64,000 nt of DNA, taken from contig JCKJ01000001.1 of the NCBI GenBank assembly GCA_000525025.1, positions 806,001 to 870,000 on the forward strand, written 5' to 3'. The notes beneath the pieces are model-generated. The model saw nothing but the letters and a program-made list of their open reading frames with translations, was not told the DNA's origin and ran no database searches. Made by a program: the position numbers and the translations under genes. This document shows, piece after piece, positions 1 through 64,000 of the stretch; the stretch's first letter is position 1, and the number at the start of each line of letters is the position of its first letter. The stretch is from Methylophilaceae bacterium 11 (GTDB lineage Bacteria > Pseudomonadota > Gammaproteobacteria > Burkholderiales > Methylophilaceae).

Positions 1-807
<807 letters not shown>

Positions 808-903
808 GAGCAAAACCTTTTGCTGCAAGCATTCACTCTTATCAGTCATTCAACAGTAGTACAACAAAGATTGGCCACAGGTAATATTAGAAACTACCTT
901 ATT

Positions 904-980
904 GGGTCTGTAGCTCAGCTGGTTAGAGCACCGTCTTGATAAGGCGGGGGTCGTTGGTTCGAGCCCAACCAGACCCACCA
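904..980 (+). tRNA. tRNA-Ile (GAT)
   Basis: A 77-base cloverleaf with encoded CCA end. The acceptor arms GGGTCTG and CAGACCC pair, the anticodon loop is CTGATAA with anticodon GAT, and the T loop GGTTCGAGCC is present. It sits in the 16S-23S spacer, the usual place for tRNA-Ile in proteobacterial rrn operons. Confidence 0.97.
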
Positions 981-999
981 GATTCACCTCGTAATATAT

Positions 1000-1075
1000 G
1001 GGGGATTAGCTCAGCTGGGAGAGCACCTGCTTTGCAAGCAGGGGGTCGTCGGTTCGATCCCGTCATCCTCCACCA
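1000..1075 (+). tRNA. tRNA-Ala (TGC)
   Basis: A 76-base cloverleaf with encoded CCA. The anticodon loop CTTTGCAAG gives anticodon TGC, and the T arm GGTTCGATCC is present. It follows tRNA-Ile by 19 bases in the 16S-23S spacer and is processed from the same rrn transcript. Confidence 0.97.
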
Positions 1076-1095
1076 AGCTTTGTTGAGTAGAAATT

Positions 1096-1141
1096 AGAAG
1101 CAAGTATTGCTTAAGGATTGATTTAAACAATACTTGCTTCT
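1096..1141 (+). repeat. 14-bp perfect inverted repeat after tRNA-Ala
   Basis: The arms at 1096-1109 and 1128-1141 are exact reverse complements (14 bp) around an 18-base loop. In the rrn precursor this forms a hairpin between tRNA-Ala and the boxA-like element. It is not followed by a T run, so it looks like a processing or folding element rather than a terminator. Confidence 0.75.
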
Positions 1142-1154
1142 GGTTTTTAACTAG

Positions 1155-1169
1155 ACTGTTCTTTAACAA
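1155..1169 (+). promoter_or_regulatory. boxA-like antitermination element before 23S
   Basis: The sequence TGTTCTTTAACAA at 1157-1169 closely resembles the rrn boxA consensus (TGCTCTTTAACA), which recruits NusB/NusE (S10) for rRNA antitermination. It lies in the 16S-23S spacer, where a second boxA is usual. Part of it also belongs to the pre-23S stem. Confidence 0.65.
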
Positions 1170-1190
1170 AATGGAAGAAGTAAAGAGAAT
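1161..1190 (+). promoter_or_regulatory. pre-23S processing stem, left arm
   Basis: These 30 bases are almost fully complementary to 4411-4438, downstream of 23S. Pairing would close a long stem around the 23S precursor, the normal RNase III substrate in bacterial rrn transcripts. A 2-base bulge and one mismatch are visible. Confidence 0.75.
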
Positions 1191-1453
1191 GCACATTGTG
1201 TGATGACAATGTTGTATTCAAATGGGCAATATTATTTTTTAACCGGAGTAATATTGACTGATTGCAAAATCGAACATTTTGCTTGGCATGAGTTTCTGGA
1301 ATGAAAGTTCTTGAAATAAATGTAAGTGAAATAAAAACCATCTTAATTTGTACAACCTTGCAGATTAAGAAAAGTTGCTTTAGAAAAACTATAACGCATG
1401 TCTCATGCATGATGAAATCTGGATTTAAAAAGGGTTTAGGTTTTAACGTTATA

Positions 1454-4337
<2,884 letters not shown>

Positions 4338-4410
4338 AACCTTAAGACTTGACCAAAAAGTTAAGATTAACGGTTTGTTTTAAAGCACGATATGTAATCA
4401 TCCCATTTAA

Positions 4411-4438
4411 ATTCTTTACTTCTTCCAATTTGTTAAAG
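4411..4438 (+). promoter_or_regulatory. pre-23S processing stem, right arm
   Basis: Reverse complement of the left arm at 1161-1190, apart from a 2-base bulge and one mismatch. It lies between the 23S 3' end and 5S. A small GAAA-capped hairpin at 4443-4456 follows it. Confidence 0.75.
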
Positions 4439-4520
4439 ACGCCTCATGAAAATGAGACGGCAACACAGCATTTCTGCTGATGAAAACTCGTAAGAGTCAA
4501 AACATCAGTGATACCAGTTA

Positions 4521-4636
4521 TGCTTGGCGGCCATAGCGGTTTGGAACCACCCCTTCCCATCTCGAACAGGGCCGTGAAACGAACCAGCGCCAATGATAGT
4601 ATGCTCTTCGCATGCGAAAGTAGGTCACCGCCAAGC
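4521..4636 (+). rRNA. rrf: 5S ribosomal RNA
   Basis: About 116 bases. The 5' end TGCTTGGCGG pairs with the 3' end CCGCCAAGC. The conserved loop CCCATCTCGAACAGGGCCGTGAAAC is in place (4555-4580). It is followed by the rrn terminator. Confidence 0.96.
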
Positions 4637-4646
4637 TATTTATACC

Positions 4647-4680
4647 AAAAAGCCTCAGATAATCTCTGAGGCTTTTTTAT
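4647..4680 (+). terminator. Rho-independent terminator of the rrn operon
   Basis: A 9-bp stem (AGCCTCAGA at 4651-4659 with TCTGAGGCT at 4665-4673) and a 5-base loop, followed by a T run. It lies 10 bases after 5S. Confidence 0.92.
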
Positions 4681-4718
4681 TGCAAAAACATTCTTCGAAC
4701 ATGAAGACTGTATAAAAA

Positions 4719-4752
4719 CAAAAAGAGCACATTGATATGTGCTCTTTTGTTT
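4719..4752. terminator. bidirectional terminator between rrn and the GlcG-like gene
   Basis: A 12-bp perfect stem (4721-4732 with 4737-4748) around a TGAT loop, with A and T runs on the two sides so it can act on both strands. It lies 26 bases past the stop of the minus-strand gene at 4779 and is a second stop for rrn read-through. Confidence 0.88.
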
Positions 4753-4778
4753 ACATCAAAAGCCTCACTATAGAGCGA

Positions 4779-5621
4779 TTAAGGCCCTACACTTTTGGCC
4801 GCTGGTAAGCTTGTTGGATTGGTTGTATTTGCACATGTCGGTTGCTCCCAACCATCGGTTTTGCCATTACTATCACCATTTAGATCATCAATCACCATAT
4901 TGTCTGGTCTAGCAGCATCACCTGAAACGCCTGCAGGTACATAGTCTAAGTTAAGCGTGTTGCGTACACGCCAAGCGATATTATGATCAGCACAGGATGT
5001 ATCACCTGATAAGCCAACTGCACCCACAAGTACACCGCTGTTATTGTATAGCGCGAGTCCACCACCAAACACATTCACTCCACCAATACGATTGCCAACC
5101 ATAGGGTCAGCATGGGTACCCACAAGTGCTGGGTTGCCACCATAAGCGACTGCGGGATCTACAGGATTACTAAACTGTAGGCCATAAAGGCTACCACCGA
5201 GTGGATTTGCTCCGGAAGTGCCTTGTACGGCAGAGTATAAATTAGCGGTGGATAAGGCCAGACCAGGCAAACTGAATGCATTAGCTGTATTGGCTTTTTG
5301 CGCAGAAATCACACGGCTGCCGGGCCATTGTGCACCACGGTCAGCGCCAGAAAATGCGACAGCACATACGACGCCATCCCGATTCACTACTGTAGCCCAC
5401 ATTTGTAAATTGAAGCCTGAGGATTCTGAACCTACGGCGCTCAGCAATGCGGTTTTTAATTGTGCGTAATTGGGTAAATTGCTACACACGCCGCCTCTAG
5501 ATTTATCATCTTGAGGGATGCCGCGGTTTGGTTTAGTGTCAGCAATGGCGTGGCTACTTAACGCGGCGCTAACAAGCAGTGCAGAGGCGAGCAGTTGGAT
5601 ACGATGAGGCTGGTTGTTCAT
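4779..5621 (-). CDS. exported GlcG/HbpS-family heme-binding-like protein
   Basis: The 280-residue product has an N-terminal signal peptide (hydrophobic stretch to about residue 28, ending SHAIA) and a GlcG/HbpS-like domain. The glycine-rich segment FGGGLALYNNSGVLVGAVG followed by SGDTSCADH matches the family's conserved C-terminal core. HbpS/GlcG proteins bind heme or act with redox sensors; the role here is unknown. The C-terminal extension after about residue 215 is Asp/Asn-rich (DDLNGDSNGKTDGWEQ), which could bind calcium. I chose the ATG at 5621 because GGAG lies 8 bases upstream. A GTG three codons earlier (5630) overlaps that ribosome site and is less likely. It is a single gene, convergent with the rrn operon and separated from it by a strong terminator. 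Confidence 0.8.
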   Translation of the reverse strand: MNNQPHRIQLLASALLVSAALSSHAIADTKPNRGIPQDDKSRGGVCSNLPNYAQLKTALLSAVGSESSGFNLQMWATVVNRDGVVCAVAFSGADRGAQWPGSRVISAQKANTANAFSLPGLALSTANLYSAVQGTSGANPLGGSLYGLQFSNPVDPAVAYGGNPALVGTHADPMVGNRIGGVNVFGGGLALYNNSGVLVGAVGLSGDTSCADHNIAWRVRNTLNLDYVPAGVSGDAARPDNMVIDDLNGDSNGKTDGWEQPTCANTTNPTSLPAAKSVGP

Positions 5622-5860
5622 ATTAAACACTCCAAAATAAGTATTGTTATTGGGGTTAAAGGGAGAGGTGTCAGTGTGTATTCAAATGCGACGAATAATG
5701 TGCGATGAATAACTTTTGAAGCATAACAAACGCAGTGCGTTTAAAATATCCCGCAAATTGGGGGCGTTAAGATGACAGTGTATGCAGTAAAATTAGTCCA
5801 TTGGAATCATCTACTTTATTGCGGGATTGCGCTATGCTATGTGTAATACGCTAGGATGAG
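5622..5860. other. divergent intergenic region
   Basis: These 239 bases separate the divergent GlcG-like and transglycosylase genes, so promoters for both should lie here. A near-palindrome AAACGCAGTGCGTTT (one central mismatch) is at 5728-5742. I see no small gene. Confidence 0.5.
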
Positions 5861-6484
5861 ATGAGAATGCAGCAGTTATTTGAAACGCGCCTATGGGCTT
5901 TGTTATTAGCGTTGATGACAGCGCCGACTAGCTACGCAGCGAGTGTCTATATGGATGCATCGGACGCGGAAGAAATTACCTTGTCTTCTAACGCATTGTC
6001 CGGCGAGGCGGTGATGGAAATTGAGACCGAGGACAATTCTGCTGAGCAGGAAATACAGTCTTCAGTATCTGACAAATCTACTTTGCAGCACATGCCGTTT
6101 CATCAAGAAGTACTGGAGGCTGCAAATAAAACGACGCTAGACCCAGCGCTGATTCATGCGGTCATTACAGTGGAATCTAGGCATAACCCTAAAGCGGTTT
6201 CTAAAAAAGGTGCATTTGGCTTGATGCAGTTAATGCCTGCCACTGCGCAGCATTACGGTTTGACCCGTGTGCGATCCCAAGATAATCGGCAAAATATTCT
6301 CGCGGGCGCACAGTATTTGAAAACCTTATTGCGGTTATTTGATGGTAATTTAGAGCTGGCATTGGCTGCGTATAATGCGGGGCCAGCTTCTGTTAAAAAG
6401 TATCATGATCGTATTCCTCCGTTTGAGGAAACCAAACTTTACGTGCCCAAAGTACTGAAATACTATCGAAAATACGCGAGTTAA
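5861..6484 (+). CDS. lytic transglycosylase, SLT (LtgA/MltE-like) domain
   Basis: The 207-residue protein has a signal peptide (residues 1-27, cleavage after SYAA) and an acidic linker. Its C-terminal soluble lytic transglycosylase domain spans about 85-205. The catalytic glutamate is E105 in TVESRHNP. The family motifs GLMQLMPATA (120-129) and AAYNAGP (169-175) are intact. It should cleave the MurNAc-GlcNAc bond of peptidoglycan in the periplasm to give 1,6-anhydro ends. It converges on the pseudopilin operon with an 11-base gap. Such enzymes often open the cell wall for envelope machines, so a role with the adjacent secretion system is possible but unproven. Start choice is uncertain between ATG 5861 and ATG 5867; AGGA lies at 5853-5856. 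Confidence 0.9.
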   Translation: MRMQQLFETRLWALLLALMTAPTSYAASVYMDASDAEEITLSSNALSGEAVMEIETEDNSAEQEIQSSVSDKSTLQHMPFHQEVLEAANKTTLDPALIHAVITVESRHNPKAVSKKGAFGLMQLMPATAQHYGLTRVRSQDNRQNILAGAQYLKTLLRLFDGNLELALAAYNAGPASVKKYHDRIPPFEETKLYVPKVLKYYRKYAS

Positions 6485-6495
6485 CGGTTTGTTTA

Positions 6496-6954
6496 CTAAC
6501 TGTTGATGCCGATGAACTTCCATTCATCATAGGTAGTGGCCTCTGAAAAACTCTCATAAGCAGTAGGGAACCCCGATTTTTTGATAGCAGCTTGATGGGA
6601 CTGGCTATACACCCCAATGATCAAGCCTTGTTGTGTTACTAGCCCCCATGCTTGTTTTGAGATTGGATCTGCATATAGTTTGCGGAGATGGCGTTTGACT
6701 ACAGGAAAACGCTTGTCTAGAACCAAGTCTTCTAATGCTTTTGGGTATTGTTTTGCGCCGCCCGGTGTGGATTCATAGTAGCTTAAGATGGCGGTGCGGT
6801 ACTGGTCACCAATAAACAACAGTTCTTTTTCATGCTCTCGCTGTAGTGATTGATGCCACACAATACCTACAACACTTAAAGCAATGCCAGAAAGCGCCAC
6901 GATGATGAGGATGCCAATAAAGGTGAATCCCTGAGTCAGCTGGCCAGTACGCAT
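6496..6954 (-). CDS. atypical pseudopilin lacking Glu5 (last gene of the secretion operon)
   Basis: The 152-residue product begins with a short leader ending in QG, then a hydrophobic segment FTFIGILIIVALSGIALSVV, the N-terminal helix of type IV pilin-like proteins. Position +5 of the mature protein, normally Glu, is Gly. Among type II secretion pseudopilins this is a feature of the tip protein GspK, although this protein is much shorter than GspK. The rest is soluble with no clear family motif. The chosen ATG lies one base after the stop of the upstream pseudopilin gene. An in-frame ATG at 6981 would lengthen the leader to 18 residues and overlap that gene. A tip or initiating minor pseudopilin is the best guess. 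Confidence 0.75.
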   Translation of the reverse strand: MRTGQLTQGFTFIGILIIVALSGIALSVVGIVWHQSLQREHEKELLFIGDQYRTAILSYYESTPGGAKQYPKALEDLVLDKRFPVVKRHLRKLYADPISKQAWGLVTQQGLIIGVYSQSHQAAIKKSGFPTAYESFSEATTYDEWKFIGINS

Positions 6955-6955
6955 A

Positions 6956-7351
6956 TTACCAATCAGAGAACTTTGTGCCATCTTTTGCGATGCCTGTTGC
7001 ACCGCTGTGGATGTTATATAGCCCACCTTCAAGTGGTGGCGTTGGCGGATCAATGACCCAAGTGTTCTCGCTTTCGGTGATGGGGTCTATCGGCAATCTG
7101 TTCATGTACTGCTTTTCTACAAGCTCTTCTAGGCTGGCTGGGTACTGGCTATGGTCGGCATAGTATTTATCAATACCTTCGCGCACTGTGTTCAAACTTT
7201 GCTTAAGCGCAGCTTCTCTAGCGCGCTCCACACTACTAAAATATTTTGGATAAGCCAAAGTGAGCAGTAATGCGAGGATCGACAATACGACTAATAACTC
7301 GACTAAAGTGAACCCGAGTATACGGCGGCTATTTGGCTTACCATTTGGCAT
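6956..7351 (-). CDS. GspG-like pseudopilin
   Basis: The 131-residue type IV prepilin-like protein has leader MPNGKPNSRRILG, then FTLVELLVVLSILALLLTL with Phe+1 and Glu+5 intact. The body contains YPASLEELVEKQYMNRLPIDP, similar to GspG-type pseudopilins. It should be processed by a prepilin peptidase and assembled in a periplasmic pseudopilus. The ATG at 7351 is preferred because GGAG sits 6 bases upstream; the ATG at 7363 includes that site. The start overlaps the stop of the upstream pseudopilin, indicating translational coupling. Confidence 0.85.
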   Translation of the reverse strand: MPNGKPNSRRILGFTLVELLVVLSILALLLTLAYPKYFSSVERAREAALKQSLNTVREGIDKYYADHSQYPASLEELVEKQYMNRLPIDPITESENTWVIDPPTPPLEGGLYNIHSGATGIAKDGTKFSDW

Positions 7352-7823
7352 AAGTAACTCCATTGGTACCCGTTAGCGGGCTTAACGAGTACACATCATA
7401 TACATCTTTCCCAGCGACTGGTTGGTTGGCACTGCTTTCGTAGCTGCGCAAGCCCCAGCCTTGCGTTTGCTCAATACTGAGTGCATCAGTCTCTCGTTGT
7501 GCAACCATCGGGTCTAGAGGGATTCTACGTAGAAATTTGAGTTTATGTTTGTTGGGGTCTTTCAGGTCTTCAGCCCCTTCTACCAATATTTCTAAATTAG
7601 GTGGGTACCCGGTCTCGTCTATGTTTTTTTTGATACGGCCTTCATCACTTGCTTTCTTATAGGCATCAATGGCTTCGCGAATTTGCCGTAAATGGTGACG
7701 TAACTCGCTTTCTTTAGAACGTTGAACTGTCACCGAGACTAAGGGCATGGCCACACTCGCCAAAACTGCCACAATCGCCAACGTGACAATCAGCTCAATC
7801 AAAGAAAATCCGCGCAGACGCAT
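7338..7823 (-). CDS. GspG-like pseudopilin
   Basis: The 161-residue product has a very short leader MRLRG followed by FSLIELIVTLAIVAVLASVA, with the Glu+5 needed for assembly. The C-terminal part carries the GspG-like sequences GYPPNLEILVEGAEDL, LRRIPLDP and YDVYSLSPLTGTNG. It starts 6 bases after the gspD stop and overlaps the next pseudopilin gene. It is one of three pseudopilins at the end of this operon, besides the canonical gspG at its start. Confidence 0.85.
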   Translation of the reverse strand: MRLRGFSLIELIVTLAIVAVLASVAMPLVSVTVQRSKESELRHHLRQIREAIDAYKKASDEGRIKKNIDETGYPPNLEILVEGAEDLKDPNKHKLKFLRRIPLDPMVAQRETDALSIEQTQGWGLRSYESSANQPVAGKDVYDVYSLSPLTGTNGVTYAKW

Positions 7824-7829
7824 ATGGAA

Positions 7830-9881
7830 TTAGAAACGCGAAGGCGGATTAGTGGTATCAATAATTGGTGCTGGTTGTGCCTGCGGATCAATAATGACAG
7901 AAGGCACGGGTGTCGGTGCGTTAGGGTCGATTACCTGACCGGGGATATCCTGCCCTGAGCTCTCAGTGGCTGGATTAACAGGGACTGCGGCCGGTGCTGG
8001 ACTAATGGCATTTTCTGAACCATCGGCAGGTGTATTCAACTGCTGTTGTCGTTCGCGCCTTTGGTCACGCAGTCTTTCTAGAGGCGTCAACGGGGCGGCA
8101 GAGCCACCGGAAAATGCGGGCAGTGCTTTTTGCGGTTTGTCCGTGATGATACTTTCGGTACCAGACCAATATTCGGAGACGTCCGCTTTAGGTAATTCTA
8201 AGTTGGTAATAACTCTTGGTGTAATGGCCAATACAATTTCCGTTTTACTTTTTTTGTCTTCTTGGTTCGAGAATAAACGCCCAATCAGCGGGATATCGCC
8301 CAAGCCTGGTAAACGGCTGGCATTTTTTCTTTCGTCATCCAAAATTAACCCGGCTAAGATTTGCGTCTCTCCATCTTTGAGGCGCAGTGAGGTGTTGGCA
8401 TTACGCGTGCCAATGGTATAGATGGTGGCGCCATTTCTGGTCACGGTTTTTTCACCTAAAGAGCTCACTTCAAGGCCGACCTTGATGTTTACAAAATCAT
8501 CCAAGGTGACATGTGGTTCAACATCAAGCTTTAACCCGACATCAATATAAGTCACATTTTCAGAGATGCCGACGTTAGCAGTCGAGGTGGTGGTGATAAT
8601 GGGCACTTTATCGCCTACCAAGATTTTGGCTTTTTCATTGTTTTTGACGCGGATTCTTGGGTTGGAGAGCAAGTTAACATCGCCAATGGTTTTTTTAAAG
8701 TTAATGGCCGGGTTGGGGGATACGCCTATTCCACTGGAGTTAAGCGTTTTAAGCGCTTGTAAGGTGAGTCCAGTGTCCGCACCAATCACGGCCAGTTGGT
8801 TCGGGTAAATAATCCCTAACTCTTGTAAGCGGCTGCGGCTCACTTCTAACACTTCAATGTCCAGCATTACTTCAGAGTCTGCAATATCAGTGGCGGCCAC
8901 TAATTTTTCGGCAATGCGTACGACCTCTGGTGTATCGCGCATGACCAGCATATTGATGCGTTCATCAATGAAAATATCTTTGGTTTTAAGCATGGACTTC
9001 AACATGCCGGCCACTTGCTTGGCATTGGTGTTGTTTAAGTAAAAACTACGGATTTTTAAGTCTTGATAATCCTTTAATTTTTGTGGATTGCTTGGGAACA
9101 CCAGCGCTGTATTTTCAGACAATGCTTTTTTCTGTAGACCATTGCTGGCGAGCACCATATCTATCGCTTCTTCAATGGGTAGCTTTTTGATGAAGATAGT
9201 CGCTTTGGTGTCTGGCTTGATGTCTTTATCCAAAATAAAATTAATACCCGTTGCACGAGATAAAGCCTCAAATACGGCTTTGATATTTGCATCGCGTAGC
9301 TCTAAAGAAATAGGCTTATCTACACTGGATTTAAGCTGTGGCGGTTGCATATTGCTGTTGCCAATTTTTTGATTGATTTGCGTTTCCAGTTTAAGCGCTG
9401 CTTTGTTTTGCGGGTTCTCTAACAGCACTTCATGTACTTCGCGCTTTGCTTGTTCAAGTTGGCTGTTGTTGGCCAACTCGTCCGCTTTTTGTAACTGCTG
9501 ATGTTGCTTAATTTCTCTAAACACTTCATTCCTACTGGTCATCGCACTTTGGTTATCTGGTGCAAAGCTGAGTACACGCTCATATAGGCGTTGTGCTTCT
9601 GCAAGATCGCCTTTTAGACGCGCTTGATCCGCTTGTACCAATAGTTCATTCACAGCAGATTCAGTATTTAAATAAAAGTCCTTACGTGCTTTGGCAGATT
9701 CCGGGTTTTGTTTAAGGTCTTGTTGTGATTCATAAGCGCGTGTTTCAGGCGGCTCATTTTTATGCTTATTGGATTCCCATGGCGCAAATGCGCAGCTTGT
9801 CATGAGCGGTAGCCCAGACAATAACAGCATAGCTGTGAGCGCTCGTGTGTGTTGCATCTTTAGATGATTAAACAATGGCAT
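7830..9881 (-). CDS. gspD: GspD/PilQ-family secretin, outer-membrane channel
   Basis: The 683-residue product should form the multimeric outer-membrane gate. A likely lipoprotein signal ends MTSC (Cys about residue 30). A tetratricopeptide-like segment follows (about 65-165, two helical repeats), then an N0/STN domain (ISLELRDANIKAVFEALS) and an N1 domain. The C-terminal secretin domain includes VPIITTTSTANVG and the family motif LRLKDGETQILAGLI, then GLGDIPLIGRLFS. The tail after about 600 is Pro/Ala/Gln-rich. TPR repeats before the secretin domains recall MshL/PilQ-type rather than classical GspD proteins. The ATG at 9881 is chosen because AGGA lies 6 bases upstream; an ORF extension to 9929 lacks support. 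Confidence 0.93.
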   Translation of the reverse strand: MPLFNHLKMQHTRALTAMLLLSGLPLMTSCAFAPWESNKHKNEPPETRAYESQQDLKQNPESAKARKDFYLNTESAVNELLVQADQARLKGDLAEAQRLYERVLSFAPDNQSAMTSRNEVFREIKQHQQLQKADELANNSQLEQAKREVHEVLLENPQNKAALKLETQINQKIGNSNMQPPQLKSSVDKPISLELRDANIKAVFEALSRATGINFILDKDIKPDTKATIFIKKLPIEEAIDMVLASNGLQKKALSENTALVFPSNPQKLKDYQDLKIRSFYLNNTNAKQVAGMLKSMLKTKDIFIDERINMLVMRDTPEVVRIAEKLVAATDIADSEVMLDIEVLEVSRSRLQELGIIYPNQLAVIGADTGLTLQALKTLNSSGIGVSPNPAINFKKTIGDVNLLSNPRIRVKNNEKAKILVGDKVPIITTTSTANVGISENVTYIDVGLKLDVEPHVTLDDFVNIKVGLEVSSLGEKTVTRNGATIYTIGTRNANTSLRLKDGETQILAGLILDDERKNASRLPGLGDIPLIGRLFSNQEDKKSKTEIVLAITPRVITNLELPKADVSEYWSGTESIITDKPQKALPAFSGGSAAPLTPLERLRDQRRERQQQLNTPADGSENAISPAPAAVPVNPATESSGQDIPGQVIDPNAPTPVPSVIIDPQAQPAPIIDTTNPPSRF

Positions 9882-9900
9882 TGCTGATCCTTTTGCTGGT

Positions 9901-10518
9901 TTACTGCCCCGGCTGCGCCATCTGTCCATTGAAGGACGATTCCGGTGAAATTAATTTTTGTGTTTTTGATAAAGTTTGTGGCAGATTCAGCGGTAAAAAT
10001 GTGAACAGCAATTGGTTGGCATCTTCACCATCCAAGCGCCAAAACGCATCCACTTGTTCACCTTTTGCCACGGTATACACTTTGTTGTTAGCCATCAAAA
10101 AAATTTGCGTGCCTTTGGGGCCATCGTCTAGTTTCCCCATATAAGTAAAAGGCGAGGGTGGCGCTACCGGCGGGGGCGGGGGCGCAGGTTTGATTTTGGG
10201 GGTAGGCGCGACGACGACCCATGAATGTACCGGGAATAAATCGGCAGGCTTTTCTGCGCTTGTGTCTCGATGCATGATGCGCCAGTTGGATGGTGCCGCT
10301 GGTGTCGTTTCGACTTTGTCTACAGGTGTTACTTGAGCAATTGCCAATGATGGCAGTTTAGCGGTACGTGCACTGTCTGCAGGCTCAGCAAGTAATGATT
10401 CATCTGACTGGCCAGACGTGAACGCTGTCCACGCAGTCAGCGCAACAGTCACAATCAGTACGGCCCATAGCCATCCATTTTTACCTGCGTTAGCCGTTGC
10501 TCGTGCTGTTAAATTCAT
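9901..10518 (-). CDS. PilP/GspC-like inner-membrane protein with proline-rich linker
   Basis: The 205-residue protein has one N-terminal membrane segment (about 16-34) and a periplasmic region with a proline-rich stretch (KIKPAPPPPPVAPPSPF, about 108-124). A small beta-rich C-terminal domain begins FTYMGKLDDGPKGTQIFL. This resembles the HR domain of GspC and PilP, which links the inner-membrane platform to the secretin. It overlaps the PilO-like gene by ATGA and lies just before gspD, the position of PilP in pilMNOPQ operons. No PDZ domain is present. The assignment rests on architecture and position. Confidence 0.7.
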   Translation of the reverse strand: MNLTARATANAGKNGWLWAVLIVTVALTAWTAFTSGQSDESLLAEPADSARTAKLPSLAIAQVTPVDKVETTPAAPSNWRIMHRDTSAEKPADLFPVHSWVVVAPTPKIKPAPPPPPVAPPSPFTYMGKLDDGPKGTQIFLMANNKVYTVAKGEQVDAFWRLDGEDANQLLFTFLPLNLPQTLSKTQKLISPESSFNGQMAQPGQ

Positions 10519-11093
10519 GAGGGGTCAGCCTTCACAAATAACACTAACACCAATTTTGCATCAACCACGGGGGTGAGGGTGCTATCTCTATGCATTTGAA
10601 TATCCGCGATGGCCACCGAAGGCACTGCACTCAGCATGGCAGACATAAATTGACGCACTTGAGTGTAATGGCCTGTGACTGGAAGCACCATTTCATATTG
10701 GGTGAGCGCTGCCTGTTGTGGCACATTACGCGGTGTAATTTTGGTGAGTTTATAATCGCCGCTATTCAATACAATGCGTTGTTGCGCTGCTAATTGGTTG
10801 AGTTGCGCAAGTGTGTCTGGGATGGAATCTGCACGAGGAAAAATGCGGTAAAAATCCTGCAAGGTTTGCTGTGTTTGCTCGGCTGGTTTTTCTATGATGG
10901 CTACGTGCGTGTCAGGCTCTGCATGTTGGTTTAAATCAGTAGAAAAGCTATGGATTTCTTCTTTTATCTCTGCTGATTTAGAGGTGTAGTACACACCGCC
11001 GGCGCAAATTGCCAGCAAGGCTAATAGACCCCAGACGCCAAGTTTCCTAGCCGCATGCGACAGTAACCACATCAGATATTGGGTATTCACCAT
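10515..11093 (-). CDS. PilO/GspM-like inner-membrane assembly protein
   Basis: The 192-residue product has a single N-terminal membrane helix (GLLALLAICAGGVYY) and a periplasmic coiled-coil plus a ferredoxin-like region, typical of PilO/GspM. The segment LNQLAAQQRIVLNSGDYKL and the later YEMVLPVTGHYTQVRQFM match the PilO pattern. The ATG at 11093 is used because it lies two bases after the stop of the PilN-like gene; an upstream ATG at 11138 would give a 43-base overlap. It forms the inner-membrane platform with the PilM- and PilN-like proteins. Confidence 0.78.
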   Translation of the reverse strand: MVNTQYLMWLLSHAARKLGVWGLLALLAICAGGVYYTSKSAEIKEEIHSFSTDLNQHAEPDTHVAIIEKPAEQTQQTLQDFYRIFPRADSIPDTLAQLNQLAAQQRIVLNSGDYKLTKITPRNVPQQAALTQYEMVLPVTGHYTQVRQFMSAMLSAVPSVAIADIQMHRDSTLTPVVDAKLVLVLFVKADPS

Positions 11094-11095
11094 AT

Positions 11096-11656
11096 TCAGC
11101 TTTTCCCTTGCGCTACTTTCCCTAGCTCTAGTTTCCATTGTGCAACAATGGTAAATCCAACTGGCTTGTAGGGGTCGCTTTGATCGATATGATGTTTTAG
11201 TAAATAGACCTGCGCTAAGGTGTTTAATTGTGCCAAAGCTTGCACGTACTGCAAGGTTGCGGCCATGTTTTTGGCCTGGCCGGTCAACACGACTTGTTGT
11301 TTTTTGCGATTAGGCGCTATGCTCAATAGTGCGATATCTTGTGTGCTGACTTGCTCCAGCGAAGTCAGTAGCGGATTCCATGGAGTGCTTAACTGCGTGA
11401 CAATATCACGGGCATATAGGACTTCATCTTCCGATGCGGTTTCAATCGGTAGCTCAACTGGCTTATTGCGTAATGCAGGTGACATTCCAGAGGCAGAAAC
11501 CAACGTGGATAATGTCTGCTGTTGTCGTTGATATTGCTGTACCCAATATAGTGTGCAGCCAATCGCTGTCAGTAGCATTGCCAACCCGAGTAAGCTGATC
11601 TTTTTGAAAGAAAATGCACTGGTTTCCACAAAGTCAATGTGTAATCGCTGGCTCAT
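11096..11656 (-). CDS. PilN/GspL-C-like inner-membrane assembly protein
   Basis: The 186-residue protein has a short cytoplasmic N-terminus (MSQRLHIDFVE), one membrane helix (about 20-38), a coiled coil rich in Gln and a periplasmic domain. In PilN the cytoplasmic N-terminus binds PilM. The start overlaps the PilM-like stop by ATGA. Sequence similarity is weak, as usual for this family, so the call depends on topology and gene order. Confidence 0.75.
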   Translation of the reverse strand: MSQRLHIDFVETSAFSFKKISLLGLAMLLTAIGCTLYWVQQYQRQQQTLSTLVSASGMSPALRNKPVELPIETASEDEVLYARDIVTQLSTPWNPLLTSLEQVSTQDIALLSIAPNRKKQQVVLTGQAKNMAATLQYVQALAQLNTLAQVYLLKHHIDQSDPYKPVGFTIVAQWKLELGKVAQGKS

Positions 11657-12465
11657 GCCATTACCTCCAACAGTGGATACGCCGTTTGTGGTAGCGCTTG
11701 TTTATTGGAGAGACCTAAGCGTTTGATTTGCCAGTGCGTAATGGGCGCCAATGCGCTGGCCTTGTGTGCAGGTGCATAAATGGAGATCACGCGCGCTACA
11801 TCGTCTTCTAACACCATGGTGCGCGCTAGAATCTCTGGCAGTTGCTGCTGCCAGTCTAATGCAATGGCTTGCGAGCGGATTTGGGTACAGATGCCATGAT
11901 GAAAAGTTGCAAACACCAAACGGCTATGCTCCACCATTGCCACTATGCCCTCTATCTTGTGCAAGGCGTTGGCTAGACCATTGATGGCTCTTACAAAGTA
12001 GGGCTGCACGCTTTTTAAAACAATGGATTGCTTTTCGGCTAAGGTGTGTAATTCAATCAGTAATGTTTGATCAATGGCCGCGCACATGGTGGGCTTAGCA
12101 GGTGCAACATCATCACATTGTATGGCCCAGTTCAGCACTTCGGCCCCAAACACTTCGCGGAAAGCCGCTTGCGCATACGCGGTTTTTTCTGTGATGGAGA
12201 TATGTTTTAAGGTAGGCGGCAACACTAAATAGCGCACCAAATCACTTTCAAGCGTCAACTGCATTGCAGTGTGGCGGGGTGCAGCAAGCTCTACCAATAT
12301 ACGTGCTAAGGTCTGCAATGATGCTTGCCAAATATGCTCTGGATTCGGGGTTACGGCATGTTCGTGCTGGGCTAGTACTTTCTTTGTCAGCCCGGTACGA
12401 TGCAGCACCGCCACATGAGTGGCGCTGAGTGTGACCAACAGTTGATTAGGCCACAAAGGTAACAC
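11653..12465 (-). CDS. PilM/GspL-like cytoplasmic actin-fold protein
   Basis: The 270-residue protein has no membrane segment and looks like a shortened PilM or the cytoplasmic half of GspL. It probably docks the GspE ATPase to the membrane platform. Start is a GTG at 12465, supported by AGGAG 7 bases upstream, and it overlaps the end of gspE by 20 bases. PilM is usually longer (about 350) with clear ATP-binding motifs; I do not see them here, so nucleotide binding may be lost. Confidence 0.72.
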   Translation of the reverse strand: MLPLWPNQLLVTLSATHVAVLHRTGLTKKVLAQHEHAVTPNPEHIWQASLQTLARILVELAAPRHTAMQLTLESDLVRYLVLPPTLKHISITEKTAYAQAAFREVFGAEVLNWAIQCDDVAPAKPTMCAAIDQTLLIELHTLAEKQSIVLKSVQPYFVRAINGLANALHKIEGIVAMVEHSRLVFATFHHGICTQIRSQAIALDWQQQLPEILARTMVLEDDVARVISIYAPAHKASALAPITHWQIKRLGLSNKQALPQTAYPLLEVMA

Positions 12466-14152
12466 GGTTAATCTCCTGTAAGGTTGTCATGCCTTCACCC
12501 ACCGCTTCAATCGCGGCCTCACGTATGGTGCGCATGCCGCTACGTTTTGCGGCTTCTTTCAGTTTGCGAATAGGCTCGCGCGCGACAATCATTTCTCTTA
12601 ACTCGTCGTTGAGGACTAACAGTTCAGCGACTGCTTTACGACCTTTATAGCCGGTACCCCGGCAATGACCACAACCTTTGGCATGTTTGAATTGCATATG
12701 ACTCGCCATTTCAACGGTAATGGCCGATTCTTCTAATATTGCGGCCGAAGGCTGCTCTGGTTCCATACAGTGTGGACAAATCACACGAATCAGGCGCTGC
12801 GCCATGATGCCATTGACAGCTGAAACAAAGTTGTAAGGGTCAACGCCCATGTGCATAAACCGTGCGATCACATCCAGCACATTGTTGGCGTGCACGGTAG
12901 TAAATACCAAGTGGCCAGTCAGTGCTGCCTGTACCGCAATCTGTGCAGTTTCTGAATCGCGAATCTCACCCACCATGATTTTGTCAGGGTCGTGTCGCAA
13001 AATAGAGCGTAGGCCGCGTGCAAAAGTCAGGCCTTTTTTCTCATTGACTGGGATTTGCAATACGCCGGGTAGCTGATATTCCACTGGATCTTCGATAGTG
13101 ATGATTTTGTCATGCCCAGTGTTAACCTCAGAGATGGCTGCATATAACGAGGTGGTTTTGCCACTACCGGTGGGGCCTGTCACCAATACCATGCCATAAG
13201 GCTCTGCGGCTAAACGACGAAATTGTGTGATGATATTGGGGTTAAACCCAAGCGCTTGTAAGCTTAAACCTTGCGCTTCTTCAGACAGCGATTTACGATC
13301 GAGCACGCGTAATACGGCATCTTCACCAAACACACTGGGCATAATGGATACACGGAAATCCACTTCTCGGCCTTGTGTGATGACTTTAAATCGGCCATCT
13401 TGAGGAATACGGCGCTCCGCAATATCCAACTGCGCCATGACTTTGATTCTAGAGATGGCTTGGTCGGCATTGTCTTGCCCTTGAATGCCCCCCACGCTTG
13501 CCATGACACCGTCGATACGGTACTTCACTACTAGACCTGAATGTGCGCATTCCAAATGAATATCGCTGGCGCCTGTTTTTAAAGCATCGTACAGCGTGGA
13601 GTTCATCAGTTTGACAATCGGGTTGCTCTCTTCACTAATTGACTTTAATGAAAGATGTACCACCGACTCATCATTATCCGCCAGTAGGTTTTGCTCGCCC
13701 GTCGGTAAGCCATCCATGGCGCGCATGGTTTCTTCATGTCTAGCTAAAAATGCGGCAATATCAGTGCGATGCGCGAGCCGCCACGTGTATGACCGTTTAA
13801 TGTATTCATTGGCCCATGTTTGCAAGTTGTCATTAAACGGATCGGCAAACACTAAAATAAGCTGTTCGTCTTCGGTATAAAAGGCCAGACATTCTTTTTG
13901 TTGGGCTTTGGAAAATGGAATCGTGTCAAAGCCTGCAATTAGCGTGTGCATTTCTTTCATGGAGATGGGCGCATAATGAAAGCATGCACCAAGGGCAGAA
14001 ATGAAAGTGTCTTGCGTGCCGCCAATCAGCTCTTCCAGCACTTCAATCATGCGTCTTTGCTGAAGTTGCGCTTGTGCCTTCGCTTGCTTGATGGTGGCCG
14101 GGGTCATCATCACAGTGGCGCCGTCTAATGCAAAAGTAGGGGTCGCGATCAT
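12446..14152 (-). CDS. gspE: GspE/PilB-family secretion ATPase
   Basis: The 568-residue product should be the hexameric cytoplasmic motor that drives pseudopilus assembly. It has an N-terminal MshEN/T2SSE-N-type region (about 45-140) and a RecA-like ATPase domain. The Walker A motif GPTGSGKTTS is at 326-335, with an Asp box ITIEDPVEYQ, Walker B KIMVGEIRDSETA and a His box LVFTTVHANN. A zinc-binding four-cysteine site (C459, C462, C494, C497) is present, as in GspE and PilB. The start overlaps the gspF stop by ATGA. Confidence 0.95.
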   Translation of the reverse strand: MIATPTFALDGATVMMTPATIKQAKAQAQLQQRRMIEVLEELIGGTQDTFISALGACFHYAPISMKEMHTLIAGFDTIPFSKAQQKECLAFYTEDEQLILVFADPFNDNLQTWANEYIKRSYTWRLAHRTDIAAFLARHEETMRAMDGLPTGEQNLLADNDESVVHLSLKSISEESNPIVKLMNSTLYDALKTGASDIHLECAHSGLVVKYRIDGVMASVGGIQGQDNADQAISRIKVMAQLDIAERRIPQDGRFKVITQGREVDFRVSIMPSVFGEDAVLRVLDRKSLSEEAQGLSLQALGFNPNIITQFRRLAAEPYGMVLVTGPTGSGKTTSLYAAISEVNTGHDKIITIEDPVEYQLPGVLQIPVNEKKGLTFARGLRSILRHDPDKIMVGEIRDSETAQIAVQAALTGHLVFTTVHANNVLDVIARFMHMGVDPYNFVSAVNGIMAQRLIRVICPHCMEPEQPSAAILEESAITVEMASHMQFKHAKGCGHCRGTGYKGRKAVAELLVLNDELREMIVAREPIRKLKEAAKRSGMRTIREAAIEAVGEGMTTLQEINRVTFVA

Positions 14153-15324
14153 TGTATATTGCCTGCAAGCTCAAAGATGGGCATGTAAAGTAACAAGACT
14201 ACCACACCTATTACCAAGCCAATCATCAACATTAATATGGGCTCAAACAAGCGCGTAAACCAGTCTATCCAGCGCGCGAGTTCTTCATCATAAAAGCCAG
14301 CAATGCGCTCCATCATATCGCCGATATTACCGCCGCGTTCACCCACTGCCAGCATGCGCAAGGCTACTGGTGTGGTCAGTCCGGTTTTGTCGAGCGCATC
14401 GGAAATCGGGTGGCCTTCGTTAATGGCTGCTGAAGCAAGCTTCATACTGTTTTGTAAGGCAGAATCTAACAAGCCGGACACCGATTGCAGTGCAAGTAGA
14501 ATAGGCGTGCCGCCTTTGAGCAGCATGCCAAGCGTTCTGTAAAAACGTGCCAATTGGTAGATGCGCAGACGGTCACCCAATGCCGGGATTTTCCACAGTT
14601 GTTGCGCTAGCCATTTTCTGAATGCCGGTTGAGATAGGGCAACAATTAAAGCGGCAATGAGCCCGATGCTGCCTAGCATCATGGCAAAGCCATGGCGTTC
14701 AAGAAACACGCCCCATGCCAGTAATACTTGCGATAGAAAGGGGAGATCGCCGCCAGTGCCTTCATAAATGCGACTGAATTTTGGAACGACAAAGCCGAGC
14801 AAAAACAGAATCACCAAACCGCCAACGCTCATCAACAGTATCGGATAGATGGATGCACTGACGATTTTCTTTTTGAGCAGGCCAATTTGTAATTCATAGG
14901 CAATGTAGCGACTCAACGCTTGGGGCAGGTCGCCGGTTTTTTCACTGGCCCTGACCGTTGCAACAAACAACATAGGAAACGCTTGCGGCTGCTGCTCCAG
15001 TGCGGCGGAAAAGGTTTGTCCTTGGTAGAGCGCTTGTAACAGCGTATCTAAGGTGGATTTACCTTCGTTACGGTCGTCTTTGACTGCAAGCGTTTCAATC
15101 GCCTCTACCAAATTGAGGCCTGCTTCTAGCAAGGCCAGCAATTCTTGGCTAAATAAAATGAGCGGGAATTTTTTTCTGGAATGCTTGAGTGCATTGAGCG
15201 CTGTGGCCGAGATAGGCGTATAGCCTCTTGCCTGCGCCTGAGAGAGTGCATCATCCATATGCATGGCAGAAATGTTCAGGAGAACCATTTCTCTGTCACG
15301 GACCGCTTTTACTTGATAGTTCAT
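14149..15324 (-). CDS. gspF: GspF/PilC-family inner-membrane platform protein
   Basis: The 391-residue product has two GspF repeats, each a helical bundle followed by membrane segments. The three membrane helices fall around ILLMSVGGLVILFLLGFVV, the following ALIVAL stretch and MLMIGLVIGVVVLLLYMPIF at the C-terminus. The motif LLEAGLNLVEAIETLA and its second copy LLKGGTPILLALQSV are family hallmarks. I placed the start at ATG 15324 because the family begins at the motif MNYQVKAVRD; extension to 15390 would overlap gspG by 50 bases. It anchors the GspE motor. Confidence 0.93.
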   Translation of the reverse strand: MNYQVKAVRDREMVLLNISAMHMDDALSQAQARGYTPISATALNALKHSRKKFPLILFSQELLALLEAGLNLVEAIETLAVKDDRNEGKSTLDTLLQALYQGQTFSAALEQQPQAFPMLFVATVRASEKTGDLPQALSRYIAYELQIGLLKKKIVSASIYPILLMSVGGLVILFLLGFVVPKFSRIYEGTGGDLPFLSQVLLAWGVFLERHGFAMMLGSIGLIAALIVALSQPAFRKWLAQQLWKIPALGDRLRIYQLARFYRTLGMLLKGGTPILLALQSVSGLLDSALQNSMKLASAAINEGHPISDALDKTGLTTPVALRMLAVGERGGNIGDMMERIAGFYDEELARWIDWFTRLFEPILMLMIGLVIGVVVLLLYMPIFELAGNIQ

Positions 15325-15340
15325 CGCGTTTTGAACAGCG

Positions 15341-15778
15341 TTACCAGTTCGTGACGTCTTCGGCTTCTTTGGTGCCGCCTTGCTGCCCATCTTTACCTAG
15401 CGAGTATAGGTCGTAGTCGCCATGCTCTCCTGGTGATTTGTAGAGATAGGGTTTATCCCACGGGTCATTCGGCACGTTTTTTTTAAGATATGGGCCAGCC
15501 CATTTGGTATCGTTAGCCGGATTTTTATTGAGTGCCTCTAACCCTTGCTCGCTGCTTGGGTAGCGTCCGGTATCAATCCGGTATTGGTCTAACGCTTTAC
15601 CCAGTGCATCGATTTGTGCTTTGGCAGTTTTTGTTTCGGATTTACCAATTTGCTCAAAATATTTGGGGCCTACATAGCCAGCAAGTAGGCCAATAATGAC
15701 CATAACAACTAGCAATTCAAGGAGTGTAAATCCTTGAATTTTAATATTTAATTTTAATTTTTGTGTTCTAGTGATCAT
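15341..15778 (-). CDS. gspG: major pseudopilin GspG
   Basis: The 145-residue product is a canonical GspG. The leader ends IQG, then FTLLELLVVMVIIGLLAGYV with Glu+5. The globular part has the diagnostic sequences RYPSSEQGLEAL, WAGPYLKK, VPNDPWDKPYLY and the calcium-binding C-terminal loop DLYSLGKDGQQGG. It is the first gene of the eleven-gene operon. An upstream gap of 197 bases separates it from the giant oxidase gene and may carry the operon promoter. Confidence 0.96.
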   Translation of the reverse strand: MITRTQKLKLNIKIQGFTLLELLVVMVIIGLLAGYVGPKYFEQIGKSETKTAKAQIDALGKALDQYRIDTGRYPSSEQGLEALNKNPANDTKWAGPYLKKNVPNDPWDKPYLYKSPGEHGDYDLYSLGKDGQQGGTKEAEDVTNW

Positions 15779-15975
15779 GTAATCAATTCTATCAAAGCAA
15801 CTATATATGTCAATTGTAGTGAATGTCGGTGACGGGTAAATTTCATTTTTGTGACAACTTAGTCACAATTCTTAGTATGTTTTTTCTATTGTTATGTGAG
15901 TCTACATAATAGAGGCCACCATTTGGTGGCCCCGTCGGCATACCGCAAACAGATATTGCTATCTGATTAAGCCGG
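15779..15975 (-). other. gap between the giant oxidase gene and gspG, with a hairpin
   Basis: This 197-base gap contains an 8-bp stem (GGCCACCA at 15914-15921 with TGGTGGCC at 15924-15931) about 45 bases past the oxidase stop. There is no T run, so termination may be weak and read-through into gspG is possible. The AT-rich part at 15780-15905 is the likely place for a gspG promoter. Confidence 0.45.
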
Positions 15976-18900
15976 TTAAGGGCTGATATACAACTGCAGC
16001 TTAGGTACCGCACTATACGTACTTGCACCCGGTGCTTTCCATAATAGCTGCATTACTGCACCCCCGGTAAACTCTAGAAACTCCACCGTAATTGGCAAGC
16101 GTTGACCAGCTGTCATGCTGATTACCGCGCTGGTGTCCAAGGTTGGCCCATGTGAAGCCCAGTTATTGATGATGAGCTGGTTATTGAGATAGACCCTTAC
16201 GCCGTCATCAGAATTGGTCTGGAACTGATAGTTGCCAGCAGCTAATGCTTCGACATACCCCGTCCAACGTGCAGTAAAGTTGTTTGCTGGAACGCCAGCA
16301 CCCGGCGAAGCAGTGCCCCAGTTAAAGTTCACATCCTCCACACGTTGTAAAACCGCATTGCCGGATAAGTCTATCGAGTTGTAGTAACTACCATTCAAAC
16401 CAGTGCCGGTCGAGGTCGTACCATTGGAGGTCACAGTAACGGAGGCGACACTACTGATGCTGACCGCACCGCTATTGTCAGTGGCTCTTGCCGTCACAGA
16501 ATGGGTACCGACCGCCGCATTGGTCCAACTGATGCTGTATGGCGAAGTCGTATCTGTAGCGATTAGCGTAGCCCCATCATAGAACGCCACTTGGGTGATC
16601 GTACCATCACTATCCGCAGCATTGGCGGATACCGTGATGGCCGTGCCTTGTATGATGTTAGCTCCTGAAGCGGGTGCTGTGAGCGCAACAGTAGGCGCAT
16701 TATTGTTGACCGTACTACTGTTATACAACTGCACTTTAGGCACCACGTCATAAGTAGTGGCTCCTGGTACTTTCCAGAATAACTCCATCAATGCTCCACC
16801 GGTGAACTCTTGGAATTCCACCGTAATCGGAATACGTTGGCCAGCCGTCATGCTGATCGCCGCGCTCGTGTCCAAAGTAGGGCCATGTGGTGTCCAGTTA
16901 TTAATCACTAACTGATTATTGATATAGACTCTAAGGCCATCATCTGAATAACTCTGGAATTGATAAGAGCCCGTCACCGTGGCTTCAATAAACCCAGTCC
17001 AGCGTACTGAGAAGTTATCTGCTGGTAAGCCTGCTCCCGGTGATGCATTACCCCAATCAAAGTTAATATCCTCTACACGCTGTAGCACAATGCTGCCGGT
17101 TAAATCATTCGTTGCGTAGTAATCGGCATTCAATCCGGTACCTGTGCCCGGTGTGGTTGGCGTGCTGGAAGTCACCGTAATCGCCACCGCAGCACTGGTA
17201 GTGACCGTACCCCCATTATCAGTCGCTCTAGCGGTGATGGAATGAGACCCAACCGCCGCATTGGTCCAACTGATGCTGTATGGCGAAGTCGTATCGGTAG
17301 CAATCAAAGTCGCACCATCATAGAACGCGACTTGGGTGATCGTACCATCGCTATCCGCAGCATTGGCTGAGACCGTAATGGCCGTACCTTGTACTACACT
17401 CGCCCCTGCAGATGGTGCAGTCAGTGAGACAGTAGGCGCTACATTGCCACCTGTACTGCTCGTATACAGCTGCACTTTCGGTACAACATTATATGTAGCG
17501 GTTCCCGGTACTTTCCAGAACAGTTCCATCAGTGCACCACCTGTGAATTCTTGGAATTCCACCGTAATTGGAATGCGCTGACCTGCCGTCATATTCAGTG
17601 TGGCACTTGTGTCTAAAGTGGGGCCATGCGGTGTCCAGTTATTGATGATTAACTGATTATTTACATACACCCGCAGGCCATCATCCGAATACGTCTGAAA
17701 TTGATAAGAGCCAGTCACCGTGGCTTCAATAAACCCAGTCCAACGTACTGAGAAATTATCCACAGGAACACCTGCACCTGGCGAGCCATTGCCCCAATCA
17801 AAGTTAATATCCTCTACACGTTGTAGTTTCACAGTGCCCGTTAAATCACTGGTGGAGTAGTAAGCCGCATTCAATCCGGTACCGGTGCCTGGCGTTGTAG
17901 GCGTACTAGAAGTCACCGTGATGGTCACCGCCGTACTGGCAGTAACTGCACCACTATTGTCAGTGGCTCTCGCAGTAATCGAATGTGAGCCGACGGCAGC
18001 ATTGGTCCAGCTAATGCTGTAAGGCGCAGTAGTGTCGGTAGCAATCAGTGTTGCGTCATCATAGAACGCAACTTGGGTGACCGTACCATCACTATCCGTG
18101 GCATTGGCCGAGACCGTAATGGCTGCGCCTTGCCCCACACTCATTCCGGCTGTAGGTGCAGTCAGTGTGACAGTTGGCGGTGATTGAGTCGCCGTACCAA
18201 TGGTACTGTATAACTGTGCTTTAGGTACTACACTGAACGTGGATGCACCAGGTAATTTCCAGTTAAGTCCTAACAAGGCACCGCCAGTTAGCTCCTGATA
18301 CTCAATGATGATAGGCAGTCTTTGCCCTGCATTCATGTTGAAAGCAGCGCTGGCATCTAAAGTAGGAGGGTGGCCAGACCAGTTATCAATAATTAACTGA
18401 TTGTTGAGATACACCCTTACGCCATCATCCGAGTTGGTTTGTAATTGATAAGACCCTGTGACGGTGGCTTCGATATAGCCGGTCCAACGTGCAGAGAAGT
18501 TATCTGCTGGGAGTGTTGCGGCTGGCGAACCATTGCCCCAATTAAAATTAACATCCTCTATGCGTTGCAATACAACATTGCCCGAGAGGTCATTCGAGTA
18601 ATAGTAAGCACCGTTTAAGCCTGTGCCAGTCGAAGGTTTAGGGGCTTCGCCAGCTTCTTCCATACCAATTTGCTGTACATAGCTCACTACATTGGTCATG
18701 TCTGTAGCCGATAGTGTAATGCCGTTGTGCGCAGTAATCGCAGCGTTCATTGTTGCCGCGCTGCCATCATGCAGGTAAGGTGCCGTTGCCCAAACATCGC
18801 GTAATGTCGGGATATCGATACCACTCAAAGTAGCATTTAGGCGATTACCGCTGGAGGGTTTAATGGTACCGATATTTCTCAGCCCATTAGCACCATTGCT

Positions 18901-21900
18901 GATCGTAAAATCAAACGAGCCATGACAACTAATACAATTGTTTTGGAATACCGCTTTACCAGCAGTTGCAGCCGGTGTTAAGCCACCAGCGTTATCACGA
19001 TAAGGCGTGCTATCAAACTTATTCAGCGATTCGACATAAGCGGCCAATTCATCCAACGAAGTACTGATGCCAGATTTTCTATCGCCTAGCGGCTGATTTC
19101 GGGTGCCCGTCGCATAGTCAGCATCAGCCATCAAGCCCGAGCCGCCAGACAGTTCGCGAATTTGCCGTTCAAAATCTTGCACTTCATCGAAGTTTGCGCT
19201 CCAGTGCAGGAAGCCGTGTGCCTTGCCCGCGCGGCCATTTAAGGCAATGGTATTGCGTAAACCTTCACCAAAGCCAGTCAGATCCCACACACGGCCATCC
19301 TGACCGCCATCGTTATGACAGCTTGCACAGCTCATATAGTTATCACGCGCTAGCCGTGTATCACGTGCGTCATAAAATAACTGTTTGCCAAGCACTATGC
19401 TTGGGTCTAGGTTTTCAGTTTCAATGGTGTAGGTAATTGCGCTGCGAGAAACCGTAAGTTTGCCTTGATTCAATAGTGGTGATAAATCAAACACAGTCAC
19501 ACTTCTATCCATAAACTCTTGCACATAAAGCGTATTGCCGTCTTCTGATAGTGCGAGACCTTGTGGAGCGCGACCTACCTCAAGTCTGAACAGTTCTCGA
19601 CCGCCAATGGCATCAATCACTGCAACTTGGCGGCTGGTCTCCAACGCAATAAATGCATACACACCACTTGGATGATAAACCGCAGCAGAGCCTACGCTTG
19701 AGTTGTCATGATCAATACGTTTTGCATAGTTTTCAGTGAGTGTGGCCATGTTGATGCTTGAGCTAATCGCACGTACCGTGTTTTGGAAGTCTAATTGCTG
19801 GCCGCTACGCAGCAGTCCGCGCTTGATGTTGTCTTGCTTAGAGGGCAGCCATGCTTGCGTGCCATCCGGAGAAATAGCAGGTGCTGCTAGATAGTTGGGC
19901 AGACCTCTGCCTTGAATCTCCGTATCAGTCTTGTCGCTATGCGCCAGTTTAACGGTGCTGGTCACAACCATAGTGTTGGCATTGACGACAATCACTTCGC
20001 CCCCTGCATTCGTGGTGTCGATAGTCGCAGTTGCTTCACCCAGTGCAGGTGGTGAGATAAAACGAGACACCAACACTAATGAGGCATCTGCATTAATGGC
20101 CACATGGCGCACACTAGGTGCAACATCAACAATGCCTTGTTGTGCACCGGTGGTGGCGTTCAGTTTAAGCAACTGCCCAGTAGCTTCCAACGCCACAAAC
20201 GCGCTGGTACCGTTGGAGTCAAATGTCAGGCCATGTGGTAGTGATGCACGTGGCAACATCAATGTTTGCACCACTGCCAAAGTGGTGGGGCTAATCACAG
20301 AAATACTAGCGCTTCTCTTATTGGTAACCCAAATCCGCCCATCCGGTGCCACTGCAACGGTGCGTGGCGATGTACCGACATCAATCGAGGTGACAAGCGC
20401 ATTGGATACGCCATCCAGCACGCTGACAGAGTCGTTATCCGGGTTCACCACCCAAATTCTGGACGGATTTCCGCTACGATTCTCTACCGTTATCGGGCTG
20501 GAGTTTGTTGGGTTTTTTGCCGTTTTGACTGTGGCTACGGCTTGCAAGAACGTACGTCTTGAAATAGCGCCTACCGTATCTTTGGCGCTCAGTGTCACAA
20601 CATACACGCCGGGCTGCGCGTAACTATGGCTCACAGCAGGATTAGCGTTGTAAGGAGTGTCTGGACTGCCATCACCAAAGTTCCAGCTATAAGTAGTACT
20701 AGAAACAGCAGTCACGCTGTAGTTTGCAGTGCCGCCGGCGCCAATCACAGGCGCGTCGATTGTCCCGCCAATTTCGGGAGGGTCGTACGGTGTGGTAGGC
20801 ACATTAGGGGGGGCTACATTTTGCCCAATGGCAATGATGACGCCTAAAGAAGGCACGCCGTTTGCATTGACCGTAACCACTTGGTAATAGCCAGGAGGGG
20901 TGAGGTTAGCGTTAGGTATGGTGGCGGTGAGGCGGTTGCTTTGCTGTGAAAAGGTTAAGGGTATGCGGCGCTGCCCGGTATTGAAAGCATGCGTACCTTT
21001 ACTCACACCAAGTAACACCAATTGTGTGATGTTTTCCGTTGTGGTCATGTCCATCTGTATCGGTGCTTCGTGATCGTAGGACAATCCACTAATCGCCTGA
21101 ATAACTGGGCGAGGCGCCAGTTGTGCACCACTCATGCCGGTTCTGAATAAATAAGGTGGGTAATACACCTCAGCATTTAAATTATTGATAGGACCAGGAG
21201 CGCCACCACCAAAGGACAGGATAGTGCCATTAGGCATCAGCACAGTATTGGAATGATAGCCTCTATAAATGGCAGCGTTAGCACCCTGTGACCATGTGCC
21301 TGTGGTGGGATCCCAGATTTCAACACCATACACAGCACTGCTACCATCGTTATTAGCGCGTGCGGAACCACCGGTGATGACCACTTTGCCATTGGATAAA
21401 ACGATTGAATTTAGAAAGCGGCGCACATAGGTCATGGCGGGCTGTTCTGTTAATACCGGGTTTGCGCCATTGATGTCAATGACGGTTGCTTTGTTACTGG
21501 CCGGTAAATCATCTCCTACAAAGCTGCCATTGCCGCCTGCAATCAAGATCTTGCCCGGTGCATACATCACTGCAGTATTGGTGGCACCCACGTTCACTGG
21601 GTTAGCAAAGGTATAGGGCACTTTGAAATTGCCAGCAATGCGTATGGTGCCATTGCCGTTAGGGTCTAGGTACCACATTTTTTCGGAAGACACGCCAAAG
21701 ATCTGGCCATTCGGTGCGATGAATGCACGTGGAAATGACGCGCGTAAATAGTCAGGGCCAAACGCCTCGCGACTGTAAGCACCAAACAAAGAACGCCAGC
21801 CAGTCGTTTCCAGTATTTCCGGCGTCATGGAGGCTAGACCTTGTGCAACGGCTTGATCTGGACTGTTCTCCATATCTTCTGAGTAAGGCACCATGCCGCC

Positions 21901-22584
21901 AAGGATGATAGGGCGGCCATCTGGCAAATTCAGCAAGGTAGCGTACCAGCGGTCTAGTGCCAGATTGTATGAAGCCGTTTGTACGGTATTGGTAGAAGGG
22001 GTGTAAATCGTGGTTGTTCTACCGCCATTACCACCAGAAATAATCAGCCTACCATCGGTCAGGTAAGTAGAGTTTGAACAGAAGCTATCTTGCTGTTGTG
22101 CACGAAAGGTCGTTTGGTGGCTATTGTTGCCAAACCCCACTGTGGGGTCCCACAGGTCAAAATAACGGCCATCCTGGCCAGCACCATCAAGCGAAGTGCC
22201 ATAGGTCAGCACTTTTCCATCAGGCAGCACAGCCGCATGGATACTATTGAGTGGCCACGATTTTACACTGGACCACATGCCACGCGTGGGCGCATCGGCA
22301 GGAATGGCAAGCCCTTGCATAATGGGGTCAGGGCTAATCGGAACCGTTACCCATGCGCTTGGATCGACATCCGCCGCCTGCGTGTTGTGCATCATCGGAA
22401 TGTCCAGCGTCAGCAGCGATAACATCATCGCTGCGACGATGGCTTTGCGACCTTGTGTGAGATATGGATATTGCTTGAACACGAAACGATTGTGCGGTCG
22501 GCTTAATGATTGAGACGGTATGGTTTCGTGCATAAGAGACTCACAATCTTTTCGATAATATATTCTATGGCAATGCTTTGTCAT
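15976..22584 (-). CDS. giant exported copper-radical oxidase / di-heme cytochrome c / PA14 fusion protein
   Basis: The 2202-residue protein starts with a long signal region (hydrophobic at 48-60, ending TQAA at 71). A galactose/glyoxal-oxidase-like Kelch propeller with a DUF1929-type C-terminal domain fills about 85-600. The expected copper-radical residues are all present: C169 (SFCSNS), Y214 (DRWYATL), Y443-H444 (RGYHSN) and H532 (GTHAFNTGQRR). Then come a PKD domain (about 610-695, WNFGDG), a YVTN propeller (about 705-1040) and a cytochrome c peroxidase-like domain with two CXXCH sites (1086-1090, 1217-1221). The rest is four PA14 domains (about 1318, 1565, 1815, 2058 onward) alternating with three Ig-like domains. 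It follows a SCO1-like gene by 28 bases. It should oxidise an alcohol or aldehyde outside the cell; the substrate is unknown. An alternative ATG is at 22533. Confidence 0.9.
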   Translation of the reverse strand: MTKHCHRIYYRKDCESLMHETIPSQSLSRPHNRFVFKQYPYLTQGRKAIVAAMMLSLLTLDIPMMHNTQAADVDPSAWVTVPISPDPIMQGLAIPADAPTRGMWSSVKSWPLNSIHAAVLPDGKVLTYGTSLDGAGQDGRYFDLWDPTVGFGNNSHQTTFRAQQQDSFCSNSTYLTDGRLIISGGNGGRTTTIYTPSTNTVQTASYNLALDRWYATLLNLPDGRPIILGGMVPYSEDMENSPDQAVAQGLASMTPEILETTGWRSLFGAYSREAFGPDYLRASFPRAFIAPNGQIFGVSSEKMWYLDPNGNGTIRIAGNFKVPYTFANPVNVGATNTAVMYAPGKILIAGGNGSFVGDDLPASNKATVIDINGANPVLTEQPAMTYVRRFLNSIVLSNGKVVITGGSARANNDGSSAVYGVEIWDPTTGTWSQGANAAIYRGYHSNTVLMPNGTILSFGGGAPGPINNLNAEVYYPPYLFRTGMSGAQLAPRPVIQAISGLSYDHEAPIQMDMTTTENITQLVLLGVSKGTHAFNTGQRRIPLTFSQQSNRLTATIPNANLTPPGYYQVVTVNANGVPSLGVIIAIGQNVAPPNVPTTPYDPPEIGGTIDAPVIGAGGTANYSVTAVSSTTYSWNFGDGSPDTPYNANPAVSHSYAQPGVYVVTLSAKDTVGAISRRTFLQAVATVKTAKNPTNSSPITVENRSGNPSRIWVVNPDNDSVSVLDGVSNALVTSIDVGTSPRTVAVAPDGRIWVTNKRSASISVISPTTLAVVQTLMLPRASLPHGLTFDSNGTSAFVALEATGQLLKLNATTGAQQGIVDVAPSVRHVAINADASLVLVSRFISPPALGEATATIDTTNAGGEVIVVNANTMVVTSTVKLAHSDKTDTEIQGRGLPNYLAAPAISPDGTQAWLPSKQDNIKRGLLRSGQQLDFQNTVRAISSSINMATLTENYAKRIDHDNSSVGSAAVYHPSGVYAFIALETSRQVAVIDAIGGRELFRLEVGRAPQGLALSEDGNTLYVQEFMDRSVTVFDLSPLLNQGKLTVSRSAITYTIETENLDPSIVLGKQLFYDARDTRLARDNYMSCASCHNDGGQDGRVWDLTGFGEGLRNTIALNGRAGKAHGFLHWSANFDEVQDFERQIRELSGGSGLMADADYATGTRNQPLGDRKSGISTSLDELAAYVESLNKFDSTPYRDNAGGLTPAATAGKAVFQNNCISCHGSFDFTISNGANGLRNIGTIKPSSGNRLNATLSGIDIPTLRDVWATAPYLHDGSAATMNAAITAHNGITLSATDMTNVVSYVQQIGMEEAGEAPKPSTGTGLNGAYYYSNDLSGNVVLQRIEDVNFNWGNGSPAATLPADNFSARWTGYIEATVTGSYQLQTNSDDGVRVYLNNQLIIDNWSGHPPTLDASAAFNMNAGQRLPIIIEYQELTGGALLGLNWKLPGASTFSVVPKAQLYSTIGTATQSPPTVTLTAPTAGMSVGQGAAITVSANATDSDGTVTQVAFYDDATLIATDTTAPYSISWTNAAVGSHSITARATDNSGAVTASTAVTITVTSSTPTTPGTGTGLNAAYYSTSDLTGTVKLQRVEDINFDWGNGSPGAGVPVDNFSVRWTGFIEATVTGSYQFQTYSDDGLRVYVNNQLIINNWTPHGPTLDTSATLNMTAGQRIPITVEFQEFTGGALMELFWKVPGTATYNVVPKVQLYTSSTGGNVAPTVSLTAPSAGASVVQGTAITVSANAADSDGTITQVAFYDGATLIATDTTSPYSISWTNAAVGSHSITARATDNGGTVTTSAAVAITVTSSTPTTPGTGTGLNADYYATNDLTGSIVLQRVEDINFDWGNASPGAGLPADNFSVRWTGFIEATVTGSYQFQSYSDDGLRVYINNQLVINNWTPHGPTLDTSAAISMTAGQRIPITVEFQEFTGGALMELFWKVPGATTYDVVPKVQLYNSSTVNNNAPTVALTAPASGANIIQGTAITVSANAADSDGTITQVAFYDGATLIATDTTSPYSISWTNAAVGTHSVTARATDNSGAVSISSVASVTVTSNGTTSTGTGLNGSYYNSIDLSGNAVLQRVEDVNFNWGTASPGAGVPANNFTARWTGYVEALAAGNYQFQTNSDDGVRVYLNNQLIINNWASHGPTLDTSAVISMTAGQRLPITVEFLEFTGGAVMQLLWKAPGASTYSAVPKLQLYISP
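15985..18640 (-). repeat. tandem 735-744 bp repeats encoding PA14 plus Ig-like units
   Basis: The same GTGLN-starting PA14 unit recurs with periods of 744, 741 and 735 bases (marker positions 18624, 17880, 17139, 16404), all multiples of three. Ig-like units between them share near-identical DNA, for example around 16480-16650 and 17220-17390. This shows recent internal duplication or gene conversion inside the giant oxidase gene. Confidence 0.85.
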
Positions 22585-22612
22585 GCTATATCCCCTAATT
22601 AAGGGAGGGGTA

Positions 22613-23257
22613 TTACATGCTGTTCAGTTGAGCAATATCTTGCGCAATTCGCGCTTTGTCGATAGGGCTGCCCATGTAGCGCATCATCAGCCGCCCTTGC
22701 GCATCCACCAGCCATAAGTGCGTGGTGTGATCGTCCGGACGTACAGCTTGCTTCAATTTTTTTGGGTCGGTGCCGAATAGCTTTAAACGCTCGGTCACGG
22801 TCACAATATCTGCTGGATTGCCTGTGATAAATACCCAGTTGTCTGCCTCTGCATGCATGCGGTGTGTAAATGCTTTGAGCTTGGTTGGGGTATCGTTCAA
22901 TGGGTCTAACGAGACAGACACAAATACAACACGCGACTTGAGATTGCTAGGCAAACTTTCCAGTATCTCGCTCAAGGCTTTGGTTTGTACCGGGCATACC
23001 GCCGAGCATTGCGTATAGATGAAATTGAATAAGGTGATCTTGTGATTTAAGCTAGAGATTTTAAACGGTTGGTTGTGCTGATCTTTAAAGGCTACATTGC
23101 CAAAATTGCTATAAAAACTGGTGCTTGCAACTTCTGCACGTAGTTGAGCAGAGTAGATAAAAAAGGCAAGAGAGACACAGAGCAGTGCGCAAAGCTTGTG
23201 GGGGAGACTAAACGCCCTCACAACGTTAAATGTGCGCGCTGATATGTGTGTATTCAT
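22613..23257 (-). CDS. SCO1/SenC-family copper chaperone
   Basis: The 214-residue protein has an N-terminal membrane/signal segment (about 22-40) and a thioredoxin-like SCO domain. The copper-binding site is complete: C84 and C88 in TQCSAVCP, and H177 in PDDHTTH. SCO proteins deliver copper to cytochrome oxidase CuA or act as thiol-disulfide partners. Here the next gene, 28 bases downstream on the same strand, encodes a copper-radical oxidase, so copper loading of that enzyme is the simplest role. No cytochrome oxidase genes are near. Confidence 0.9.
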   Translation of the reverse strand: MNTHISARTFNVVRAFSLPHKLCALLCVSLAFFIYSAQLRAEVASTSFYSNFGNVAFKDQHNQPFKISSLNHKITLFNFIYTQCSAVCPVQTKALSEILESLPSNLKSRVVFVSVSLDPLNDTPTKLKAFTHRMHAEADNWVFITGNPADIVTVTERLKLFGTDPKKLKQAVRPDDHTTHLWLVDAQGRLMMRYMGSPIDKARIAQDIAQLNSM

Positions 23258-23615
23258 CTAATCAACATGGCTCAACATGGCGGTTAACACTGCAAAAAGA
23301 AAGGGCATGACTTTATGCTGCAAATTAAATGGAATAAGGGCCAATAAATCGCATCAATTAGGTATTCGATTCATCTTAGGTGACCGCTATTTTGCCCTCA
23401 ATAGCCCGAACGGGCTAATTATGGGAACTAAATTGAAATTGCTGTCAATGCTTGAAAAGTAAAGAACGGTTAAGGTGTTGATGATAAAAGTTAACTATAT
23501 GATTTTTAATCTATATTTAACTTATTTTTACAATTTTCTCACTGGGCGCTATTGCTGGGTCTCGGCATGCTTAATCGCTATTTATTTTAAAAATAAATAG
23601 CGAAGTTGTTGCATA
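23258..23615. other. gap upstream of the SCO gene
   Basis: In this 358-base stretch I see no convincing gene. A possible 61-codon frame at 23277-23462 on the plus strand has no ribosome site or recognisable product. A short GC hairpin (AGCCCG-AA-CGGGCT) is at 23403-23416. The region should hold the promoter of the SCO-oxidase unit. A terminator lies at its right end. Confidence 0.5.
23575..23603. terminator. hairpin terminator after the peroxiredoxin gene
   Basis: Two 14-base perfect complementary arms (23575-23588, 23590-23603) end in A/T-rich tracts. The hairpin begins 13 bases past the peroxiredoxin stop, so it should end that minus-strand transcript and insulate the SCO promoter. Confidence 0.7.
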
Positions 23616-24158
23616 TTAACCACGTTGGAGTCGTGTTAAATCATCAATGATTTCTTGCGAGTGTGTAGAGGCTTCCACATTGAAATAAGCTTTGGCAATA
23701 TTGGCCGCCGGATCAATCAAAAAAGTGTAGCGTTTGGCGATGTTGAGTGGGCCAATATGTGTGAGTGCGCCATACGATTCAGCCACTTTACCTGATGTAT
23801 CGGCCAGCAGAGGGAAGGGTAGGTTGTACTTTTTAGCAAAGGCCGCGTGTGATGCGCTGTCATCCACGCTGATGCCGACCACTTTTGCCCCCAGTTTTTC
23901 TAAGTGATACATATCATCACGAAAATGACAGGCTTCTTTGGTGCAGCCGGGGGTATCGTCTTTAGGGTAAAAATAGAGTACTAACCATTGCCCCTTAAAT
24001 GCATTCAGATCCACCAGCGTGCCTTTGGCGTCTGCAAGTGCAAAATAAGGTGCGGCTTGCCCCACGCTTAACTGATGGTTGGGTGCGCTGAAATAACGGT
24101 ATCCCCAAAAGGCCAGCACTAAGATTACGCTATAAAAAACAATTTTGATCAGCATCAT
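23616..24158 (-). CDS. membrane-anchored PrxQ/Bcp-type peroxiredoxin
   Basis: The 180-residue protein has an N-terminal membrane anchor (residues 5-23) followed by a thioredoxin-fold peroxiredoxin domain. The motif DDTPGCTKEACHFRD supplies the peroxidatic C72 and a resolving C77 five residues later, the PrxQ/Bcp arrangement. It should reduce H2O2 and organic peroxides in the periplasm or at the membrane, using thioredoxin-like donors. The anchor is unusual for Bcp, which is normally cytosolic. It lies one gene beyond the SCO/oxidase unit that would generate H2O2, though it is separated by a terminator. Confidence 0.92.
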   Translation of the reverse strand: MMLIKIVFYSVILVLAFWGYRYFSAPNHQLSVGQAAPYFALADAKGTLVDLNAFKGQWLVLYFYPKDDTPGCTKEACHFRDDMYHLEKLGAKVVGISVDDSASHAAFAKKYNLPFPLLADTSGKVAESYGALTHIGPLNIAKRYTFLIDPAANIAKAYFNVEASTHSQEIIDDLTRLQRG

Positions 24159-24304
24159 GATTCACGATTGAGTACACAGATAGGTGTGATTGTGATATCA
24201 ACCCGCAGATTTGTCTAATTGGAAATACCGCATTCTGTGAGAAAATAGCGCGAATATTTTATTTGTGGTTTTTATAGGGCGTTATTGCCTGCATAAAACC
24301 GTAT

Positions 24305-24380
24305 GCCCCCGTAGCTCAGTGGATAGAGCATCCCCCTCCTAAGGGGAGGGTCACACGTTCGATTCGTGTCTGGGGCGCCA
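24305..24380 (+). tRNA. tRNA-Arg (CCT)
   Basis: A 76-base cloverleaf with encoded CCA. The acceptor GCCCCCG pairs with TGGGGC, the D arm AGCTCAGTGGATAGAGCA is present, the anticodon loop CTCCTAA gives anticodon CCT (reads AGG), and the T arm ACACGTTCGATTCGTGT is present. It stands alone between divergent protein genes. Confidence 0.95.
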
Positions 24381-24486
24381 CCTCTCTAGGAGTATGCAAT
24401 AGCAGCCTAAAGTAGGATGCAAGGGCTAAAGATGGGCGGGAGTATAAAATAGCAGCTTAATGAATAATAGATTGGGTGTCTTGTAT

Positions 24487-24834
24487 CTAGCGCGAGCGAC
24501 CATCATAATGAGTAACAGGAACACTCTCACGGTCAATCCCCTCTAGGCAACGAATATTGATAGCTGCCATGCGGTTACCTTTTGGATCGGTAGCTTCACC
24601 GTATGGGTGAATGCCACATACTGCACAGAATTGGTGTTTGATGACGTGTTTGTTAAACTCGTAGGTGCTGGCGTTGCTCTCTGGCGTGAGTAGGCTAAGA
24701 CTCTTTCGTGGAACAAACCACATGAGCGAGCCTTTACGTTGGCAGAAAGAGCAATTGCAAGACATCGCGCCAGTCAGCATTCCTTCTACCTCAAACTTAA
24801 TATGGCCACAGTGGCAGCTTCCTTGATAATTCAT
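24487..24834 (-). CDS. GFA/CENP-V-family zinc protein
   Basis: The 115-residue protein has the cysteine pattern of the glutathione-dependent formaldehyde-activating (GFA) family: C7 and C9 in CHCG, C26/C28/C31 in CNCSFC, and C70/C73 in CAVCG. The family fold binds zinc. Named members accelerate formation of S-hydroxymethylglutathione from formaldehyde, but most homologues are uncharacterised, so the enzymatic role is not assured. It is a single gene. Confidence 0.85.
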   Translation of the reverse strand: MNYQGSCHCGHIKFEVEGMLTGAMSCNCSFCQRKGSLMWFVPRKSLSLLTPESNASTYEFNKHVIKHQFCAVCGIHPYGEATDPKGNRMAAINIRCLEGIDRESVPVTHYDGRSR

Positions 24835-25029
24835 TTTGTCTCCAACTTGTTCTCAATTGAGTTTGATCACCTTCTTGCTTTACATATTCTAGACTGGCGC
24901 CTACGAAAGGGGTGGCGACTCCACTTCATCGATTTACGTTATTAAAAATAGTATCATCGAAGCACAATTCCACCAATTCTGCTTGGTGGATTAAGCCTAT
25001 CTAGAGCCATACATCAACTACACTACAAC

Positions 25030-25509
25030 TCAGCCATGCCTGGCTGCTTCAATCATGGCTATGTCGATTTTCTCCATTTGCATCATGGCTTCGAAAGCGC
25101 GTTTAGCAGCAGCGCTGTCAGGGTCTTCTATGGCGGCAATAAGCGCGCGCGGCGTGATTTGCCACGATAAGCCCCACTTGTCCTTGCACCAGCCGCAAGC
25201 GCTCTCTTCACCACCATTGCCTACAACTGCGTTCCATAAGCGATCAGTTTCAGCCTGGTCGTCAGTCGCAACTTGGAACGAAAAAGCCTCATTGTGCTTG
25301 AACGCCGGGCCACCATTTAGGCCGAGACAAGGGATACCAATCACAGTGAATTCCACCGTCAAAACATCGCCCTCCTTGCCGGAAGGGTAGTCGGCCGGCG
25401 CATAATGAACCCTACCCACCGCGCTATCCGGAAACGTTTCGGCATAGAATTTTGCGGCCTCAAGGGCTGCGCCATCGTACCAAAGACAGATTGTGTTCTT
25501 GGGAGTCAT
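25030..25509 (-). CDS. VOC-superfamily protein, PhnB/3-demethylubiquinone methyltransferase-like
   Basis: The 159-residue product is a member of the PhnB-like branch of the vicinal-oxygen-chelate superfamily. Motifs are CLWYDGAALEAAKFYAETFPDS at the start and GWCKDKWGLSWQITPRAL near the end, both typical. The function of the family is poorly defined; it is often mis-named as a methyltransferase. The ATG at 25509 has GGAGAA 5 bases upstream, so the longer frame to 25587 is not used. A weak hairpin (CCACCA/TGGTGG, 24971-24990) lies past its stop. Confidence 0.85.
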   Translation of the reverse strand: MTPKNTICLWYDGAALEAAKFYAETFPDSAVGRVHYAPADYPSGKEGDVLTVEFTVIGIPCLGLNGGPAFKHNEAFSFQVATDDQAETDRLWNAVVGNGGEESACGWCKDKWGLSWQITPRALIAAIEDPDSAAAKRAFEAMMQMEKIDIAMIEAARHG

Positions 25510-25703
25510 ATTCGTTCTCCATTCGTGGTTGTTTAGATGCATCTGAACTAAAACATAGTAAATACTAGCAATTGCGAATGCAACCATCCGATTGGTTAGG
25601 TTGGTATTGGCGCATCTTACAGTGACGATAGCAGGTAGTGAGTATCTGCCTAGGGCAAATATGAGTCATTGATATGGATGGCTTAAAAAAACAAATGCCA
25701 AAA

Positions 25704-25730
25704 TGCAAAAAGGGAGCCGTAGCTCCCATT
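25704..25730 (-). terminator. terminator of the PEP-CTERM gene
   Basis: The stem GGGAGC/GCTCCC (25712-25717 with 25722-25727) has a 4-base loop and, on the minus strand, is followed by a T run (A run at 25707-25711). It starts 30 bases past the stop at 25757. Confidence 0.85.
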
Positions 25731-25756
25731 GCAAATCTTAAAGCGATTATGCCGGT

Positions 25757-26335
25757 TTAAGCTTGTGTGTTTCTGCGTTTTGCCATAAACCCTATTAGCC
25801 CCATGCCACATAACAGCATTGCATAAGTCTCTGGCTCTGGCACAGGCTGTGCAATATTTAATACCCCTGCATATGAGCCACCGGCTGAACCTGAGACAAT
25901 ACCTTTGATTTGAAGCGTATAGGTGCCAGCACTCAACGTTAATGGATTTAGCACAACGGTTGTTGAGGAAACGGTTGGACTATAGTTTACCGTTGTTCCC
26001 CAAGCTGAAATCAATTCGTTAGGTGCAATCGCTGCAGTTTGGTGTGTGCTGCCCTTGTATAATCTTGCACGAAGATCGCTTACGCCCAATATGCTGTCTA
26101 GATTGATGGATGAAGTGACCGAATTGACCGAGCCATCAGTAATGGTAAATATATAATCATCCCAAAATGTTGTGCCCGAATCTGAGCTGGTGAATGTATT
26201 GCTATACGTTAATGATGCAGGCAATGCGCCAACTGCAAGAACGGTAGTGGTGTCAGCAAAAGCGCTGACACTAGAAATACTAAATGCGGCGGCTAACGAG
26301 ATTGTCGTTAACATCTTACGAGTTGCTAATTTCAT
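25757..26335 (-). CDS. FxDxF-type PEP-CTERM sorted exported protein
   Basis: The 192-residue protein has a signal peptide (to about residue 28, SAFA), a beta-rich body and a C-terminal PEP-CTERM signal. That signal is VPEP, the hydrophobic helix TYAMLLCGMGLIGFM and basic KRRN. A TFWDDYIFTI segment matches the FxDxF subfamily signature. PEP-CTERM proteins are processed by an exosortase and tend to occur with exopolysaccharide loci such as the one starting at 29005; no exosortase is in this window. The ATG at 26335 is chosen because TTAGGAG lies upstream; a start at 26359 has no support. Confidence 0.88.
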   Translation of the reverse strand: MKLATRKMLTTISLAAAFSISSVSAFADTTTVLAVGALPASLTYSNTFTSSDSGTTFWDDYIFTITDGSVNSVTSSINLDSILGVSDLRARLYKGSTHQTAAIAPNELISAWGTTVNYSPTVSSTTVVLNPLTLSAGTYTLQIKGIVSGSAGGSYAGVLNIAQPVPEPETYAMLLCGMGLIGFMAKRRNTQA

Positions 26336-26655
26336 ACCGACTCCTAAACAAATGTTCATTGGAAAATATTTACAATGAATATTAGTTAAAGCGCATTGCC
26401 AGAGCAGTTGATAATATAGTTATGTTGGACTATCAAAAGTTGTCAATTTATGAAATAAAATCGTTTAAGTACTAGATGTATAAGTGTTTTGTGGGTTTAA
26501 TGCTATCAAGTGAATTCTGGATCTTTATTTATAAAAATATACGTATAAAACCCCAGCCGTAATTTTATATATCGTTGCCTGTATTTATCTGCATGATATT
26601 GTGAGATAGAGCCATCGGTGATATCAATATCGGCTCAATCAATCGTAAAGGATAT
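26336..26655. other. divergent AT-rich intergenic region with an inverted repeat
   Basis: These 320 bases separate the divergent PEP-CTERM and YkgJ genes. An inverted repeat TTCATTG (26355-26361) / CAATGAA (26373-26379) with an 11-base spacer lies about 20-45 bases upstream of the PEP-CTERM start and could be an operator or leader hairpin. The rest is AT-rich with no credible gene. Promoters for both genes are expected here. Confidence 0.45.
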
Positions 26656-26982
26656 ATGTCGCAACATTGTTTATCTTGTGGTGCATGTTGCGCGGCGTTT
26701 CGCGTGTCTTTTTATTGGGCAGAAACAGACGCACATCCGCTCGGCCGAGTACCACAAGCGCTTACACAGGCGGTGAGCCCGCACCATGTATGCATGCAAG
26801 GGACAGCAAACAGTCCCGTCCATTGCATTGCGTTGGACGGGGAGGTGGGCAAGCAAGTCAGCTGTCGTATTTATGCTGCACGTTCAAGCACTTGTCGTGA
26901 GTTTTCAGCGGGTAGTGAGGCGTGTAATCGCGCGCGTGCCATGCATAATCTGCCAGCTATTCAGGCAGAAGCGGAAGTTTAA
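26656..26982 (+). CDS. YkgJ-family cysteine cluster protein
   Basis: The 108-residue protein has the N-terminal cluster CLSCGACCAAF and the later motif CRIYAARSSTCREFS, plus further cysteines (C at VCMQG, HCIAL, EACNR). This is the pattern of the YkgJ/UPF0153 zinc- or iron-sulfur-binding family, whose function is unclear. AAAGGA lies 6 bases before the ATG. Its stop overlaps the end of the convergent uup gene by 4 bases. Confidence 0.88.
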   Translation: MSQHCLSCGACCAAFRVSFYWAETDAHPLGRVPQALTQAVSPHHVCMQGTANSPVHCIALDGEVGKQVSCRIYAARSSTCREFSAGSEACNRARAMHNLPAIQAEAEV

Positions 26983-28892
26983 TTCGCTTTGCTGTCCAGC
27001 ACTGCCCAGCGTTCCATTTTGGTTTCGATTTCCGCTTCAATTTGCGTTAAACGCAATTGCAGCGGTTTAACGTCATCCGCATGGTCACGATAAAAGTTAG
27101 GGTCTGCCAAGGTCTGATTCATTTGCGTCTGCTCGGCTTCGAGTTGTTCGATTTGCGCAGGCAAAGCTTCCAGCTCTTTTTGTTCCTTAAAGTTTAATTT
27201 TGTTGCGGTTGTACTTTTGCTCGCTGCGGTGTTAGTTGTCGGTGTACTAGTAGTACTGGCTTTGGCTGCACTTGTCTTTTCTGCCAGACGTTGTGCGGTA
27301 AAGCGTTGCCAATCGTCATAACCGCCGCCAAATTCAGTCAGTATGCCATTGCCCTCAAAGGCGATGACTTGGGTGACCGTGTTTTCTAAAAAAGCGCGGT
27401 CATGGCTGACTAAAAACAGTGTACCTGTATATTCTTGCAGCAAGCTTTCCAATAGTTCTAGTGTGTCGATATCTAAGTCGTTGGTCGGTTCATCTAGCAC
27501 CAGTACATTGGCTGGCCGCGCAAATAAACGCGCCAGTAACAAACGATTGCGCTCCCCGCCAGACAGAGACTTCACTGGTGAACGCGAGCGTTGTGGCGGG
27601 AATAAGAAATCTTCTAAGTAACTAATGACGTGCTTACGCTCGTTACCGATTTCTACAAAGTCTGATCCTGGGCTGATCGTATCTGCAAGCGTGGCTTCTT
27701 CATTCAGTTGTTCGCGCATCTGGTCAAAATAGGCCACGCTGATTTTTGTACCACGCTGAATTTCACCACTGTCCGCTTCAATGTCGCCCAAAATGAGTTT
27801 GAGTAGGGTGGATTTACCAATACCATTCGGGCCGAGTAGGCCAATTTTATCGCCACGCAGAATGCGCGTGCTGAAGCCTTTAATCAACGCTTTATCGCCA
27901 TAGGCTTTATAGACTTGGTCGAGTTCTGCCACCAGCTTGCCACTGCGTTCCCCAGCGTCCAGATTCAATTTCACATTGCCTTGGCGCTCACGTCTGGCTG
28001 CACGGTCTAAGCGCAATGCCTCAAGACGTCTCACACGTCCTTCATTACGCGTGCGGCGCGCTTTAATGCCTTGGCGAATCCAGACTTCTTCTTGGGCCAA
28101 AAATTTATCAAATTTGGCGGCATGGGTTTCTTCCACTGCTAATAATTCTTCTTTTTTGAGCTGATATTGCGTGAAGTTTCCCACAAAGTCGGTGAGATTG
28201 CCGCGGTCTAATTCTGTAATGCGGGTGGCGAGTTTGTCTAAAAAGCGGCGATCATGTGTAATGAATAACACGCTGCCACTAAACCCCAACAGCAAATCTT
28301 CTAGCCATTCAATCGCTTCTAAATCCAGATGGTTGGTGGGTTCATCCAGCAATAACACTTCCGGTTCTGCCACTAATGCTCGGCCAAGTGCTACACGTTT
28401 ACGCCAGCCACCAGAGAGGGTAGAGACCAATACATCTGCATCTAGCTTGAGTCTGCTTAATACCGTCTCCACACGCGATTGTGCAGCCCAGCCGTTTTGC
28501 ACATCCATTTCATGCTGTAGCGCTTGCATGTGCGTCATGAGCGCCTCGATATCTGCATCTGGCATGCCCATATCATGGGTAGTTTGGTGATAATCAATGA
28601 TGGTTTGTTGCAAACTGCCCAAGCCTTCTGCTACCGCCTCAAACACGGTATGCGTGTTGTCTAGCTCAGGCTCTTGTGGCACATAGACCACCCGTACATT
28701 GGGGGCACGCCATACCGTGCCATCATCTAATTTAATAGTGCCAGCAATGGCTTTAAGTAAGCTGGATTTACCCGCGCCATTGCGACCAATCAGGCCGACA
28801 CGCTCACCCGGATCTAACTGAAAAGAAGCTTGCGCAAGCAGTGCGTGATGGCCAAAGGCAAGACTGGCGTTATCGAGCGTGATGTGAGGCAT
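26979..28892 (-). CDS. uup: ABC-F family ATPase Uup
   Basis: The 637-residue protein has two ABC nucleotide-binding domains and no membrane segment. The first has Walker A GRNGAGKSS (36-44), signature LSGGWRKR and LLLDEPTNHLD. The second has GPNGIGKST (about 352), LSGGERNR and LVLDEPTNDLD. A charged C-terminal coiled coil (EQKELEALPAQIEQLEAEQ) is the Uup DNA-binding-type tail. ABC-F proteins of this type act on ribosomes or DNA intermediates; uup mutants show altered transposon excision. The length matches E. coli Uup (635). Confidence 0.94.
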   Translation of the reverse strand: MPHITLDNASLAFGHHALLAQASFQLDPGERVGLIGRNGAGKSSLLKAIAGTIKLDDGTVWRAPNVRVVYVPQEPELDNTHTVFEAVAEGLGSLQQTIIDYHQTTHDMGMPDADIEALMTHMQALQHEMDVQNGWAAQSRVETVLSRLKLDADVLVSTLSGGWRKRVALGRALVAEPEVLLLDEPTNHLDLEAIEWLEDLLLGFSGSVLFITHDRRFLDKLATRITELDRGNLTDFVGNFTQYQLKKEELLAVEETHAAKFDKFLAQEEVWIRQGIKARRTRNEGRVRRLEALRLDRAARRERQGNVKLNLDAGERSGKLVAELDQVYKAYGDKALIKGFSTRILRGDKIGLLGPNGIGKSTLLKLILGDIEADSGEIQRGTKISVAYFDQMREQLNEEATLADTISPGSDFVEIGNERKHVISYLEDFLFPPQRSRSPVKSLSGGERNRLLLARLFARPANVLVLDEPTNDLDIDTLELLESLLQEYTGTLFLVSHDRAFLENTVTQVIAFEGNGILTEFGGGYDDWQRFTAQRLAEKTSAAKASTTSTPTTNTAASKSTTATKLNFKEQKELEALPAQIEQLEAEQTQMNQTLADPNFYRDHADDVKPLQLRLTQIEAEIETKMERWAVLDSKAN

Positions 28893-29004
28893 AGATGACT
28901 AACGATGATATTGATTGGGTAGGAGCAGTATTGTAAACGACAACCAGCCATCCCCAATGGGTGACTGGTAAATAAGTCGCTGGTAAATAAAGAGATTGTT
29001 TAAC

Positions 29005-30918
29005 TTAATGGATGGTTTGTGACGGCTCAATGGCGAGTACTGGCGGCTCGCCCGCAGTTAATGCATTGGGTTGATACTCTTCTACCCAGTCTTTGAGCTG
29101 TACTTTGACCTGATGCTCGGCCATGTGCTGCACTTTCTCTAGCCAGTGTAACAAATCATCCAGCCATGCTGCACTTGCACTGCGCGCTTGCGCAATCCGC
29201 AGTTTTTCATGGTTGGTTGGCAAGGTATTTTCATCATCTGCCAGCAGTTCTTCATAGAGTTTTTCACCTGGCCTTAACCCGGTAAACTCAATCCGAATTT
29301 CTTCGTGATGTAATCCTGATAGCTTAATCATGTCTTTGGCAAGGTCGATAATTTTGACGGGCTCGCCCATGTCTAAGACAAAAATCTCACCGCCTTTGCC
29401 CATGGTGCCAGCTTGCAGTACCAACTGTGCGGCTTCAGGAATCGACATAAAGTAACGAGTGATTTCAGGGTGGGTGATAGTGATAGGCCCGCCTCTGGCA
29501 ATTTGTTCGCGGAATTTAGGAATCACGCTACCACTACTGCCCAATACATTACCAAAGCGCACGGTAATAAACTGTGTTTTAGGCGTGTTTTTAGAAGGCT
29601 TTTTAGGCTGGAGACTTTGGCAAACCAGCTCGGCTAAACGTTTACTTGCACCCATCACATTGGTGGGGTTCACCGCTTTGTCGGTAGAAATCAGCACAAA
29701 CTTATCCACCTGTGCCGTTTGGCAGGCGCTGGCAAACTGATAGGTGCCAAATGCATTGTTAATCAATGCTTCCGTCACGTTAAAGTCTTCCATCATTGGC
29801 ACATGTTTATAGGCGGCTGCGTGTAACACCAGTTTAGGCTGGTGCGTGAGTAGCACATGGTTGATGCGCGTTTTATTCTTTATATCTGCAACGATGTACA
29901 AAATTTGTGTGTCTGTCTTACGTTGACTGAACTCTTGTTGCAGCAGGTAAAGTGCATATTCAGAGACATCAATACATACCAGTTTTTTAGGATGATATGC
30001 CAGCACTTGGCGGCATAACTCAGAACCAATCGAACCTGCTGCACCACTTACCATGACAGTATTGCTTGCAATCATGCTGCTTAAGCCGGCGTTATCTAAA
30101 TTCACTACATCGCGGCCCAACAAGTCCTCTACATCCACCTTACGTACTTGCGAGATACTGACTTTTCCACTCATCAAATCACTCATGGCCGGTAAAGTCA
30201 GTACCTCCATCGCAATGCTGTTGGCCACATTCACTGCATGTTTTCTCGCTAGATGATTGGCAGAGGGCATCGCAATGATGCAGTGTTCGCAATCGTATTT
30301 TTGTGCAACTTTCGGTAATGCATCAATTGCACCTTCCACACGGATATGCATAAACTCACGGTTGTGCATCAGCGTGTTGTCATCTAATAGCGCAACCACA
30401 CGCCACTCATGACTTTTGGTCAGCTCTTTAATCAGATTGATGGCTGCATCTTCAACGCCCAACACAATCACGGGTTTGCCTTGTTGCGCAATCGGGTTAA
30501 ATAGACGGCGTTCTTTCCATGCACGATAAGCAAAGCGGCTACCGCCCATGATGAGCACCAACAGTAGTGGGTTAAGAATCAGCACAGAGCGGGGAATGAT
30601 GATTTGCGGTTGGGCAATCAGGCTCGCAAAACCAATCACCAATGCAGAGAGCGCGACTGCGCGAATAATGCGTTTAAGATCTGGAATACTGGCAAAACGC
30701 CACATGCCTCTATATAGGCCAAAAAATACAAAGCAGACAAATTCAATGACTAAGACAATAGGTAATGTTTGCCCAATTGTAGCGACAAAATTATCGGGAA
30801 TAGCAAAGTTAAAACGCAACAAAAACGCAAAATACCAAATGACTGATGCCACAATGACATCATGAAACATGGCAATGTAGGAAAGCCATCTCACTATATA
30901 TTGACGATAAAATTGCAT
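29005..30918 (-). CDS. CapD/WbpM-type membrane UDP-sugar 4,6-dehydratase
   Basis: The 637-residue protein has about four N-terminal membrane helices (15-115), a CoA-binding-like Rossmann segment (about 145-245) and a SDR dehydratase domain. The dehydratase NAD site is GAAGSIGSEL, and the active-site stretch is STDKAVNPTNVMGASKR, in which the usual Tyr of YxxxK is Met, as in WbpM/FlaA1. It should convert UDP-GlcNAc to a UDP-4-keto-6-deoxy-GlcNAc. It is the last gene of the polysaccharide operon, 13 bases after the sugar transferase, matching the wbpL-wbpM order in Pseudomonas O-antigen loci. Confidence 0.92.
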   Translation of the reverse strand: MQFYRQYIVRWLSYIAMFHDVIVASVIWYFAFLLRFNFAIPDNFVATIGQTLPIVLVIEFVCFVFFGLYRGMWRFASIPDLKRIIRAVALSALVIGFASLIAQPQIIIPRSVLILNPLLLVLIMGGSRFAYRAWKERRLFNPIAQQGKPVIVLGVEDAAINLIKELTKSHEWRVVALLDDNTLMHNREFMHIRVEGAIDALPKVAQKYDCEHCIIAMPSANHLARKHAVNVANSIAMEVLTLPAMSDLMSGKVSISQVRKVDVEDLLGRDVVNLDNAGLSSMIASNTVMVSGAAGSIGSELCRQVLAYHPKKLVCIDVSEYALYLLQQEFSQRKTDTQILYIVADIKNKTRINHVLLTHQPKLVLHAAAYKHVPMMEDFNVTEALINNAFGTYQFASACQTAQVDKFVLISTDKAVNPTNVMGASKRLAELVCQSLQPKKPSKNTPKTQFITVRFGNVLGSSGSVIPKFREQIARGGPITITHPEITRYFMSIPEAAQLVLQAGTMGKGGEIFVLDMGEPVKIIDLAKDMIKLSGLHHEEIRIEFTGLRPGEKLYEELLADDENTLPTNHEKLRIAQARSASAAWLDDLLHWLEKVQHMAEHQVKVQLKDWVEEYQPNALTAGEPPVLAIEPSQTIH

Positions 30919-30931
30919 AATTGAGCTTTAT

Positions 30932-31501
30932 TTAATGCGATATGCCATCGCGTTTAAGTACTTTAAATATGGTTAACAGAATGATATAGCAATCTAGCCA
31001 TAATGACTGATGTTTTAGATAGTAAGCATCCAGTGTCACCTTTTCTGGAATAGGCAATTCATCACGACCATTCACTTGCGCCCAGCCTGTGATGCCTGGT
31101 TTTAATATATGCACCCCATGCTCGGTGCGTAAGCTAATTAAATCGTCTTGATTGAACAATGCCGGACGAGGGCCAACAATCGACATATCACCTTTGAGTA
31201 CGCTCCAAAGCTGTGGTAGTTCATCCAAGCTGGTTTTACGGATAAAACTACCTACCGGTGTTAAGTACTGATTGGGGTCAGCCTGTTGATTCATGATATG
31301 TGTGGCGAGAGCAGGGGTATTCACTTTCATAGAACGGAATTTTGGCATACTAAACAACAGATTATGCTTACCAACACGTTTGCTCCAGTAGAGTGTCGGT
31401 CCGGTCGAAGTCAGTTTTACCAAAAAATAGGTGACTATGATTAGTGGTAATAAAAGCACTACTCCTATAAGGGTTAGGGATATATCTAATAATCTTTTCA
31501 A
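30932..31501 (-). CDS. initiating sugar-phosphate (polyprenol) transferase
   Basis: The 189-residue protein is a small bacterial sugar transferase of the PglC/WcaJ-core type. It has one membrane-inserted N-terminal helix and the conserved blocks [30 protein letters not shown] and [14 protein letters not shown]. It should move a sugar-1-phosphate from a UDP-sugar to undecaprenyl phosphate at the inner leaflet, starting the repeat unit. The likely donor is a UDP-6-deoxy-HexNAc made by its neighbours. It lacks the extra membrane domain of WbaP/WcaJ. Confidence 0.93.
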
Positions 31502-31506
31502 AATAT

Positions 31507-32400
31507 TTACTTCCTTAGCGTCCGAAGAATTCCTTCATGAAAACTTATCTTTGGTTGCCAGCCAAGTAAAGTTTTGGCTTTGGAGACATCTATTTGTAAC
31601 GTGCCAAGCAAGCGTATAGCCAAGCTTGATTTGCCGGATAATTTAAATATCCACTCTAAAATAAAAGGTGGTAGAGCAACGAGCAGTATATTTTTTTTAC
31701 TTATTTGGCGAATAGTTATAATTAACTCTGCTGTAGAAACATCTTCATCATCTGAAATGAGAAAGGTTTGGTTGGCCGCCTGAGGATGAGAACTGCACAG
31801 TAGAATAAAATCTGCCAAATTGTCCAAACTAATAAAGCTCCGTTTGTTATTCACACATGCAAATGGCAACGGCAACGGCAGTTGGCAAAGTTTAATCAGT
31901 TGCTTGAAATTAGCTTTGACACCAGGCCCATAAATGAGGGGAGGGCGAATAATCACCAACTCTATTTGATTGTTTTGACAAAACACTTTCAATGCAGTTT
32001 CTGCTTCTAGTTTAGTTTGACCATAAGCATCTAATGGGGCAGGACTGTCTTTTTCTGTGAAAGGTTGGTTAGATGCTTCCCCATTCACTTTAATCGAGCT
32101 CAGAAAGACAAACCGCTTGATCTTGAGACGTTTAGCTAGTTCAGCGACCTTGAGAGTATAGTCAACATTAACCGAGGCATAAGCTTGGTAAATATCCTCG
32201 GCAGTTTCATGCATGATATGCGCGCGCCCAGCCAAATGTATTAAAGTGTTTGTGTTGTTGTATACCGCGGGGAAAGACTCTGATGCTAACAATTTTTCAG
32301 TCGTCTGCTGATCCAGCCTGAGTAAATCATGCTGTCCGTATAATACTTTTTGTAAAAATTGACCAACAAATCCGCTGGCACCGGTAACTAAAAGCTTCAT
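31507..32400 (-). CDS. NAD-dependent epimerase/reductase of sugar nucleotides (WbpV/WbjF-like)
   Basis: The 297-residue SDR has the NAD motif GASGFVG at the N-terminus, a serine-containing LSSIKVNG segment and the catalytic YGQTK (Y/K). In P. aeruginosa O-antigen loci a homologue (WbpV/WbjF position) lies just before the initiating transferase and dehydratase, and reduces the 4-keto group to give UDP-QuiNAc or UDP-FucNAc. The same order is seen here. With CapD downstream it could make UDP-D-QuiNAc or D-FucNAc, the probable first sugar of the repeat unit. Confidence 0.82.
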   Translation of the reverse strand: MKLLVTGASGFVGQFLQKVLYGQHDLLRLDQQTTEKLLASESFPAVYNNTNTLIHLAGRAHIMHETAEDIYQAYASVNVDYTLKVAELAKRLKIKRFVFLSSIKVNGEASNQPFTEKDSPAPLDAYGQTKLEAETALKVFCQNNQIELVIIRPPLIYGPGVKANFKQLIKLCQLPLPLPFACVNNKRSFISLDNLADFILLCSSHPQAANQTFLISDDEDVSTAELIITIRQISKKNILLVALPPFILEWIFKLSGKSSLAIRLLGTLQIDVSKAKTLLGWQPKISFHEGILRTLRK

Positions 32401-32403
32401 TGA

Positions 32404-33537
32404 TTAAACTTGAGGCGCGTACCACACAGTCCTATTGATATAGTCTACATAGCTCAATACTACTTTCAGTACCTGCGTGGAAACAAATGGATTTTCATAG
32501 TCCTCAACTGGAGAAACCTTACGATTCTTACCGTCGTGGTTGGCTATAGTTACTTTAATCGCATCCAGAACGCGTTCTTTTTTGAGTCCACTCATAATTA
32601 GTGTTCCAACATCCATGCCTTCAGGACGCTCATGCGCATTTCTAACAGTGATGGCAGGTAGATTTAATAATGACGCCTCTTCTGTTATTGTGCCGCTATC
32701 AGAAATGACACAAAGCGCTTCCATTTGTAGCTTAATGTAATCACAGAAACCAAAAGGCTTCATGAATTGAATTAGCGGGTGCAGTTTCTCAATTTGCAAA
32801 TCATCCAACCTTTTTTTTGTTCTTGGATGGGTGGATACGATAATAGGCACTTGATAAACTTCAGCCACCGCATTCAATGTATCCACTAAATCGGTGAGAT
32901 TTTGAGCGCTGTCTACATTCTCTTCACGGTGTGTGCTTACAATAAAAAATTGCTTCGATAGCAAGCCCATTTTACTTAGCACGTCTGATTCTGAAATCTT
33001 TGGCATGTAATAATCGAGTACCTCACGCATGTGCGAGCCAGTCTTGATAATTGTTTCCGGGCGTATGCCTTCTGCTAATAAATACCTTCTGGCATGTTCA
33101 GTCAGTACCATATTGATATCACTTAGATGGTCTAGTACTTTACGGTTTAGCTCTTCCGGCACGCGTTGATCAAAACAGCGATTACCGGCCTCCATATGAA
33201 ATACAGGAATCTTGCGACGTTTGGCAGCAATCACTGCCAAACAGGAGTTGGTGTCACCATATAACATGATAGCGTCAGGATTCTCTTGAGCCATCACCGC
33301 ATCAGCTTTCTCAATTACCCTGGCAATGGTTTGGGCAGCATTTTCACCAACGGCTTCCAAAAAATAATCAGGTTTGCGTATAGTCAGGTCCTCAAAAAAA
33401 ACCTGATTTAATTCATAGTCATAATTCTGGCCGGTGTGTACTAATATATGCTGTGTATGCTTATCTAAAGCCGCAATCACTCGGCTCATCTTGATGAGTT
33501 CTGGTCGGGTACCTACAATGGTCATGACCTTAAGCAT
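32404..33537 (-). CDS. non-hydrolysing UDP-HexNAc 2-epimerase, WecB/FnlC-like
   Basis: The 377-residue protein begins MLKVMTIVGTRPELIKMS, the WecB-family signature, and carries VHTGQNYDYELNQVFFEDL, GDTNS, HMEAGNR and SDSGTITEEAS. The family inverts C2 of UDP-N-acetylhexosamines. Its position after the fnlA-like dehydratase/epimerase and RmlD-like reductase makes it the third enzyme of a UDP-L-6-deoxyhexosamine pathway, the FnlC/WbjD/CapG role. It overlaps the fnlA-like gene by 8 bases. Confidence 0.9.
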   Translation of the reverse strand: MLKVMTIVGTRPELIKMSRVIAALDKHTQHILVHTGQNYDYELNQVFFEDLTIRKPDYFLEAVGENAAQTIARVIEKADAVMAQENPDAIMLYGDTNSCLAVIAAKRRKIPVFHMEAGNRCFDQRVPEELNRKVLDHLSDINMVLTEHARRYLLAEGIRPETIIKTGSHMREVLDYYMPKISESDVLSKMGLLSKQFFIVSTHREENVDSAQNLTDLVDTLNAVAEVYQVPIIVSTHPRTKKRLDDLQIEKLHPLIQFMKPFGFCDYIKLQMEALCVISDSGTITEEASLLNLPAITVRNAHERPEGMDVGTLIMSGLKKERVLDAIKVTIANHDGKNRKVSPVEDYENPFVSTQVLKVVLSYVDYINRTVWYAPQV

Positions 33538-34540
33538 TTAATTCTTCCTGTACATAGTCAAGTTTAAGCAATAGCGACTTAACTTGTTCGACGTTCAACC
33601 TTAACGTGTTGTGAGAAGTGTAATCATCAAACTCTGCAATTTTCTCTTCACCTTCACTGAAGTATTTTGCATAATTAAGATCACGATTGTCCGCCGGAAT
33701 GCGGTAGTAGCCCCCCATATCCTGCGCATGCGCCATTTCTTCTCTAGAAATAAGAGATTCATAAAGTTTTTCACCGTGGCGGGTACCAATTAGGCGAACT
33801 TCGTTGTCTTTATCGAAAACAGTCTTGAGTGCAACTGCAAGATCATGAACGGTCGATGCAGGTGCTTTTTGAACAAAAATATCTCCCTGTGAGCCATGCT
33901 CAAAGGCATACAAAACCAAATCCACTGAATCTTCAAGTGACATAAGAAACCTAGTCATATTGGGGTCAGTAATCGTCATTGGCTGACCTGACTTAAGTTG
34001 CGAGACAAATAGAGGAATTACAGATCCACGCGATGCCATGACGTTGCCATATCGCGTAGCACAAAATACTGTGCTGTTTTCAGGCTGTAAACGAGCCTTA
34101 GCTACCATTAATTTCTCAGCCATTGCTTTGGAAATTCCCATAGCATTAATTGGGTAAACCGCTTTGTCGGTACTAAGCACCACAACGCGGCTGACTTTGT
34201 TAGCAATGGCGGCATTCATTACATTTTCAGTACCCAGTACATTCGTCTTAACCGATTCCATTGGGTAAAACTCGCAAGAAGGCACTTGTTTGAGTGCAGC
34301 AGCATGAAATATATAGTCTACACCTTGCATCGCATGTGAAAGACTATCGTAGTCGCGAACATCTCCGATGTAAAACTTAAGTTTATTGTTGTTGAATGAT
34401 ATACGCATATCTTCTTGTTTTTTTTCATCACGGCTGAAAATGCGAATTTCGCGCACATCGGTAGATAAAAAACGCTTTAATACAGTATTGCCAAAGGATC
34501 CTGTGCCGCCAGTGATCATTAATGTTTTGTTTTTAAACAT
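33530..34540 (-). CDS. fnlA: UDP-GlcNAc 4,6-dehydratase/5-epimerase, FnlA/WbjB/CapE-like
   Basis: The 336-residue cytosolic SDR has the NAD motif GGTGSFGN, the segment LSTDKAVYPINAMGISKAMAEK and FCATRYGNVMASRGSVIPLF. These are typical of the FnlA/WbjB/CapE branch that lacks membrane helices. It turns UDP-GlcNAc into UDP-2-acetamido-2,6-dideoxy-L-arabino-4-hexulose. It sits between the RmlD-like reductase and the WecB-like epimerase, the same three-step block used for L-FucNAc or L-QuiNAc. Confidence 0.92.
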   Translation of the reverse strand: MFKNKTLMITGGTGSFGNTVLKRFLSTDVREIRIFSRDEKKQEDMRISFNNNKLKFYIGDVRDYDSLSHAMQGVDYIFHAAALKQVPSCEFYPMESVKTNVLGTENVMNAAIANKVSRVVVLSTDKAVYPINAMGISKAMAEKLMVAKARLQPENSTVFCATRYGNVMASRGSVIPLFVSQLKSGQPMTITDPNMTRFLMSLEDSVDLVLYAFEHGSQGDIFVQKAPASTVHDLAVALKTVFDKDNEVRLIGTRHGEKLYESLISREEMAHAQDMGGYYRIPADNRDLNYAKYFSEGEEKIAEFDDYTSHNTLRLNVEQVKSLLLKLDYVQEELNA

Positions 34541-34555
34541 ATTTTCTATCCAAAA

Positions 34556-35407
34556 TCATTGATAATAATGCATTAACTTGATTAACTCAGGCCACTTGGG
34601 TGCTGTATAACCGGTTGCTATTTTAAACTTTTCTGCGTCTAGTGAGCGGTCAATGACTAAATTAGAGTCTGGCAAAATTTCGATTGATTTGCCGTAAATA
34701 TCAGCTACCAAGCTCAACAAATCATATTTTGAAATTGGCTCCGCGGCGACGTGATACACGCCAGACAAATCAGTGTTAGGAATGACAATATCACGAATAA
34801 CTTGGGCCAAAGCAACTGTCGGCAGGCCTGAAAATATTGCTTTTTTGTATCCTTTGCACTGTTGATTTTGTGATAAAAACCACCCAATTAACCCATGCGC
34901 ACTTTGTAGCTCATGCCCAATAATTGAAGTCCGTAAGGTAATGGTATGCGGATAACTCACTTCACCAAGATATTTAGATTTTCCATATAGGTCTGTAGCA
35001 TCAGAAGTATCTGTTTCGGCATAATTACCTTTGGTGCCAGAAAATACACAATCTGTACTTACGTGGATCAAACGTGCACCTGCTACAGCGCAAAGATTCG
35101 CTAATTGATGTGGCAACATTGCATTAATTGGCAAAGCCACCAGCGGGTCGTCAACCTCAGCTAACTGTTTAATTAAACCAATGCAGTTGATAACAACCTG
35201 CGGCTTTAATCTGGCAAGTATTTTGACTAATGAGTCATGATTTGACACATCAAAGCCAGTGATAATAGTTTGTGCTCCCTGAGAAAATATTTGGGGAGTG
35301 GTGTTTGATCGCACAGTACCAAACACTTCTAGATTTTGGTTTTCACGCAATATACGGACTGCAGCGTTGCCTAGCATACCGCTTGCACCTAATATTAAAA
35401 CTTTCAA
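34556..35407 (-). CDS. RmlD-like sugar-nucleotide 4-reductase without cupin domain
   Basis: The 283-residue SDR has the NAD(P) site GASGMLGN, STDCVFSG and the catalytic YGKSK. These are the hallmarks of RmlD-type 4-keto reductases. The usual partner at this place in UDP-L-FucNAc loci (FnlB/WbjC/CapF) is about 370 residues with an extra C-terminal cupin epimerase domain, which is absent here. An RmlD-like reductase (WbvR type) instead occurs in UDP-L-RhaNAc/L-QuiNAc pathways. The product is therefore more likely L-QuiNAc or L-RhaNAc. It overlaps the glycosyltransferase upstream by 4 bases. Confidence 0.85.
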   Translation of the reverse strand: MKVLILGASGMLGNAAVRILRENQNLEVFGTVRSNTTPQIFSQGAQTIITGFDVSNHDSLVKILARLKPQVVINCIGLIKQLAEVDDPLVALPINAMLPHQLANLCAVAGARLIHVSTDCVFSGTKGNYAETDTSDATDLYGKSKYLGEVSYPHTITLRTSIIGHELQSAHGLIGWFLSQNQQCKGYKKAIFSGLPTVALAQVIRDIVIPNTDLSGVYHVAAEPISKYDLLSLVADIYGKSIEILPDSNLVIDRSLDAEKFKIATGYTAPKWPELIKLMHYYQ

Positions 35408-36633
35408 CGTTTTTCCTTATTATTTATTACCATTTCAAAATGGCTAATGAGTTCACTCGTTAACTTTTCTTCGTCAAAATGTTTTTTGAAATAATCTCGC
35501 CCATTGACACCCATTTGCTCAAGTTCTGTTTGGGGCATTTTATAAAGGTTTATGATAGCTTCAGCTAAGCCTTCGCCATCTTCAGCTTTAACCGCAATGC
35601 CTGCTTTTGCTTTATTGATGATATTGGCACCCTCGCCATTCAAACAGGCAACAATTGGCTTACCTACTGCAAGATAAGCTTGTATTTTACTCGGAATCGT
35701 CAATTCAAAAATAGGTTGCTTTGTTAAAGTTACCAATAATGCTGAAGCCTGCCTCATTACTGCAGGCATCACTTCTACAGGATAACGCCCCTCTAAAAAC
35801 AGATTAGTTAATCTTTTGTCAGTAACTTGCTTTTGAACCCAATCAAAGATACTACCCGTGCCAATAAGCACTAATTTAATTTCAGAATATGCAGCTAGCT
35901 TTTCTGCTGCCGAAACAATAGTCTCCATAGACTGGGCAATGCCGATATTGCCTGCAAACAAAATTGTAAATCCTGATTTAAGTGAGTCTATTTCAGGCGC
36001 TGCAACACCACTGGGCTTATAAAATTCTTTGTCTACCGAGTTAGGGTAGTATTGAATAGGTACATTCTCTGCGAGGCTTTTCACTGGTTCGATAAACGCC
36101 TCAGACTGGACAAGTATCAAGTCTATATGCGAATAAGTAAAACGAACAAACTTTTGGAGTAGCTTTAATAATAAAGGTGATTTTATATAGCCTGTTGCTT
36201 CTGCGCTTTGCGGCCAAAGATCCTGAACCCAAAGTATGACAGGGATGCCTTTAAGCCACCCTAAAAAAGATGCGGGAATCACTTGAAAAATGGGGGAGGG
36301 TGCATAAACAAAGATAACATCATACTGCTTATTTCTAAGCACCCACGGCGCAAATACAAGGCCGGAAATAATAAACGAAATGTAATTAATAGCTAACTTT
36401 AGAGCGCTTTTGTTTCCTCTCGGGAGCATTGGAATGCGATGGATTTTAATATCTCTCCAGTGCTCTATAGTCACCCCTAAGCCTTTATAGCCTGCAAAAA
36501 AGCTTCCTTCAGGATAGTTAGGCTTGCCTGTTAATACTTCAATATTGTGTCCGCGCGTTTTTAAAGCAGAAGCGATGTCGTTAATTCGAAAACTCTCAGG
36601 CCAGAAATATTGATTAAAAAATAGAATTTTCAT
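35404..36633 (-). CDS. glycosyltransferase family 4, WbuB-like (6-deoxy-L-HexNAc transferase)
   Basis: The 409-residue protein has the GT-B fold of GT4. Its N-terminus has FFNQYFWPESFRINDIASAL and LTGKPNYPEG, and the C-terminal domain has FAGNIGIAQ and FELTIPSKIQAYLAVGKPIV. These match the WbuB/WbjE family that lies next to fnlABC genes and transfers L-FucNAc or L-QuiNAc to the lipid-linked acceptor. It probably works at the inner membrane with a hydrophobic anchor region near residues 85-105. It lies 20 bases after the putative polymerase. Confidence 0.88.
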   Translation of the reverse strand: MKILFFNQYFWPESFRINDIASALKTRGHNIEVLTGKPNYPEGSFFAGYKGLGVTIEHWRDIKIHRIPMLPRGNKSALKLAINYISFIISGLVFAPWVLRNKQYDVIFVYAPSPIFQVIPASFLGWLKGIPVILWVQDLWPQSAEATGYIKSPLLLKLLQKFVRFTYSHIDLILVQSEAFIEPVKSLAENVPIQYYPNSVDKEFYKPSGVAAPEIDSLKSGFTILFAGNIGIAQSMETIVSAAEKLAAYSEIKLVLIGTGSIFDWVQKQVTDKRLTNLFLEGRYPVEVMPAVMRQASALLVTLTKQPIFELTIPSKIQAYLAVGKPIVACLNGEGANIINKAKAGIAVKAEDGEGLAEAIINLYKMPQTELEQMGVNGRDYFKKHFDEEKLTSELISHFEMVINNKEKR

Positions 36634-36653
36634 ATTTATAAGCTGATTTGTAT

Positions 36654-38078
36654 TTATCTGTTTTGTAAAAAACGAGTAATGCGTTCAGCAAAATAAATGA
36701 TTAAAAGATTTAGGAATAACGAACCTAAAAGTAAATAGCTTTGTGCAGGAACGTATCCGAAACTGGCAAACCTGAATGCTACTACCTGTGCAAATAGTGC
36801 GCACAGAATGACATTCATCCCACCAAGTTTGTAAGTGCAGAACTCTATAACTGCAGCAAGGCCACCTAATGCAAACATGCTAAAAAACAAAAACAAGAGT
36901 GATCCAGGGTAGTAAAAAAATGCGACGATGCCTGGTAGTGATATGAAGTGATGTTTGGTTTTATCAGTATTTTCATATGCAGAATCGATGATATTGTTGT
37001 CATAAAAACTTGTGTCGTTCTCATTATACTTTTCTTTAAGTGCTGTCTTAAATAAATCCCAGCTCAGGTGAGGATAGCTAGATACAGCCATTACTCCCTC
37101 CATCCCAACCCACCGATCAACAAACAAAGGTGCTGTCATTGCATGGGTATTAGTAAGGGATTGGCTAGTTGTGGAGTTTCCATCTAAATAAATTGAGGTT
37201 CGTAAGTAATTGACTAATAAAACAGAACTGGCAAATAGCACAGAAAATATCAGGAAAGTGAACACAAAAAAGCTTAACTTTGCTTTAATTTGGTAACGTT
37301 TTAAGCTAATTAGCACACCATATATCAGTGCACCACTATTAAGAATCATACCTCGGCTTAATAGAGAGACATTTGTAGTAAAGCTTTCCAGCAAACTTAA
37401 AAACATCACTAAGAGCGAAGTCTTCTTTTTAATTTCAAACTCAAATCTTAGTACTAAGGCAGAAAATGATGCAAGGCCAAACAATAGCAACCATTTATAG
37501 ACACCATTGAGCCCAAACGGCAAGGTAGTTTGTGTAATGCTGCCTCTTTGATAGATGACTAGCATTGCATTGGAAATAGCAATAAAAGTAAACAGCAAGA
37601 CAAAGGCAGACAAAATGATTTTTCTATTATTTTTGTAAAAAGTAAAAAGGCTATGATGATGAAGCTTTTCAATTTGATCTGGATAACTAAAAAACCAATT
37701 GCGTCGGATTAAACTTATCAAAAGCAGCCCCAGTATCCCACATGTAGTTACTATTAATGCCTGATCAAAAGCAGCTCCAGACCCATCAAAATTGCCAACA
37801 GGCTCATGAAATATGCCGCCAGAAAAGGCAACTCTAAGCGTTAGCTTTAGCCAAAAACCAAGCCAGAAAAAAGCACCTATAAAAGCATCAAAAAAAATCG
37901 CATTTTTATTAAAACCCATAAAGAGTAATGCATTAGAGACCAATGTAAATAAGATATAAATACTAGGGTTGCCTGTGTATTTAGATATAGCCATCCCACT
38001 TAATATTAAAACCAGCGTAACTAAGCTAATGAAAACTACTTTATTATATTTTTTTAACTCATTAACACTGAATATCAT
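36654..38078 (-). CDS. polytopic membrane protein, candidate Wzy polymerase
   Basis: The 474-residue protein has about 11-12 hydrophobic segments spread over its length and one large soluble loop (about 300-375) rich in charged and aromatic residues. This topology and the place inside a Wzx-type locus fit an O-antigen/capsule repeat-unit polymerase. Wzy proteins show little sequence conservation and I see no specific motif, so this rests on topology and context. It overlaps the preceding 790-residue gene by ATGA. Base composition is AT-rich, as is usual for wzy. Confidence 0.65.
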   Translation of the reverse strand: MIFSVNELKKYNKVVFISLVTLVLILSGMAISKYTGNPSIYILFTLVSNALLFMGFNKNAIFFDAFIGAFFWLGFWLKLTLRVAFSGGIFHEPVGNFDGSGAAFDQALIVTTCGILGLLLISLIRRNWFFSYPDQIEKLHHHSLFTFYKNNRKIILSAFVLLFTFIAISNAMLVIYQRGSITQTTLPFGLNGVYKWLLLFGLASFSALVLRFEFEIKKKTSLLVMFLSLLESFTTNVSLLSRGMILNSGALIYGVLISLKRYQIKAKLSFFVFTFLIFSVLFASSVLLVNYLRTSIYLDGNSTTSQSLTNTHAMTAPLFVDRWVGMEGVMAVSSYPHLSWDLFKTALKEKYNENDTSFYDNNIIDSAYENTDKTKHHFISLPGIVAFFYYPGSLLFLFFSMFALGGLAAVIEFCTYKLGGMNVILCALFAQVVAFRFASFGYVPAQSYLLLGSLFLNLLIIYFAERITRFLQNR

Positions 38079-40447
38079 TTACTAACCTTTAAAAAATTTA
38101 GATGGAGTTTGCTAATCAGAATACCCCATATGAAAAAAGTAAATATCCCGGAGTATGGCTGTCTAAGACCAACCTTAAAGGAGTTATCTACTACAACTAG
38201 GAACAATACTATCGCGGATAGGCAAAGCAAATCTGTTGATGCCAATACACCATTCCTAAAGCGATAAAGTAGCATTAATGTATAGATAAGCATTACAAGC
38301 GTCGGTAACAAAGCCAAGAATCCAAAACTGTAAATAATATCTAAATAATAGTTATGAGCGCTTGGGAATTGAGCTCTACTTGGTCGTTCCGCATGACCTA
38401 GAAGAAAAGTTTCAGGATCAGTGACTATGTTTTTTGCAAAATATTGTCTTCCAATCATATTAAATGCAATTTCATCTTGGTTAATAACATTGAAAAATGT
38501 AAGTTTAGATTCCATGAAATCGCTTTTATATTCAAGATACCCACCCATCAAGATTGTTACAAGCAACACTAGGGCTATTACAGTTTTGTCAAAAAAACGC
38601 CTCCACTGGTATAGCGCAAAACCTAGCAGGCCGGCAATTAGCATGACTATCGCTAATAGAGACATAGATGCTGCCGTGTAAATGCCCATTAAGGGGGTGA
38701 ATGCTAAAAAAATATTCTTAAATTTTGAAATTGACCATAAGCCGCAAAATGCTACCAAAAACGCAGATACAAAAATGACTGGTACATATTGTACGTGTTG
38801 ATAAATACTGAAGACATATAAATAAGGTGATAGTGATGTATAACCTTGTAGCCATGTGCTTGTTAACTGTAAAGGCACAATAAATAATAAGACGTACAAA
38901 AAAGATTTTTCTAAGCTATAAACTATAGATTGGTTTTTGGCATAGTACATTTGCCCAAGAACCAAACCAAACATTGGGAGGATAAACTGTATAAGCAATA
39001 TGAATTTAGATTGTTGTTCAGCGTTAACCCCTTGCGAAATAGCTACTGTAGTAGTCACCATCAATAAACAAGTAAAGAATATGTAATAAAGGGAAGTAGT
39101 CGCGTAACGATATGCTGCAATCATCAGGATGCCGACATAACAAGCAATCACAGAAACGGGGATTGGAAGGAAATGAAGGTCTGCACCCGAATTAAAATTA
39201 AGTGATGCACTACGAAATATGCCATTACTTAATTGCAAATAGAGTGGAAATAAAATCATCACCGCGATAATGGAATAACCAATTTTTAAATTAAATTGAC
39301 CTTTACTCGAACGTATTTCTGCCAATTGATAGCTCTTATAGAAAACAAGTGCTAATAGCGAGCTTAATAGGTAAAGGCCTGCCAAGGCTTGTAAGCCCAA
39401 GAGATAATAGATAAATGGTATTGAGGTGATGAGCAGGATATTCATCATCACATCTGGACCAAAAACGTCATGATACTCATCGTGCTGTATTAATCTGAAA
39501 CGGACGCGTTGAGCATAAACCATTACTACGCCACCAATTAAAGAAAGGCCTGTTGCCTGCCAGAAAAAATAAGTTTTACCTAGCCAGGCTAATGTATCTA
39601 ATTGGATTGTTGCAGCAACAAAAATTAGAGCACCAGCTAATAGTGATAAATTTAAAGGCAATCTCACCATTTTGGGAAAGTGGCGCTTACCGCTACGTTG
39701 TTCATGCAATGCGATACTTGCACCTAATGAATTTGCAAAGACTGAGCCTGTTAAACCGCCAATTGCAAATGCAGTATACAGATCACCGGCTATTTCTTTG
39801 CCGATAAGCAGCAAAATTAAAAGACGGAATACATAAACACCAATGCCAATAATCGCTGTAGAGCCCAAATGGGGCAGCATTTTAAATAACATATTTTTGG
39901 TTAAACTGGGAAAGTTTGCAAAACCACTATAAATAAACTTGAAGCTGAACAGCAGTGGAAATAAGGCCCACACAGATAAGCCCAAATAAGAGATCTGTGA
40001 ATCCATTACAAGCAATCCAAATGCAAGAACTAACAGTAAAGATTGTGCTACGAAATATTGAGTGGCAAAAAGACGGTTATCTAGTCGCTCCATTTCACTT
40101 AAGTGTACTTCAGATAACCACTCTGCGACTCGTCTAGTAATAAGTAGAATAGCCAGTATGGGTGATACCGCTGTAGCGCTAACACTCAGCCAATAAGATA
40201 TTACGGCGAGTGGTGTAAGCGTTAATAGCCGGAAAGCCATTACAGAGTTTGCGGATACTGCTGCAGACTTGTTTAGTATCAGGCTGCGTGCATTAGCTGA
40301 GAATGCGTAGAATAAAGCCAAAGTAGCACCTTGCACGATGCCTACTTCTGCCACCAAAGTACTATGTCCTGTTAAGCCTAACGCGATAAGCAAAACTGTC
40401 ATAGCAAAAGCATTAGCCATATTGGCTAATGGAAATATATAGCTCAT
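38075..40447 (-). CDS. 790-residue membrane protein: flippase-like N-half fused to O-antigen-ligase-like C-half
   Basis: This protein has about 20 or more hydrophobic segments. The first part (about 1-385) looks like a Wzx/MATE-like flippase: repeated helical pairs, a loop LSEVHLSEMERLDNRLF and SLGASIALHEQRSGKRHF. The second part (about 390-790) resembles WaaL/Wzy ligases, with the motif FPSAHNYYLDIIYSFG after a long periplasmic loop (about 655-705). Ligases and polymerases are normally about 400 residues, so the size suggests a fusion. A separate flippase gene lies at 43677 and a polymerase candidate at 36654. The roles could be combined export and ligation. Confidence 0.65.
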   Translation of the reverse strand: MSYIFPLANMANAFAMTVLLIALGLTGHSTLVAEVGIVQGATLALFYAFSANARSLILNKSAAVSANSVMAFRLLTLTPLAVISYWLSVSATAVSPILAILLITRRVAEWLSEVHLSEMERLDNRLFATQYFVAQSLLLVLAFGLLVMDSQISYLGLSVWALFPLLFSFKFIYSGFANFPSLTKNMLFKMLPHLGSTAIIGIGVYVFRLLILLLIGKEIAGDLYTAFAIGGLTGSVFANSLGASIALHEQRSGKRHFPKMVRLPLNLSLLAGALIFVAATIQLDTLAWLGKTYFFWQATGLSLIGGVVMVYAQRVRFRLIQHDEYHDVFGPDVMMNILLITSIPFIYYLLGLQALAGLYLLSSLLALVFYKSYQLAEIRSSKGQFNLKIGYSIIAVMILFPLYLQLSNGIFRSASLNFNSGADLHFLPIPVSVIACYVGILMIAAYRYATTSLYYIFFTCLLMVTTTVAISQGVNAEQQSKFILLIQFILPMFGLVLGQMYYAKNQSIVYSLEKSFLYVLLFIVPLQLTSTWLQGYTSLSPYLYVFSIYQHVQYVPVIFVSAFLVAFCGLWSISKFKNIFLAFTPLMGIYTAASMSLLAIVMLIAGLLGFALYQWRRFFDKTVIALVLLVTILMGGYLEYKSDFMESKLTFFNVINQDEIAFNMIGRQYFAKNIVTDPETFLLGHAERPSRAQFPSAHNYYLDIIYSFGFLALLPTLVMLIYTLMLLYRFRNGVLASTDLLCLSAIVLFLVVVDNSFKVGLRQPYSGIFTFFIWGILISKLHLNFLKVSK

Positions 40448-40549
40448 TTTAAACCCTTCGTTATTCTTAGTATTTTTGTTTAAAAAATGATTAGTTCATT
40501 AGCAATGACTACACTTTTTTATTATTTATTATTACTGGTTGTTTTAATA

Positions 40550-41698
40550 CTATTTAATGTTTTTTAACAGTTCTTGATAATACTGATAATATCGTTTAGC
40601 TTGCTGCGCCCATAAAAACTTCTCGTAGACTGTATTTTGTAGTTGCTCACCGCTTTGTTGCAGGCTTGTTAAATCAGACAGCGATTTTATTAAGCCATCA
40701 CGAATTGATTTTACCGAGGCTGATACCATTGTGCCTGCACCCGCCTTGGCAAAATCATCCAGGCCACAATTGTCAGTAAAAATAACAGGCGTTGCGCAAA
40801 TGCCAGCCTCTAGTACTACAATTGACATTGCCTCGTTGCGAGAGGGGATGACCAAACATAAAGCTTTCCGAAGTGCATGGGTTTTATCAGCCCCACCTAA
40901 ATAGCCAGTAAAATGAATTCTGTCCATTGCAGTTGATTGCTTAGCTAGCTTTTCTAAACTTGGCAATAAGCCAGAGTCTGGGCCAGCAAGCACTAAGTGC
41001 AAATTGGGGAATGTATCGGCAATTTCTATAAACGCTTCTAGCAGCAAGTCTGGGCCTTTAATTGTATTTAAACGGCCCAGAAATAAAAGATAGGGATTTT
41101 GCTGTGTTAAACCAAGGTGAGTTAAATCTATTGTCTCGCTACTGGATGGGGCTATATAAAGATCCGGGTCGATACCATTGGGAATGACCGTTACATAATC
41201 AGACTTAATTCCATAGTTAGCAAAATCCAGCTTTTCTACTTCTGTTATCGCTACCCAACCACTAGCATACTTAACTATGCGTCGTCCAATCACTAAATCA
41301 TATAGCGATTTTAACCAGCGTGAGCGGCCAAAAGCTTTAAGTGCCCCAGCTGGGCAAATTACGTAAGGTTTACCTTGACGTATACATGACAAAGCAACCG
41401 CTGCATTTAGCATTGTCCAATGCCCCATTAAATGCACAATATCAAACTGTGAAATTAAATTTCTGATTCTAAACGGCCAGGTTATGAACAAAAAGTAACG
41501 GTGATTCAAACAAGTTAGCTTAAAAATACGTGCACCTTCTAGCTCACTCTCAGAAGGAATTTTTCCTCCTATATCTAAAGTTAGCACAGCGGATTCTGCA
41601 CCTTGCTTGATCAAAAAACGTGTGAGCTGAATGGTGCGCTCGGCAGTACCGCCACCAGTAATTGGATCTAACAAGTGATTAACATGGAGGATTTTCAA
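40550..41698 (-). CDS. glycosyltransferase family 4
   Basis: The 382-residue GT-B enzyme begins MKILHVNHLLDPITGGGTAERT, the donor-family N-terminus with a Gly-rich loop. The C-terminal domain has LLFLGRLNTIKGPDLLLEAF and NEAMSIVVLEAG, containing the EX7E motif. It should add one sugar of the repeat unit from a nucleotide sugar at the inner leaflet. The donor cannot be told from sequence; GDP-mannose made by ManC is one option. A 102-base gap follows it and a 145-base gap precedes it. Confidence 0.88.
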   Translation of the reverse strand: MKILHVNHLLDPITGGGTAERTIQLTRFLIKQGAESAVLTLDIGGKIPSESELEGARIFKLTCLNHRYFLFITWPFRIRNLISQFDIVHLMGHWTMLNAAVALSCIRQGKPYVICPAGALKAFGRSRWLKSLYDLVIGRRIVKYASGWVAITEVEKLDFANYGIKSDYVTVIPNGIDPDLYIAPSSSETIDLTHLGLTQQNPYLLFLGRLNTIKGPDLLLEAFIEIADTFPNLHLVLAGPDSGLLPSLEKLAKQSTAMDRIHFTGYLGGADKTHALRKALCLVIPSRNEAMSIVVLEAGICATPVIFTDNCGLDDFAKAGAGTMVSASVKSIRDGLIKSLSDLTSLQQSGEQLQNTVYEKFLWAQQAKRYYQYYQELLKNIK

Positions 41699-41843
41699 AC
41701 GATTCCGCTCATAACTTTATTATCGAAACATGTCCAGGCCACGTTTTCATGGCACTGTAGGTAGGGCTCTTCCAGCTTTAACTCCATATTTTATAAGCAT
41801 TTCATTAATAGAAAAGATATGTATCGGATTTTTCGTAATTGCA
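41699..41843. other. gap within the polysaccharide operon
   Basis: A 145-base AT-rich gap between the epimerase stop and the GT4 start, the longest within the otherwise close-packed operon. It may hold an internal promoter. I see no gene or clear hairpin. Confidence 0.4.
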
Positions 41844-42806
41844 TCATAAAACTGAAGTCTGACGCATCATGATTGTAGATTGGTACCAGTTTGCATACTC
41901 TGTTATGCTGGATTCAAAACTACAGGCTTTTTGATATCCAAGTCCTAATAATTTATTAGAGGAGTAATTGCACATAGGGTTAATATTATTTCTACCAAGG
42001 CAAGCAAGCAAGAAAGTTAGAAAAAATGGTGGTACGAATAAGCGGGGAAATCTGTAGTCTGGAACATTTAACGCTTTCATCAATAAGCGCTCTGTATAAA
42101 CAAAATTGTTATTTTCACTATCATCATCAGAAATAATGAAAGTCTCCCCACGCAGGTTTTCGTTGCGTTTAATGAGAAAAACAATTGCTGCTACTACATT
42201 TGCAATATTGACAAGATTCGTACGTCTTTTTCCGAACAGGCATGATTTGGCATAGTTCGCTAGCCTGCGTTTAGTTATAAGGTCTCTAGCTAGTTTCTTT
42301 AGCGGCTCGCCATCTATGCCAAAAACTGCAGTGGGCCTAAGAATTGTAGTGTCAAAACTATCCTTTGTATCAAGTATCATGGTTTCAATTTTAAGCTTAG
42401 TGATACCGTATTCGGTTACTGGCTGACAGACTGTATTTTCTGTAACTAAGTTATCAGGTGTTCGCCCTACAACAGCTGCTGTGCTGCAATGGATTAAACG
42501 TTTAACGGATGCAGATTTACACATATGCAGCAAGTTGTTAGTTGCTTCCATATTTTTTTGCTCTCCAGCATCATGAAGATAAACTAGATTGATAACAGTA
42601 CAATCCCGTTCCAAAAAACCATTCAGAGATTCTAGATTGAGTAGATCGCCTTCAACCACTACTACGCCAGACTCGATCAAGCTGTTCGTCCCACTGTTTT
42701 TAGCTCTAGTTAAAAGTTTTATACGAAAACCACCTAGCCTAAGTAGTTCCGCTACTAGATGTTTACCAATAAACCCAGTAGCCCCAGTGATTGCGATTGT
42801 ATGCAT
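41844..42806 (-). CDS. NAD-dependent epimerase/dehydratase family protein
   Basis: The 320-residue extended SDR has GATGFIGKH at the N-terminus, HCSTAAVVG and catalytic YGITK. The C-terminal half is hydrophobic around PPFFLTFLLACLG. Substrate is not clear. It could epimerise or reduce a UDP-HexNAc or the CDP-4-keto sugar made upstream. It lies 2 bases after the GT2 gene. Confidence 0.8.
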   Translation of the reverse strand: MHTIAITGATGFIGKHLVAELLRLGGFRIKLLTRAKNSGTNSLIESGVVVVEGDLLNLESLNGFLERDCTVINLVYLHDAGEQKNMEATNNLLHMCKSASVKRLIHCSTAAVVGRTPDNLVTENTVCQPVTEYGITKLKIETMILDTKDSFDTTILRPTAVFGIDGEPLKKLARDLITKRRLANYAKSCLFGKRRTNLVNIANVVAAIVFLIKRNENLRGETFIISDDDSENNNFVYTERLLMKALNVPDYRFPRLFVPPFFLTFLLACLGRNNINPMCNYSSNKLLGLGYQKACSFESSITEYANWYQSTIMMRQTSVL

Positions 42807-42808
42807 AC

Positions 42809-43684
42809 TTAATTTAGTTTTTCAGCCAATAGCAGTTTGAGTTCGGTTTTTATTTGATGTAAAGACGATATTAAATTCATCTTTAGCATTGTGATTGCAA
42901 GTTGGGCTTTATTTTTAAATGAGAAAGAACTTGAAAAGCTCCATATTTGAACATTAAATTCGTGCAATGGTATAAACCAGTTTAAAAGGCTGTTTCGGTA
43001 AGTTCTGTAAATGGTCTGACTGCCACTTAACCCGTTCCGCCCAAGTGCAACATAACCTTCACTAGTTCGATTAAGTTTACCTTTAATGGCTAGCTCAAGA
43101 ATAACCGCAATATCTTGACCTAAGTATGCGCCGCGTCTAAGTGTTACGTTATCAATAAGCGCTGACCTACGTATTAGGGAGTAAAACCGACCACAGCCTG
43201 TCCATGCGTTAATGCAATCAAAAAAACGTTCTTGAGCCGTTTCCTGGTTAAGAGATTGATCGCCCATCTTGACTGGATCTGGCATTCCATCCTTAAACTT
43301 GACGGGGGATGTCGAGGCAATGTAATCCGGATTTTTTTGAAGAAACTTAAGGTTAACCTCAAGGAAGTTTTCTGACTTAATGTCATCATGTGCAGCCCAT
43401 ATGAAATACTCACCTATAGCTTCATCTAAGACAAAAAGACAGTTTGCTGTTGCCCCAATATTTTTTGATTGTCTTATGTAACGAATACGACTATCTTTTT
43501 TCGCATACTCTTTGCAAATGTTTTGAGTATCATCAGTAGATGCGTTATCAGAAATAATGAACTCAAAATCTTTATAGGATTGGCTGAGAATTGATTCAAT
43601 CGAGTCTCGAATACAGCTTTCTCCGTTATATACAAACATCCCAATACTTACTAAAGGGATATGGCTATTTATTTTTTCAGTCAT
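42809..43684 (-). CDS. glycosyltransferase family 2
   Basis: The 291-residue GT-A enzyme has PLVSIGMFVYNGESCIRDSI, ISDNASTDDTQNIC and IGEYFIWAAHDD, the nucleotide- and metal-binding blocks (DDD/DxD) of inverting GT2 enzymes. The C-terminal region has no membrane helix. It should add a repeat-unit sugar. It overlaps the flippase gene by 8 bases. Confidence 0.9.
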   Translation of the reverse strand: MTEKINSHIPLVSIGMFVYNGESCIRDSIESILSQSYKDFEFIISDNASTDDTQNICKEYAKKDSRIRYIRQSKNIGATANCLFVLDEAIGEYFIWAAHDDIKSENFLEVNLKFLQKNPDYIASTSPVKFKDGMPDPVKMGDQSLNQETAQERFFDCINAWTGCGRFYSLIRRSALIDNVTLRRGAYLGQDIAVILELAIKGKLNRTSEGYVALGRNGLSGSQTIYRTYRNSLLNWFIPLHEFNVQIWSFSSSFSFKNKAQLAITMLKMNLISSLHQIKTELKLLLAEKLN

Positions 43685-45194
43685 TTTGAGGTTTAAAAAA
43701 AGTATTAATATTTTTCATGGCAAATAGTTTGATCTGGTTTGATTGCCAAATTGCAGCAAATATAGCTCCGCACAAGGCAAAAACATATATAGCAGACTTA
43801 ATTAGACTGTTGTTGATTAACAACCACTCCATCATAAATCTAACAACTACCATCACAAAAACTGCAAACATTGTCTGTTTTGTAATGTCTTGCCAATACC
43901 AAGCCCATTTTTCAGAAGGTAATATTTTTTTATACATGAAGTGCATGCCTATAATTAAATAGCCTGTATTCAGCAATGTCCAAACCCAAGCTGCACCAAC
44001 AGCACCGTAATGGGGGGTAATCAAAAATATGGCAGGTATTAGTAACGCAACGGCTATTGCATTTACTTTGATGCCAAACTTTGTCCAGCCATAAGCAAGC
44101 TGTAGTTGATATGGCATCCATAGCAAACAATTTAAAAAACTTCCCAATGCTAATGGTAACAATATCGGTGCGGTTTTTTTAGCTAAGTTCATATCACCTG
44201 ACCACAAGTAGACAATATCCTCCCCACAAAAAACGAGCATCATTGCAACTGGAGCTATCAATGTGGAAACTAATTGCGCGCCTTGGTGAAATAAGATTGT
44301 AAGCTCTTGCTTTCTTTCTTGTGCAACGTATTGAACCATTTTTGGATATATTGCAGTAGTAGTAGGCGCGGTGATGAGCGCTAAGCCTCCTGACATTGTT
44401 GCGGCTAATGTGTAATAGCCATAATCTTCTAGGCTTATAAGTTTTGATAGTAAAAGTTTGTCCACTTGCGTGAGTAAAACCGCTAGGAAAGTAATGCCTA
44501 ACATTCCACTTGCAAATCGCCAAATCTTTTTAATAGCCGTGGATGAAAACCCCGGAAAACGTGGGGGGGTAGGCAATGTTTTGTAGACTAATAACAAAAC
44601 GACTACGAGAGAAATCACTGATGTTAATGCTTGCCAAGCAAAAAATACTGTAATGCTTGATGCATACCAAACCAGCACTGCAATGACACACCCATATCGC
44701 ATTGTAGCTATTAATACGTTAGCAATATTTACGGCTACTTGTTTTTGCAGTCCAAGCAGGGCGCCTTTATATATACCCTCTATAAATCTTAATGCAATTA
44801 CTAATCCCATTAGCGTAACCGCATTTTTAATTTCGCTGTTAGTCAGGTTTTGCGCATCTAACCATCTTGATGCAATGTAACTTGATGAGACCCAAACTAG
44901 GGCGCAAATGATCGTCGCCAGACCTATGGAGATAATTTCTAAGCTACGTAATAAATCATGAATAGATTGTGGGGTATGCGACCCAGCAATAAAGCGGGCC
45001 ATTTCACGATTTAACGTTTGGGTAATGCCTAGGTCTAGTAATACGAGCCATGCTTGCATGACGGCATAAAAACCAATTAACCCATAAGCCTCTATGCCTA
45101 AATATTTGATATACAGAGGCAAAAAAGCGAGACCCATTAATGCAGTCCAGCCTTGACCAACAAAATTAGCAATTACATTTTTTTTGAGAGACAA
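43677..45194 (-). CDS. Wzx-type lipid-linked oligosaccharide flippase
   Basis: The 505-residue protein has about 12-14 membrane helices. Its N-terminus (KNVIANFVGQGWTALMGLAFLPLYIKYLGIEAYGLIGFY) is the typical polysaccharide-transporter family start, and later FLLTQVDKLLL-like and LSKLISLEDYGYYTLAATM segments also fit. It should move the undecaprenyl-linked repeat unit across the inner membrane. It is 19 bases after the O-methyltransferase-like gene. Confidence 0.9.
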   Translation of the reverse strand: MSLKKNVIANFVGQGWTALMGLAFLPLYIKYLGIEAYGLIGFYAVMQAWLVLLDLGITQTLNREMARFIAGSHTPQSIHDLLRSLEIISIGLATIICALVWVSSSYIASRWLDAQNLTNSEIKNAVTLMGLVIALRFIEGIYKGALLGLQKQVAVNIANVLIATMRYGCVIAVLVWYASSITVFFAWQALTSVISLVVVLLLVYKTLPTPPRFPGFSSTAIKKIWRFASGMLGITFLAVLLTQVDKLLLSKLISLEDYGYYTLAATMSGGLALITAPTTTAIYPKMVQYVAQERKQELTILFHQGAQLVSTLIAPVAMMLVFCGEDIVYLWSGDMNLAKKTAPILLPLALGSFLNCLLWMPYQLQLAYGWTKFGIKVNAIAVALLIPAIFLITPHYGAVGAAWVWTLLNTGYLIIGMHFMYKKILPSEKWAWYWQDITKQTMFAVFVMVVVRFMMEWLLINNSLIKSAIYVFALCGAIFAAIWQSNQIKLFAMKNINTFFKPQND

Positions 45195-45213
45195 CTACTG
45201 AGGCCTCAGGAAG

Positions 45214-45993
45214 CTAGCCGATTCGCTTGAGATAGCCATCAGGAGCAACTGTAATTAGTAACTTACTCTCAATCGACTTATCAATTTCAAACTCAGAGTG
45301 GCTCTGTAAGTATTGCCAAACTGCAGTTTTAGGATTGTTGCCTGGACCCCACGGACGATCCCCTGATAAATTTTCAGGCATATCTTCGACTGCAGTGTCA
45401 TAAACGATACAGTAGCTATCTTTAGTTGTTAGCGATGCATAAGCTTCTAACTCAGCTAATACATGCTCATGAGTATGATTAGAATCTAAGCACACAAGTA
45501 TGGTTTTATAGCTTTTAGCAATATCATGTACTTGCTTAATAATATTAGGATCAATCGAAGACCCTTGTATCATTTGAATGCGGGATGCCATTGGATGTGC
45601 TTCGATTGCAGACTTATTATGCGCGCGGATATCAATATCTATGCCTAGTACCTTGCGATTGGATATCTTTGGGTTCATGTTGGTACCGCTATTTATTGCA
45701 TCTTCCATGTCTAAAAGAGCGAGCATGGACGCACTAAACATCAATGAACCGCCATGAGCAATACCAGTTTCGATAATGAGATCTGGTTTTATTGACCATA
45801 TGAGTTCCTGCAGCGCAACTTGGTCTTGCGGGAACTGTATAGCTGGCCTGCCCAGCCATTTGAAGTTATACGCATATTTATGGGGGCTGATTTCCCTGAT
45901 CCATATTCTGGATAGTGCTTGAACATCTTTATCTTTGCTCAAACCATCGATGTTTTTTGCAACTTCGCTTTCAAACTTTTCAACTTCATTCAT
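45214..45993 (-). CDS. CmcI/cephalosporin-hydroxylase-family SAM-dependent methyltransferase
   Basis: The 259-residue protein belongs to the CmcI-like family. Motifs are QFPQDQVALQELIWSIKPDLIIETGIAHGGS (SAM site), VLGIDIDIRAHN and VCLDSNHTHEHVLAEL, with acidic residues for Mg2+. Family members in polysaccharide loci are O-methyltransferases acting on sugars. It starts inside the end of wbqC (8-base overlap). The target could be the novel 6-deoxy sugar. Confidence 0.85.
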   Translation of the reverse strand: MNEVEKFESEVAKNIDGLSKDKDVQALSRIWIREISPHKYAYNFKWLGRPAIQFPQDQVALQELIWSIKPDLIIETGIAHGGSLMFSASMLALLDMEDAINSGTNMNPKISNRKVLGIDIDIRAHNKSAIEAHPMASRIQMIQGSSIDPNIIKQVHDIAKSYKTILVCLDSNHTHEHVLAELEAYASLTTKDSYCIVYDTAVEDMPENLSGDRPWGPGNNPKTAVWQYLQSHSEFEIDKSIESKLLITVAPDGYLKRIG

Positions 45994-46702
45994 GCATAAA
46001 ATCCTTCCAATAAATAGTGCCTGAGCATATCCAGTTTATTCCGTCTTTACCCATATTTGCAATTAAATCTAAGATACTTACGTAAGGCGTGAAATCGCCA
46101 AAACGTTGTGAGTATGGCTTTTTCTCGTAACTCATATATTCAACTTTAATGGCTGCTTGCTCAAAAATTTGATGATTTAAATATTTACTCGCACCATGAC
46201 CAGTAATATAGGTGTTTGCATGTAGTGCTTTGCAAATAGCTAAGACTCTTTCGGAGCTTTTTCCTTGAACATCCAAATTACCTATATGGGTAACGGTCTT
46301 CATGTCCAGCAATCCATAATAGTTGCTTACAATATTTAGGCTTGCTAGTGATAAATCATCTAGCAACTCCCAATCTTTCATGTAGATGGCTTCAACAATC
46401 TCCAACATTTCGCCAAAAAAAGGTGAGTCTTGGTAGCACCGAATTAATAAATTCTTATGACTTGTACGCCAATCACTTTTATTGTCAATTTCCACTTCGT
46501 TAATTGGTTGACCTAACTTAAGGTTTTTAAGCGGGACAGTTAACCATTTTATTCCTTCTGGCGCTTTAACTTGAACACGGTTGGTGAAGCTGCCTTTTGA
46601 ATACTGCACATCGTTATAGTGCACGTATGCATCGCATAGTTTAATTTGTTCGAAAAAGCCAACCCATGGGAAAAACATTGGTTGAGAAATAACAAGCTTC
46701 AT
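45986..46702 (-). CDS. WbqC-family protein
   Basis: The 238-residue protein begins MKLVISQPMFFPWVGFFEQIKLCD, then YVHYNDVQYSKGSFTNRVQV and ITGHGASKYL, all characteristic of WbqC. The family occurs in O-antigen loci for formylated or otherwise acylated amino sugars; its chemistry is not established to my knowledge. Overlaps the formyltransferase by ATGA, as expected for co-working partners. Confidence 0.9.
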   Translation of the reverse strand: MKLVISQPMFFPWVGFFEQIKLCDAYVHYNDVQYSKGSFTNRVQVKAPEGIKWLTVPLKNLKLGQPINEVEIDNKSDWRTSHKNLLIRCYQDSPFFGEMLEIVEAIYMKDWELLDDLSLASLNIVSNYYGLLDMKTVTHIGNLDVQGKSSERVLAICKALHANTYITGHGASKYLNHQIFEQAAIKVEYMSYEKKPYSQRFGDFTPYVSILDLIANMGKDGINWICSGTIYWKDFMHE

Positions 46703-47394
46703 TGTATTACGCAGTTTCTCAATGTTGATATTTGGAACTCATCAAAAGACTTCTTAAGCTTAGGAGTAGAAATGCATGGGTTTGCCGAGCTACTATGGTT
46801 TGGATTTTGCGCCCACCTAGGGATAAAATCAGGAGCTGGAAATTTAACCAGCTCAAGTTTAATCGACTCTAGAAACGTCACTATTAAGTAAGTTTTTTGG
46901 ACAAAAGACAGTTTATTTAAGTCTTCTTTGCTATAGGTCACATTAATAGGACTAACTACTTGGCCAAACACGGCTCCATCATCGACTTCAGCAGTTGTTG
47001 TGTGTAACGTAGCGCCTAAAAATTTCACGCCTGAATTGAATGCTTGGCCTACAGCGTTCATGCCTTTAAAAGAAGGTAATAGCGCTGGATGTACATTCAA
47101 GGTAGGTAGACGAGAGAATATTTCTTTAGAGATTAGTCGACTGTATAGCATGAACACTATAGATACTTTTTTTTCTAAAAGGTGCTCGAAAACGCTTTCT
47201 GAAAATTGTTCTTTAGTCTTAAAGTCCAACCTGAGCCAGTCAATTTTTCTAACTTCTGCTTCACTTTCTGCGCCACAGTTTCTGTCGGTGATAATAATAA
47301 AGTTATCACTTGTAAATAAACTATTTTGAATCAATAAGTCGTAAGCAGCAAAAAAAGCACTGCCGCCGGCTGAGCATATAACCGCTATTTTCAT
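46699..47394 (-). CDS. PurN-like sugar-amine N-formyltransferase
   Basis: The 231-residue protein has the formyl-transferase fold with N100, H102 in LNVHPALLPSFKG and D138 in AEVDDGAVFGQ, the Asn-His-Asp catalytic set of N10-formyl-THF-dependent enzymes. In sugar loci such enzymes formylate a 4-amino-4,6-dideoxy sugar. The DegT aminotransferase three genes upstream can supply such an amine. It is shorter than WbtJ-type sugar formyltransferases (about 240-400) and lacks a C-terminal extra domain. Confidence 0.88.
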   Translation of the reverse strand: MKIAVICSAGGSAFFAAYDLLIQNSLFTSDNFIIITDRNCGAESEAEVRKIDWLRLDFKTKEQFSESVFEHLLEKKVSIVFMLYSRLISKEIFSRLPTLNVHPALLPSFKGMNAVGQAFNSGVKFLGATLHTTTAEVDDGAVFGQVVSPINVTYSKEDLNKLSFVQKTYLIVTFLESIKLELVKFPAPDFIPRWAQNPNHSSSANPCISTPKLKKSFDEFQISTLRNCVIQ

Positions 47395-47399
47395 TTCAT

Positions 47400-48542
47400 C
47401 TAAATGTAGAAAAAAGTGATATCTTTGCCACTAAAGCAAGTCAAATCTTGAATAATTTTTCTTGAGTGCTTGGGGTTGAGGGCTACGTAAACAATTTTGA
47501 CTTCATTTGGCAAGTCAATGGGGCTAATAATGGGGCGCCCCATTAGCTGAGTCCCTTGTAAAAATTTATTTTGATCTATAAAACATTTGACGTTATCAAG
47601 TGCACTCAAATTAGAGGCTAGGAAAGAACCATAAAATCCGGCACCATATATAGCAGAAGCATTATTGATAGTCGCAGTTTTCTCAAACTCTTGAATTCTT
47701 TGTGCTGCTGATTTCCAGAACTCACCAATAGAGGTTATCTCATTTTTGAGAATTGAATCTGGGGTATGAGGCGAGAGCGAGTTGCCTTTCTTGGCAACTA
47801 CAATATATGCACCACGATGAGATGAGTCATCAATCTCCTGCAACGAAAAATCATTATCAGATAACATCCGCATAATAGACTGTTTTGTAAAATGATTAGG
47901 ATGGTCTACTACAATCAAGTCTGCAGGATTTGTCTGGGTATTTGGAATAATAGCATACAGATAGCCATTGTCATTTAGTACACGTTTAATGTGTTGAAGA
48001 GTATCAGCTAACTTAGAGATGTGTTCCAATGAGAAAAACGAAGTGACAACATCAAAATGCCCATCCCATGACTCAGGTAAGTTATAAGTTGCCCATTTCC
48101 CATCCTCAATAAACTCGTCCCAAAATGCAGTGTATCGTTCGCTGATATCGAACAAGTATGGTGTGATGCCTAAATTTCTTCTTGTGAGCTCACGCATAGT
48201 TGAGCTTTTAGCACATCCGTAATCTAGTATCCGTGTACCTTTGGATAAGTTGAGTTTAGATAGTAAAACAGTGACTTGATGTTGAGTACGATAGGTAATG
48301 TTGCCTTGGTCAACTAAATAAATCTGATCCTCTTCTTCGCTTTCGGCTAGAAAGTTGTATGTCTCATCATAGTAAGAAGACTCATTCGGCATTTCTAAAG
48401 TCTGTACATGACCACAGCCATTACAATAGTAAACCTCGGTTGGGTATTCTACAGCTGTACATACTGATGTAATGGATACTACACCAGTAGTGTCATAGAC
48501 TTTATCAGTTAAATTTTCATTACAAACATTACAGTTAATCAT
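47400..48542 (-). CDS. SAM-dependent methyltransferase with N-terminal zinc-binding and C-terminal Methyltransf_14-like domains
   Basis: The 380-residue protein has an N-terminal zinc site (CNVCNENL and YYCNGCGHVQ), a class I methyltransferase core (RILDYGCAKS) and a C-terminal NAD-binding-like segment (ASAIYGAGFYGSFL). This is the layout of TylC3/NovU-type sugar C-methyltransferases, but the catalytic YHEH motif seen in the paralogue at 50495 is replaced by HPNHF. It may therefore be an N- or O-methyltransferase or methylate another position. The ATG at 48542 is used, 8 bases after the dioxygenase stop, with GAG 5 bases upstream. Confidence 0.82.
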   Translation of the reverse strand: MINCNVCNENLTDKVYDTTGVVSITSVCTAVEYPTEVYYCNGCGHVQTLEMPNESSYYDETYNFLAESEEEDQIYLVDQGNITYRTQHQVTVLLSKLNLSKGTRILDYGCAKSSTMRELTRRNLGITPYLFDISERYTAFWDEFIEDGKWATYNLPESWDGHFDVVTSFFSLEHISKLADTLQHIKRVLNDNGYLYAIIPNTQTNPADLIVVDHPNHFTKQSIMRMLSDNDFSLQEIDDSSHRGAYIVVAKKGNSLSPHTPDSILKNEITSIGEFWKSAAQRIQEFEKTATINNASAIYGAGFYGSFLASNLSALDNVKCFIDQNKFLQGTQLMGRPIISPIDLPNEVKIVYVALNPKHSRKIIQDLTCFSGKDITFFYI

Positions 48543-48550
48543 CAGCGCTC

Positions 48551-49384
48551 TCAATCTACACATAGTTCTGGATGGATGTTTCTAAAGTCTACCCCAGAGG
48601 CAAACCCACCTTTCCAGCCGTGATTTAGTCCAGTTTTTTCTAAGTAATTAAAATAGCGAAATTGCATCGACCATAATGCTCGATTACTTTTGTTATAGCC
48701 TGATGCATGAATTAATAGAAAGTCCATGATTATAAGGTCTGTTGGTTGACTTAGCGGGCTAATTTGTTGATATTTTTTAATTAGATTCTCTTCGTCTCTA
48801 AGTACAAGTGAATAGGCCCCTTGTTTTTCTTTATTACGTGTGTCCGTTGTATATACCGGGATGGGCCCTTCCACTTGTGATTTTGGACAAATAGCTACAG
48901 GTCCTTCATCAACAGTCACATTGATTAATGGTGACCAAAATACTAAGCCATCTAGACTTCTCAGTTGCGATGGGTATTCTTGATGCCAGTTAGCACGATA
49001 TTTATCTTCAAAAGGGTTGTTAATCCTAATGCCATATCCAGCTGCAGCGACTGCAGGTGAAGATCCTGGGCGCAACGCCTTGAAAATTTCATCATTTTTT
49101 GGGTTTGAGACTAAACGAATGAACGCAGGTATCTGCTTAACTGCATCATAAATCTCGCCACCATAACTCCTGTTTACTTTGATAATATCTGTGTAACACT
49201 CATCAAATTTTTTTGGATCGAAAGGGGCTCTGCTAATTTCAATCTTATATTTTCTTGCAACAATCCCGATAAGCTCGTAGATAGCTTTTTGGATTGGGAG
49301 AATGTCTTTCTCGAAGTCATAAAAGTTAGGAATAATTAAATATCCCTCGGAATTGAAAAAACTGATTTTATCCTTACTAAGCAA
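48551..49384 (-). CDS. PhyH-type Fe(II)/2-oxoglutarate dioxygenase
   Basis: The 277-residue protein belongs to the phytanoyl-CoA dioxygenase superfamily. The iron triad is H134-x-E136 in WHQEYPSQ and H226 in LLIHASGYN. The middle ligand is Glu rather than the more common Asp. It likely hydroxylates or oxidatively changes a sugar-linked substrate in the periphery of the CDP-sugar pathway. Start is a TTG at 49384, with AGAGG 7 bases upstream; a second TTG at 49399 overlaps the DegT stop region and has no ribosome site. Confidence 0.82.
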   Translation of the reverse strand: MLSKDKISFFNSEGYLIIPNFYDFEKDILPIQKAIYELIGIVARKYKIEISRAPFDPKKFDECYTDIIKVNRSYGGEIYDAVKQIPAFIRLVSNPKNDEIFKALRPGSSPAVAAAGYGIRINNPFEDKYRANWHQEYPSQLRSLDGLVFWSPLINVTVDEGPVAICPKSQVEGPIPVYTTDTRNKEKQGAYSLVLRDEENLIKKYQQISPLSQPTDLIIMDFLLIHASGYNKSNRALWSMQFRYFNYLEKTGLNHGWKGGFASGVDFRNIHPELCVD

Positions 49385-49388
49385 TGTT

Positions 49389-50498
49389 TTACCTCTCAAT
49401 AAAAGACTCTATCACTTTAATAACTCTATCTAGTTCTTCATTCGAAATTTCGTGATAGCTAGGCAAGTTAATCGCTCTATTAGGTATATCCCATGCAATT
49501 TTATTGGATGGGCAGTCTTGAAACATTGGCAAACTAGATAGCGGGTGAAAGAACACACGGGCATCAATGTTTTCCTCACTGAATCTTTTTTGTAATTGCT
49601 CTCTTGTAATGCCTGTAGATGCGTCAAAAACCAGTGTAGGCATCCAATATCCATTTTTGGTATTTTCGCTCTCAGGGTTCATAGAAAGGCCAGAAAGATT
49701 TGTTAGTGCTCGTGCATAGTAATTGAAAATTTCTCTTTTACGAGACACTAGTTCATGTATACGTTCCATTTGGCCATAACCAATCGCTGCTTGGATGTTG
49801 GACATCTTATATTTAAAGCCAATTTCATCGGGCCAAAATTGCTTGGTTTGCCCCCTTGCGCGACCATGATTAGAAAAGGTAAGTACTTTTTCATATAGAA
49901 CGGGGTCGTTGGTAATAAACATCCCACCTTCTCCGGTAGTGAGTGTTTTGGTGCCATGAAAGGAGAATGTGCCGAATTTACCCACAGTACCTGCGTGTTT
50001 ACCATGCCAATGTGAACCAATCGCTTCAGCAGCATCCTCTATGACTGGGATGCCATATTTTTCACCAATCGCCAGTAATTTATCCATATCACATACATTC
50101 CCATAGATGTGTACGGCAATAATGGCTTTGGTACGCGGCGTGATAGCGGCTTCTACTTTTGCGGGGTCAATGCACCAAGTATCTTCTAAAACATCTACAA
50201 AGATAGGCTTAGCGCACAAATATGTGACTGGAGAAGCAGAAGCAATCCAGTTGGTTTCGGCAAGAATAACTTCATCACCAGCTTGAACGCTCAGTGCTGC
50301 CAATCCCATATGTAACGCGCCCGTGCAACTAGATGTTGCGATTGCAAACTTAGCACCAGTAAATTCTTTGAATTTTTCTTCGAATTTATGAATATATTCA
50401 TAGCATTTTTCACCCCAGCCATTTCTGGCTGCGTCTGTTGCATAGCTTACTTCTAGCTCAGTGATAGAGGGCTTGGTGTAGTGAATTTTAGATTTCAT
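49389..50498 (-). CDS. DegT/DnrJ/EryC1/StrS PLP sugar aminotransferase
   Basis: The 369-residue protein has the PLP lysine K184 in SFHGTKTLTTGEGG, D155 in VIEDAAEAIGS, and GRARGQTKQFWPDEIGFKYKMSN. The pattern is closest to perosamine-synthase-like enzymes that aminate C4 of a 4-keto-6-deoxyhexose. There is no GDP-mannose dehydratase nearby; the only neighbouring 4-keto sugar is the CDP sugar from rfbF/rfbG. It overlaps the C-methyltransferase by ATGA. Confidence 0.92.
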   Translation of the reverse strand: MKSKIHYTKPSITELEVSYATDAARNGWGEKCYEYIHKFEEKFKEFTGAKFAIATSSCTGALHMGLAALSVQAGDEVILAETNWIASASPVTYLCAKPIFVDVLEDTWCIDPAKVEAAITPRTKAIIAVHIYGNVCDMDKLLAIGEKYGIPVIEDAAEAIGSHWHGKHAGTVGKFGTFSFHGTKTLTTGEGGMFITNDPVLYEKVLTFSNHGRARGQTKQFWPDEIGFKYKMSNIQAAIGYGQMERIHELVSRKREIFNYYARALTNLSGLSMNPESENTKNGYWMPTLVFDASTGITREQLQKRFSEENIDARVFFHPLSSLPMFQDCPSNKIAWDIPNRAINLPSYHEISNEELDRVIKVIESFIER

Positions 50499-51721
50499 AA
50501 TATTTTAATGTGGGGAATGGCCGTTACGAATTTTCCATCCCATTCACGGATGTAATTAAGTTGCTCTGTGACTTCGGTGGTTAAATTCCATGGCAGTATC
50601 AATACATAATCTGGTTTGCTGTCACGGATAACCTGTTCGTTCACAATCGGGATACGGCTGCCGGGTAAAAATTTATCTTGTTTTGCCGGGTTGCGGTCAA
50701 CAACACAAGAGATTAGATCTTCTCTAATCCCAGCATAATTAATTAAAGTATTGCCTTTAGCCGCAGCGCCATAAGCGATAGTTCTTTTACACTGTTTTTT
50801 AGCATCGATCAAGAAAGCAATCAAATCGTTTTTAATAGTGTTTGCACGGTCTTGAAAGTTTGCATAATAACTTTCGGATGTAATGCCGGCAGAAGTCTCG
50901 AGTACAAGTAAATCATTTACTGCTGTTGTAGTGGGGCGCGTGCCAAGGTCTTTTCTTTGTGCAAACACGCGTAGGCTACCGCCATGCGTTGAAAGCTCTT
51001 CTACATCAAATACCTGTAAGCCATTGAGATCAAAAATCCGTTGTACAGCACTCAATGACAGATAAGAGAAGTGCTCGTGATATATAGTATCAAACTGTGC
51101 ATGTTGAATCAGTTGTAGCAGGTGCGGAAACTCAAAGGTCGCAACACCTTCTGGTTTCAGTAACAGCGAGAATCCTGTTACAAAGTCATTAATGTCAGGT
51201 ACATGCGCCAGTACGTTGTTTGCTGCGGTTAGGTCTGCCTGTTTACCTTGAGATATAAGTTTTTTCGCTAGCATTACACCAAAAAAATCTTCAACGATTT
51301 CTATGCCTTTTTCTCGTGCTGCTTGGGCAGTACTGTGTGTCGGTTCAATACCCAAACAAGGGAAACTTTTTTGTTTTACATACTGTAGTAGATAGCCATC
51401 ATTGGCAGCCACCTCAATTACAAATGATCGCGTACTCAGTTGGAAGCGTTCCGCCATTTGTGAAACATAACGTTCTGCATGCTTCAGCCAACTGTCAGAA
51501 AATGAGCTGAAATAAGCATAGTCTGCGTCAAACAGCTCATTTGCCCCGGTATAGTCTTCGGTTTGTACAAGCCAACAGCTTTTGCAAACTAGCACCTTGA
51601 GTGGAAACCATTTTTCCGGTGCTTTCAATGACTGAGTGGTTAAATATGCATTGGAAGGAGGGGAGCTGCCTAAGTCAATTAGAGGCAGGGTTAGTTCAGT
51701 GTCGCAGTGACGACATTTCAT
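50495..51721 (-). CDS. sugar C-methyltransferase, TylC3/TcaB9-like
   Basis: The 408-residue protein has an N-terminal zinc site (C3, C6, C46, C49), a SAM-binding core (VIEVAANDGYLL) and the catalytic Y214-H215-E216-H217 motif that marks 3-C-methyltransferases of 4-keto sugars. The C-terminal Methyltransf_14 domain ends with IAYGAAAKGNTLINY. It should add a methyl branch, probably at C3 of a CDP-4-keto-6-deoxy sugar. It overlaps the 3,5-epimerase-like gene by ATGA. Confidence 0.92.
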   Translation of the reverse strand: MKCRHCDTELTLPLIDLGSSPPSNAYLTTQSLKAPEKWFPLKVLVCKSCWLVQTEDYTGANELFDADYAYFSSFSDSWLKHAERYVSQMAERFQLSTRSFVIEVAANDGYLLQYVKQKSFPCLGIEPTHSTAQAAREKGIEIVEDFFGVMLAKKLISQGKQADLTAANNVLAHVPDINDFVTGFSLLLKPEGVATFEFPHLLQLIQHAQFDTIYHEHFSYLSLSAVQRIFDLNGLQVFDVEELSTHGGSLRVFAQRKDLGTRPTTTAVNDLLVLETSAGITSESYYANFQDRANTIKNDLIAFLIDAKKQCKRTIAYGAAAKGNTLINYAGIREDLISCVVDRNPAKQDKFLPGSRIPIVNEQVIRDSKPDYVLILPWNLTTEVTEQLNYIREWDGKFVTAIPHIKIL

Positions 51722-52278
51722 ACAGCTAGTCCTAAAAAATCATTTGTAATCATTGCGTGCATGCGGTCTCGTTCTGATAAATCTGTTATTTCGAGAGGCA
51801 GTTGTATTCCAAGTAGTGAGTCGTGAATGTTGAGAGCGCCTTCTGAAGGTTGATGGTACGCTGCTGTATGCAGATATATCAATTCGCAATCATCAGTCAG
51901 TGTCTGAAACCCATGGGCGAACCCTTCGGGAATCATCAGGCTACGCTGATTCTGTGCATTCAATATCTCAGCGTGCCATTTTAAGAAAGTTGGTGAGCCT
52001 TGTCGAATATCGACAGCGATGTCAAAAATCTCGCCTTTGATACAACTTACAACTTTTGTTTCTGCAAACGGGGGGTGCTGAAAGTGAAGTCCTCTTACCG
52101 CACCTTTCTGGCGTGTATGCGTATGATTGATTTGTACAATTGGCTTATTTATGCCAATAGTCGAGAAAGCTTCTGAACAATAAAATCGGCTCAAAAAACC
52201 ACGGCTATCCTGAATGGGTTTCCGTTGAATAATTTTTAAACCAATTAATGGAGTATTAAAACAATCGAATCTGGACAT
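51718..52278 (-). CDS. RmlC-like dTDP/CDP-4-keto-6-deoxysugar 3,5-epimerase
   Basis: The 186-residue cupin protein has DSRGFLSRFYC, NHTHTRQKGAVRGLHFQ (catalytic His), CIKGEIFDIAVDIR and IPEGFAHGFQTL, which are RmlC family features. It likely epimerises C3 and/or C5 of the CDP-4-keto-6-deoxyglucose made by the two upstream genes; no dTDP-glucose genes (rmlA/B) are present. It starts 10 bases after rfbG. Confidence 0.9.
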   Translation of the reverse strand: MSRFDCFNTPLIGLKIIQRKPIQDSRGFLSRFYCSEAFSTIGINKPIVQINHTHTRQKGAVRGLHFQHPPFAETKVVSCIKGEIFDIAVDIRQGSPTFLKWHAEILNAQNQRSLMIPEGFAHGFQTLTDDCELIYLHTAAYHQPSEGALNIHDSLLGIQLPLEITDLSERDRMHAMITNDFLGLAV

Positions 52279-52288
52279 GCGCTAAATC

Positions 52289-53344
52289 TTATTTGGTCTC
52301 AACATAGGCATTAATTTGCTCCAAACAGACCTTGTGCATGTCATGGCCATTTTGCCAGAGTTGGTGCCACTCAATAATTTTAGTTAAGGTAGTTTCCAGA
52401 TTCCAGCGCGATTGCCAATTGAGCATAGCTCGGGCTTTGCTACTATCTAGTTTTAAATAGTTAGCTTCGTGGGGCTGAGGGTTGTTGTCAATTTCCCATG
52501 ATGCGTTAGGTGTAGCAGAGACTAGTTTTTCTACAATCCATTGTACTGTTTTAGCGTCCTCTTCACGAGGGCCAAAATTCCATGCGGTAGCATATTTTCT
52601 GCCCTCTAAAAACAATCGCTCAGCCAGTAATAGATAGCCCGATAGTGGTTCCAAAACATGTTGCCAAGGTCTGATAGCATGAGGTGATCGGATGACTAAT
52701 TTTTTTTTCTGATTTAACGAGCGCAAGAAGTCAGGAATTAATCTATCCTCTGCCCAGTCGCCTCCTCCTATAACATTACCAGCTCTTGCTGAGGCAAGGG
52801 CAACAACGCCGGACCCTGTAAAAAACGAGCGGCGGTAAGCAGAAGTAACCAACTCCACACAGCCTTTGCTGCTAGAGTAAGGGTCGTAGCCGCCCATTGC
52901 TTCGTCTTCTCGGTATGACCAAACCCACTCTCGATTCTCGTAACATTTATCAGTAGTAACATTCACTACAGCACGTACCGATTGTGTCTGGCGGATTGCT
53001 TCAAATAAATTGACTGTGCCCATTACATTCGTACTGTATGTTTCAACTGGATCAAGATAGGATTTTCGTACCAAAGGTTGAGCTGCAAGATGCAGTACTA
53101 TATCGGGCTGTGCGCTCAGCATTGCTTTTTTAAGCGAATCCAAGTTACGAATGTCTTGCATGTGATTTTCAATAAGACAATCTGCAACGTTAGCAATACT
53201 AAAGATGTTAGGTGTCGTTGTTGCTGGTAAAGCGTATCCTATAACATTTGCGCCGAGCGATTTAAGCCATATTGTTAGCCAGCCCCCTTTGAAACCAGTG
53301 TGACCAGTTATAAAAACGCGTTTACCCTCCCAAAATCGTGACAT
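52289..53344 (-). CDS. rfbG: CDP-glucose 4,6-dehydratase
   Basis: The 351-residue SDR has GHTGFKGGWL at the N-terminus, VVNVTTDKCYENREWVW and catalytic YSSSKGCVE. These are RfbG/AscB/DdhB features. It converts CDP-D-glucose to CDP-4-keto-6-deoxy-D-glucose. The ATG at 53344 overlaps the rfbF stop (TAATG), with GGGG just upstream. Earlier in-frame starts at 53362 are less likely. It pairs with RfbF. Confidence 0.95.
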   Translation of the reverse strand: MSRFWEGKRVFITGHTGFKGGWLTIWLKSLGANVIGYALPATTTPNIFSIANVADCLIENHMQDIRNLDSLKKAMLSAQPDIVLHLAAQPLVRKSYLDPVETYSTNVMGTVNLFEAIRQTQSVRAVVNVTTDKCYENREWVWSYREDEAMGGYDPYSSSKGCVELVTSAYRRSFFTGSGVVALASARAGNVIGGGDWAEDRLIPDFLRSLNQKKKLVIRSPHAIRPWQHVLEPLSGYLLLAERLFLEGRKYATAWNFGPREEDAKTVQWIVEKLVSATPNASWEIDNNPQPHEANYLKLDSSKARAMLNWQSRWNLETTLTKIIEWHQLWQNGHDMHKVCLEQINAYVETK

Positions 53345-54117
53345 TAGCCCCAGACCTTCCAAGGTGCTTTATTCGTTTCCCATAGCTCTTCTAATAAATT
53401 TTTATCACGTAGCGTGTCCATTGGTTGCCAGAATCCGGAGTGTGTAAAAGCCATAAGCTCATCATTTTTAGCTAGGTTGGTAAGAGGCTCTGCCTCCCAG
53501 CTAGTCTGGTCATTCGATATATAGTCTATGCATTTAGGGGATAGTATAAAAAAACCACCATTAATCCAACCGCCATCACCTCGTGGCTTTTCCGTAAAGC
53601 CAGTAACTAATTGTCCGTTCATATTTAGCGCGCCGTAACGGCCCGGTGGTTGTACTGCTGTTACTGTAGCCAATTTTTTGTGGTTTTGGTGAAATGAAAT
53701 TTGTGCTTTGATATCTATATTGGCCACGCCATCGCCGTAAGTAAAACAAAAAGCATTTTCATCCTTTAGGTAGCTTGCCACTCGTTTTAAACGTCCACCA
53801 GTAAGAGTGTCTTCACCAGTGTCAACCAAAGTGACTCGCCAGGGCTCGGCATTTCGTTGATGTACTTGCATGTTGTTATTAACCATGTCAAAAGTTACAT
53901 CAGACATGTGTAAAAAGTAATTCGCGAAATATTCTTTTATGACATAGCCTTTGTAACCACAACATACAATAAAATCATTAATGCCATGGGCAGAATACAG
54001 CTTCATGATATGCCATAGAATGGGTTTGCCACCTATTTCAATCATTGGTTTGGGTTTGAGGTGAGTTTCCTCTGAAATTCTCGTGCCAAGCCCACCTGCT
54101 AAAATAACTGCTTTCAT
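53344..54117 (-). CDS. rfbF: glucose-1-phosphate cytidylyltransferase
   Basis: The 257-residue nucleotidyltransferase begins [19 protein letters not shown], with [25 protein letters not shown] and a TYGDG block. This is the RfbF/AscA type. It makes CDP-glucose from CTP and glucose-1-phosphate. It precedes rfbG directly and starts the CDP-deoxysugar block, 32 bases after manC. Confidence 0.96.
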
Positions 54118-54149
54118 ATAAGGTACTTTCGTTTGCTTGTCAAAGCTCC

Positions 54150-55604
54150 CTAAGCTTTAACTCTTCCGTAGCTATCATTAAAGCGAACGATATCATCTTC
54201 ACCCACGTAATCACCGCTTTGCACTTCAATCATCACTAAATCCAATACGCCAGGATTCTCTAGCCGATGGTGACATCCTGCCGGAATAAAAGTGGATTCG
54301 TTGGGTGCGACAAAAAAGACATTCTCACCGTTGGTCACGCGCGCCATACCACTTACCACTACCCAGTGTTCGCTGCGGTGGTGGTGCATCTGGAGGCTCA
54401 AGCTTTGCCCTGGTTTGACCACAATACGTTTGATTTTGAAGCGATCACCTTCTTCAAGTGTGGTGTAGTTACCCCACGGGCGATGTACAGTTTGATGTAG
54501 CTTGTAAGATTCGTTGCCTTGCTCTTTCAGAGTGTTATAGATATCTTTCACATACTGAGCTGAGTCTTTGTGCGAAATTAATACAGCATCCTGCGTGTCG
54601 ACAACAATCAAATCCTCAACACCAACCATAGCTACTAAGCGTTTATCGCTCTGTACAAAGCAGTTTTTTGTGTGATTCAACATAGCTGAGCCACTGACAC
54701 GGTTGCCATCTTCATCTGCCGCTGTGAGTGTGCTCATGGCATCCCACGCGCCAATATCGTTCCAGCCGATATCGCAGGGAATGACTGCCACATTGGCAGA
54801 TTTTTCCATGACTGCGTAGTCAATAGAGTTGCTGGGTACATTGGCAAAGGTGTTGGCTTCAAATTCAACCTGCGTGATGTCTGTATTGTCTTTTAGCGAG
54901 ACCTCAAAACAGGCTTTTGCTGTATTTAAAATGTCCGGTGCGTGCCGTTGAAGCTCAGCCACTAGCGTGCTGGCTTTGGCACAGAACATACCGGAGTTCC
55001 AGTAAAATTTGCCAGAATCGACATAGGCTTGGGCTGTCGCTAAATTGGGTTTTTCTACAAAACGTGCAACTTCATACCCAATCGTGCTTTGGTTGGATGT
55101 AATGGGTTTGGCTTGATTGGCTTCAATATAACCATAGCCAGTTTCCGGCGCGTGTGGCTGTATGCCAAAGGTGACAATTTTGCCTGTTTGCGCAATCAGG
55201 CTGGCGTTTGTCACGGCTTGTTGAAATGCCGCTTGATTGGCAATCAAGTGGTCAGCTGTCAAAATCAGTAAAATGGCGTCTTCGCCATGTTGTTTTGCTA
55301 CATATAACGCCGCAAGTGCAACAGCCGCTGCAGTGTTGCGGCCAAATGGCTCTAGCAGAAAACTGGTTTTGGTATTGGTTTGGTTGACTTCGCGGTAGTC
55401 ATCTTTGGTTTTGAATAATAATTCGCGATTGGTGACGGTGAGTACTTCAGTCACATTCGGCAATATCGCGCCGCGAATAAATGACTTCTGTAAAAAGCTC
55501 TCGTTATCCGCAAGACGAATAAACGGCTTGGGGTGAAGCTCACGTGATACTGGCCACAACCGTGAACCAGCACCGCCACATAGTATCGTTGGGATAATAT
55601 TCAT
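54150..55604 (-). CDS. manC: bifunctional mannose-1-phosphate guanylyltransferase / mannose-6-phosphate isomerase
   Basis: The 484-residue protein has an N-terminal guanylyltransferase domain ([40 protein letters not shown]) and a C-terminal type II mannose isomerase cupin ([30 protein letters not shown]). This is the ManC/AlgA architecture. It supplies GDP-mannose. It is the first gene of the polysaccharide operon, 69 bases past the rep stop on the same strand. No ManB is seen here. Confidence 0.95.
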
Positions 55605-55673
55605 GGATGGATTATATAATGAAGTGCCGGTAAAAACGATGCATATTGACGCATAATCATGTTGACTAGGTGG

Positions 55674-57704
55674 TTATGGCTTAGGTTGATTCAACATTGC
55701 ACGGATACTAGCCATTTTAGACTTCCCAAAATCTTTACTTGCTAATAATTGGTCTGGGTCATTAAAGGGATTGCCAAAATGCTTCACGTCGTCTTTGGGT
55801 AGCTCTCCAATAAAGCGGCTTTGTTCACACATTTGCATTTCACCCGCACGTTTGCGCTTTTTACACCAAGAGATATTCAACGATTTCTGCGCACGGGTAA
55901 TGCCCACGTACATTAAACGGCGCTCTTCTTCAATTTGATCGTTATCAATCGATTCGCGGTGGGGGAGGATGCCTTCTTCACAGCCAATCAAGAATACATG
56001 GCCAAACTCCAACCCTTTGGCTGCATGCAGGGTAGAAAGTTTAACGGCATCCGGCTCCCCATTTTCTTTGCCCTCCAGCATGCTAATCAACGACACCATC
56101 TGTGTGAGCTCTAACAATGTTTTACCTTCAGCTTCATTGCCAAACTCGGTATTGGCTTCGCCTTTTTTGGTTAGCCAGGCAATAAATTCTTGCACATTAC
56201 CCCATTTGCTCTCGGCGGCACGTGGTTCCTCGCTGTCGTACAAATAGGTTTCATATTGAATTGTATTCAATAAGTCTTGTAGTAACTCGCCAGCGGGGTC
56301 TTTGGTGGCGCGAGATTGTAATTTGTTGATGTATTGACAAAAATTAAGCAAGTCTTCTAGTTGGCGGTTACCCAGCTCGCGCTGAAAATCACCTTCAAAT
56401 GCGGCTGCAAATAACGATATCTGGTGCGCGCTGGCGTATTCACCTAAGCGTTCAAGCGTAGTGTTGCCAATGCCTTTTTTTGGAGTAGTGGCTGCGCGAA
56501 TAAAGGCCGGGTCGTCATCTTCATTAGCGACTAAGCGTAAGTAGCTAACAATGTCTTTAATCTCGGCTTTATCAAAAAAAGACTGTCCACCAGAGATGGT
56601 GTAAGGGATTTTTTGATTGCGCAGATATTGTTCCATGATGCGCGCTTGATGGTTGCCGCGATACAGAATGGCGTAATCTTTATAAGTGGTGCGGTGCTCA
56701 AACTTGTGCGCTTGTAATTTCATGACGACTGATTCTGCCTCATGCTCCTCGCTCATGGTAGCGGAGACTTGAATCATGTCGCCTGTGCCTAAATCGCTCC
56801 ATAGTTTCTTTTCAAACAGTTTGGGGTTATTGGCAATCACTTGGTTAGCTGCACGTAGAATGCGCACGGTAGAGCGATAGTTTTGCTCCAGTTTAATCAC
56901 TTTTAAGCGGCTAAAGTCGACAGTGAGCTGACGTAGGTTTTCTACATCCGCACCACGCCAGCCATAAATCGCTTGGTCGTCGTCACCCACAGCCGTAAAT
57001 TGTCCGCGCACGCCGGTCAGCATTTTAATCAGCTTGTATTGGCAGGCATTGGTGTCTTGATACTCATCAATCAGCAAGTATTGTAGTTTACGCTGCCACT
57101 TATCTAATGCTTCTGCATGGTTGGAGAATAACTCCACTGGCAACTTAATTAAATCATCAAAATCAACAGCTTGATAGGCTTTTAACGTTTGTTGGTAAAT
57201 TTGATACACTTTGGCCGCCGCGTGCGTTAAATCTTCTTCAGCCGTGGCTTTTGCTTGGTCTGGGTTGATGAATCCATTTTTCCAATTGGAGATTTGCCAC
57301 TGCGTTTTACGTAGCAACTGTTTATCTGTGGTGGCCAGCACATCACTTAAAATTTTGAAACTATCTGACGAATCTAAAATCGAAAACTGAGGTTTGTAAC
57401 CTAAGTATGCACATTCTTGCCGCAGAATTTGTAAGCCTAATGAGTGGAATGTAGCAACGGTGAGCCCCTTGGTAGATTTACCTTCCATCAGTTTAGAGAC
57501 ACGTTCTTGCATCTCTAATGCTGCTTTGTTAGTAAACGTGATCGCCGCGATTTCTTTGGCGGAATATCCAGCCTCGTTAATCAAATAGGCGATTTTTTGA
57601 GTAATGACGCGTGTTTTACCGCTGCCGGCACCGGCTAATACCAGTAATGGGCCGTCTAAATACTTGACTGCTTCACGCTGTGGGGAGTTTAAAGTGTTTA
57701 ACAT
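55674..57704 (-). CDS. rep: ATP-dependent DNA helicase Rep
   Basis: The 676-residue superfamily 1 3'-5' helicase has the Q motif (LNSPQREAV), Walker A GAGSGKT (25-31), motif II DEYQDTN, motif III GDDDQAIYGWRGA, motif IV-V LEQNYRST, and KLSTLHAAKGLEFGHVFLIG. The length matches E. coli Rep (673). Rep unwinds DNA ahead of replication forks and clears bound proteins. It is unrelated to the downstream polysaccharide genes; the 69-base gap may hold the manC promoter. Confidence 0.95.
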   Translation of the reverse strand: MLNTLNSPQREAVKYLDGPLLVLAGAGSGKTRVITQKIAYLINEAGYSAKEIAAITFTNKAALEMQERVSKLMEGKSTKGLTVATFHSLGLQILRQECAYLGYKPQFSILDSSDSFKILSDVLATTDKQLLRKTQWQISNWKNGFINPDQAKATAEEDLTHAAAKVYQIYQQTLKAYQAVDFDDLIKLPVELFSNHAEALDKWQRKLQYLLIDEYQDTNACQYKLIKMLTGVRGQFTAVGDDDQAIYGWRGADVENLRQLTVDFSRLKVIKLEQNYRSTVRILRAANQVIANNPKLFEKKLWSDLGTGDMIQVSATMSEEHEAESVVMKLQAHKFEHRTTYKDYAILYRGNHQARIMEQYLRNQKIPYTISGGQSFFDKAEIKDIVSYLRLVANEDDDPAFIRAATTPKKGIGNTTLERLGEYASAHQISLFAAAFEGDFQRELGNRQLEDLLNFCQYINKLQSRATKDPAGELLQDLLNTIQYETYLYDSEEPRAAESKWGNVQEFIAWLTKKGEANTEFGNEAEGKTLLELTQMVSLISMLEGKENGEPDAVKLSTLHAAKGLEFGHVFLIGCEEGILPHRESIDNDQIEEERRLMYVGITRAQKSLNISWCKKRKRAGEMQMCEQSRFIGELPKDDVKHFGNPFNDPDQLLASKDFGKSKMASIRAMLNQPKP

Positions 57705-57804
57705 AATGTGCGTACTGCTATTGGAGCTATAGAGTAAGCACGCAATAAGCGATATAGTGTAGTTCTATTCAATTGAAACCATTTTAATTCAACTATCTGA
57801 ATCT
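57705..57804. other. divergent promoter region between rep and the GGDEF gene
   Basis: A 100-base gap with both genes starting outward. No clear operator or hairpin is visible, and neither gene has a strong ribosome site. Confidence 0.4.
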
Positions 57805-59007
57805 ATGCCAACCTTTGACTTAAAAACTATCATTTTTATGTCAATGCTCCTGACATTCATGTTGTCCATGCTGTTGGCGATTACCCGTTCCCATCACAAA
57901 GACATGAATGGTCCTGGCTATTGGGCCGTGGGTAATTTGGTGATTGGCTTGGGGATGGTGATTTTGTTCTCTAAGTTTGAGTCGACACAGTGGCACATTT
58001 TACCCGGTGTTGTTTTGATTGGGCTAGGCTTGGGCTTGTTTATTAATGGTATACAGGCGTTTTCTGGCAAAACTGTACGTCGCCTGTTGCCACTGATTAT
58101 TGCTTTAGTTCTGACCGTTCTCAATGCTTTTCTCATCATGCATCAACAAGACTTACGTATGGTGGTTATCGGCAATGCATTTATCTTCGCCATTATCTAC
58201 ATGATGGGCGCCAGACTGACGTTTGGTAAGGATGATGGCTTGGTTGGCAATTTATATTGGATTGCATCTAGCCTGTTTTTTATGATGGCGTTACTGCTGG
58301 TGGCACGCGTGCTTTCTGCGTTTTATATGGAAAGTGACCTGTTTAAAAGCTTTCTAGACTGGCCGGTGAATGCTTATACGTTTATGTTGGCCTGTGTCAT
58401 TCAGTTTTTTGTGTCGGTGCTGTTTGTCTTGATGCTGACGGCGCAAGTGAATCAAAACTTACAGTCGATGGCGACTGTGGATAGCTTGACCAATGTACTG
58501 AATCGACGCGGCTTGCAAGATGCTGCAGTCAAAATGCACGCAATATGTAAGCGTATTCAAATTCCGATGTCACTGTTATTGGTGGATTTGGATCACTTTA
58601 AAAAAGTGAATGATACGCACGGGCACTTGGTAGGAGATGAGGTGTTGGTGACGATTGCCAAGACCATTAAAACCACACTACGCGCAGGCGACGTAGTAGG
58701 GCGCTACGGTGGCGAAGAGTTTTGCGTGTTATTGCCTAATACGAGCGAAAAAGAAGCGGTGGCTTTGGCGGAGCGGATTAGGGAGATGATTCAGCACAAA
58801 AATATTTCTGTGCGTCATGTGAAGAAAACATCGCAGGCGCAAAATGAGGTGAAGTGTACGGTGAGTATTGGCGCGGCAGGGTCAGAGTCTAGCGGTTATG
58901 ACGTGCAACGTTTACTGGCTTCTGCCGATAACGCATTGTATATGGCCAAAAACCGGGGTAGAAATTTGGTAGCAACGCACGCCGGCATTGCCACTAAAGT
59001 ACATTAA
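57805..59007 (+). CDS. membrane diguanylate cyclase with GGDEF domain
   Basis: The 400-residue protein has about seven N-terminal membrane helices (10-210) followed by a GGDEF domain. The active site is GGEEF at 302-306. An RxxD inhibitory site (RAGD, 293-296) is in the right position, so the enzyme should make cyclic di-GMP and be product-inhibited. The metal/substrate residues LVDLDHFKKVNDTHGH are intact. Its sensor region is not assigned. It is near the exopolysaccharide locus, a common c-di-GMP target, though direct control is not shown. Confidence 0.94.
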   Translation: MPTFDLKTIIFMSMLLTFMLSMLLAITRSHHKDMNGPGYWAVGNLVIGLGMVILFSKFESTQWHILPGVVLIGLGLGLFINGIQAFSGKTVRRLLPLIIALVLTVLNAFLIMHQQDLRMVVIGNAFIFAIIYMMGARLTFGKDDGLVGNLYWIASSLFFMMALLLVARVLSAFYMESDLFKSFLDWPVNAYTFMLACVIQFFVSVLFVLMLTAQVNQNLQSMATVDSLTNVLNRRGLQDAAVKMHAICKRIQIPMSLLLVDLDHFKKVNDTHGHLVGDEVLVTIAKTIKTTLRAGDVVGRYGGEEFCVLLPNTSEKEAVALAERIREMIQHKNISVRHVKKTSQAQNEVKCTVSIGAAGSESSGYDVQRLLASADNALYMAKNRGRNLVATHAGIATKVH

Positions 59008-59017
59008 TCAAAGCACA

Positions 59018-59944
59018 CTAATCTAGTTCGGGCTTTGTTTCAGGCGCTAAAGCTTCCGTGGGCAATGCGATCAAACTATCCAGTAATTGTTGTCGGCTCA
59101 CTGGGGATTCTAAACTCACGCGACCAATGGCACCGCTGCGATAGTCAGTGAGCAAGGTCATGGCGGTGCGCTCCATATCCCATTCCCCATCGTGGCGCTT
59201 ATACGCGCGACGTTTGGCAATGCCTTCCAGCAGGTCTATGCCATCAATCTGCTTCACATCTAACTTCATTGCATCCAGCTTGTAGCGAACATTCAGTAAA
59301 TCTGGGTAGGCTTTAAGCAATACATTGCCTAAAAAAATCGCAACATCTTCATCAATCACTGCATTTCGTCCAATAGCGTGACTGGCCGCCAGCATGTAGC
59401 CATCGCTTTCTACGGCAATTTTAGGCCACATCATGCCAGGCGTATCGGTGATGCTCATGGTGTCATCCAAATCAAAGCGCTGCTGGCTTTTGGTGACGGC
59501 TGGTTCATCGCCCACTTTGGCCACGCGACGATTTAACAAGGCATTCATGAGCGTGGATTTGCCCACGTTTGGAATGCCCATGATCATCATGCGTAATGGT
59601 TTTAAGTGTGTGCCACGATGCGGCGCCAACTTGCGGCAAAGTGCTGGGATTTTTTTGGCATCACCGGCTTTTTTGCATGAGAGCGCGACCGCTTTGGTAT
59701 TGGGCTGAGCGTTAAAGTAATTCAGCCAGGCTTGCGTAGTAGCCGGGTCTGCTAAATCGGCTTTGTTTAAGATTTTAAGATTAGGGCGTTGCCTAAATAA
59801 GCGCATCTCATCAATCATTGGGTTGTGGCTTGCAGCAGGTAATCTAGCGTCCAGCACCTCAATCACCACGTCGATAAACTCCATGGTTTCTTCCGCCTTT
59901 TTACGGGCAGAGGTCATATGTCCTGGGTACCACTGAATTGCCAC
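59018..59944 (-). CDS. rbgA: ribosome biogenesis GTPase RbgA/YlqF
   Basis: The 308-residue circularly permuted GTPase begins MAIQWYPGHMTSARKKAEE, then G4 NKAD (60-63), G1 GIPNVGKST (123-131) and G3 DTPG (167-170). The C-terminal ANTAR-like region fits RbgA. It helps late assembly of the 50S subunit. The start is GTG at 59944, with AGGAG 6 bases upstream. A terminator-like hairpin lies 22 bases further upstream in the leader. Confidence 0.95.
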   Translation of the reverse strand: MAIQWYPGHMTSARKKAEETMEFIDVVIEVLDARLPAASHNPMIDEMRLFRQRPNLKILNKADLADPATTQAWLNYFNAQPNTKAVALSCKKAGDAKKIPALCRKLAPHRGTHLKPLRMMIMGIPNVGKSTLMNALLNRRVAKVGDEPAVTKSQQRFDLDDTMSITDTPGMMWPKIAVESDGYMLAASHAIGRNAVIDEDVAIFLGNVLLKAYPDLLNVRYKLDAMKLDVKQIDGIDLLEGIAKRRAYKRHDGEWDMERTAMTLLTDYRSGAIGRVSLESPVSRQQLLDSLIALPTEALAPETKPELD

Positions 59945-59966
59945 TAGATGCTCCTAAGCCAAATAA

Positions 59967-60000
59967 AAAATGCGCAAACCCTACTAAGTTTGCGCATTTT
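59967..60000. terminator. terminator-like hairpin in the rbgA leader
   Basis: A 13-bp perfect stem (59967-59979 with 59988-60000) around an 8-base loop, with a T run on the minus strand just after it. It is 22 bases upstream of the rbgA start. No minus-strand gene ends here, so it could be an attenuator or the end of a small RNA. Confidence 0.7.
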
Positions 60001-60109
60001 AGCATCGGGATGACATATCTAAAGAATATTGTCTAATTTATCAAAATAAAAATTGTGCTAATGGCATATCTTGCACGTGCTCTTGGAATGTCGTGCATTG
60101 CTAGCTAAG

Positions 60110-60175
60110 GACTCGATGCACGCACCTTAGTGACTCGATGCACGCATCTTAGTAGCTCGATGCATGCATCTTTGT
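60110..60175. repeat. three imperfect 22-bp tandem repeats
   Basis: Three direct copies lie end to end at 60110-60131, 60132-60153 and 60154-60175. The first two differ at one base, and the third at five or fewer from the second. Each contains CTCGATGCA(C/T)GCA. They have no spacers, so they are not CRISPR. They could be binding sites for a regulator. Confidence 0.85.
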
Positions 60176-60222
60176 AGGTACTTAATTAATTTTTACTTTT
60201 TTGATGGGTATGTGTATGGATA

Positions 60223-60244
60223 TAATTATACACGTGTATAATTA
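60223..60244. promoter_or_regulatory. 22-bp perfect palindrome, candidate operator
   Basis: Bases 60223-60244 are a perfect inverted repeat centred on CACGTG, with AT-rich arms ATTATA/TATAAT. The site is about 120 bases upstream of the lipoprotein ATG. Dimeric helix-turn-helix regulators bind such sites. TATAAT at 60238-60243 could also serve as a -10 element. Confidence 0.5.
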
Positions 60245-60362
60245 ATTGGGTTTCCTAATATCCAATCTAATCCAATTCAATTTAACTTTAGTACTAGGTA
60301 GCCATGACTTAGCCTAAACCTACAATCAATCCACTATCAACATTAATTTTAAGAAAAATAAT

Positions 60363-60773
60363 ATGATCAATATAAAAAAATTTACTTTAGCCGTATTGGT
60401 TGCTGCTACATTGATATCAGCTTGCGCAACTAAACCACCTCATATCGCAAATAAAAAAACCTATAACGTTTCGGGGCAGGAGTTAGTATTTGGAGGAATA
60501 TATTATCCAAGTAAAAATCAATTATCTATCACAGTGAATGATGACCCTATCATGAAGGGATCTTTTCCTCCATTTACACCCACTAGAAGTTTTCAGACCA
60601 AATACAAAAACATACCTATATCAGCACATTGTTATTTTGGGTCAGTACTTAGTGCAGAGGGTGGTGCATTTGGTATTGTGGCCGAGGCTATCCAGTCTAA
60701 AAAAGGAGTCAGCTCCGATAAGTGCGATATTTCAGTGGATTCTAAGCAGATAGATACTTTATATTTTAACTAG
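60363..60773 (+). CDS. small hypothetical lipoprotein
   Basis: The 136-residue protein has a lipobox LISAC with C21 after a short hydrophobic signal, so it should be anchored in a membrane. The rest is beta-rich with two further cysteines (HCYFG and KCDIS) that could form a disulfide. I do not recognise a family. Upstream lie a 22-bp palindrome and 22-bp repeats that may control it. Codon use is AT-rich compared with neighbours, which could mean recent acquisition. Confidence 0.7.
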   Translation: MINIKKFTLAVLVAATLISACATKPPHIANKKTYNVSGQELVFGGIYYPSKNQLSITVNDDPIMKGSFPPFTPTRSFQTKYKNIPISAHCYFGSVLSAEGGAFGIVAEAIQSKKGVSSDKCDISVDSKQIDTLYFN

Positions 60774-60820
60774 TTGAAATATTCTTAATAAAATATTAGC
60801 GTCTAGTCATAAAAATACAT

Positions 60821-60858
60821 AAGCCCGTTGTAACGCGTAAAGTTAAACGGGCTTTCAT
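60821..60858. terminator. terminator after the lipoprotein gene
   Basis: The stem AAGCCCGTT (60821-60829) pairs with AACGGGCTT (60846-60854) and is followed by TT and a short T-rich stretch. The 48-base gap from the lipoprotein stop suits it as that gene's terminator. Confidence 0.7.
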
Positions 60859-60947
60859 TTGTAGCTGGCAAGTTAAATGCCAAACACCAAATATGGCCGA
60901 CATCTGATTCAATCGTGCTGGCCATTATCCGATCCGCCTATTTATTA

Positions 60948-61409
60948 TTACCTCTGTTTGCCACGCGATTTTTTTTCTGGGTTCATGCGCTGAGAGCGTT
61001 CGCGTATTCTCTCTTTTTGTTCCGGCGGTACGTTTCTCCAACGCTCGCGTAGTTCGCTGCGTTCTTCTGGGGGCAATTCTCTAAACTCACGCATACGCTC
61101 TTTAATGCGGCCTTTTTCATCCGGGCTCATATTGTCATAGCGTTGCATTCTATCTTGCATGCGGTTGCGTTGTTCAGGCGATAGATTGTTCCAGCGCTCA
61201 GCCCCTTGGCGTAAACGCTCTTGGCGATTAGGGGGTAGGTCGCGCCAGTCTTCCCGCATTGGTGACAGTGTTTCTTGTTGTTGAGGAGATAGATTTTCCC
61301 AAGGCACGCCATCTGCATGCGCTAGTGAGTGAAACTGCGTGAGTATCACGAGTAGCGAGACGCTAAACACAGACTGCAAAAACCTGTGATGTATGGTGTA
61401 AATCTGCAT
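60948..61409 (-). CDS. DUF3106 exported protein
   Basis: The 153-residue protein has a signal peptide (to about residue 31, LAHA) and a series of short helical repeats with PPEE/SPEQ turns: WENLSPQQQE, WRDLPPNRQE, WNNLSPEQRN, REFRELPPEER and WRNVPPEQKE. This is the DUF3106 pattern. The C-terminus is very basic (KKSRGKQR). It follows the sigma factor and DUF3619 gene and likely belongs to the same regulon. The ATG at 61409 has AAGGGA upstream; longer starts at 61517 begin with TTG. Confidence 0.82.
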   Translation of the reverse strand: MQIYTIHHRFLQSVFSVSLLVILTQFHSLAHADGVPWENLSPQQQETLSPMREDWRDLPPNRQERLRQGAERWNNLSPEQRNRMQDRMQRYDNMSPDEKGRIKERMREFRELPPEERSELRERWRNVPPEQKERIRERSQRMNPEKKSRGKQR

Positions 61410-61534
61410 GGTGTTTCCCTTGTTTGTTCCTTTATCACAATATTGTTGTGCGCCTCTTGTTTTGGGCGCTTTTGTTATGTTGGTGTCAGTGTGCATACTT
61501 TTCAGTTGCATTGTCAAACTCGCGTCAACAAGCC

Positions 61535-61933
61535 CTAAGCGGTATGCGCGGTTGCATCATTCATCGAATTAAGTTTATTCGGGCTGGGTTCGGTTTCATC
61601 TAACCATAAGTAAAATTCTGGATCTGTGATCGCATCTAGGTCGTCTGGGCTTTCCACGACTTCAAACATCGCTGTATATTCCCCAGAAACGGCTGCCGGG
61701 CTAGCGCTGTGTTGCGCCGGCAAAATAAACATAATGGCCATCACACTACAAAACGCCACGCCGGCTACTGGGGCCCACACTATATTTTTCCACCACACTT
61801 TTTGTGGCTTTTGCTGAAGCGCTTGGCGACGGATAGCGTGCAGACGGTGTTGCGTGTCTGCGTCAATCTCGTTGGTCGAGGCGGTCAGGCTGGATTGAAT
61901 GCGGTCGGTAAATGTTTTTTCATCAATAGTCAT
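61535..61933 (-). CDS. DUF3619 membrane protein, possible anti-sigma factor
   Basis: The 132-residue protein has a cytoplasmic N-terminus (MTIDEKTFTDRIQSSLTAST), one membrane helix (about 53-72) and a short acidic periplasmic tail with SPDDLDAITDPEFYLWL. This arrangement, immediately downstream of an ECF sigma gene (4-base ATGA overlap), fits a single-pass anti-sigma factor. The DUF3619 family is widespread in betaproteobacteria at this place. The function is inferred from position. Confidence 0.8.
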   Translation of the reverse strand: MTIDEKTFTDRIQSSLTASTNEIDADTQHRLHAIRRQALQQKPQKVWWKNIVWAPVAGVAFCSVMAIMFILPAQHSASPAAVSGEYTAMFEVVESPDDLDAITDPEFYLWLDETEPSPNKLNSMNDATAHTA

Positions 61934-62454
61934 GGTTGAAAGTCCTTTAAAGCAATCCGTAATTTCTCTAGTGCACGTGAATAATGGGTTTTAACGCTAC
62001 TTTCTGAGCACTGCATAGCAGTTGCCGTGTCGCTAATGTCTAAACCTTCCCAAATGCGTAGCAAAAACACTTGCTGCTGGCGCAATGGCAATTCACTTAA
62101 TGCGCTATTCAAGTGCCCCATAAACTCTGCATCCTGCAGTTGGATATCGGGAAAGCTTGATATCTCGGCAGGCTGCTGTTCCAGTAAATCTTCGCCGTCC
62201 TCTTCGTCTGATGGTCGATCTAACCAACTTCTAAATCGGTTACGGACGCTTTGTCGGCGATGAAAGTCCATAATCCGCGATTCTAAAATACTGTAGAACA
62301 GCGGTTTCCAAGACGCCGCTGGCTGGTCGCTGTACTTTTGTACCAGCTTAATCATGGCGTCCTGCACAATGTCCAAGGCATCATCACGATTACCAGTAGC
62401 CAATTGTGCAATGCGAAAAGCACGACGTTCAATCTCCGCTAAAAAAGCTTCCAT
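61930..62454 (-). CDS. ECF-type RNA polymerase sigma factor
   Basis: The 174-residue protein has sigma region 2 (RRAFRIAQLATGNRDDALDIVQDAMIKLVQKY, with the WKPLFYSILESRIMDFHRRQ promoter-melting block) and region 4 (LSELPLRQQQVFLLRIWEGLDISDTATAMQCSESSVKTHYSRALEKLR). It should direct RNA polymerase to a stress regulon, probably including its own operon. The intervening acidic linker (SDEEDGEDLLEQQ) is unusual. It precedes DUF3619 and DUF3106 genes. Confidence 0.9.
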   Translation of the reverse strand: MEAFLAEIERRAFRIAQLATGNRDDALDIVQDAMIKLVQKYSDQPAASWKPLFYSILESRIMDFHRRQSVRNRFRSWLDRPSDEEDGEDLLEQQPAEISSFPDIQLQDAEFMGHLNSALSELPLRQQQVFLLRIWEGLDISDTATAMQCSESSVKTHYSRALEKLRIALKDFQP

Positions 62455-62514
62455 TGTTTTATTTATTTATGCACTTGTTTGTCATGCTTTTATTTTAAAT
62501 CAGTTTCTCTTCAA

Positions 62515-62943
62515 TTAACGACGGTCTGCACGGCGGTCTAATCGATTATTAATACGCTCACCTTTATTGTCTAGGCGATTGTCAACACGATCGCCACGCG
62601 CATCTAAGCGTTGGTCGATACGGTCGCCTTTATTGTCAAGGCGTTGATCAATACGGTCACCTTTGTTTCTTAAATGGTCTGCACGTTTTTCATGACCATT
62701 TGCATCGGCTCTATCCGCTTTGTTGTCTAACCGGTGTTCAATACGATCACCGCGGTTATCCAAACGATTTTCAATGCGATCACCCTTGTTATCTAGGTGT
62801 TGTTCGCGACGGTCACCACGATTGTCTAAGCGCTGTTCAATTCTATCACCACGTTTGTCCAAATCTACTGATTTAGCATCATCAGCATAAGCTGAAGCAC
62901 TGAAGACACAGGCTGTCGCTACAATCATCCAAGTTTTATTCAT
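62515..62943 (-). CDS. exported protein of 11-residue tandem repeats
   Basis: The 142-residue protein has a signal peptide (residues 1-20, SAYA) and then about ten copies of an 11-residue unit of the form LDN[KR]GDRIxxR, from about residue 28 to the end, interrupted once by KADRADANGHEKRADH. The strict 11-residue spacing suggests a hendecad coiled coil or a rod. It is rich in Asp and Arg. I recognise no function. It is beside the ECF sigma operon, on the same strand, with a 60-base gap to the sigma gene start. Confidence 0.85.
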   Translation of the reverse strand: MNKTWMIVATACVFSASAYADDAKSVDLDKRGDRIEQRLDNRGDRREQHLDNKGDRIENRLDNRGDRIEHRLDNKADRADANGHEKRADHLRNKGDRIDQRLDNKGDRIDQRLDARGDRVDNRLDNKGERINNRLDRRADRR

Positions 62944-63054
62944 GTTGTTACTCCCAATGGTTGTTGTTCAATCTGGGGCAGTGTTGTCGCCCTTACTAGT
63001 CAAAACGCGGAACTGCTGGCTAAGACGACAGTCTCCCTCATATTTTTTCAGTGT

Positions 63055-63903
63055 ATGAGGAGAATGCACGATAAAATATCGTCTATGACGATGCCACCCG
63101 AAATTAAACCGCACCAATCTATCGAGCTGCTGAAAGCGTTGCATATCTTAACGCGCGACGGCAAACTGAATCAGGATAGCCGCCGCAAGCTCAAGCAAGT
63201 GTATCACTTGGTCAATTTTATTGAGCCTTTACTCAATGACGTGTTAGCCAAAGTGTCTGACCCTACAGTGGTCGACCATGGTGCAGGTAAGTCTTATTTG
63301 GGCTTTATTTTGTATGATTTACTGCTTAAACAGCAGCCTGCCGGCCAAGTGATTGGCGTGGAGACACGCGCAGATTTGGTAGAAAAATCCAAAACATTGG
63401 CCGAGGTGTGCGCATTCCCTAGAATGGACTTTCATCATTTAAGCGTGGCGGATTCGATGACGTCTACCTTGATTCCGAAACAAGTGCAGATTGTCACTGC
63501 CTTGCATGCGTGTAATACCGCTACAGATGATGCAATTCAGTTTGGCTTGAAGAAACAGGCCCAATATATGGTGCTGGTGCCTTGTTGCCAGGCTGAGGTG
63601 GCGGAAGTGATGCGTCAACATAAGGCAGATAGTTTAAGTAAAACTGAGTTGAGTGAAGTATGGCGGCATCCTATCCATACACGTGAGTTTGGTAGCCATA
63701 TCACCAATGTGTTGCGTTGTTTGCAGTTAGAGGCCCATGGTTACCAAGTCACGGTGACAGAGTTGGTGGGTTGGGAGCATTCCATGAAAAATGAGCTAAT
63801 CATTGCCAAGTACACTGGACATGCGCGTAAAAACGCGCGTGATCGATTGAACAATATTTTAGAAACATTTAACTTATCCTCGCTGAGTGCGCGGTTTATG
63901 TGA
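63055..63903 (+). CDS. class I SAM-dependent methyltransferase-like protein
   Basis: The 282-residue protein has a SAM-site-like VVDHGAGKSYLGFILYDLL and IGVETRADLVEKSKTLA, plus the later ALHACNTATDDAI and LVPCCQAEV motifs. These match the family related to METTL25/TRM13-type methyltransferase domains. Bacterial members are uncharacterised; a nucleic acid substrate is possible. Start choice is unclear; in-frame ATGs at 63055, 63064 and 63085 each lack a well-spaced ribosome site. The gene is divergent from the repeat-protein gene. Confidence 0.8.
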   Translation: MRRMHDKISSMTMPPEIKPHQSIELLKALHILTRDGKLNQDSRRKLKQVYHLVNFIEPLLNDVLAKVSDPTVVDHGAGKSYLGFILYDLLLKQQPAGQVIGVETRADLVEKSKTLAEVCAFPRMDFHHLSVADSMTSTLIPKQVQIVTALHACNTATDDAIQFGLKKQAQYMVLVPCCQAEVAEVMRQHKADSLSKTELSEVWRHPIHTREFGSHITNVLRCLQLEAHGYQVTVTELVGWEHSMKNELIIAKYTGHARKNARDRLNNILETFNLSSLSARFM

Positions 63904-63926
63904 GTGAGTTGGTCTGGAGAGTGAAT

Positions 63927-64000
63927 ATGAAATCAATGCTATTAGGGTGCCTGTTGATCAGTACAGTTTTGAGTGCACATGCTGAAAAAAGCTTGCCGCG
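63927..64000 (+). CDS. start of a secreted protein, cut by the window end
   Basis: An ATG at 63927 preceded by GGAGAG opens a frame of 24 codons to the window edge: a basic start, hydrophobic LLGCLLISTVLS and AHA cleavage site followed by EKSLPR. This is a signal peptide; the mature protein lies outside. It begins 23 bases after the methyltransferase stop, so the two may form an operon. Confidence 0.65.
   Translation, partial: MKSMLLGCLLISTVLSAHAEKSLP

Follow-up and report, generated by a model that had tools for sequence, protein, structure and literature searches.

A single reading frame for a copper-radical oxidase and a di-haem domain

The window, the whole 64,000-nucleotide stretch of Methylophilaceae bacterium 11 DNA that was analysed, carries a gene for a protein of 2202 residues (15976..22584), which lies on the minus strand like every feature located below. 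According to our Pfam and NCBIfam analysis, this one uninterrupted open reading frame encodes, from the N to the C terminus, a signal region, an AA5 domain, a PKD domain, a YVTN propeller, a di-haem domain and a tail of four PA14 and three Ig domains. Of the domains that the first-pass annotation had proposed to search for, PKD, CCP_MauG and PA14 (four copies) were matched by Pfam and the YVTN repeat by NCBIfam; Pfam additionally matched Glyoxal_oxid_N, GO-like_E_set, Kelch, Cytochrom_C and three Big_7 domains. One annotated public record names the fusion a 'discoidin domain-containing protein' and recognises neither activity.

The signal region (aa 1-72, 22369..22584) was assigned by eye from the sequence, with a hydrophobic stretch at about aa 48-64 and a cleavage site perhaps after TQA, and the true start codon of the gene may lie further in. 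The early description of a single exported chain agrees with this prediction. Past the signal region the protein holds only five cysteines, that of AA5 and the four of the haem motifs. The PKD domain (aa 626-681, 20542..20709; Pfam) is followed by the YVTN beta-propeller (about aa 700-1047, 19444..20487, ends estimated; NCBIfam, structure model and Foldseek), the di-haem domain and the PA14/Big_7 tail (aa 1321-2199, 15988..18624; Pfam). The PA14 stretches share 68-87 % mutual identity, and we infer that the tail binds a glycan or a surface.

The AA5 copper-radical oxidase domain (aa 97-586, 20827..22296) was recognised by Pfam, Foldseek and alignment to galactose oxidases. It comprises a Kelch propeller and a C-terminal early-set domain (Pfam), and its model matches AA5 structures, with a Foldseek TMt of 0.85 to 5c92. 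Alignment with the FC, GY, YH and TH stretches of solved galactose oxidases confirmed the five active-site residues that had been claimed from the sequence: Cys169 (22078..22080), the partner in the Cys-Tyr cross-link, Tyr214 (21943..21945), the cross-linked radical tyrosine, and the copper ligands Tyr443-His444 (21253..21258) and His532 (20989..20991). All five were invariant in 75 of 75 AA5 rows, the window counted, among the best 80 of 413 matches from the search described below. Modelling gave a pTM of 0.67 for the core versus 0.93 for the YVTN/di-haem unit, the core alignment also being shallower. Since the linker between AA5 and this unit ranges from 100 to 670 aa among the fusions, and given the core pTM, no fixed copper-haem contact is seen.

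Relatives and neighbouring genes of the fusion

Relatives were collected by searching genome contigs with the fusion as query and keeping the best 80 of 413 matches. The search used one di-haem pattern (NFDEVQD) and one AA5 pattern, and conservation inside both patterns was not used. Loci L024, L025, L026 and L028 lie on the same contigs as L036, L037, L038 and L072 and were counted once; several of the 80 loci come from one genome. Relatives of the fusion were found, as judged from sequence, in many other bacteria. Both halves were in one open reading frame at 73 of the 80 loci, which is no frequency of the fusion because the fusion itself was the query and the best 80 were kept. This count includes L074, where the di-haem part is interrupted by a stop. 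Of the remaining seven loci, six are cut short by the contig end before their frames would reach AA5, and in L089 the halves fall on separate, overlapping frames. Core identity was 80, 75, 69 and 47 % in four relatives. These four aligned cores and the 73 single frames led us to reject chance or an assembly artefact as the origin of the fusion.

The fusions were divided into types A and B by cutting an average-linkage tree at distance 0.66, which gave 36 rows each, placed the window in A and left nine of the 80 loci untyped. Of the 70 complete fusions, alignment A3 takes the 37 shorter; A4 holds 77 of 83 rows and A5 35 of 79. At the AA5 stacking position, where a Trp acts as stacking residue, the window protein has Val232, and Trp is present in 25 of the 36 type B fusions.

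Two AA5 subtypes carry one kind of di-haem unit. On a tree of this unit (79 of 84 module rows plus seven without AA5), the AA5 subtype changes six times, five of them forced by well-supported branches, so the module goes with more than one AA5 subtype. We set aside as evidence the correlation between AA5 and YVTN/di-haem distances (r 0.51), because descent as one gene yields a correlation anyway. Among 300 genomes of the order (two 300-genome draws treated as one set, their handles agreeing), the module was present in 8, AA5 in 12 and the two together in 5, counting the genome of the window (Fisher p 2e-6); two of these five have fusions, one being the window's own, and the other three belong to one genus. 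The YVTN/di-haem unit was also seen fused to LVIVD repeats or alone at seven loci, and is thus not tied to AA5.

A gene for an SCO1/SenC copper chaperone with a CSAVCP motif (22613..23257) lies 28 nt upstream of the fusion gene. An SCO gene was found within 1.5 kb of the fusion at 51 of the best 80 of 413 loci (50 by a single-sequence search), at none of the seven YVTN/di-haem loci without AA5 and at none of five lone AA5 loci, these controls being few and three of the lone AA5 loci coming from one genome. The 29 loci of the 80 without an adjoining SCO gene include all 8 from Verrucomicrobia, and at nine of the 29 the contig ends within 1.5 kb of the fusion. With neighbours listed for nine SCO-less loci, none of the six proteins scanned, from five loci, was copper-related.

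The gene of a small mono-haem protein adjoins 22 of the 36 type B fusions and none of 35 type A fusions, as counted with a cytochrome profile seeded with ten type B sequences; looking next to the fusions for short frames with a CXXCH of any kind likewise gave only type B loci, ten in all. The window also encodes a PrxQ-like peroxiredoxin (23616..24158; domain matches) that has a hydrophobic stretch at its N-terminal end, and the same cassette order occurs in three close relatives, L036-L038. It was rejected as a general partner, being in the cassette only at these three of the 80 loci, with two more-distant matches. Matches to the type II secretion genes GspG-F-E adjoin the window's gene and L027. 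They were likewise rejected as general neighbours, with one GspE match in the 80 loci, 4 kb off at L080; the contigs of L036-L038 stop at the fusion, so the place of these genes is not visible there.

Affinities of the di-haem domain

The di-haem domain (aa 1056-1312, 18649..19419; Pfam, profile searches and NCBIfam) has two CXXCH motifs in a CCP_MauG/cytochrome c fold, exactly at the residues first reported: CASCH for haem I (aa 1086-1090, 19315..19329) and CISCH for haem II (aa 1217-1221, 18922..18936). Both are conserved in relatives, the haem Cys and His being kept in every row that covers them (best 80 of 413 matches). Two or more CXXCH arose in 0 of 2000 shuffles of the fusion protein.

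Bacterial di-haem cytochrome c peroxidases have a distal catalytic Glu in a P-x-EM stretch, a Trp between the haems, a distal Gln, and a second haem whose axial ligand is Met. The domain of the fusion shares their superfamily and both CXXCH motifs, and its conserved W1128 and Q1141 align by profile with the Trp of WDGRA and the Gln that comes after it in three canonical relatives. It differs from them in an 11-residue gap at the catalytic-Glu stretch, seen in a profile alignment with three canonical proteins, and in the second-haem axial Met column, which is His1286 in the window and His in 77 of 81 rows. As the Glu segment is missing and Met is replaced by His at haem II, the label 'peroxidase' is unsupported, and canonical peroxidase identity was rejected on the absent Glu segment. 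Of the 'peroxidase-like' domain in the first-pass annotation, superfamily membership holds and peroxidase identity is unsupported.

Among solved chains, profile scores were alike for hydrazine synthase gamma (4.2e-21, the best) and cytochrome c peroxidase (1.9e-20), with MbnH and MauG scoring below hydrazine synthase gamma and the peroxidases. In NCBIfam, the MbnH, hydrazine synthase gamma and MauG models outscored the single peroxidase model for the window, and the MbnH and MauG models matched 36 of 36 members. MauG and MbnH are di-haem enzymes that oxidise a partner protein. They share a superfamily with the fusion's domain and differ from it in that the fusion falls under both cut-offs (48.2 of 443.85 bits for MauG, 63.7 of 362.85 bits for MbnH) and has His in the axial-ligand column. 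The hydrazine synthase beta-gamma cut-off was also missed by the window (60.2 of 1250 bits). Judged on these matches, the domain belongs to the peroxidase/MauG superfamily, and its predicted part as a 'di-haem redox partner' is supported.

Such a partner could protect its own chain, as a di-haem cytochrome c peroxidase destroying the H2O2 made by AA5 with electrons from the respiratory chain. Superfamily membership, the peroxidase chains among the best matches and the aligned Trp1128 and Gln1141 speak for this, and the mono-haem protein beside type B fusions is a possible electron donor. We nevertheless consider self-protection unlikely, in view of the absent Glu segment and the His at haem II, the peroxiredoxin (a possible redundancy) in the same cassette of the window and three close relatives, and the occurrence of the module without AA5.

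Hydrazine synthase beta-gamma has a YVTN propeller and then a di-haem domain, as in the fusion chain, and the second-best Foldseek match of our propeller was hydrazine synthase beta. An earlier article (PMC12758564, in the part available) already reports that distant fused beta-gamma homologues are prevalent among environmental bacteria. In our fusion the unit is joined to AA5, on which the main text of that article is silent ('galactose' has 0 occurrences). In hydrazine synthase gamma a third Cys is reported to bind haem; the fusion has no counterpart of it, because all five cysteines are accounted for. On this ground and on scores far below the cut-off, hydrazine synthase was rejected as the function.

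The same likeness bears on two further readings. The di-haem unit might have a separate chemistry of its own, such as the oxidation of a second group on the polymer or the NO-type chemistry of hydrazine synthase, the fusion merely co-locating two activities. The best solved-chain match, the fold of the propeller and the fusion of the unit to LVIVD repeats point this way; the lack of the third Cys, the retention of AA5 as partner across several subtype exchanges and its co-occurrence with the unit argue against it, and we rate it as rather improbable. Alternatively, substrate electrons could pass from the reduced copper through the haems to a cytochrome c, making the oxidase a dehydrogenase with no need of O2; dehydrogenases coupled to cytochromes are well known. 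The mono-haem gene adjoining type B fusions is consistent with this, as is the His column of haem II, since the bis-His haem of hydrazine synthase gamma is thought to be its electron-transfer haem (available part of PMC12607021). It is equally improbable to us: the variable linker and uncertain domain orientation leave no fixed tunnelling path visible, and type A, to which the window belongs, has no mono-haem gene nearby.

A proposed role at the copper site and known systems

The best explanation, which we favour tentatively, is an exported AA5-type copper-radical oxidase with its own di-haem redox partner that would mature or activate the copper site by means of the H2O2 produced there. SCO1 would load copper into the AA5 site, and the AA5 domain, anchored to a glycan by the tail, would oxidise an alcohol or aldehyde group of this glycan, reducing O2 to H2O2. 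The YVTN/di-haem unit, on its variable-length linker, would react with this H2O2 and take an electron from the copper site, thereby forming the Cys-Tyr cofactor or bringing an inactive Cu(II)/non-radical site back to its active radical state. Surplus electrons would be exchanged with a cytochrome of the c type, for which the small mono-haem protein in type B operons is a candidate. Counted for activation were the 73 single frames, the completeness of AA5 and of the haem motifs, the SCO link, the subtype exchanges, the co-occurrence, the matches to MbnH and MauG, and the Streptomyces and fungal precedents given below; counted against it were the existence of the unit without AA5, the variable linker with the low core pTM, and the 29 of 80 loci without SCO. 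As the Glu segment is missing, H2O2 may not be the substrate of the di-haem unit. The more specific proposal of a self-activating oxidase, in which an in-chain hydrazine-synthase/MauG-like domain makes and renews the Cys-Tyr cofactor, fed by AA5 H2O2 and linked to a c-type cytochrome, is more doubtful. If true, it would be the first example known to us of c-type haems maturing or gating a cofactor of the copper-radical kind.

The way in which cells make copper-radical oxidases and keep them active is an unsettled question. In the conserved fusion a single bacterial protein contains two such partners at a fixed 1:1 ratio, and mutation of its haem ligands in cis offers a direct test of the partnership. 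The protein may further be an oxidase independent of added horseradish peroxidase. The earlier statement that no described enzyme has this domain order held in the open-access literature, among the matches listed. The bacterial galactose oxidase 9g43, CgrAlcOx (5c92) and GlxA (4unm) have the fold and the five copper and cofactor residues in common with the AA5 half; unlike the fusion, no AA5 entry matched in the PDB has a haem domain in its description.

The AA5/haem partnership was found described only between separate proteins; here it would lie within one molecule. In the available parts of PMC4736821 and PMC9770985, separate peroxidases are implicated for copper-radical oxidases in Streptomyces and fungi. 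When copper is low, mature GlxA is missing from sco and dtpA mutants and is restored by copper (PMC4736821), the SCO link being common to GlxA and the fusion; a fungal AA5 oxidase becomes active through one-electron oxidation by a tandem peroxidase (PMC9770985). In GlxA-Sco-DtpA of Streptomyces and the tandem Perox-AlcOx of Colletotrichum, an AA5 oxidase works together with a haem peroxidase, the Streptomyces system having Sco as well; the fusion combines AA5 with a haem domain and an adjacent SCO gene. Their partners are separate proteins of the DyP and class II types, whereas the fusion is one chain with a di-haem c-type domain, and this single chain would do the work of the separate peroxidase that serves GlxA or the fungal alcohol oxidases.

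A single-chain fusion and its relatives

The fusion gene (15976-22584, minus strand) encodes 2202 amino acids in one frame. Along the chain, Pfam recognizes Glyoxal_oxid_N (aa 161-237), Kelch (aa 391-441), GO-like_E_set (aa 492-586), PKD (aa 626-681), CCP_MauG (aa 1063-1120), Cytochrom_C (aa 1207-1305), four PA14 and three Big_7 domains, while NCBIfam identifies a YVTN repeat. The five AA5 residues and two CXXCH motifs lie where the first-pass annotation had placed them. The protein contains only 7 cysteines, at positions 5, 14, 169, 1086, 1089, 1217 and 1220, and every one past the signal region is required by a cofactor. C169, Y214, Y443-H444 and H532 align with the corresponding Cys, Tyr, Tyr-His and His of the bacterial galactose oxidase 9g8h/9g43.

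The window corresponds to positions 806001-870000 of contig C1 in a 2.79 Mb genome (G000). Among 61 genomes searched, this one included, the whole core matched in four of the same genus (G000, G001, G006 and G019), and in G052, from another family, both parts matched within one long frame. A genome_contigs scan with the fusion as query returned 413 relatives, of which the best 80 were retained. AA5 and the YVTN/di-haem unit share a single ORF at 73 of these 80 loci, which is not the frequency of the fusion because the query was the fusion itself; at the other seven, six frames leave the contig at its end and one locus (L089) has two overlapping ORFs. According to record titles, most of the best 80 of 413 belong to Burkholderiales or other Pseudomonadota and 8 to Verrucomicrobiota, with one metagenome-assembled genome each labelled Planctomycetota and Polyangiaceae, labels that may be wrong for such assemblies. 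C169, Y214, Y443, H444 and H532 are conserved in 75/75 AA5 rows, and none of the 82-83 rows that cover the haem Cys and His lacks any of them. H1127, W1128 and E1139 are each found in 81/82 rows, H1272 in 81/81 and H1286 in 77/81.

No title or abstract opening among the open-access matches listed describes a fusion of AA5 with a cytochrome c peroxidase/MauG-type domain, in agreement with the first-pass annotation, in which no described enzyme is known to have this full domain order. The word "cytochrome" has 0 occurrences in the main text of a survey of GlxA-like proteins (PMC3543389). The fusion is a conserved joining of known families for which we found no earlier description. The finding is real, and its basis is firmer than could be seen in the first-pass annotation.

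Identity of the di-haem domain and predicted structure

Against solved chains, the di-haem profile matched hydrazine synthase gamma (4.2e-21), cytochrome c peroxidases (best 1.9e-20), MbnH (5.7e-13) and MauG (best 9.2e-10). Of 36 members, all match the NCBIfam models for hydrazine_gamma, MbnH and MauG, and 32 match one peroxidase model; for the window's protein the bit scores are 63.7 (MbnH), 56.4 (hydrazine_gamma), 48.2 (MauG) and 42.1 (peroxidase model), all far under cut-off. When the family profile is aligned with three canonical di-haem proteins from related genomes, W1128 aligns to the Trp of WDGRA and Q1141 to the next Gln, and an 11-residue gap in the fusion family lies opposite their P-x-EM stretch. 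His1286 sits opposite the Met near the second haem of 3o5c and 1iqc. We take the WDGRA Trp, the following Gln, the P-x-EM stretch and the second-haem Met to have functional roles in peroxidases. With the peroxidase Glu segment gapped and a His opposite the second-haem Met, the label "peroxidase" is not earned by this domain. Our preferred guide for the second haem is hydrazine synthase gamma, whose second haem is described as bis-His and thought to pass cytochrome c electrons to the catalytic haem (PMC12607021). Distant fused beta-gamma homologues had already been reported in PMC12758564 as highly prevalent in environmental bacteria.

AlphaFold models the YVTN/di-haem unit with a mean pLDDT of 92.4 and pTM of 0.93 (77 relatives in the alignment). 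The core (101-1300; 37 relatives) reaches a mean pLDDT of 84.5 and a pTM of 0.67, with parts of the di-haem domain below 60, so where AA5 sits with respect to the other domains is uncertain. Using Foldseek, the core model matches galactose/alcohol oxidases (9g43, E 8.9e-39; 5c92, TMt 0.85) and GlxA; the YVTN/di-haem model matches a YVTN-PKD surface protein and hydrazine synthase beta (5c2v_B, TMt 0.77), then many other propellers.

Two AA5 types and the module outside the fusion

The AA5 rows form two clusters of 36 rows each. The stacking position is Trp in 25/36 type B rows and Val, Gly or Asp in 29/36 rows of type A, to which the window's fusion belongs. Pro is found at 233 in 25/75 AA5 rows, the surrounding stretch being absent from 49. 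On a YVTN/di-haem tree from a quick search, with SH-aLRT support only and some long branches, AA5 type switches six times, and for each label five switches are forced by well-supported branches. From these sequences, the oxidase half seems to have been swapped under a conserved di-haem half, an intact AA5 being kept throughout. Paralogue exchange would be a simple route, because several genomes carry one fusion of each type, as in Undibacterium crateris (L043/L110) and Rhizobacter Root1221 (L039/L094). G019 also has a second, more distant fusion copy (L027), part of which reads as N; by eye, its linker resembles an Ig and a LamG-type stretch, replacing PKD.

Among 300 genomes of the order, 8 have the YVTN/di-haem unit, 12 have AA5 and 5 have both (Fisher p 2e-6; 5e-4 without the two fusion genomes); phylogeny alone may explain the residual co-occurrence, as the remaining three genomes belong to one genus. 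Without AA5, the unit stands alone or is joined to LVIVD repeats and PKD. Four loci (L029, L125, L126 and L127) encode PKD-YVTN-di-haem with LVIVD repeats replacing AA5 (Pfam verified for L125 and L127), and none has a SCO gene in its locus. The YVTN/di-haem unit is a mobile redox module, often but not only found with AA5.

Gene neighbourhood and proposed role

In the window, a SCO1/SenC gene stops 28 nt ahead of the fusion gene. Among the best 80 of 413 loci, 51 have a SCO gene within 1.5 kb (24/35 type A, 22/36 type B, 5/9 untyped); it is present at 0/8 Verrucomicrobia loci. It was found at 0/7 YVTN/di-haem loci without AA5 and 0/5 lone AA5 loci, control sets that are small, come from the window's order and include one locus (L035) whose upstream flank is missing. 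Next to 23 of the same 80 fusions (22/36 type B, 1 untyped, 0/35 type A) lies a gene for a small protein that has a single CXXCH and a conserved MPRY-like stretch, for instance at L058 15316-15867, L072 14926-15570 and L157 11012-11524. No Pfam family was matched by the single member scanned, so "cytochrome" is our own reading of it. A plasmid of a Comamonadaceae strain carries this three-gene arrangement too, and there the products are named discoidin domain-containing protein, hypothetical protein and SCO family protein. A PrxQ-type peroxiredoxin gene lies upstream in the window and in L036-L038.

Separate di-haem proteins are encoded near fusion genes at L115 (7917-9809) and L082 (17367-18899), the latter a strong CCP_MauG match. 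Type II secretion-type genes for GspG, GspF, GspE, a PilO-like protein and a secretin (7338-15778, minus strand) follow the fusion gene immediately and share its strand; GspG-F-E also come after the second fusion copy in L027. In the regions 25757-26359 and about 29005-57704 (minus strand), genes for a PEP-CTERM protein and for Polysacc_synt_2 precede a long same-strand gene run, perhaps an exopolysaccharide cluster, whose GC over about 30-54 kb is 0.36-0.43, below that of its flanks.

Intact cofactor motifs, an adjacent copper-chaperone gene and a conserved single-chain form are established. The SCO protein would load copper onto the AA5 site, the AA5 domain would produce H2O2, and the PA14 modules may bind a glycan or surface. 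That two AA5 subtypes share one kind of di-haem unit suits a task at the copper site or its product rather than at one substrate. The linker varies from 100 to 670 aa (median 279, n=73), a spread easier to reconcile with a diffusible intermediate or a transient contact than with a fixed wire. We therefore favour, with modest confidence, activation or maturation of the AA5 copper site in cis by the di-haem unit over scavenging and over a wire. Two points against it are that this unit also occurs without AA5 and that it has no peroxidase Glu.

In Streptomyces, the mature cross-linked form of GlxA is absent in sco and dtpA mutants at low copper and is rescued by copper addition, and the GlxA authors remarked that in certain Burkholderia Gox genes are accompanied by sco genes (PMC4736821). 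In Colletotrichum, according to PMC9770985, a tandem peroxidase activates an AA5 alcohol oxidase via one-electron oxidation, for which the substrate is not needed.
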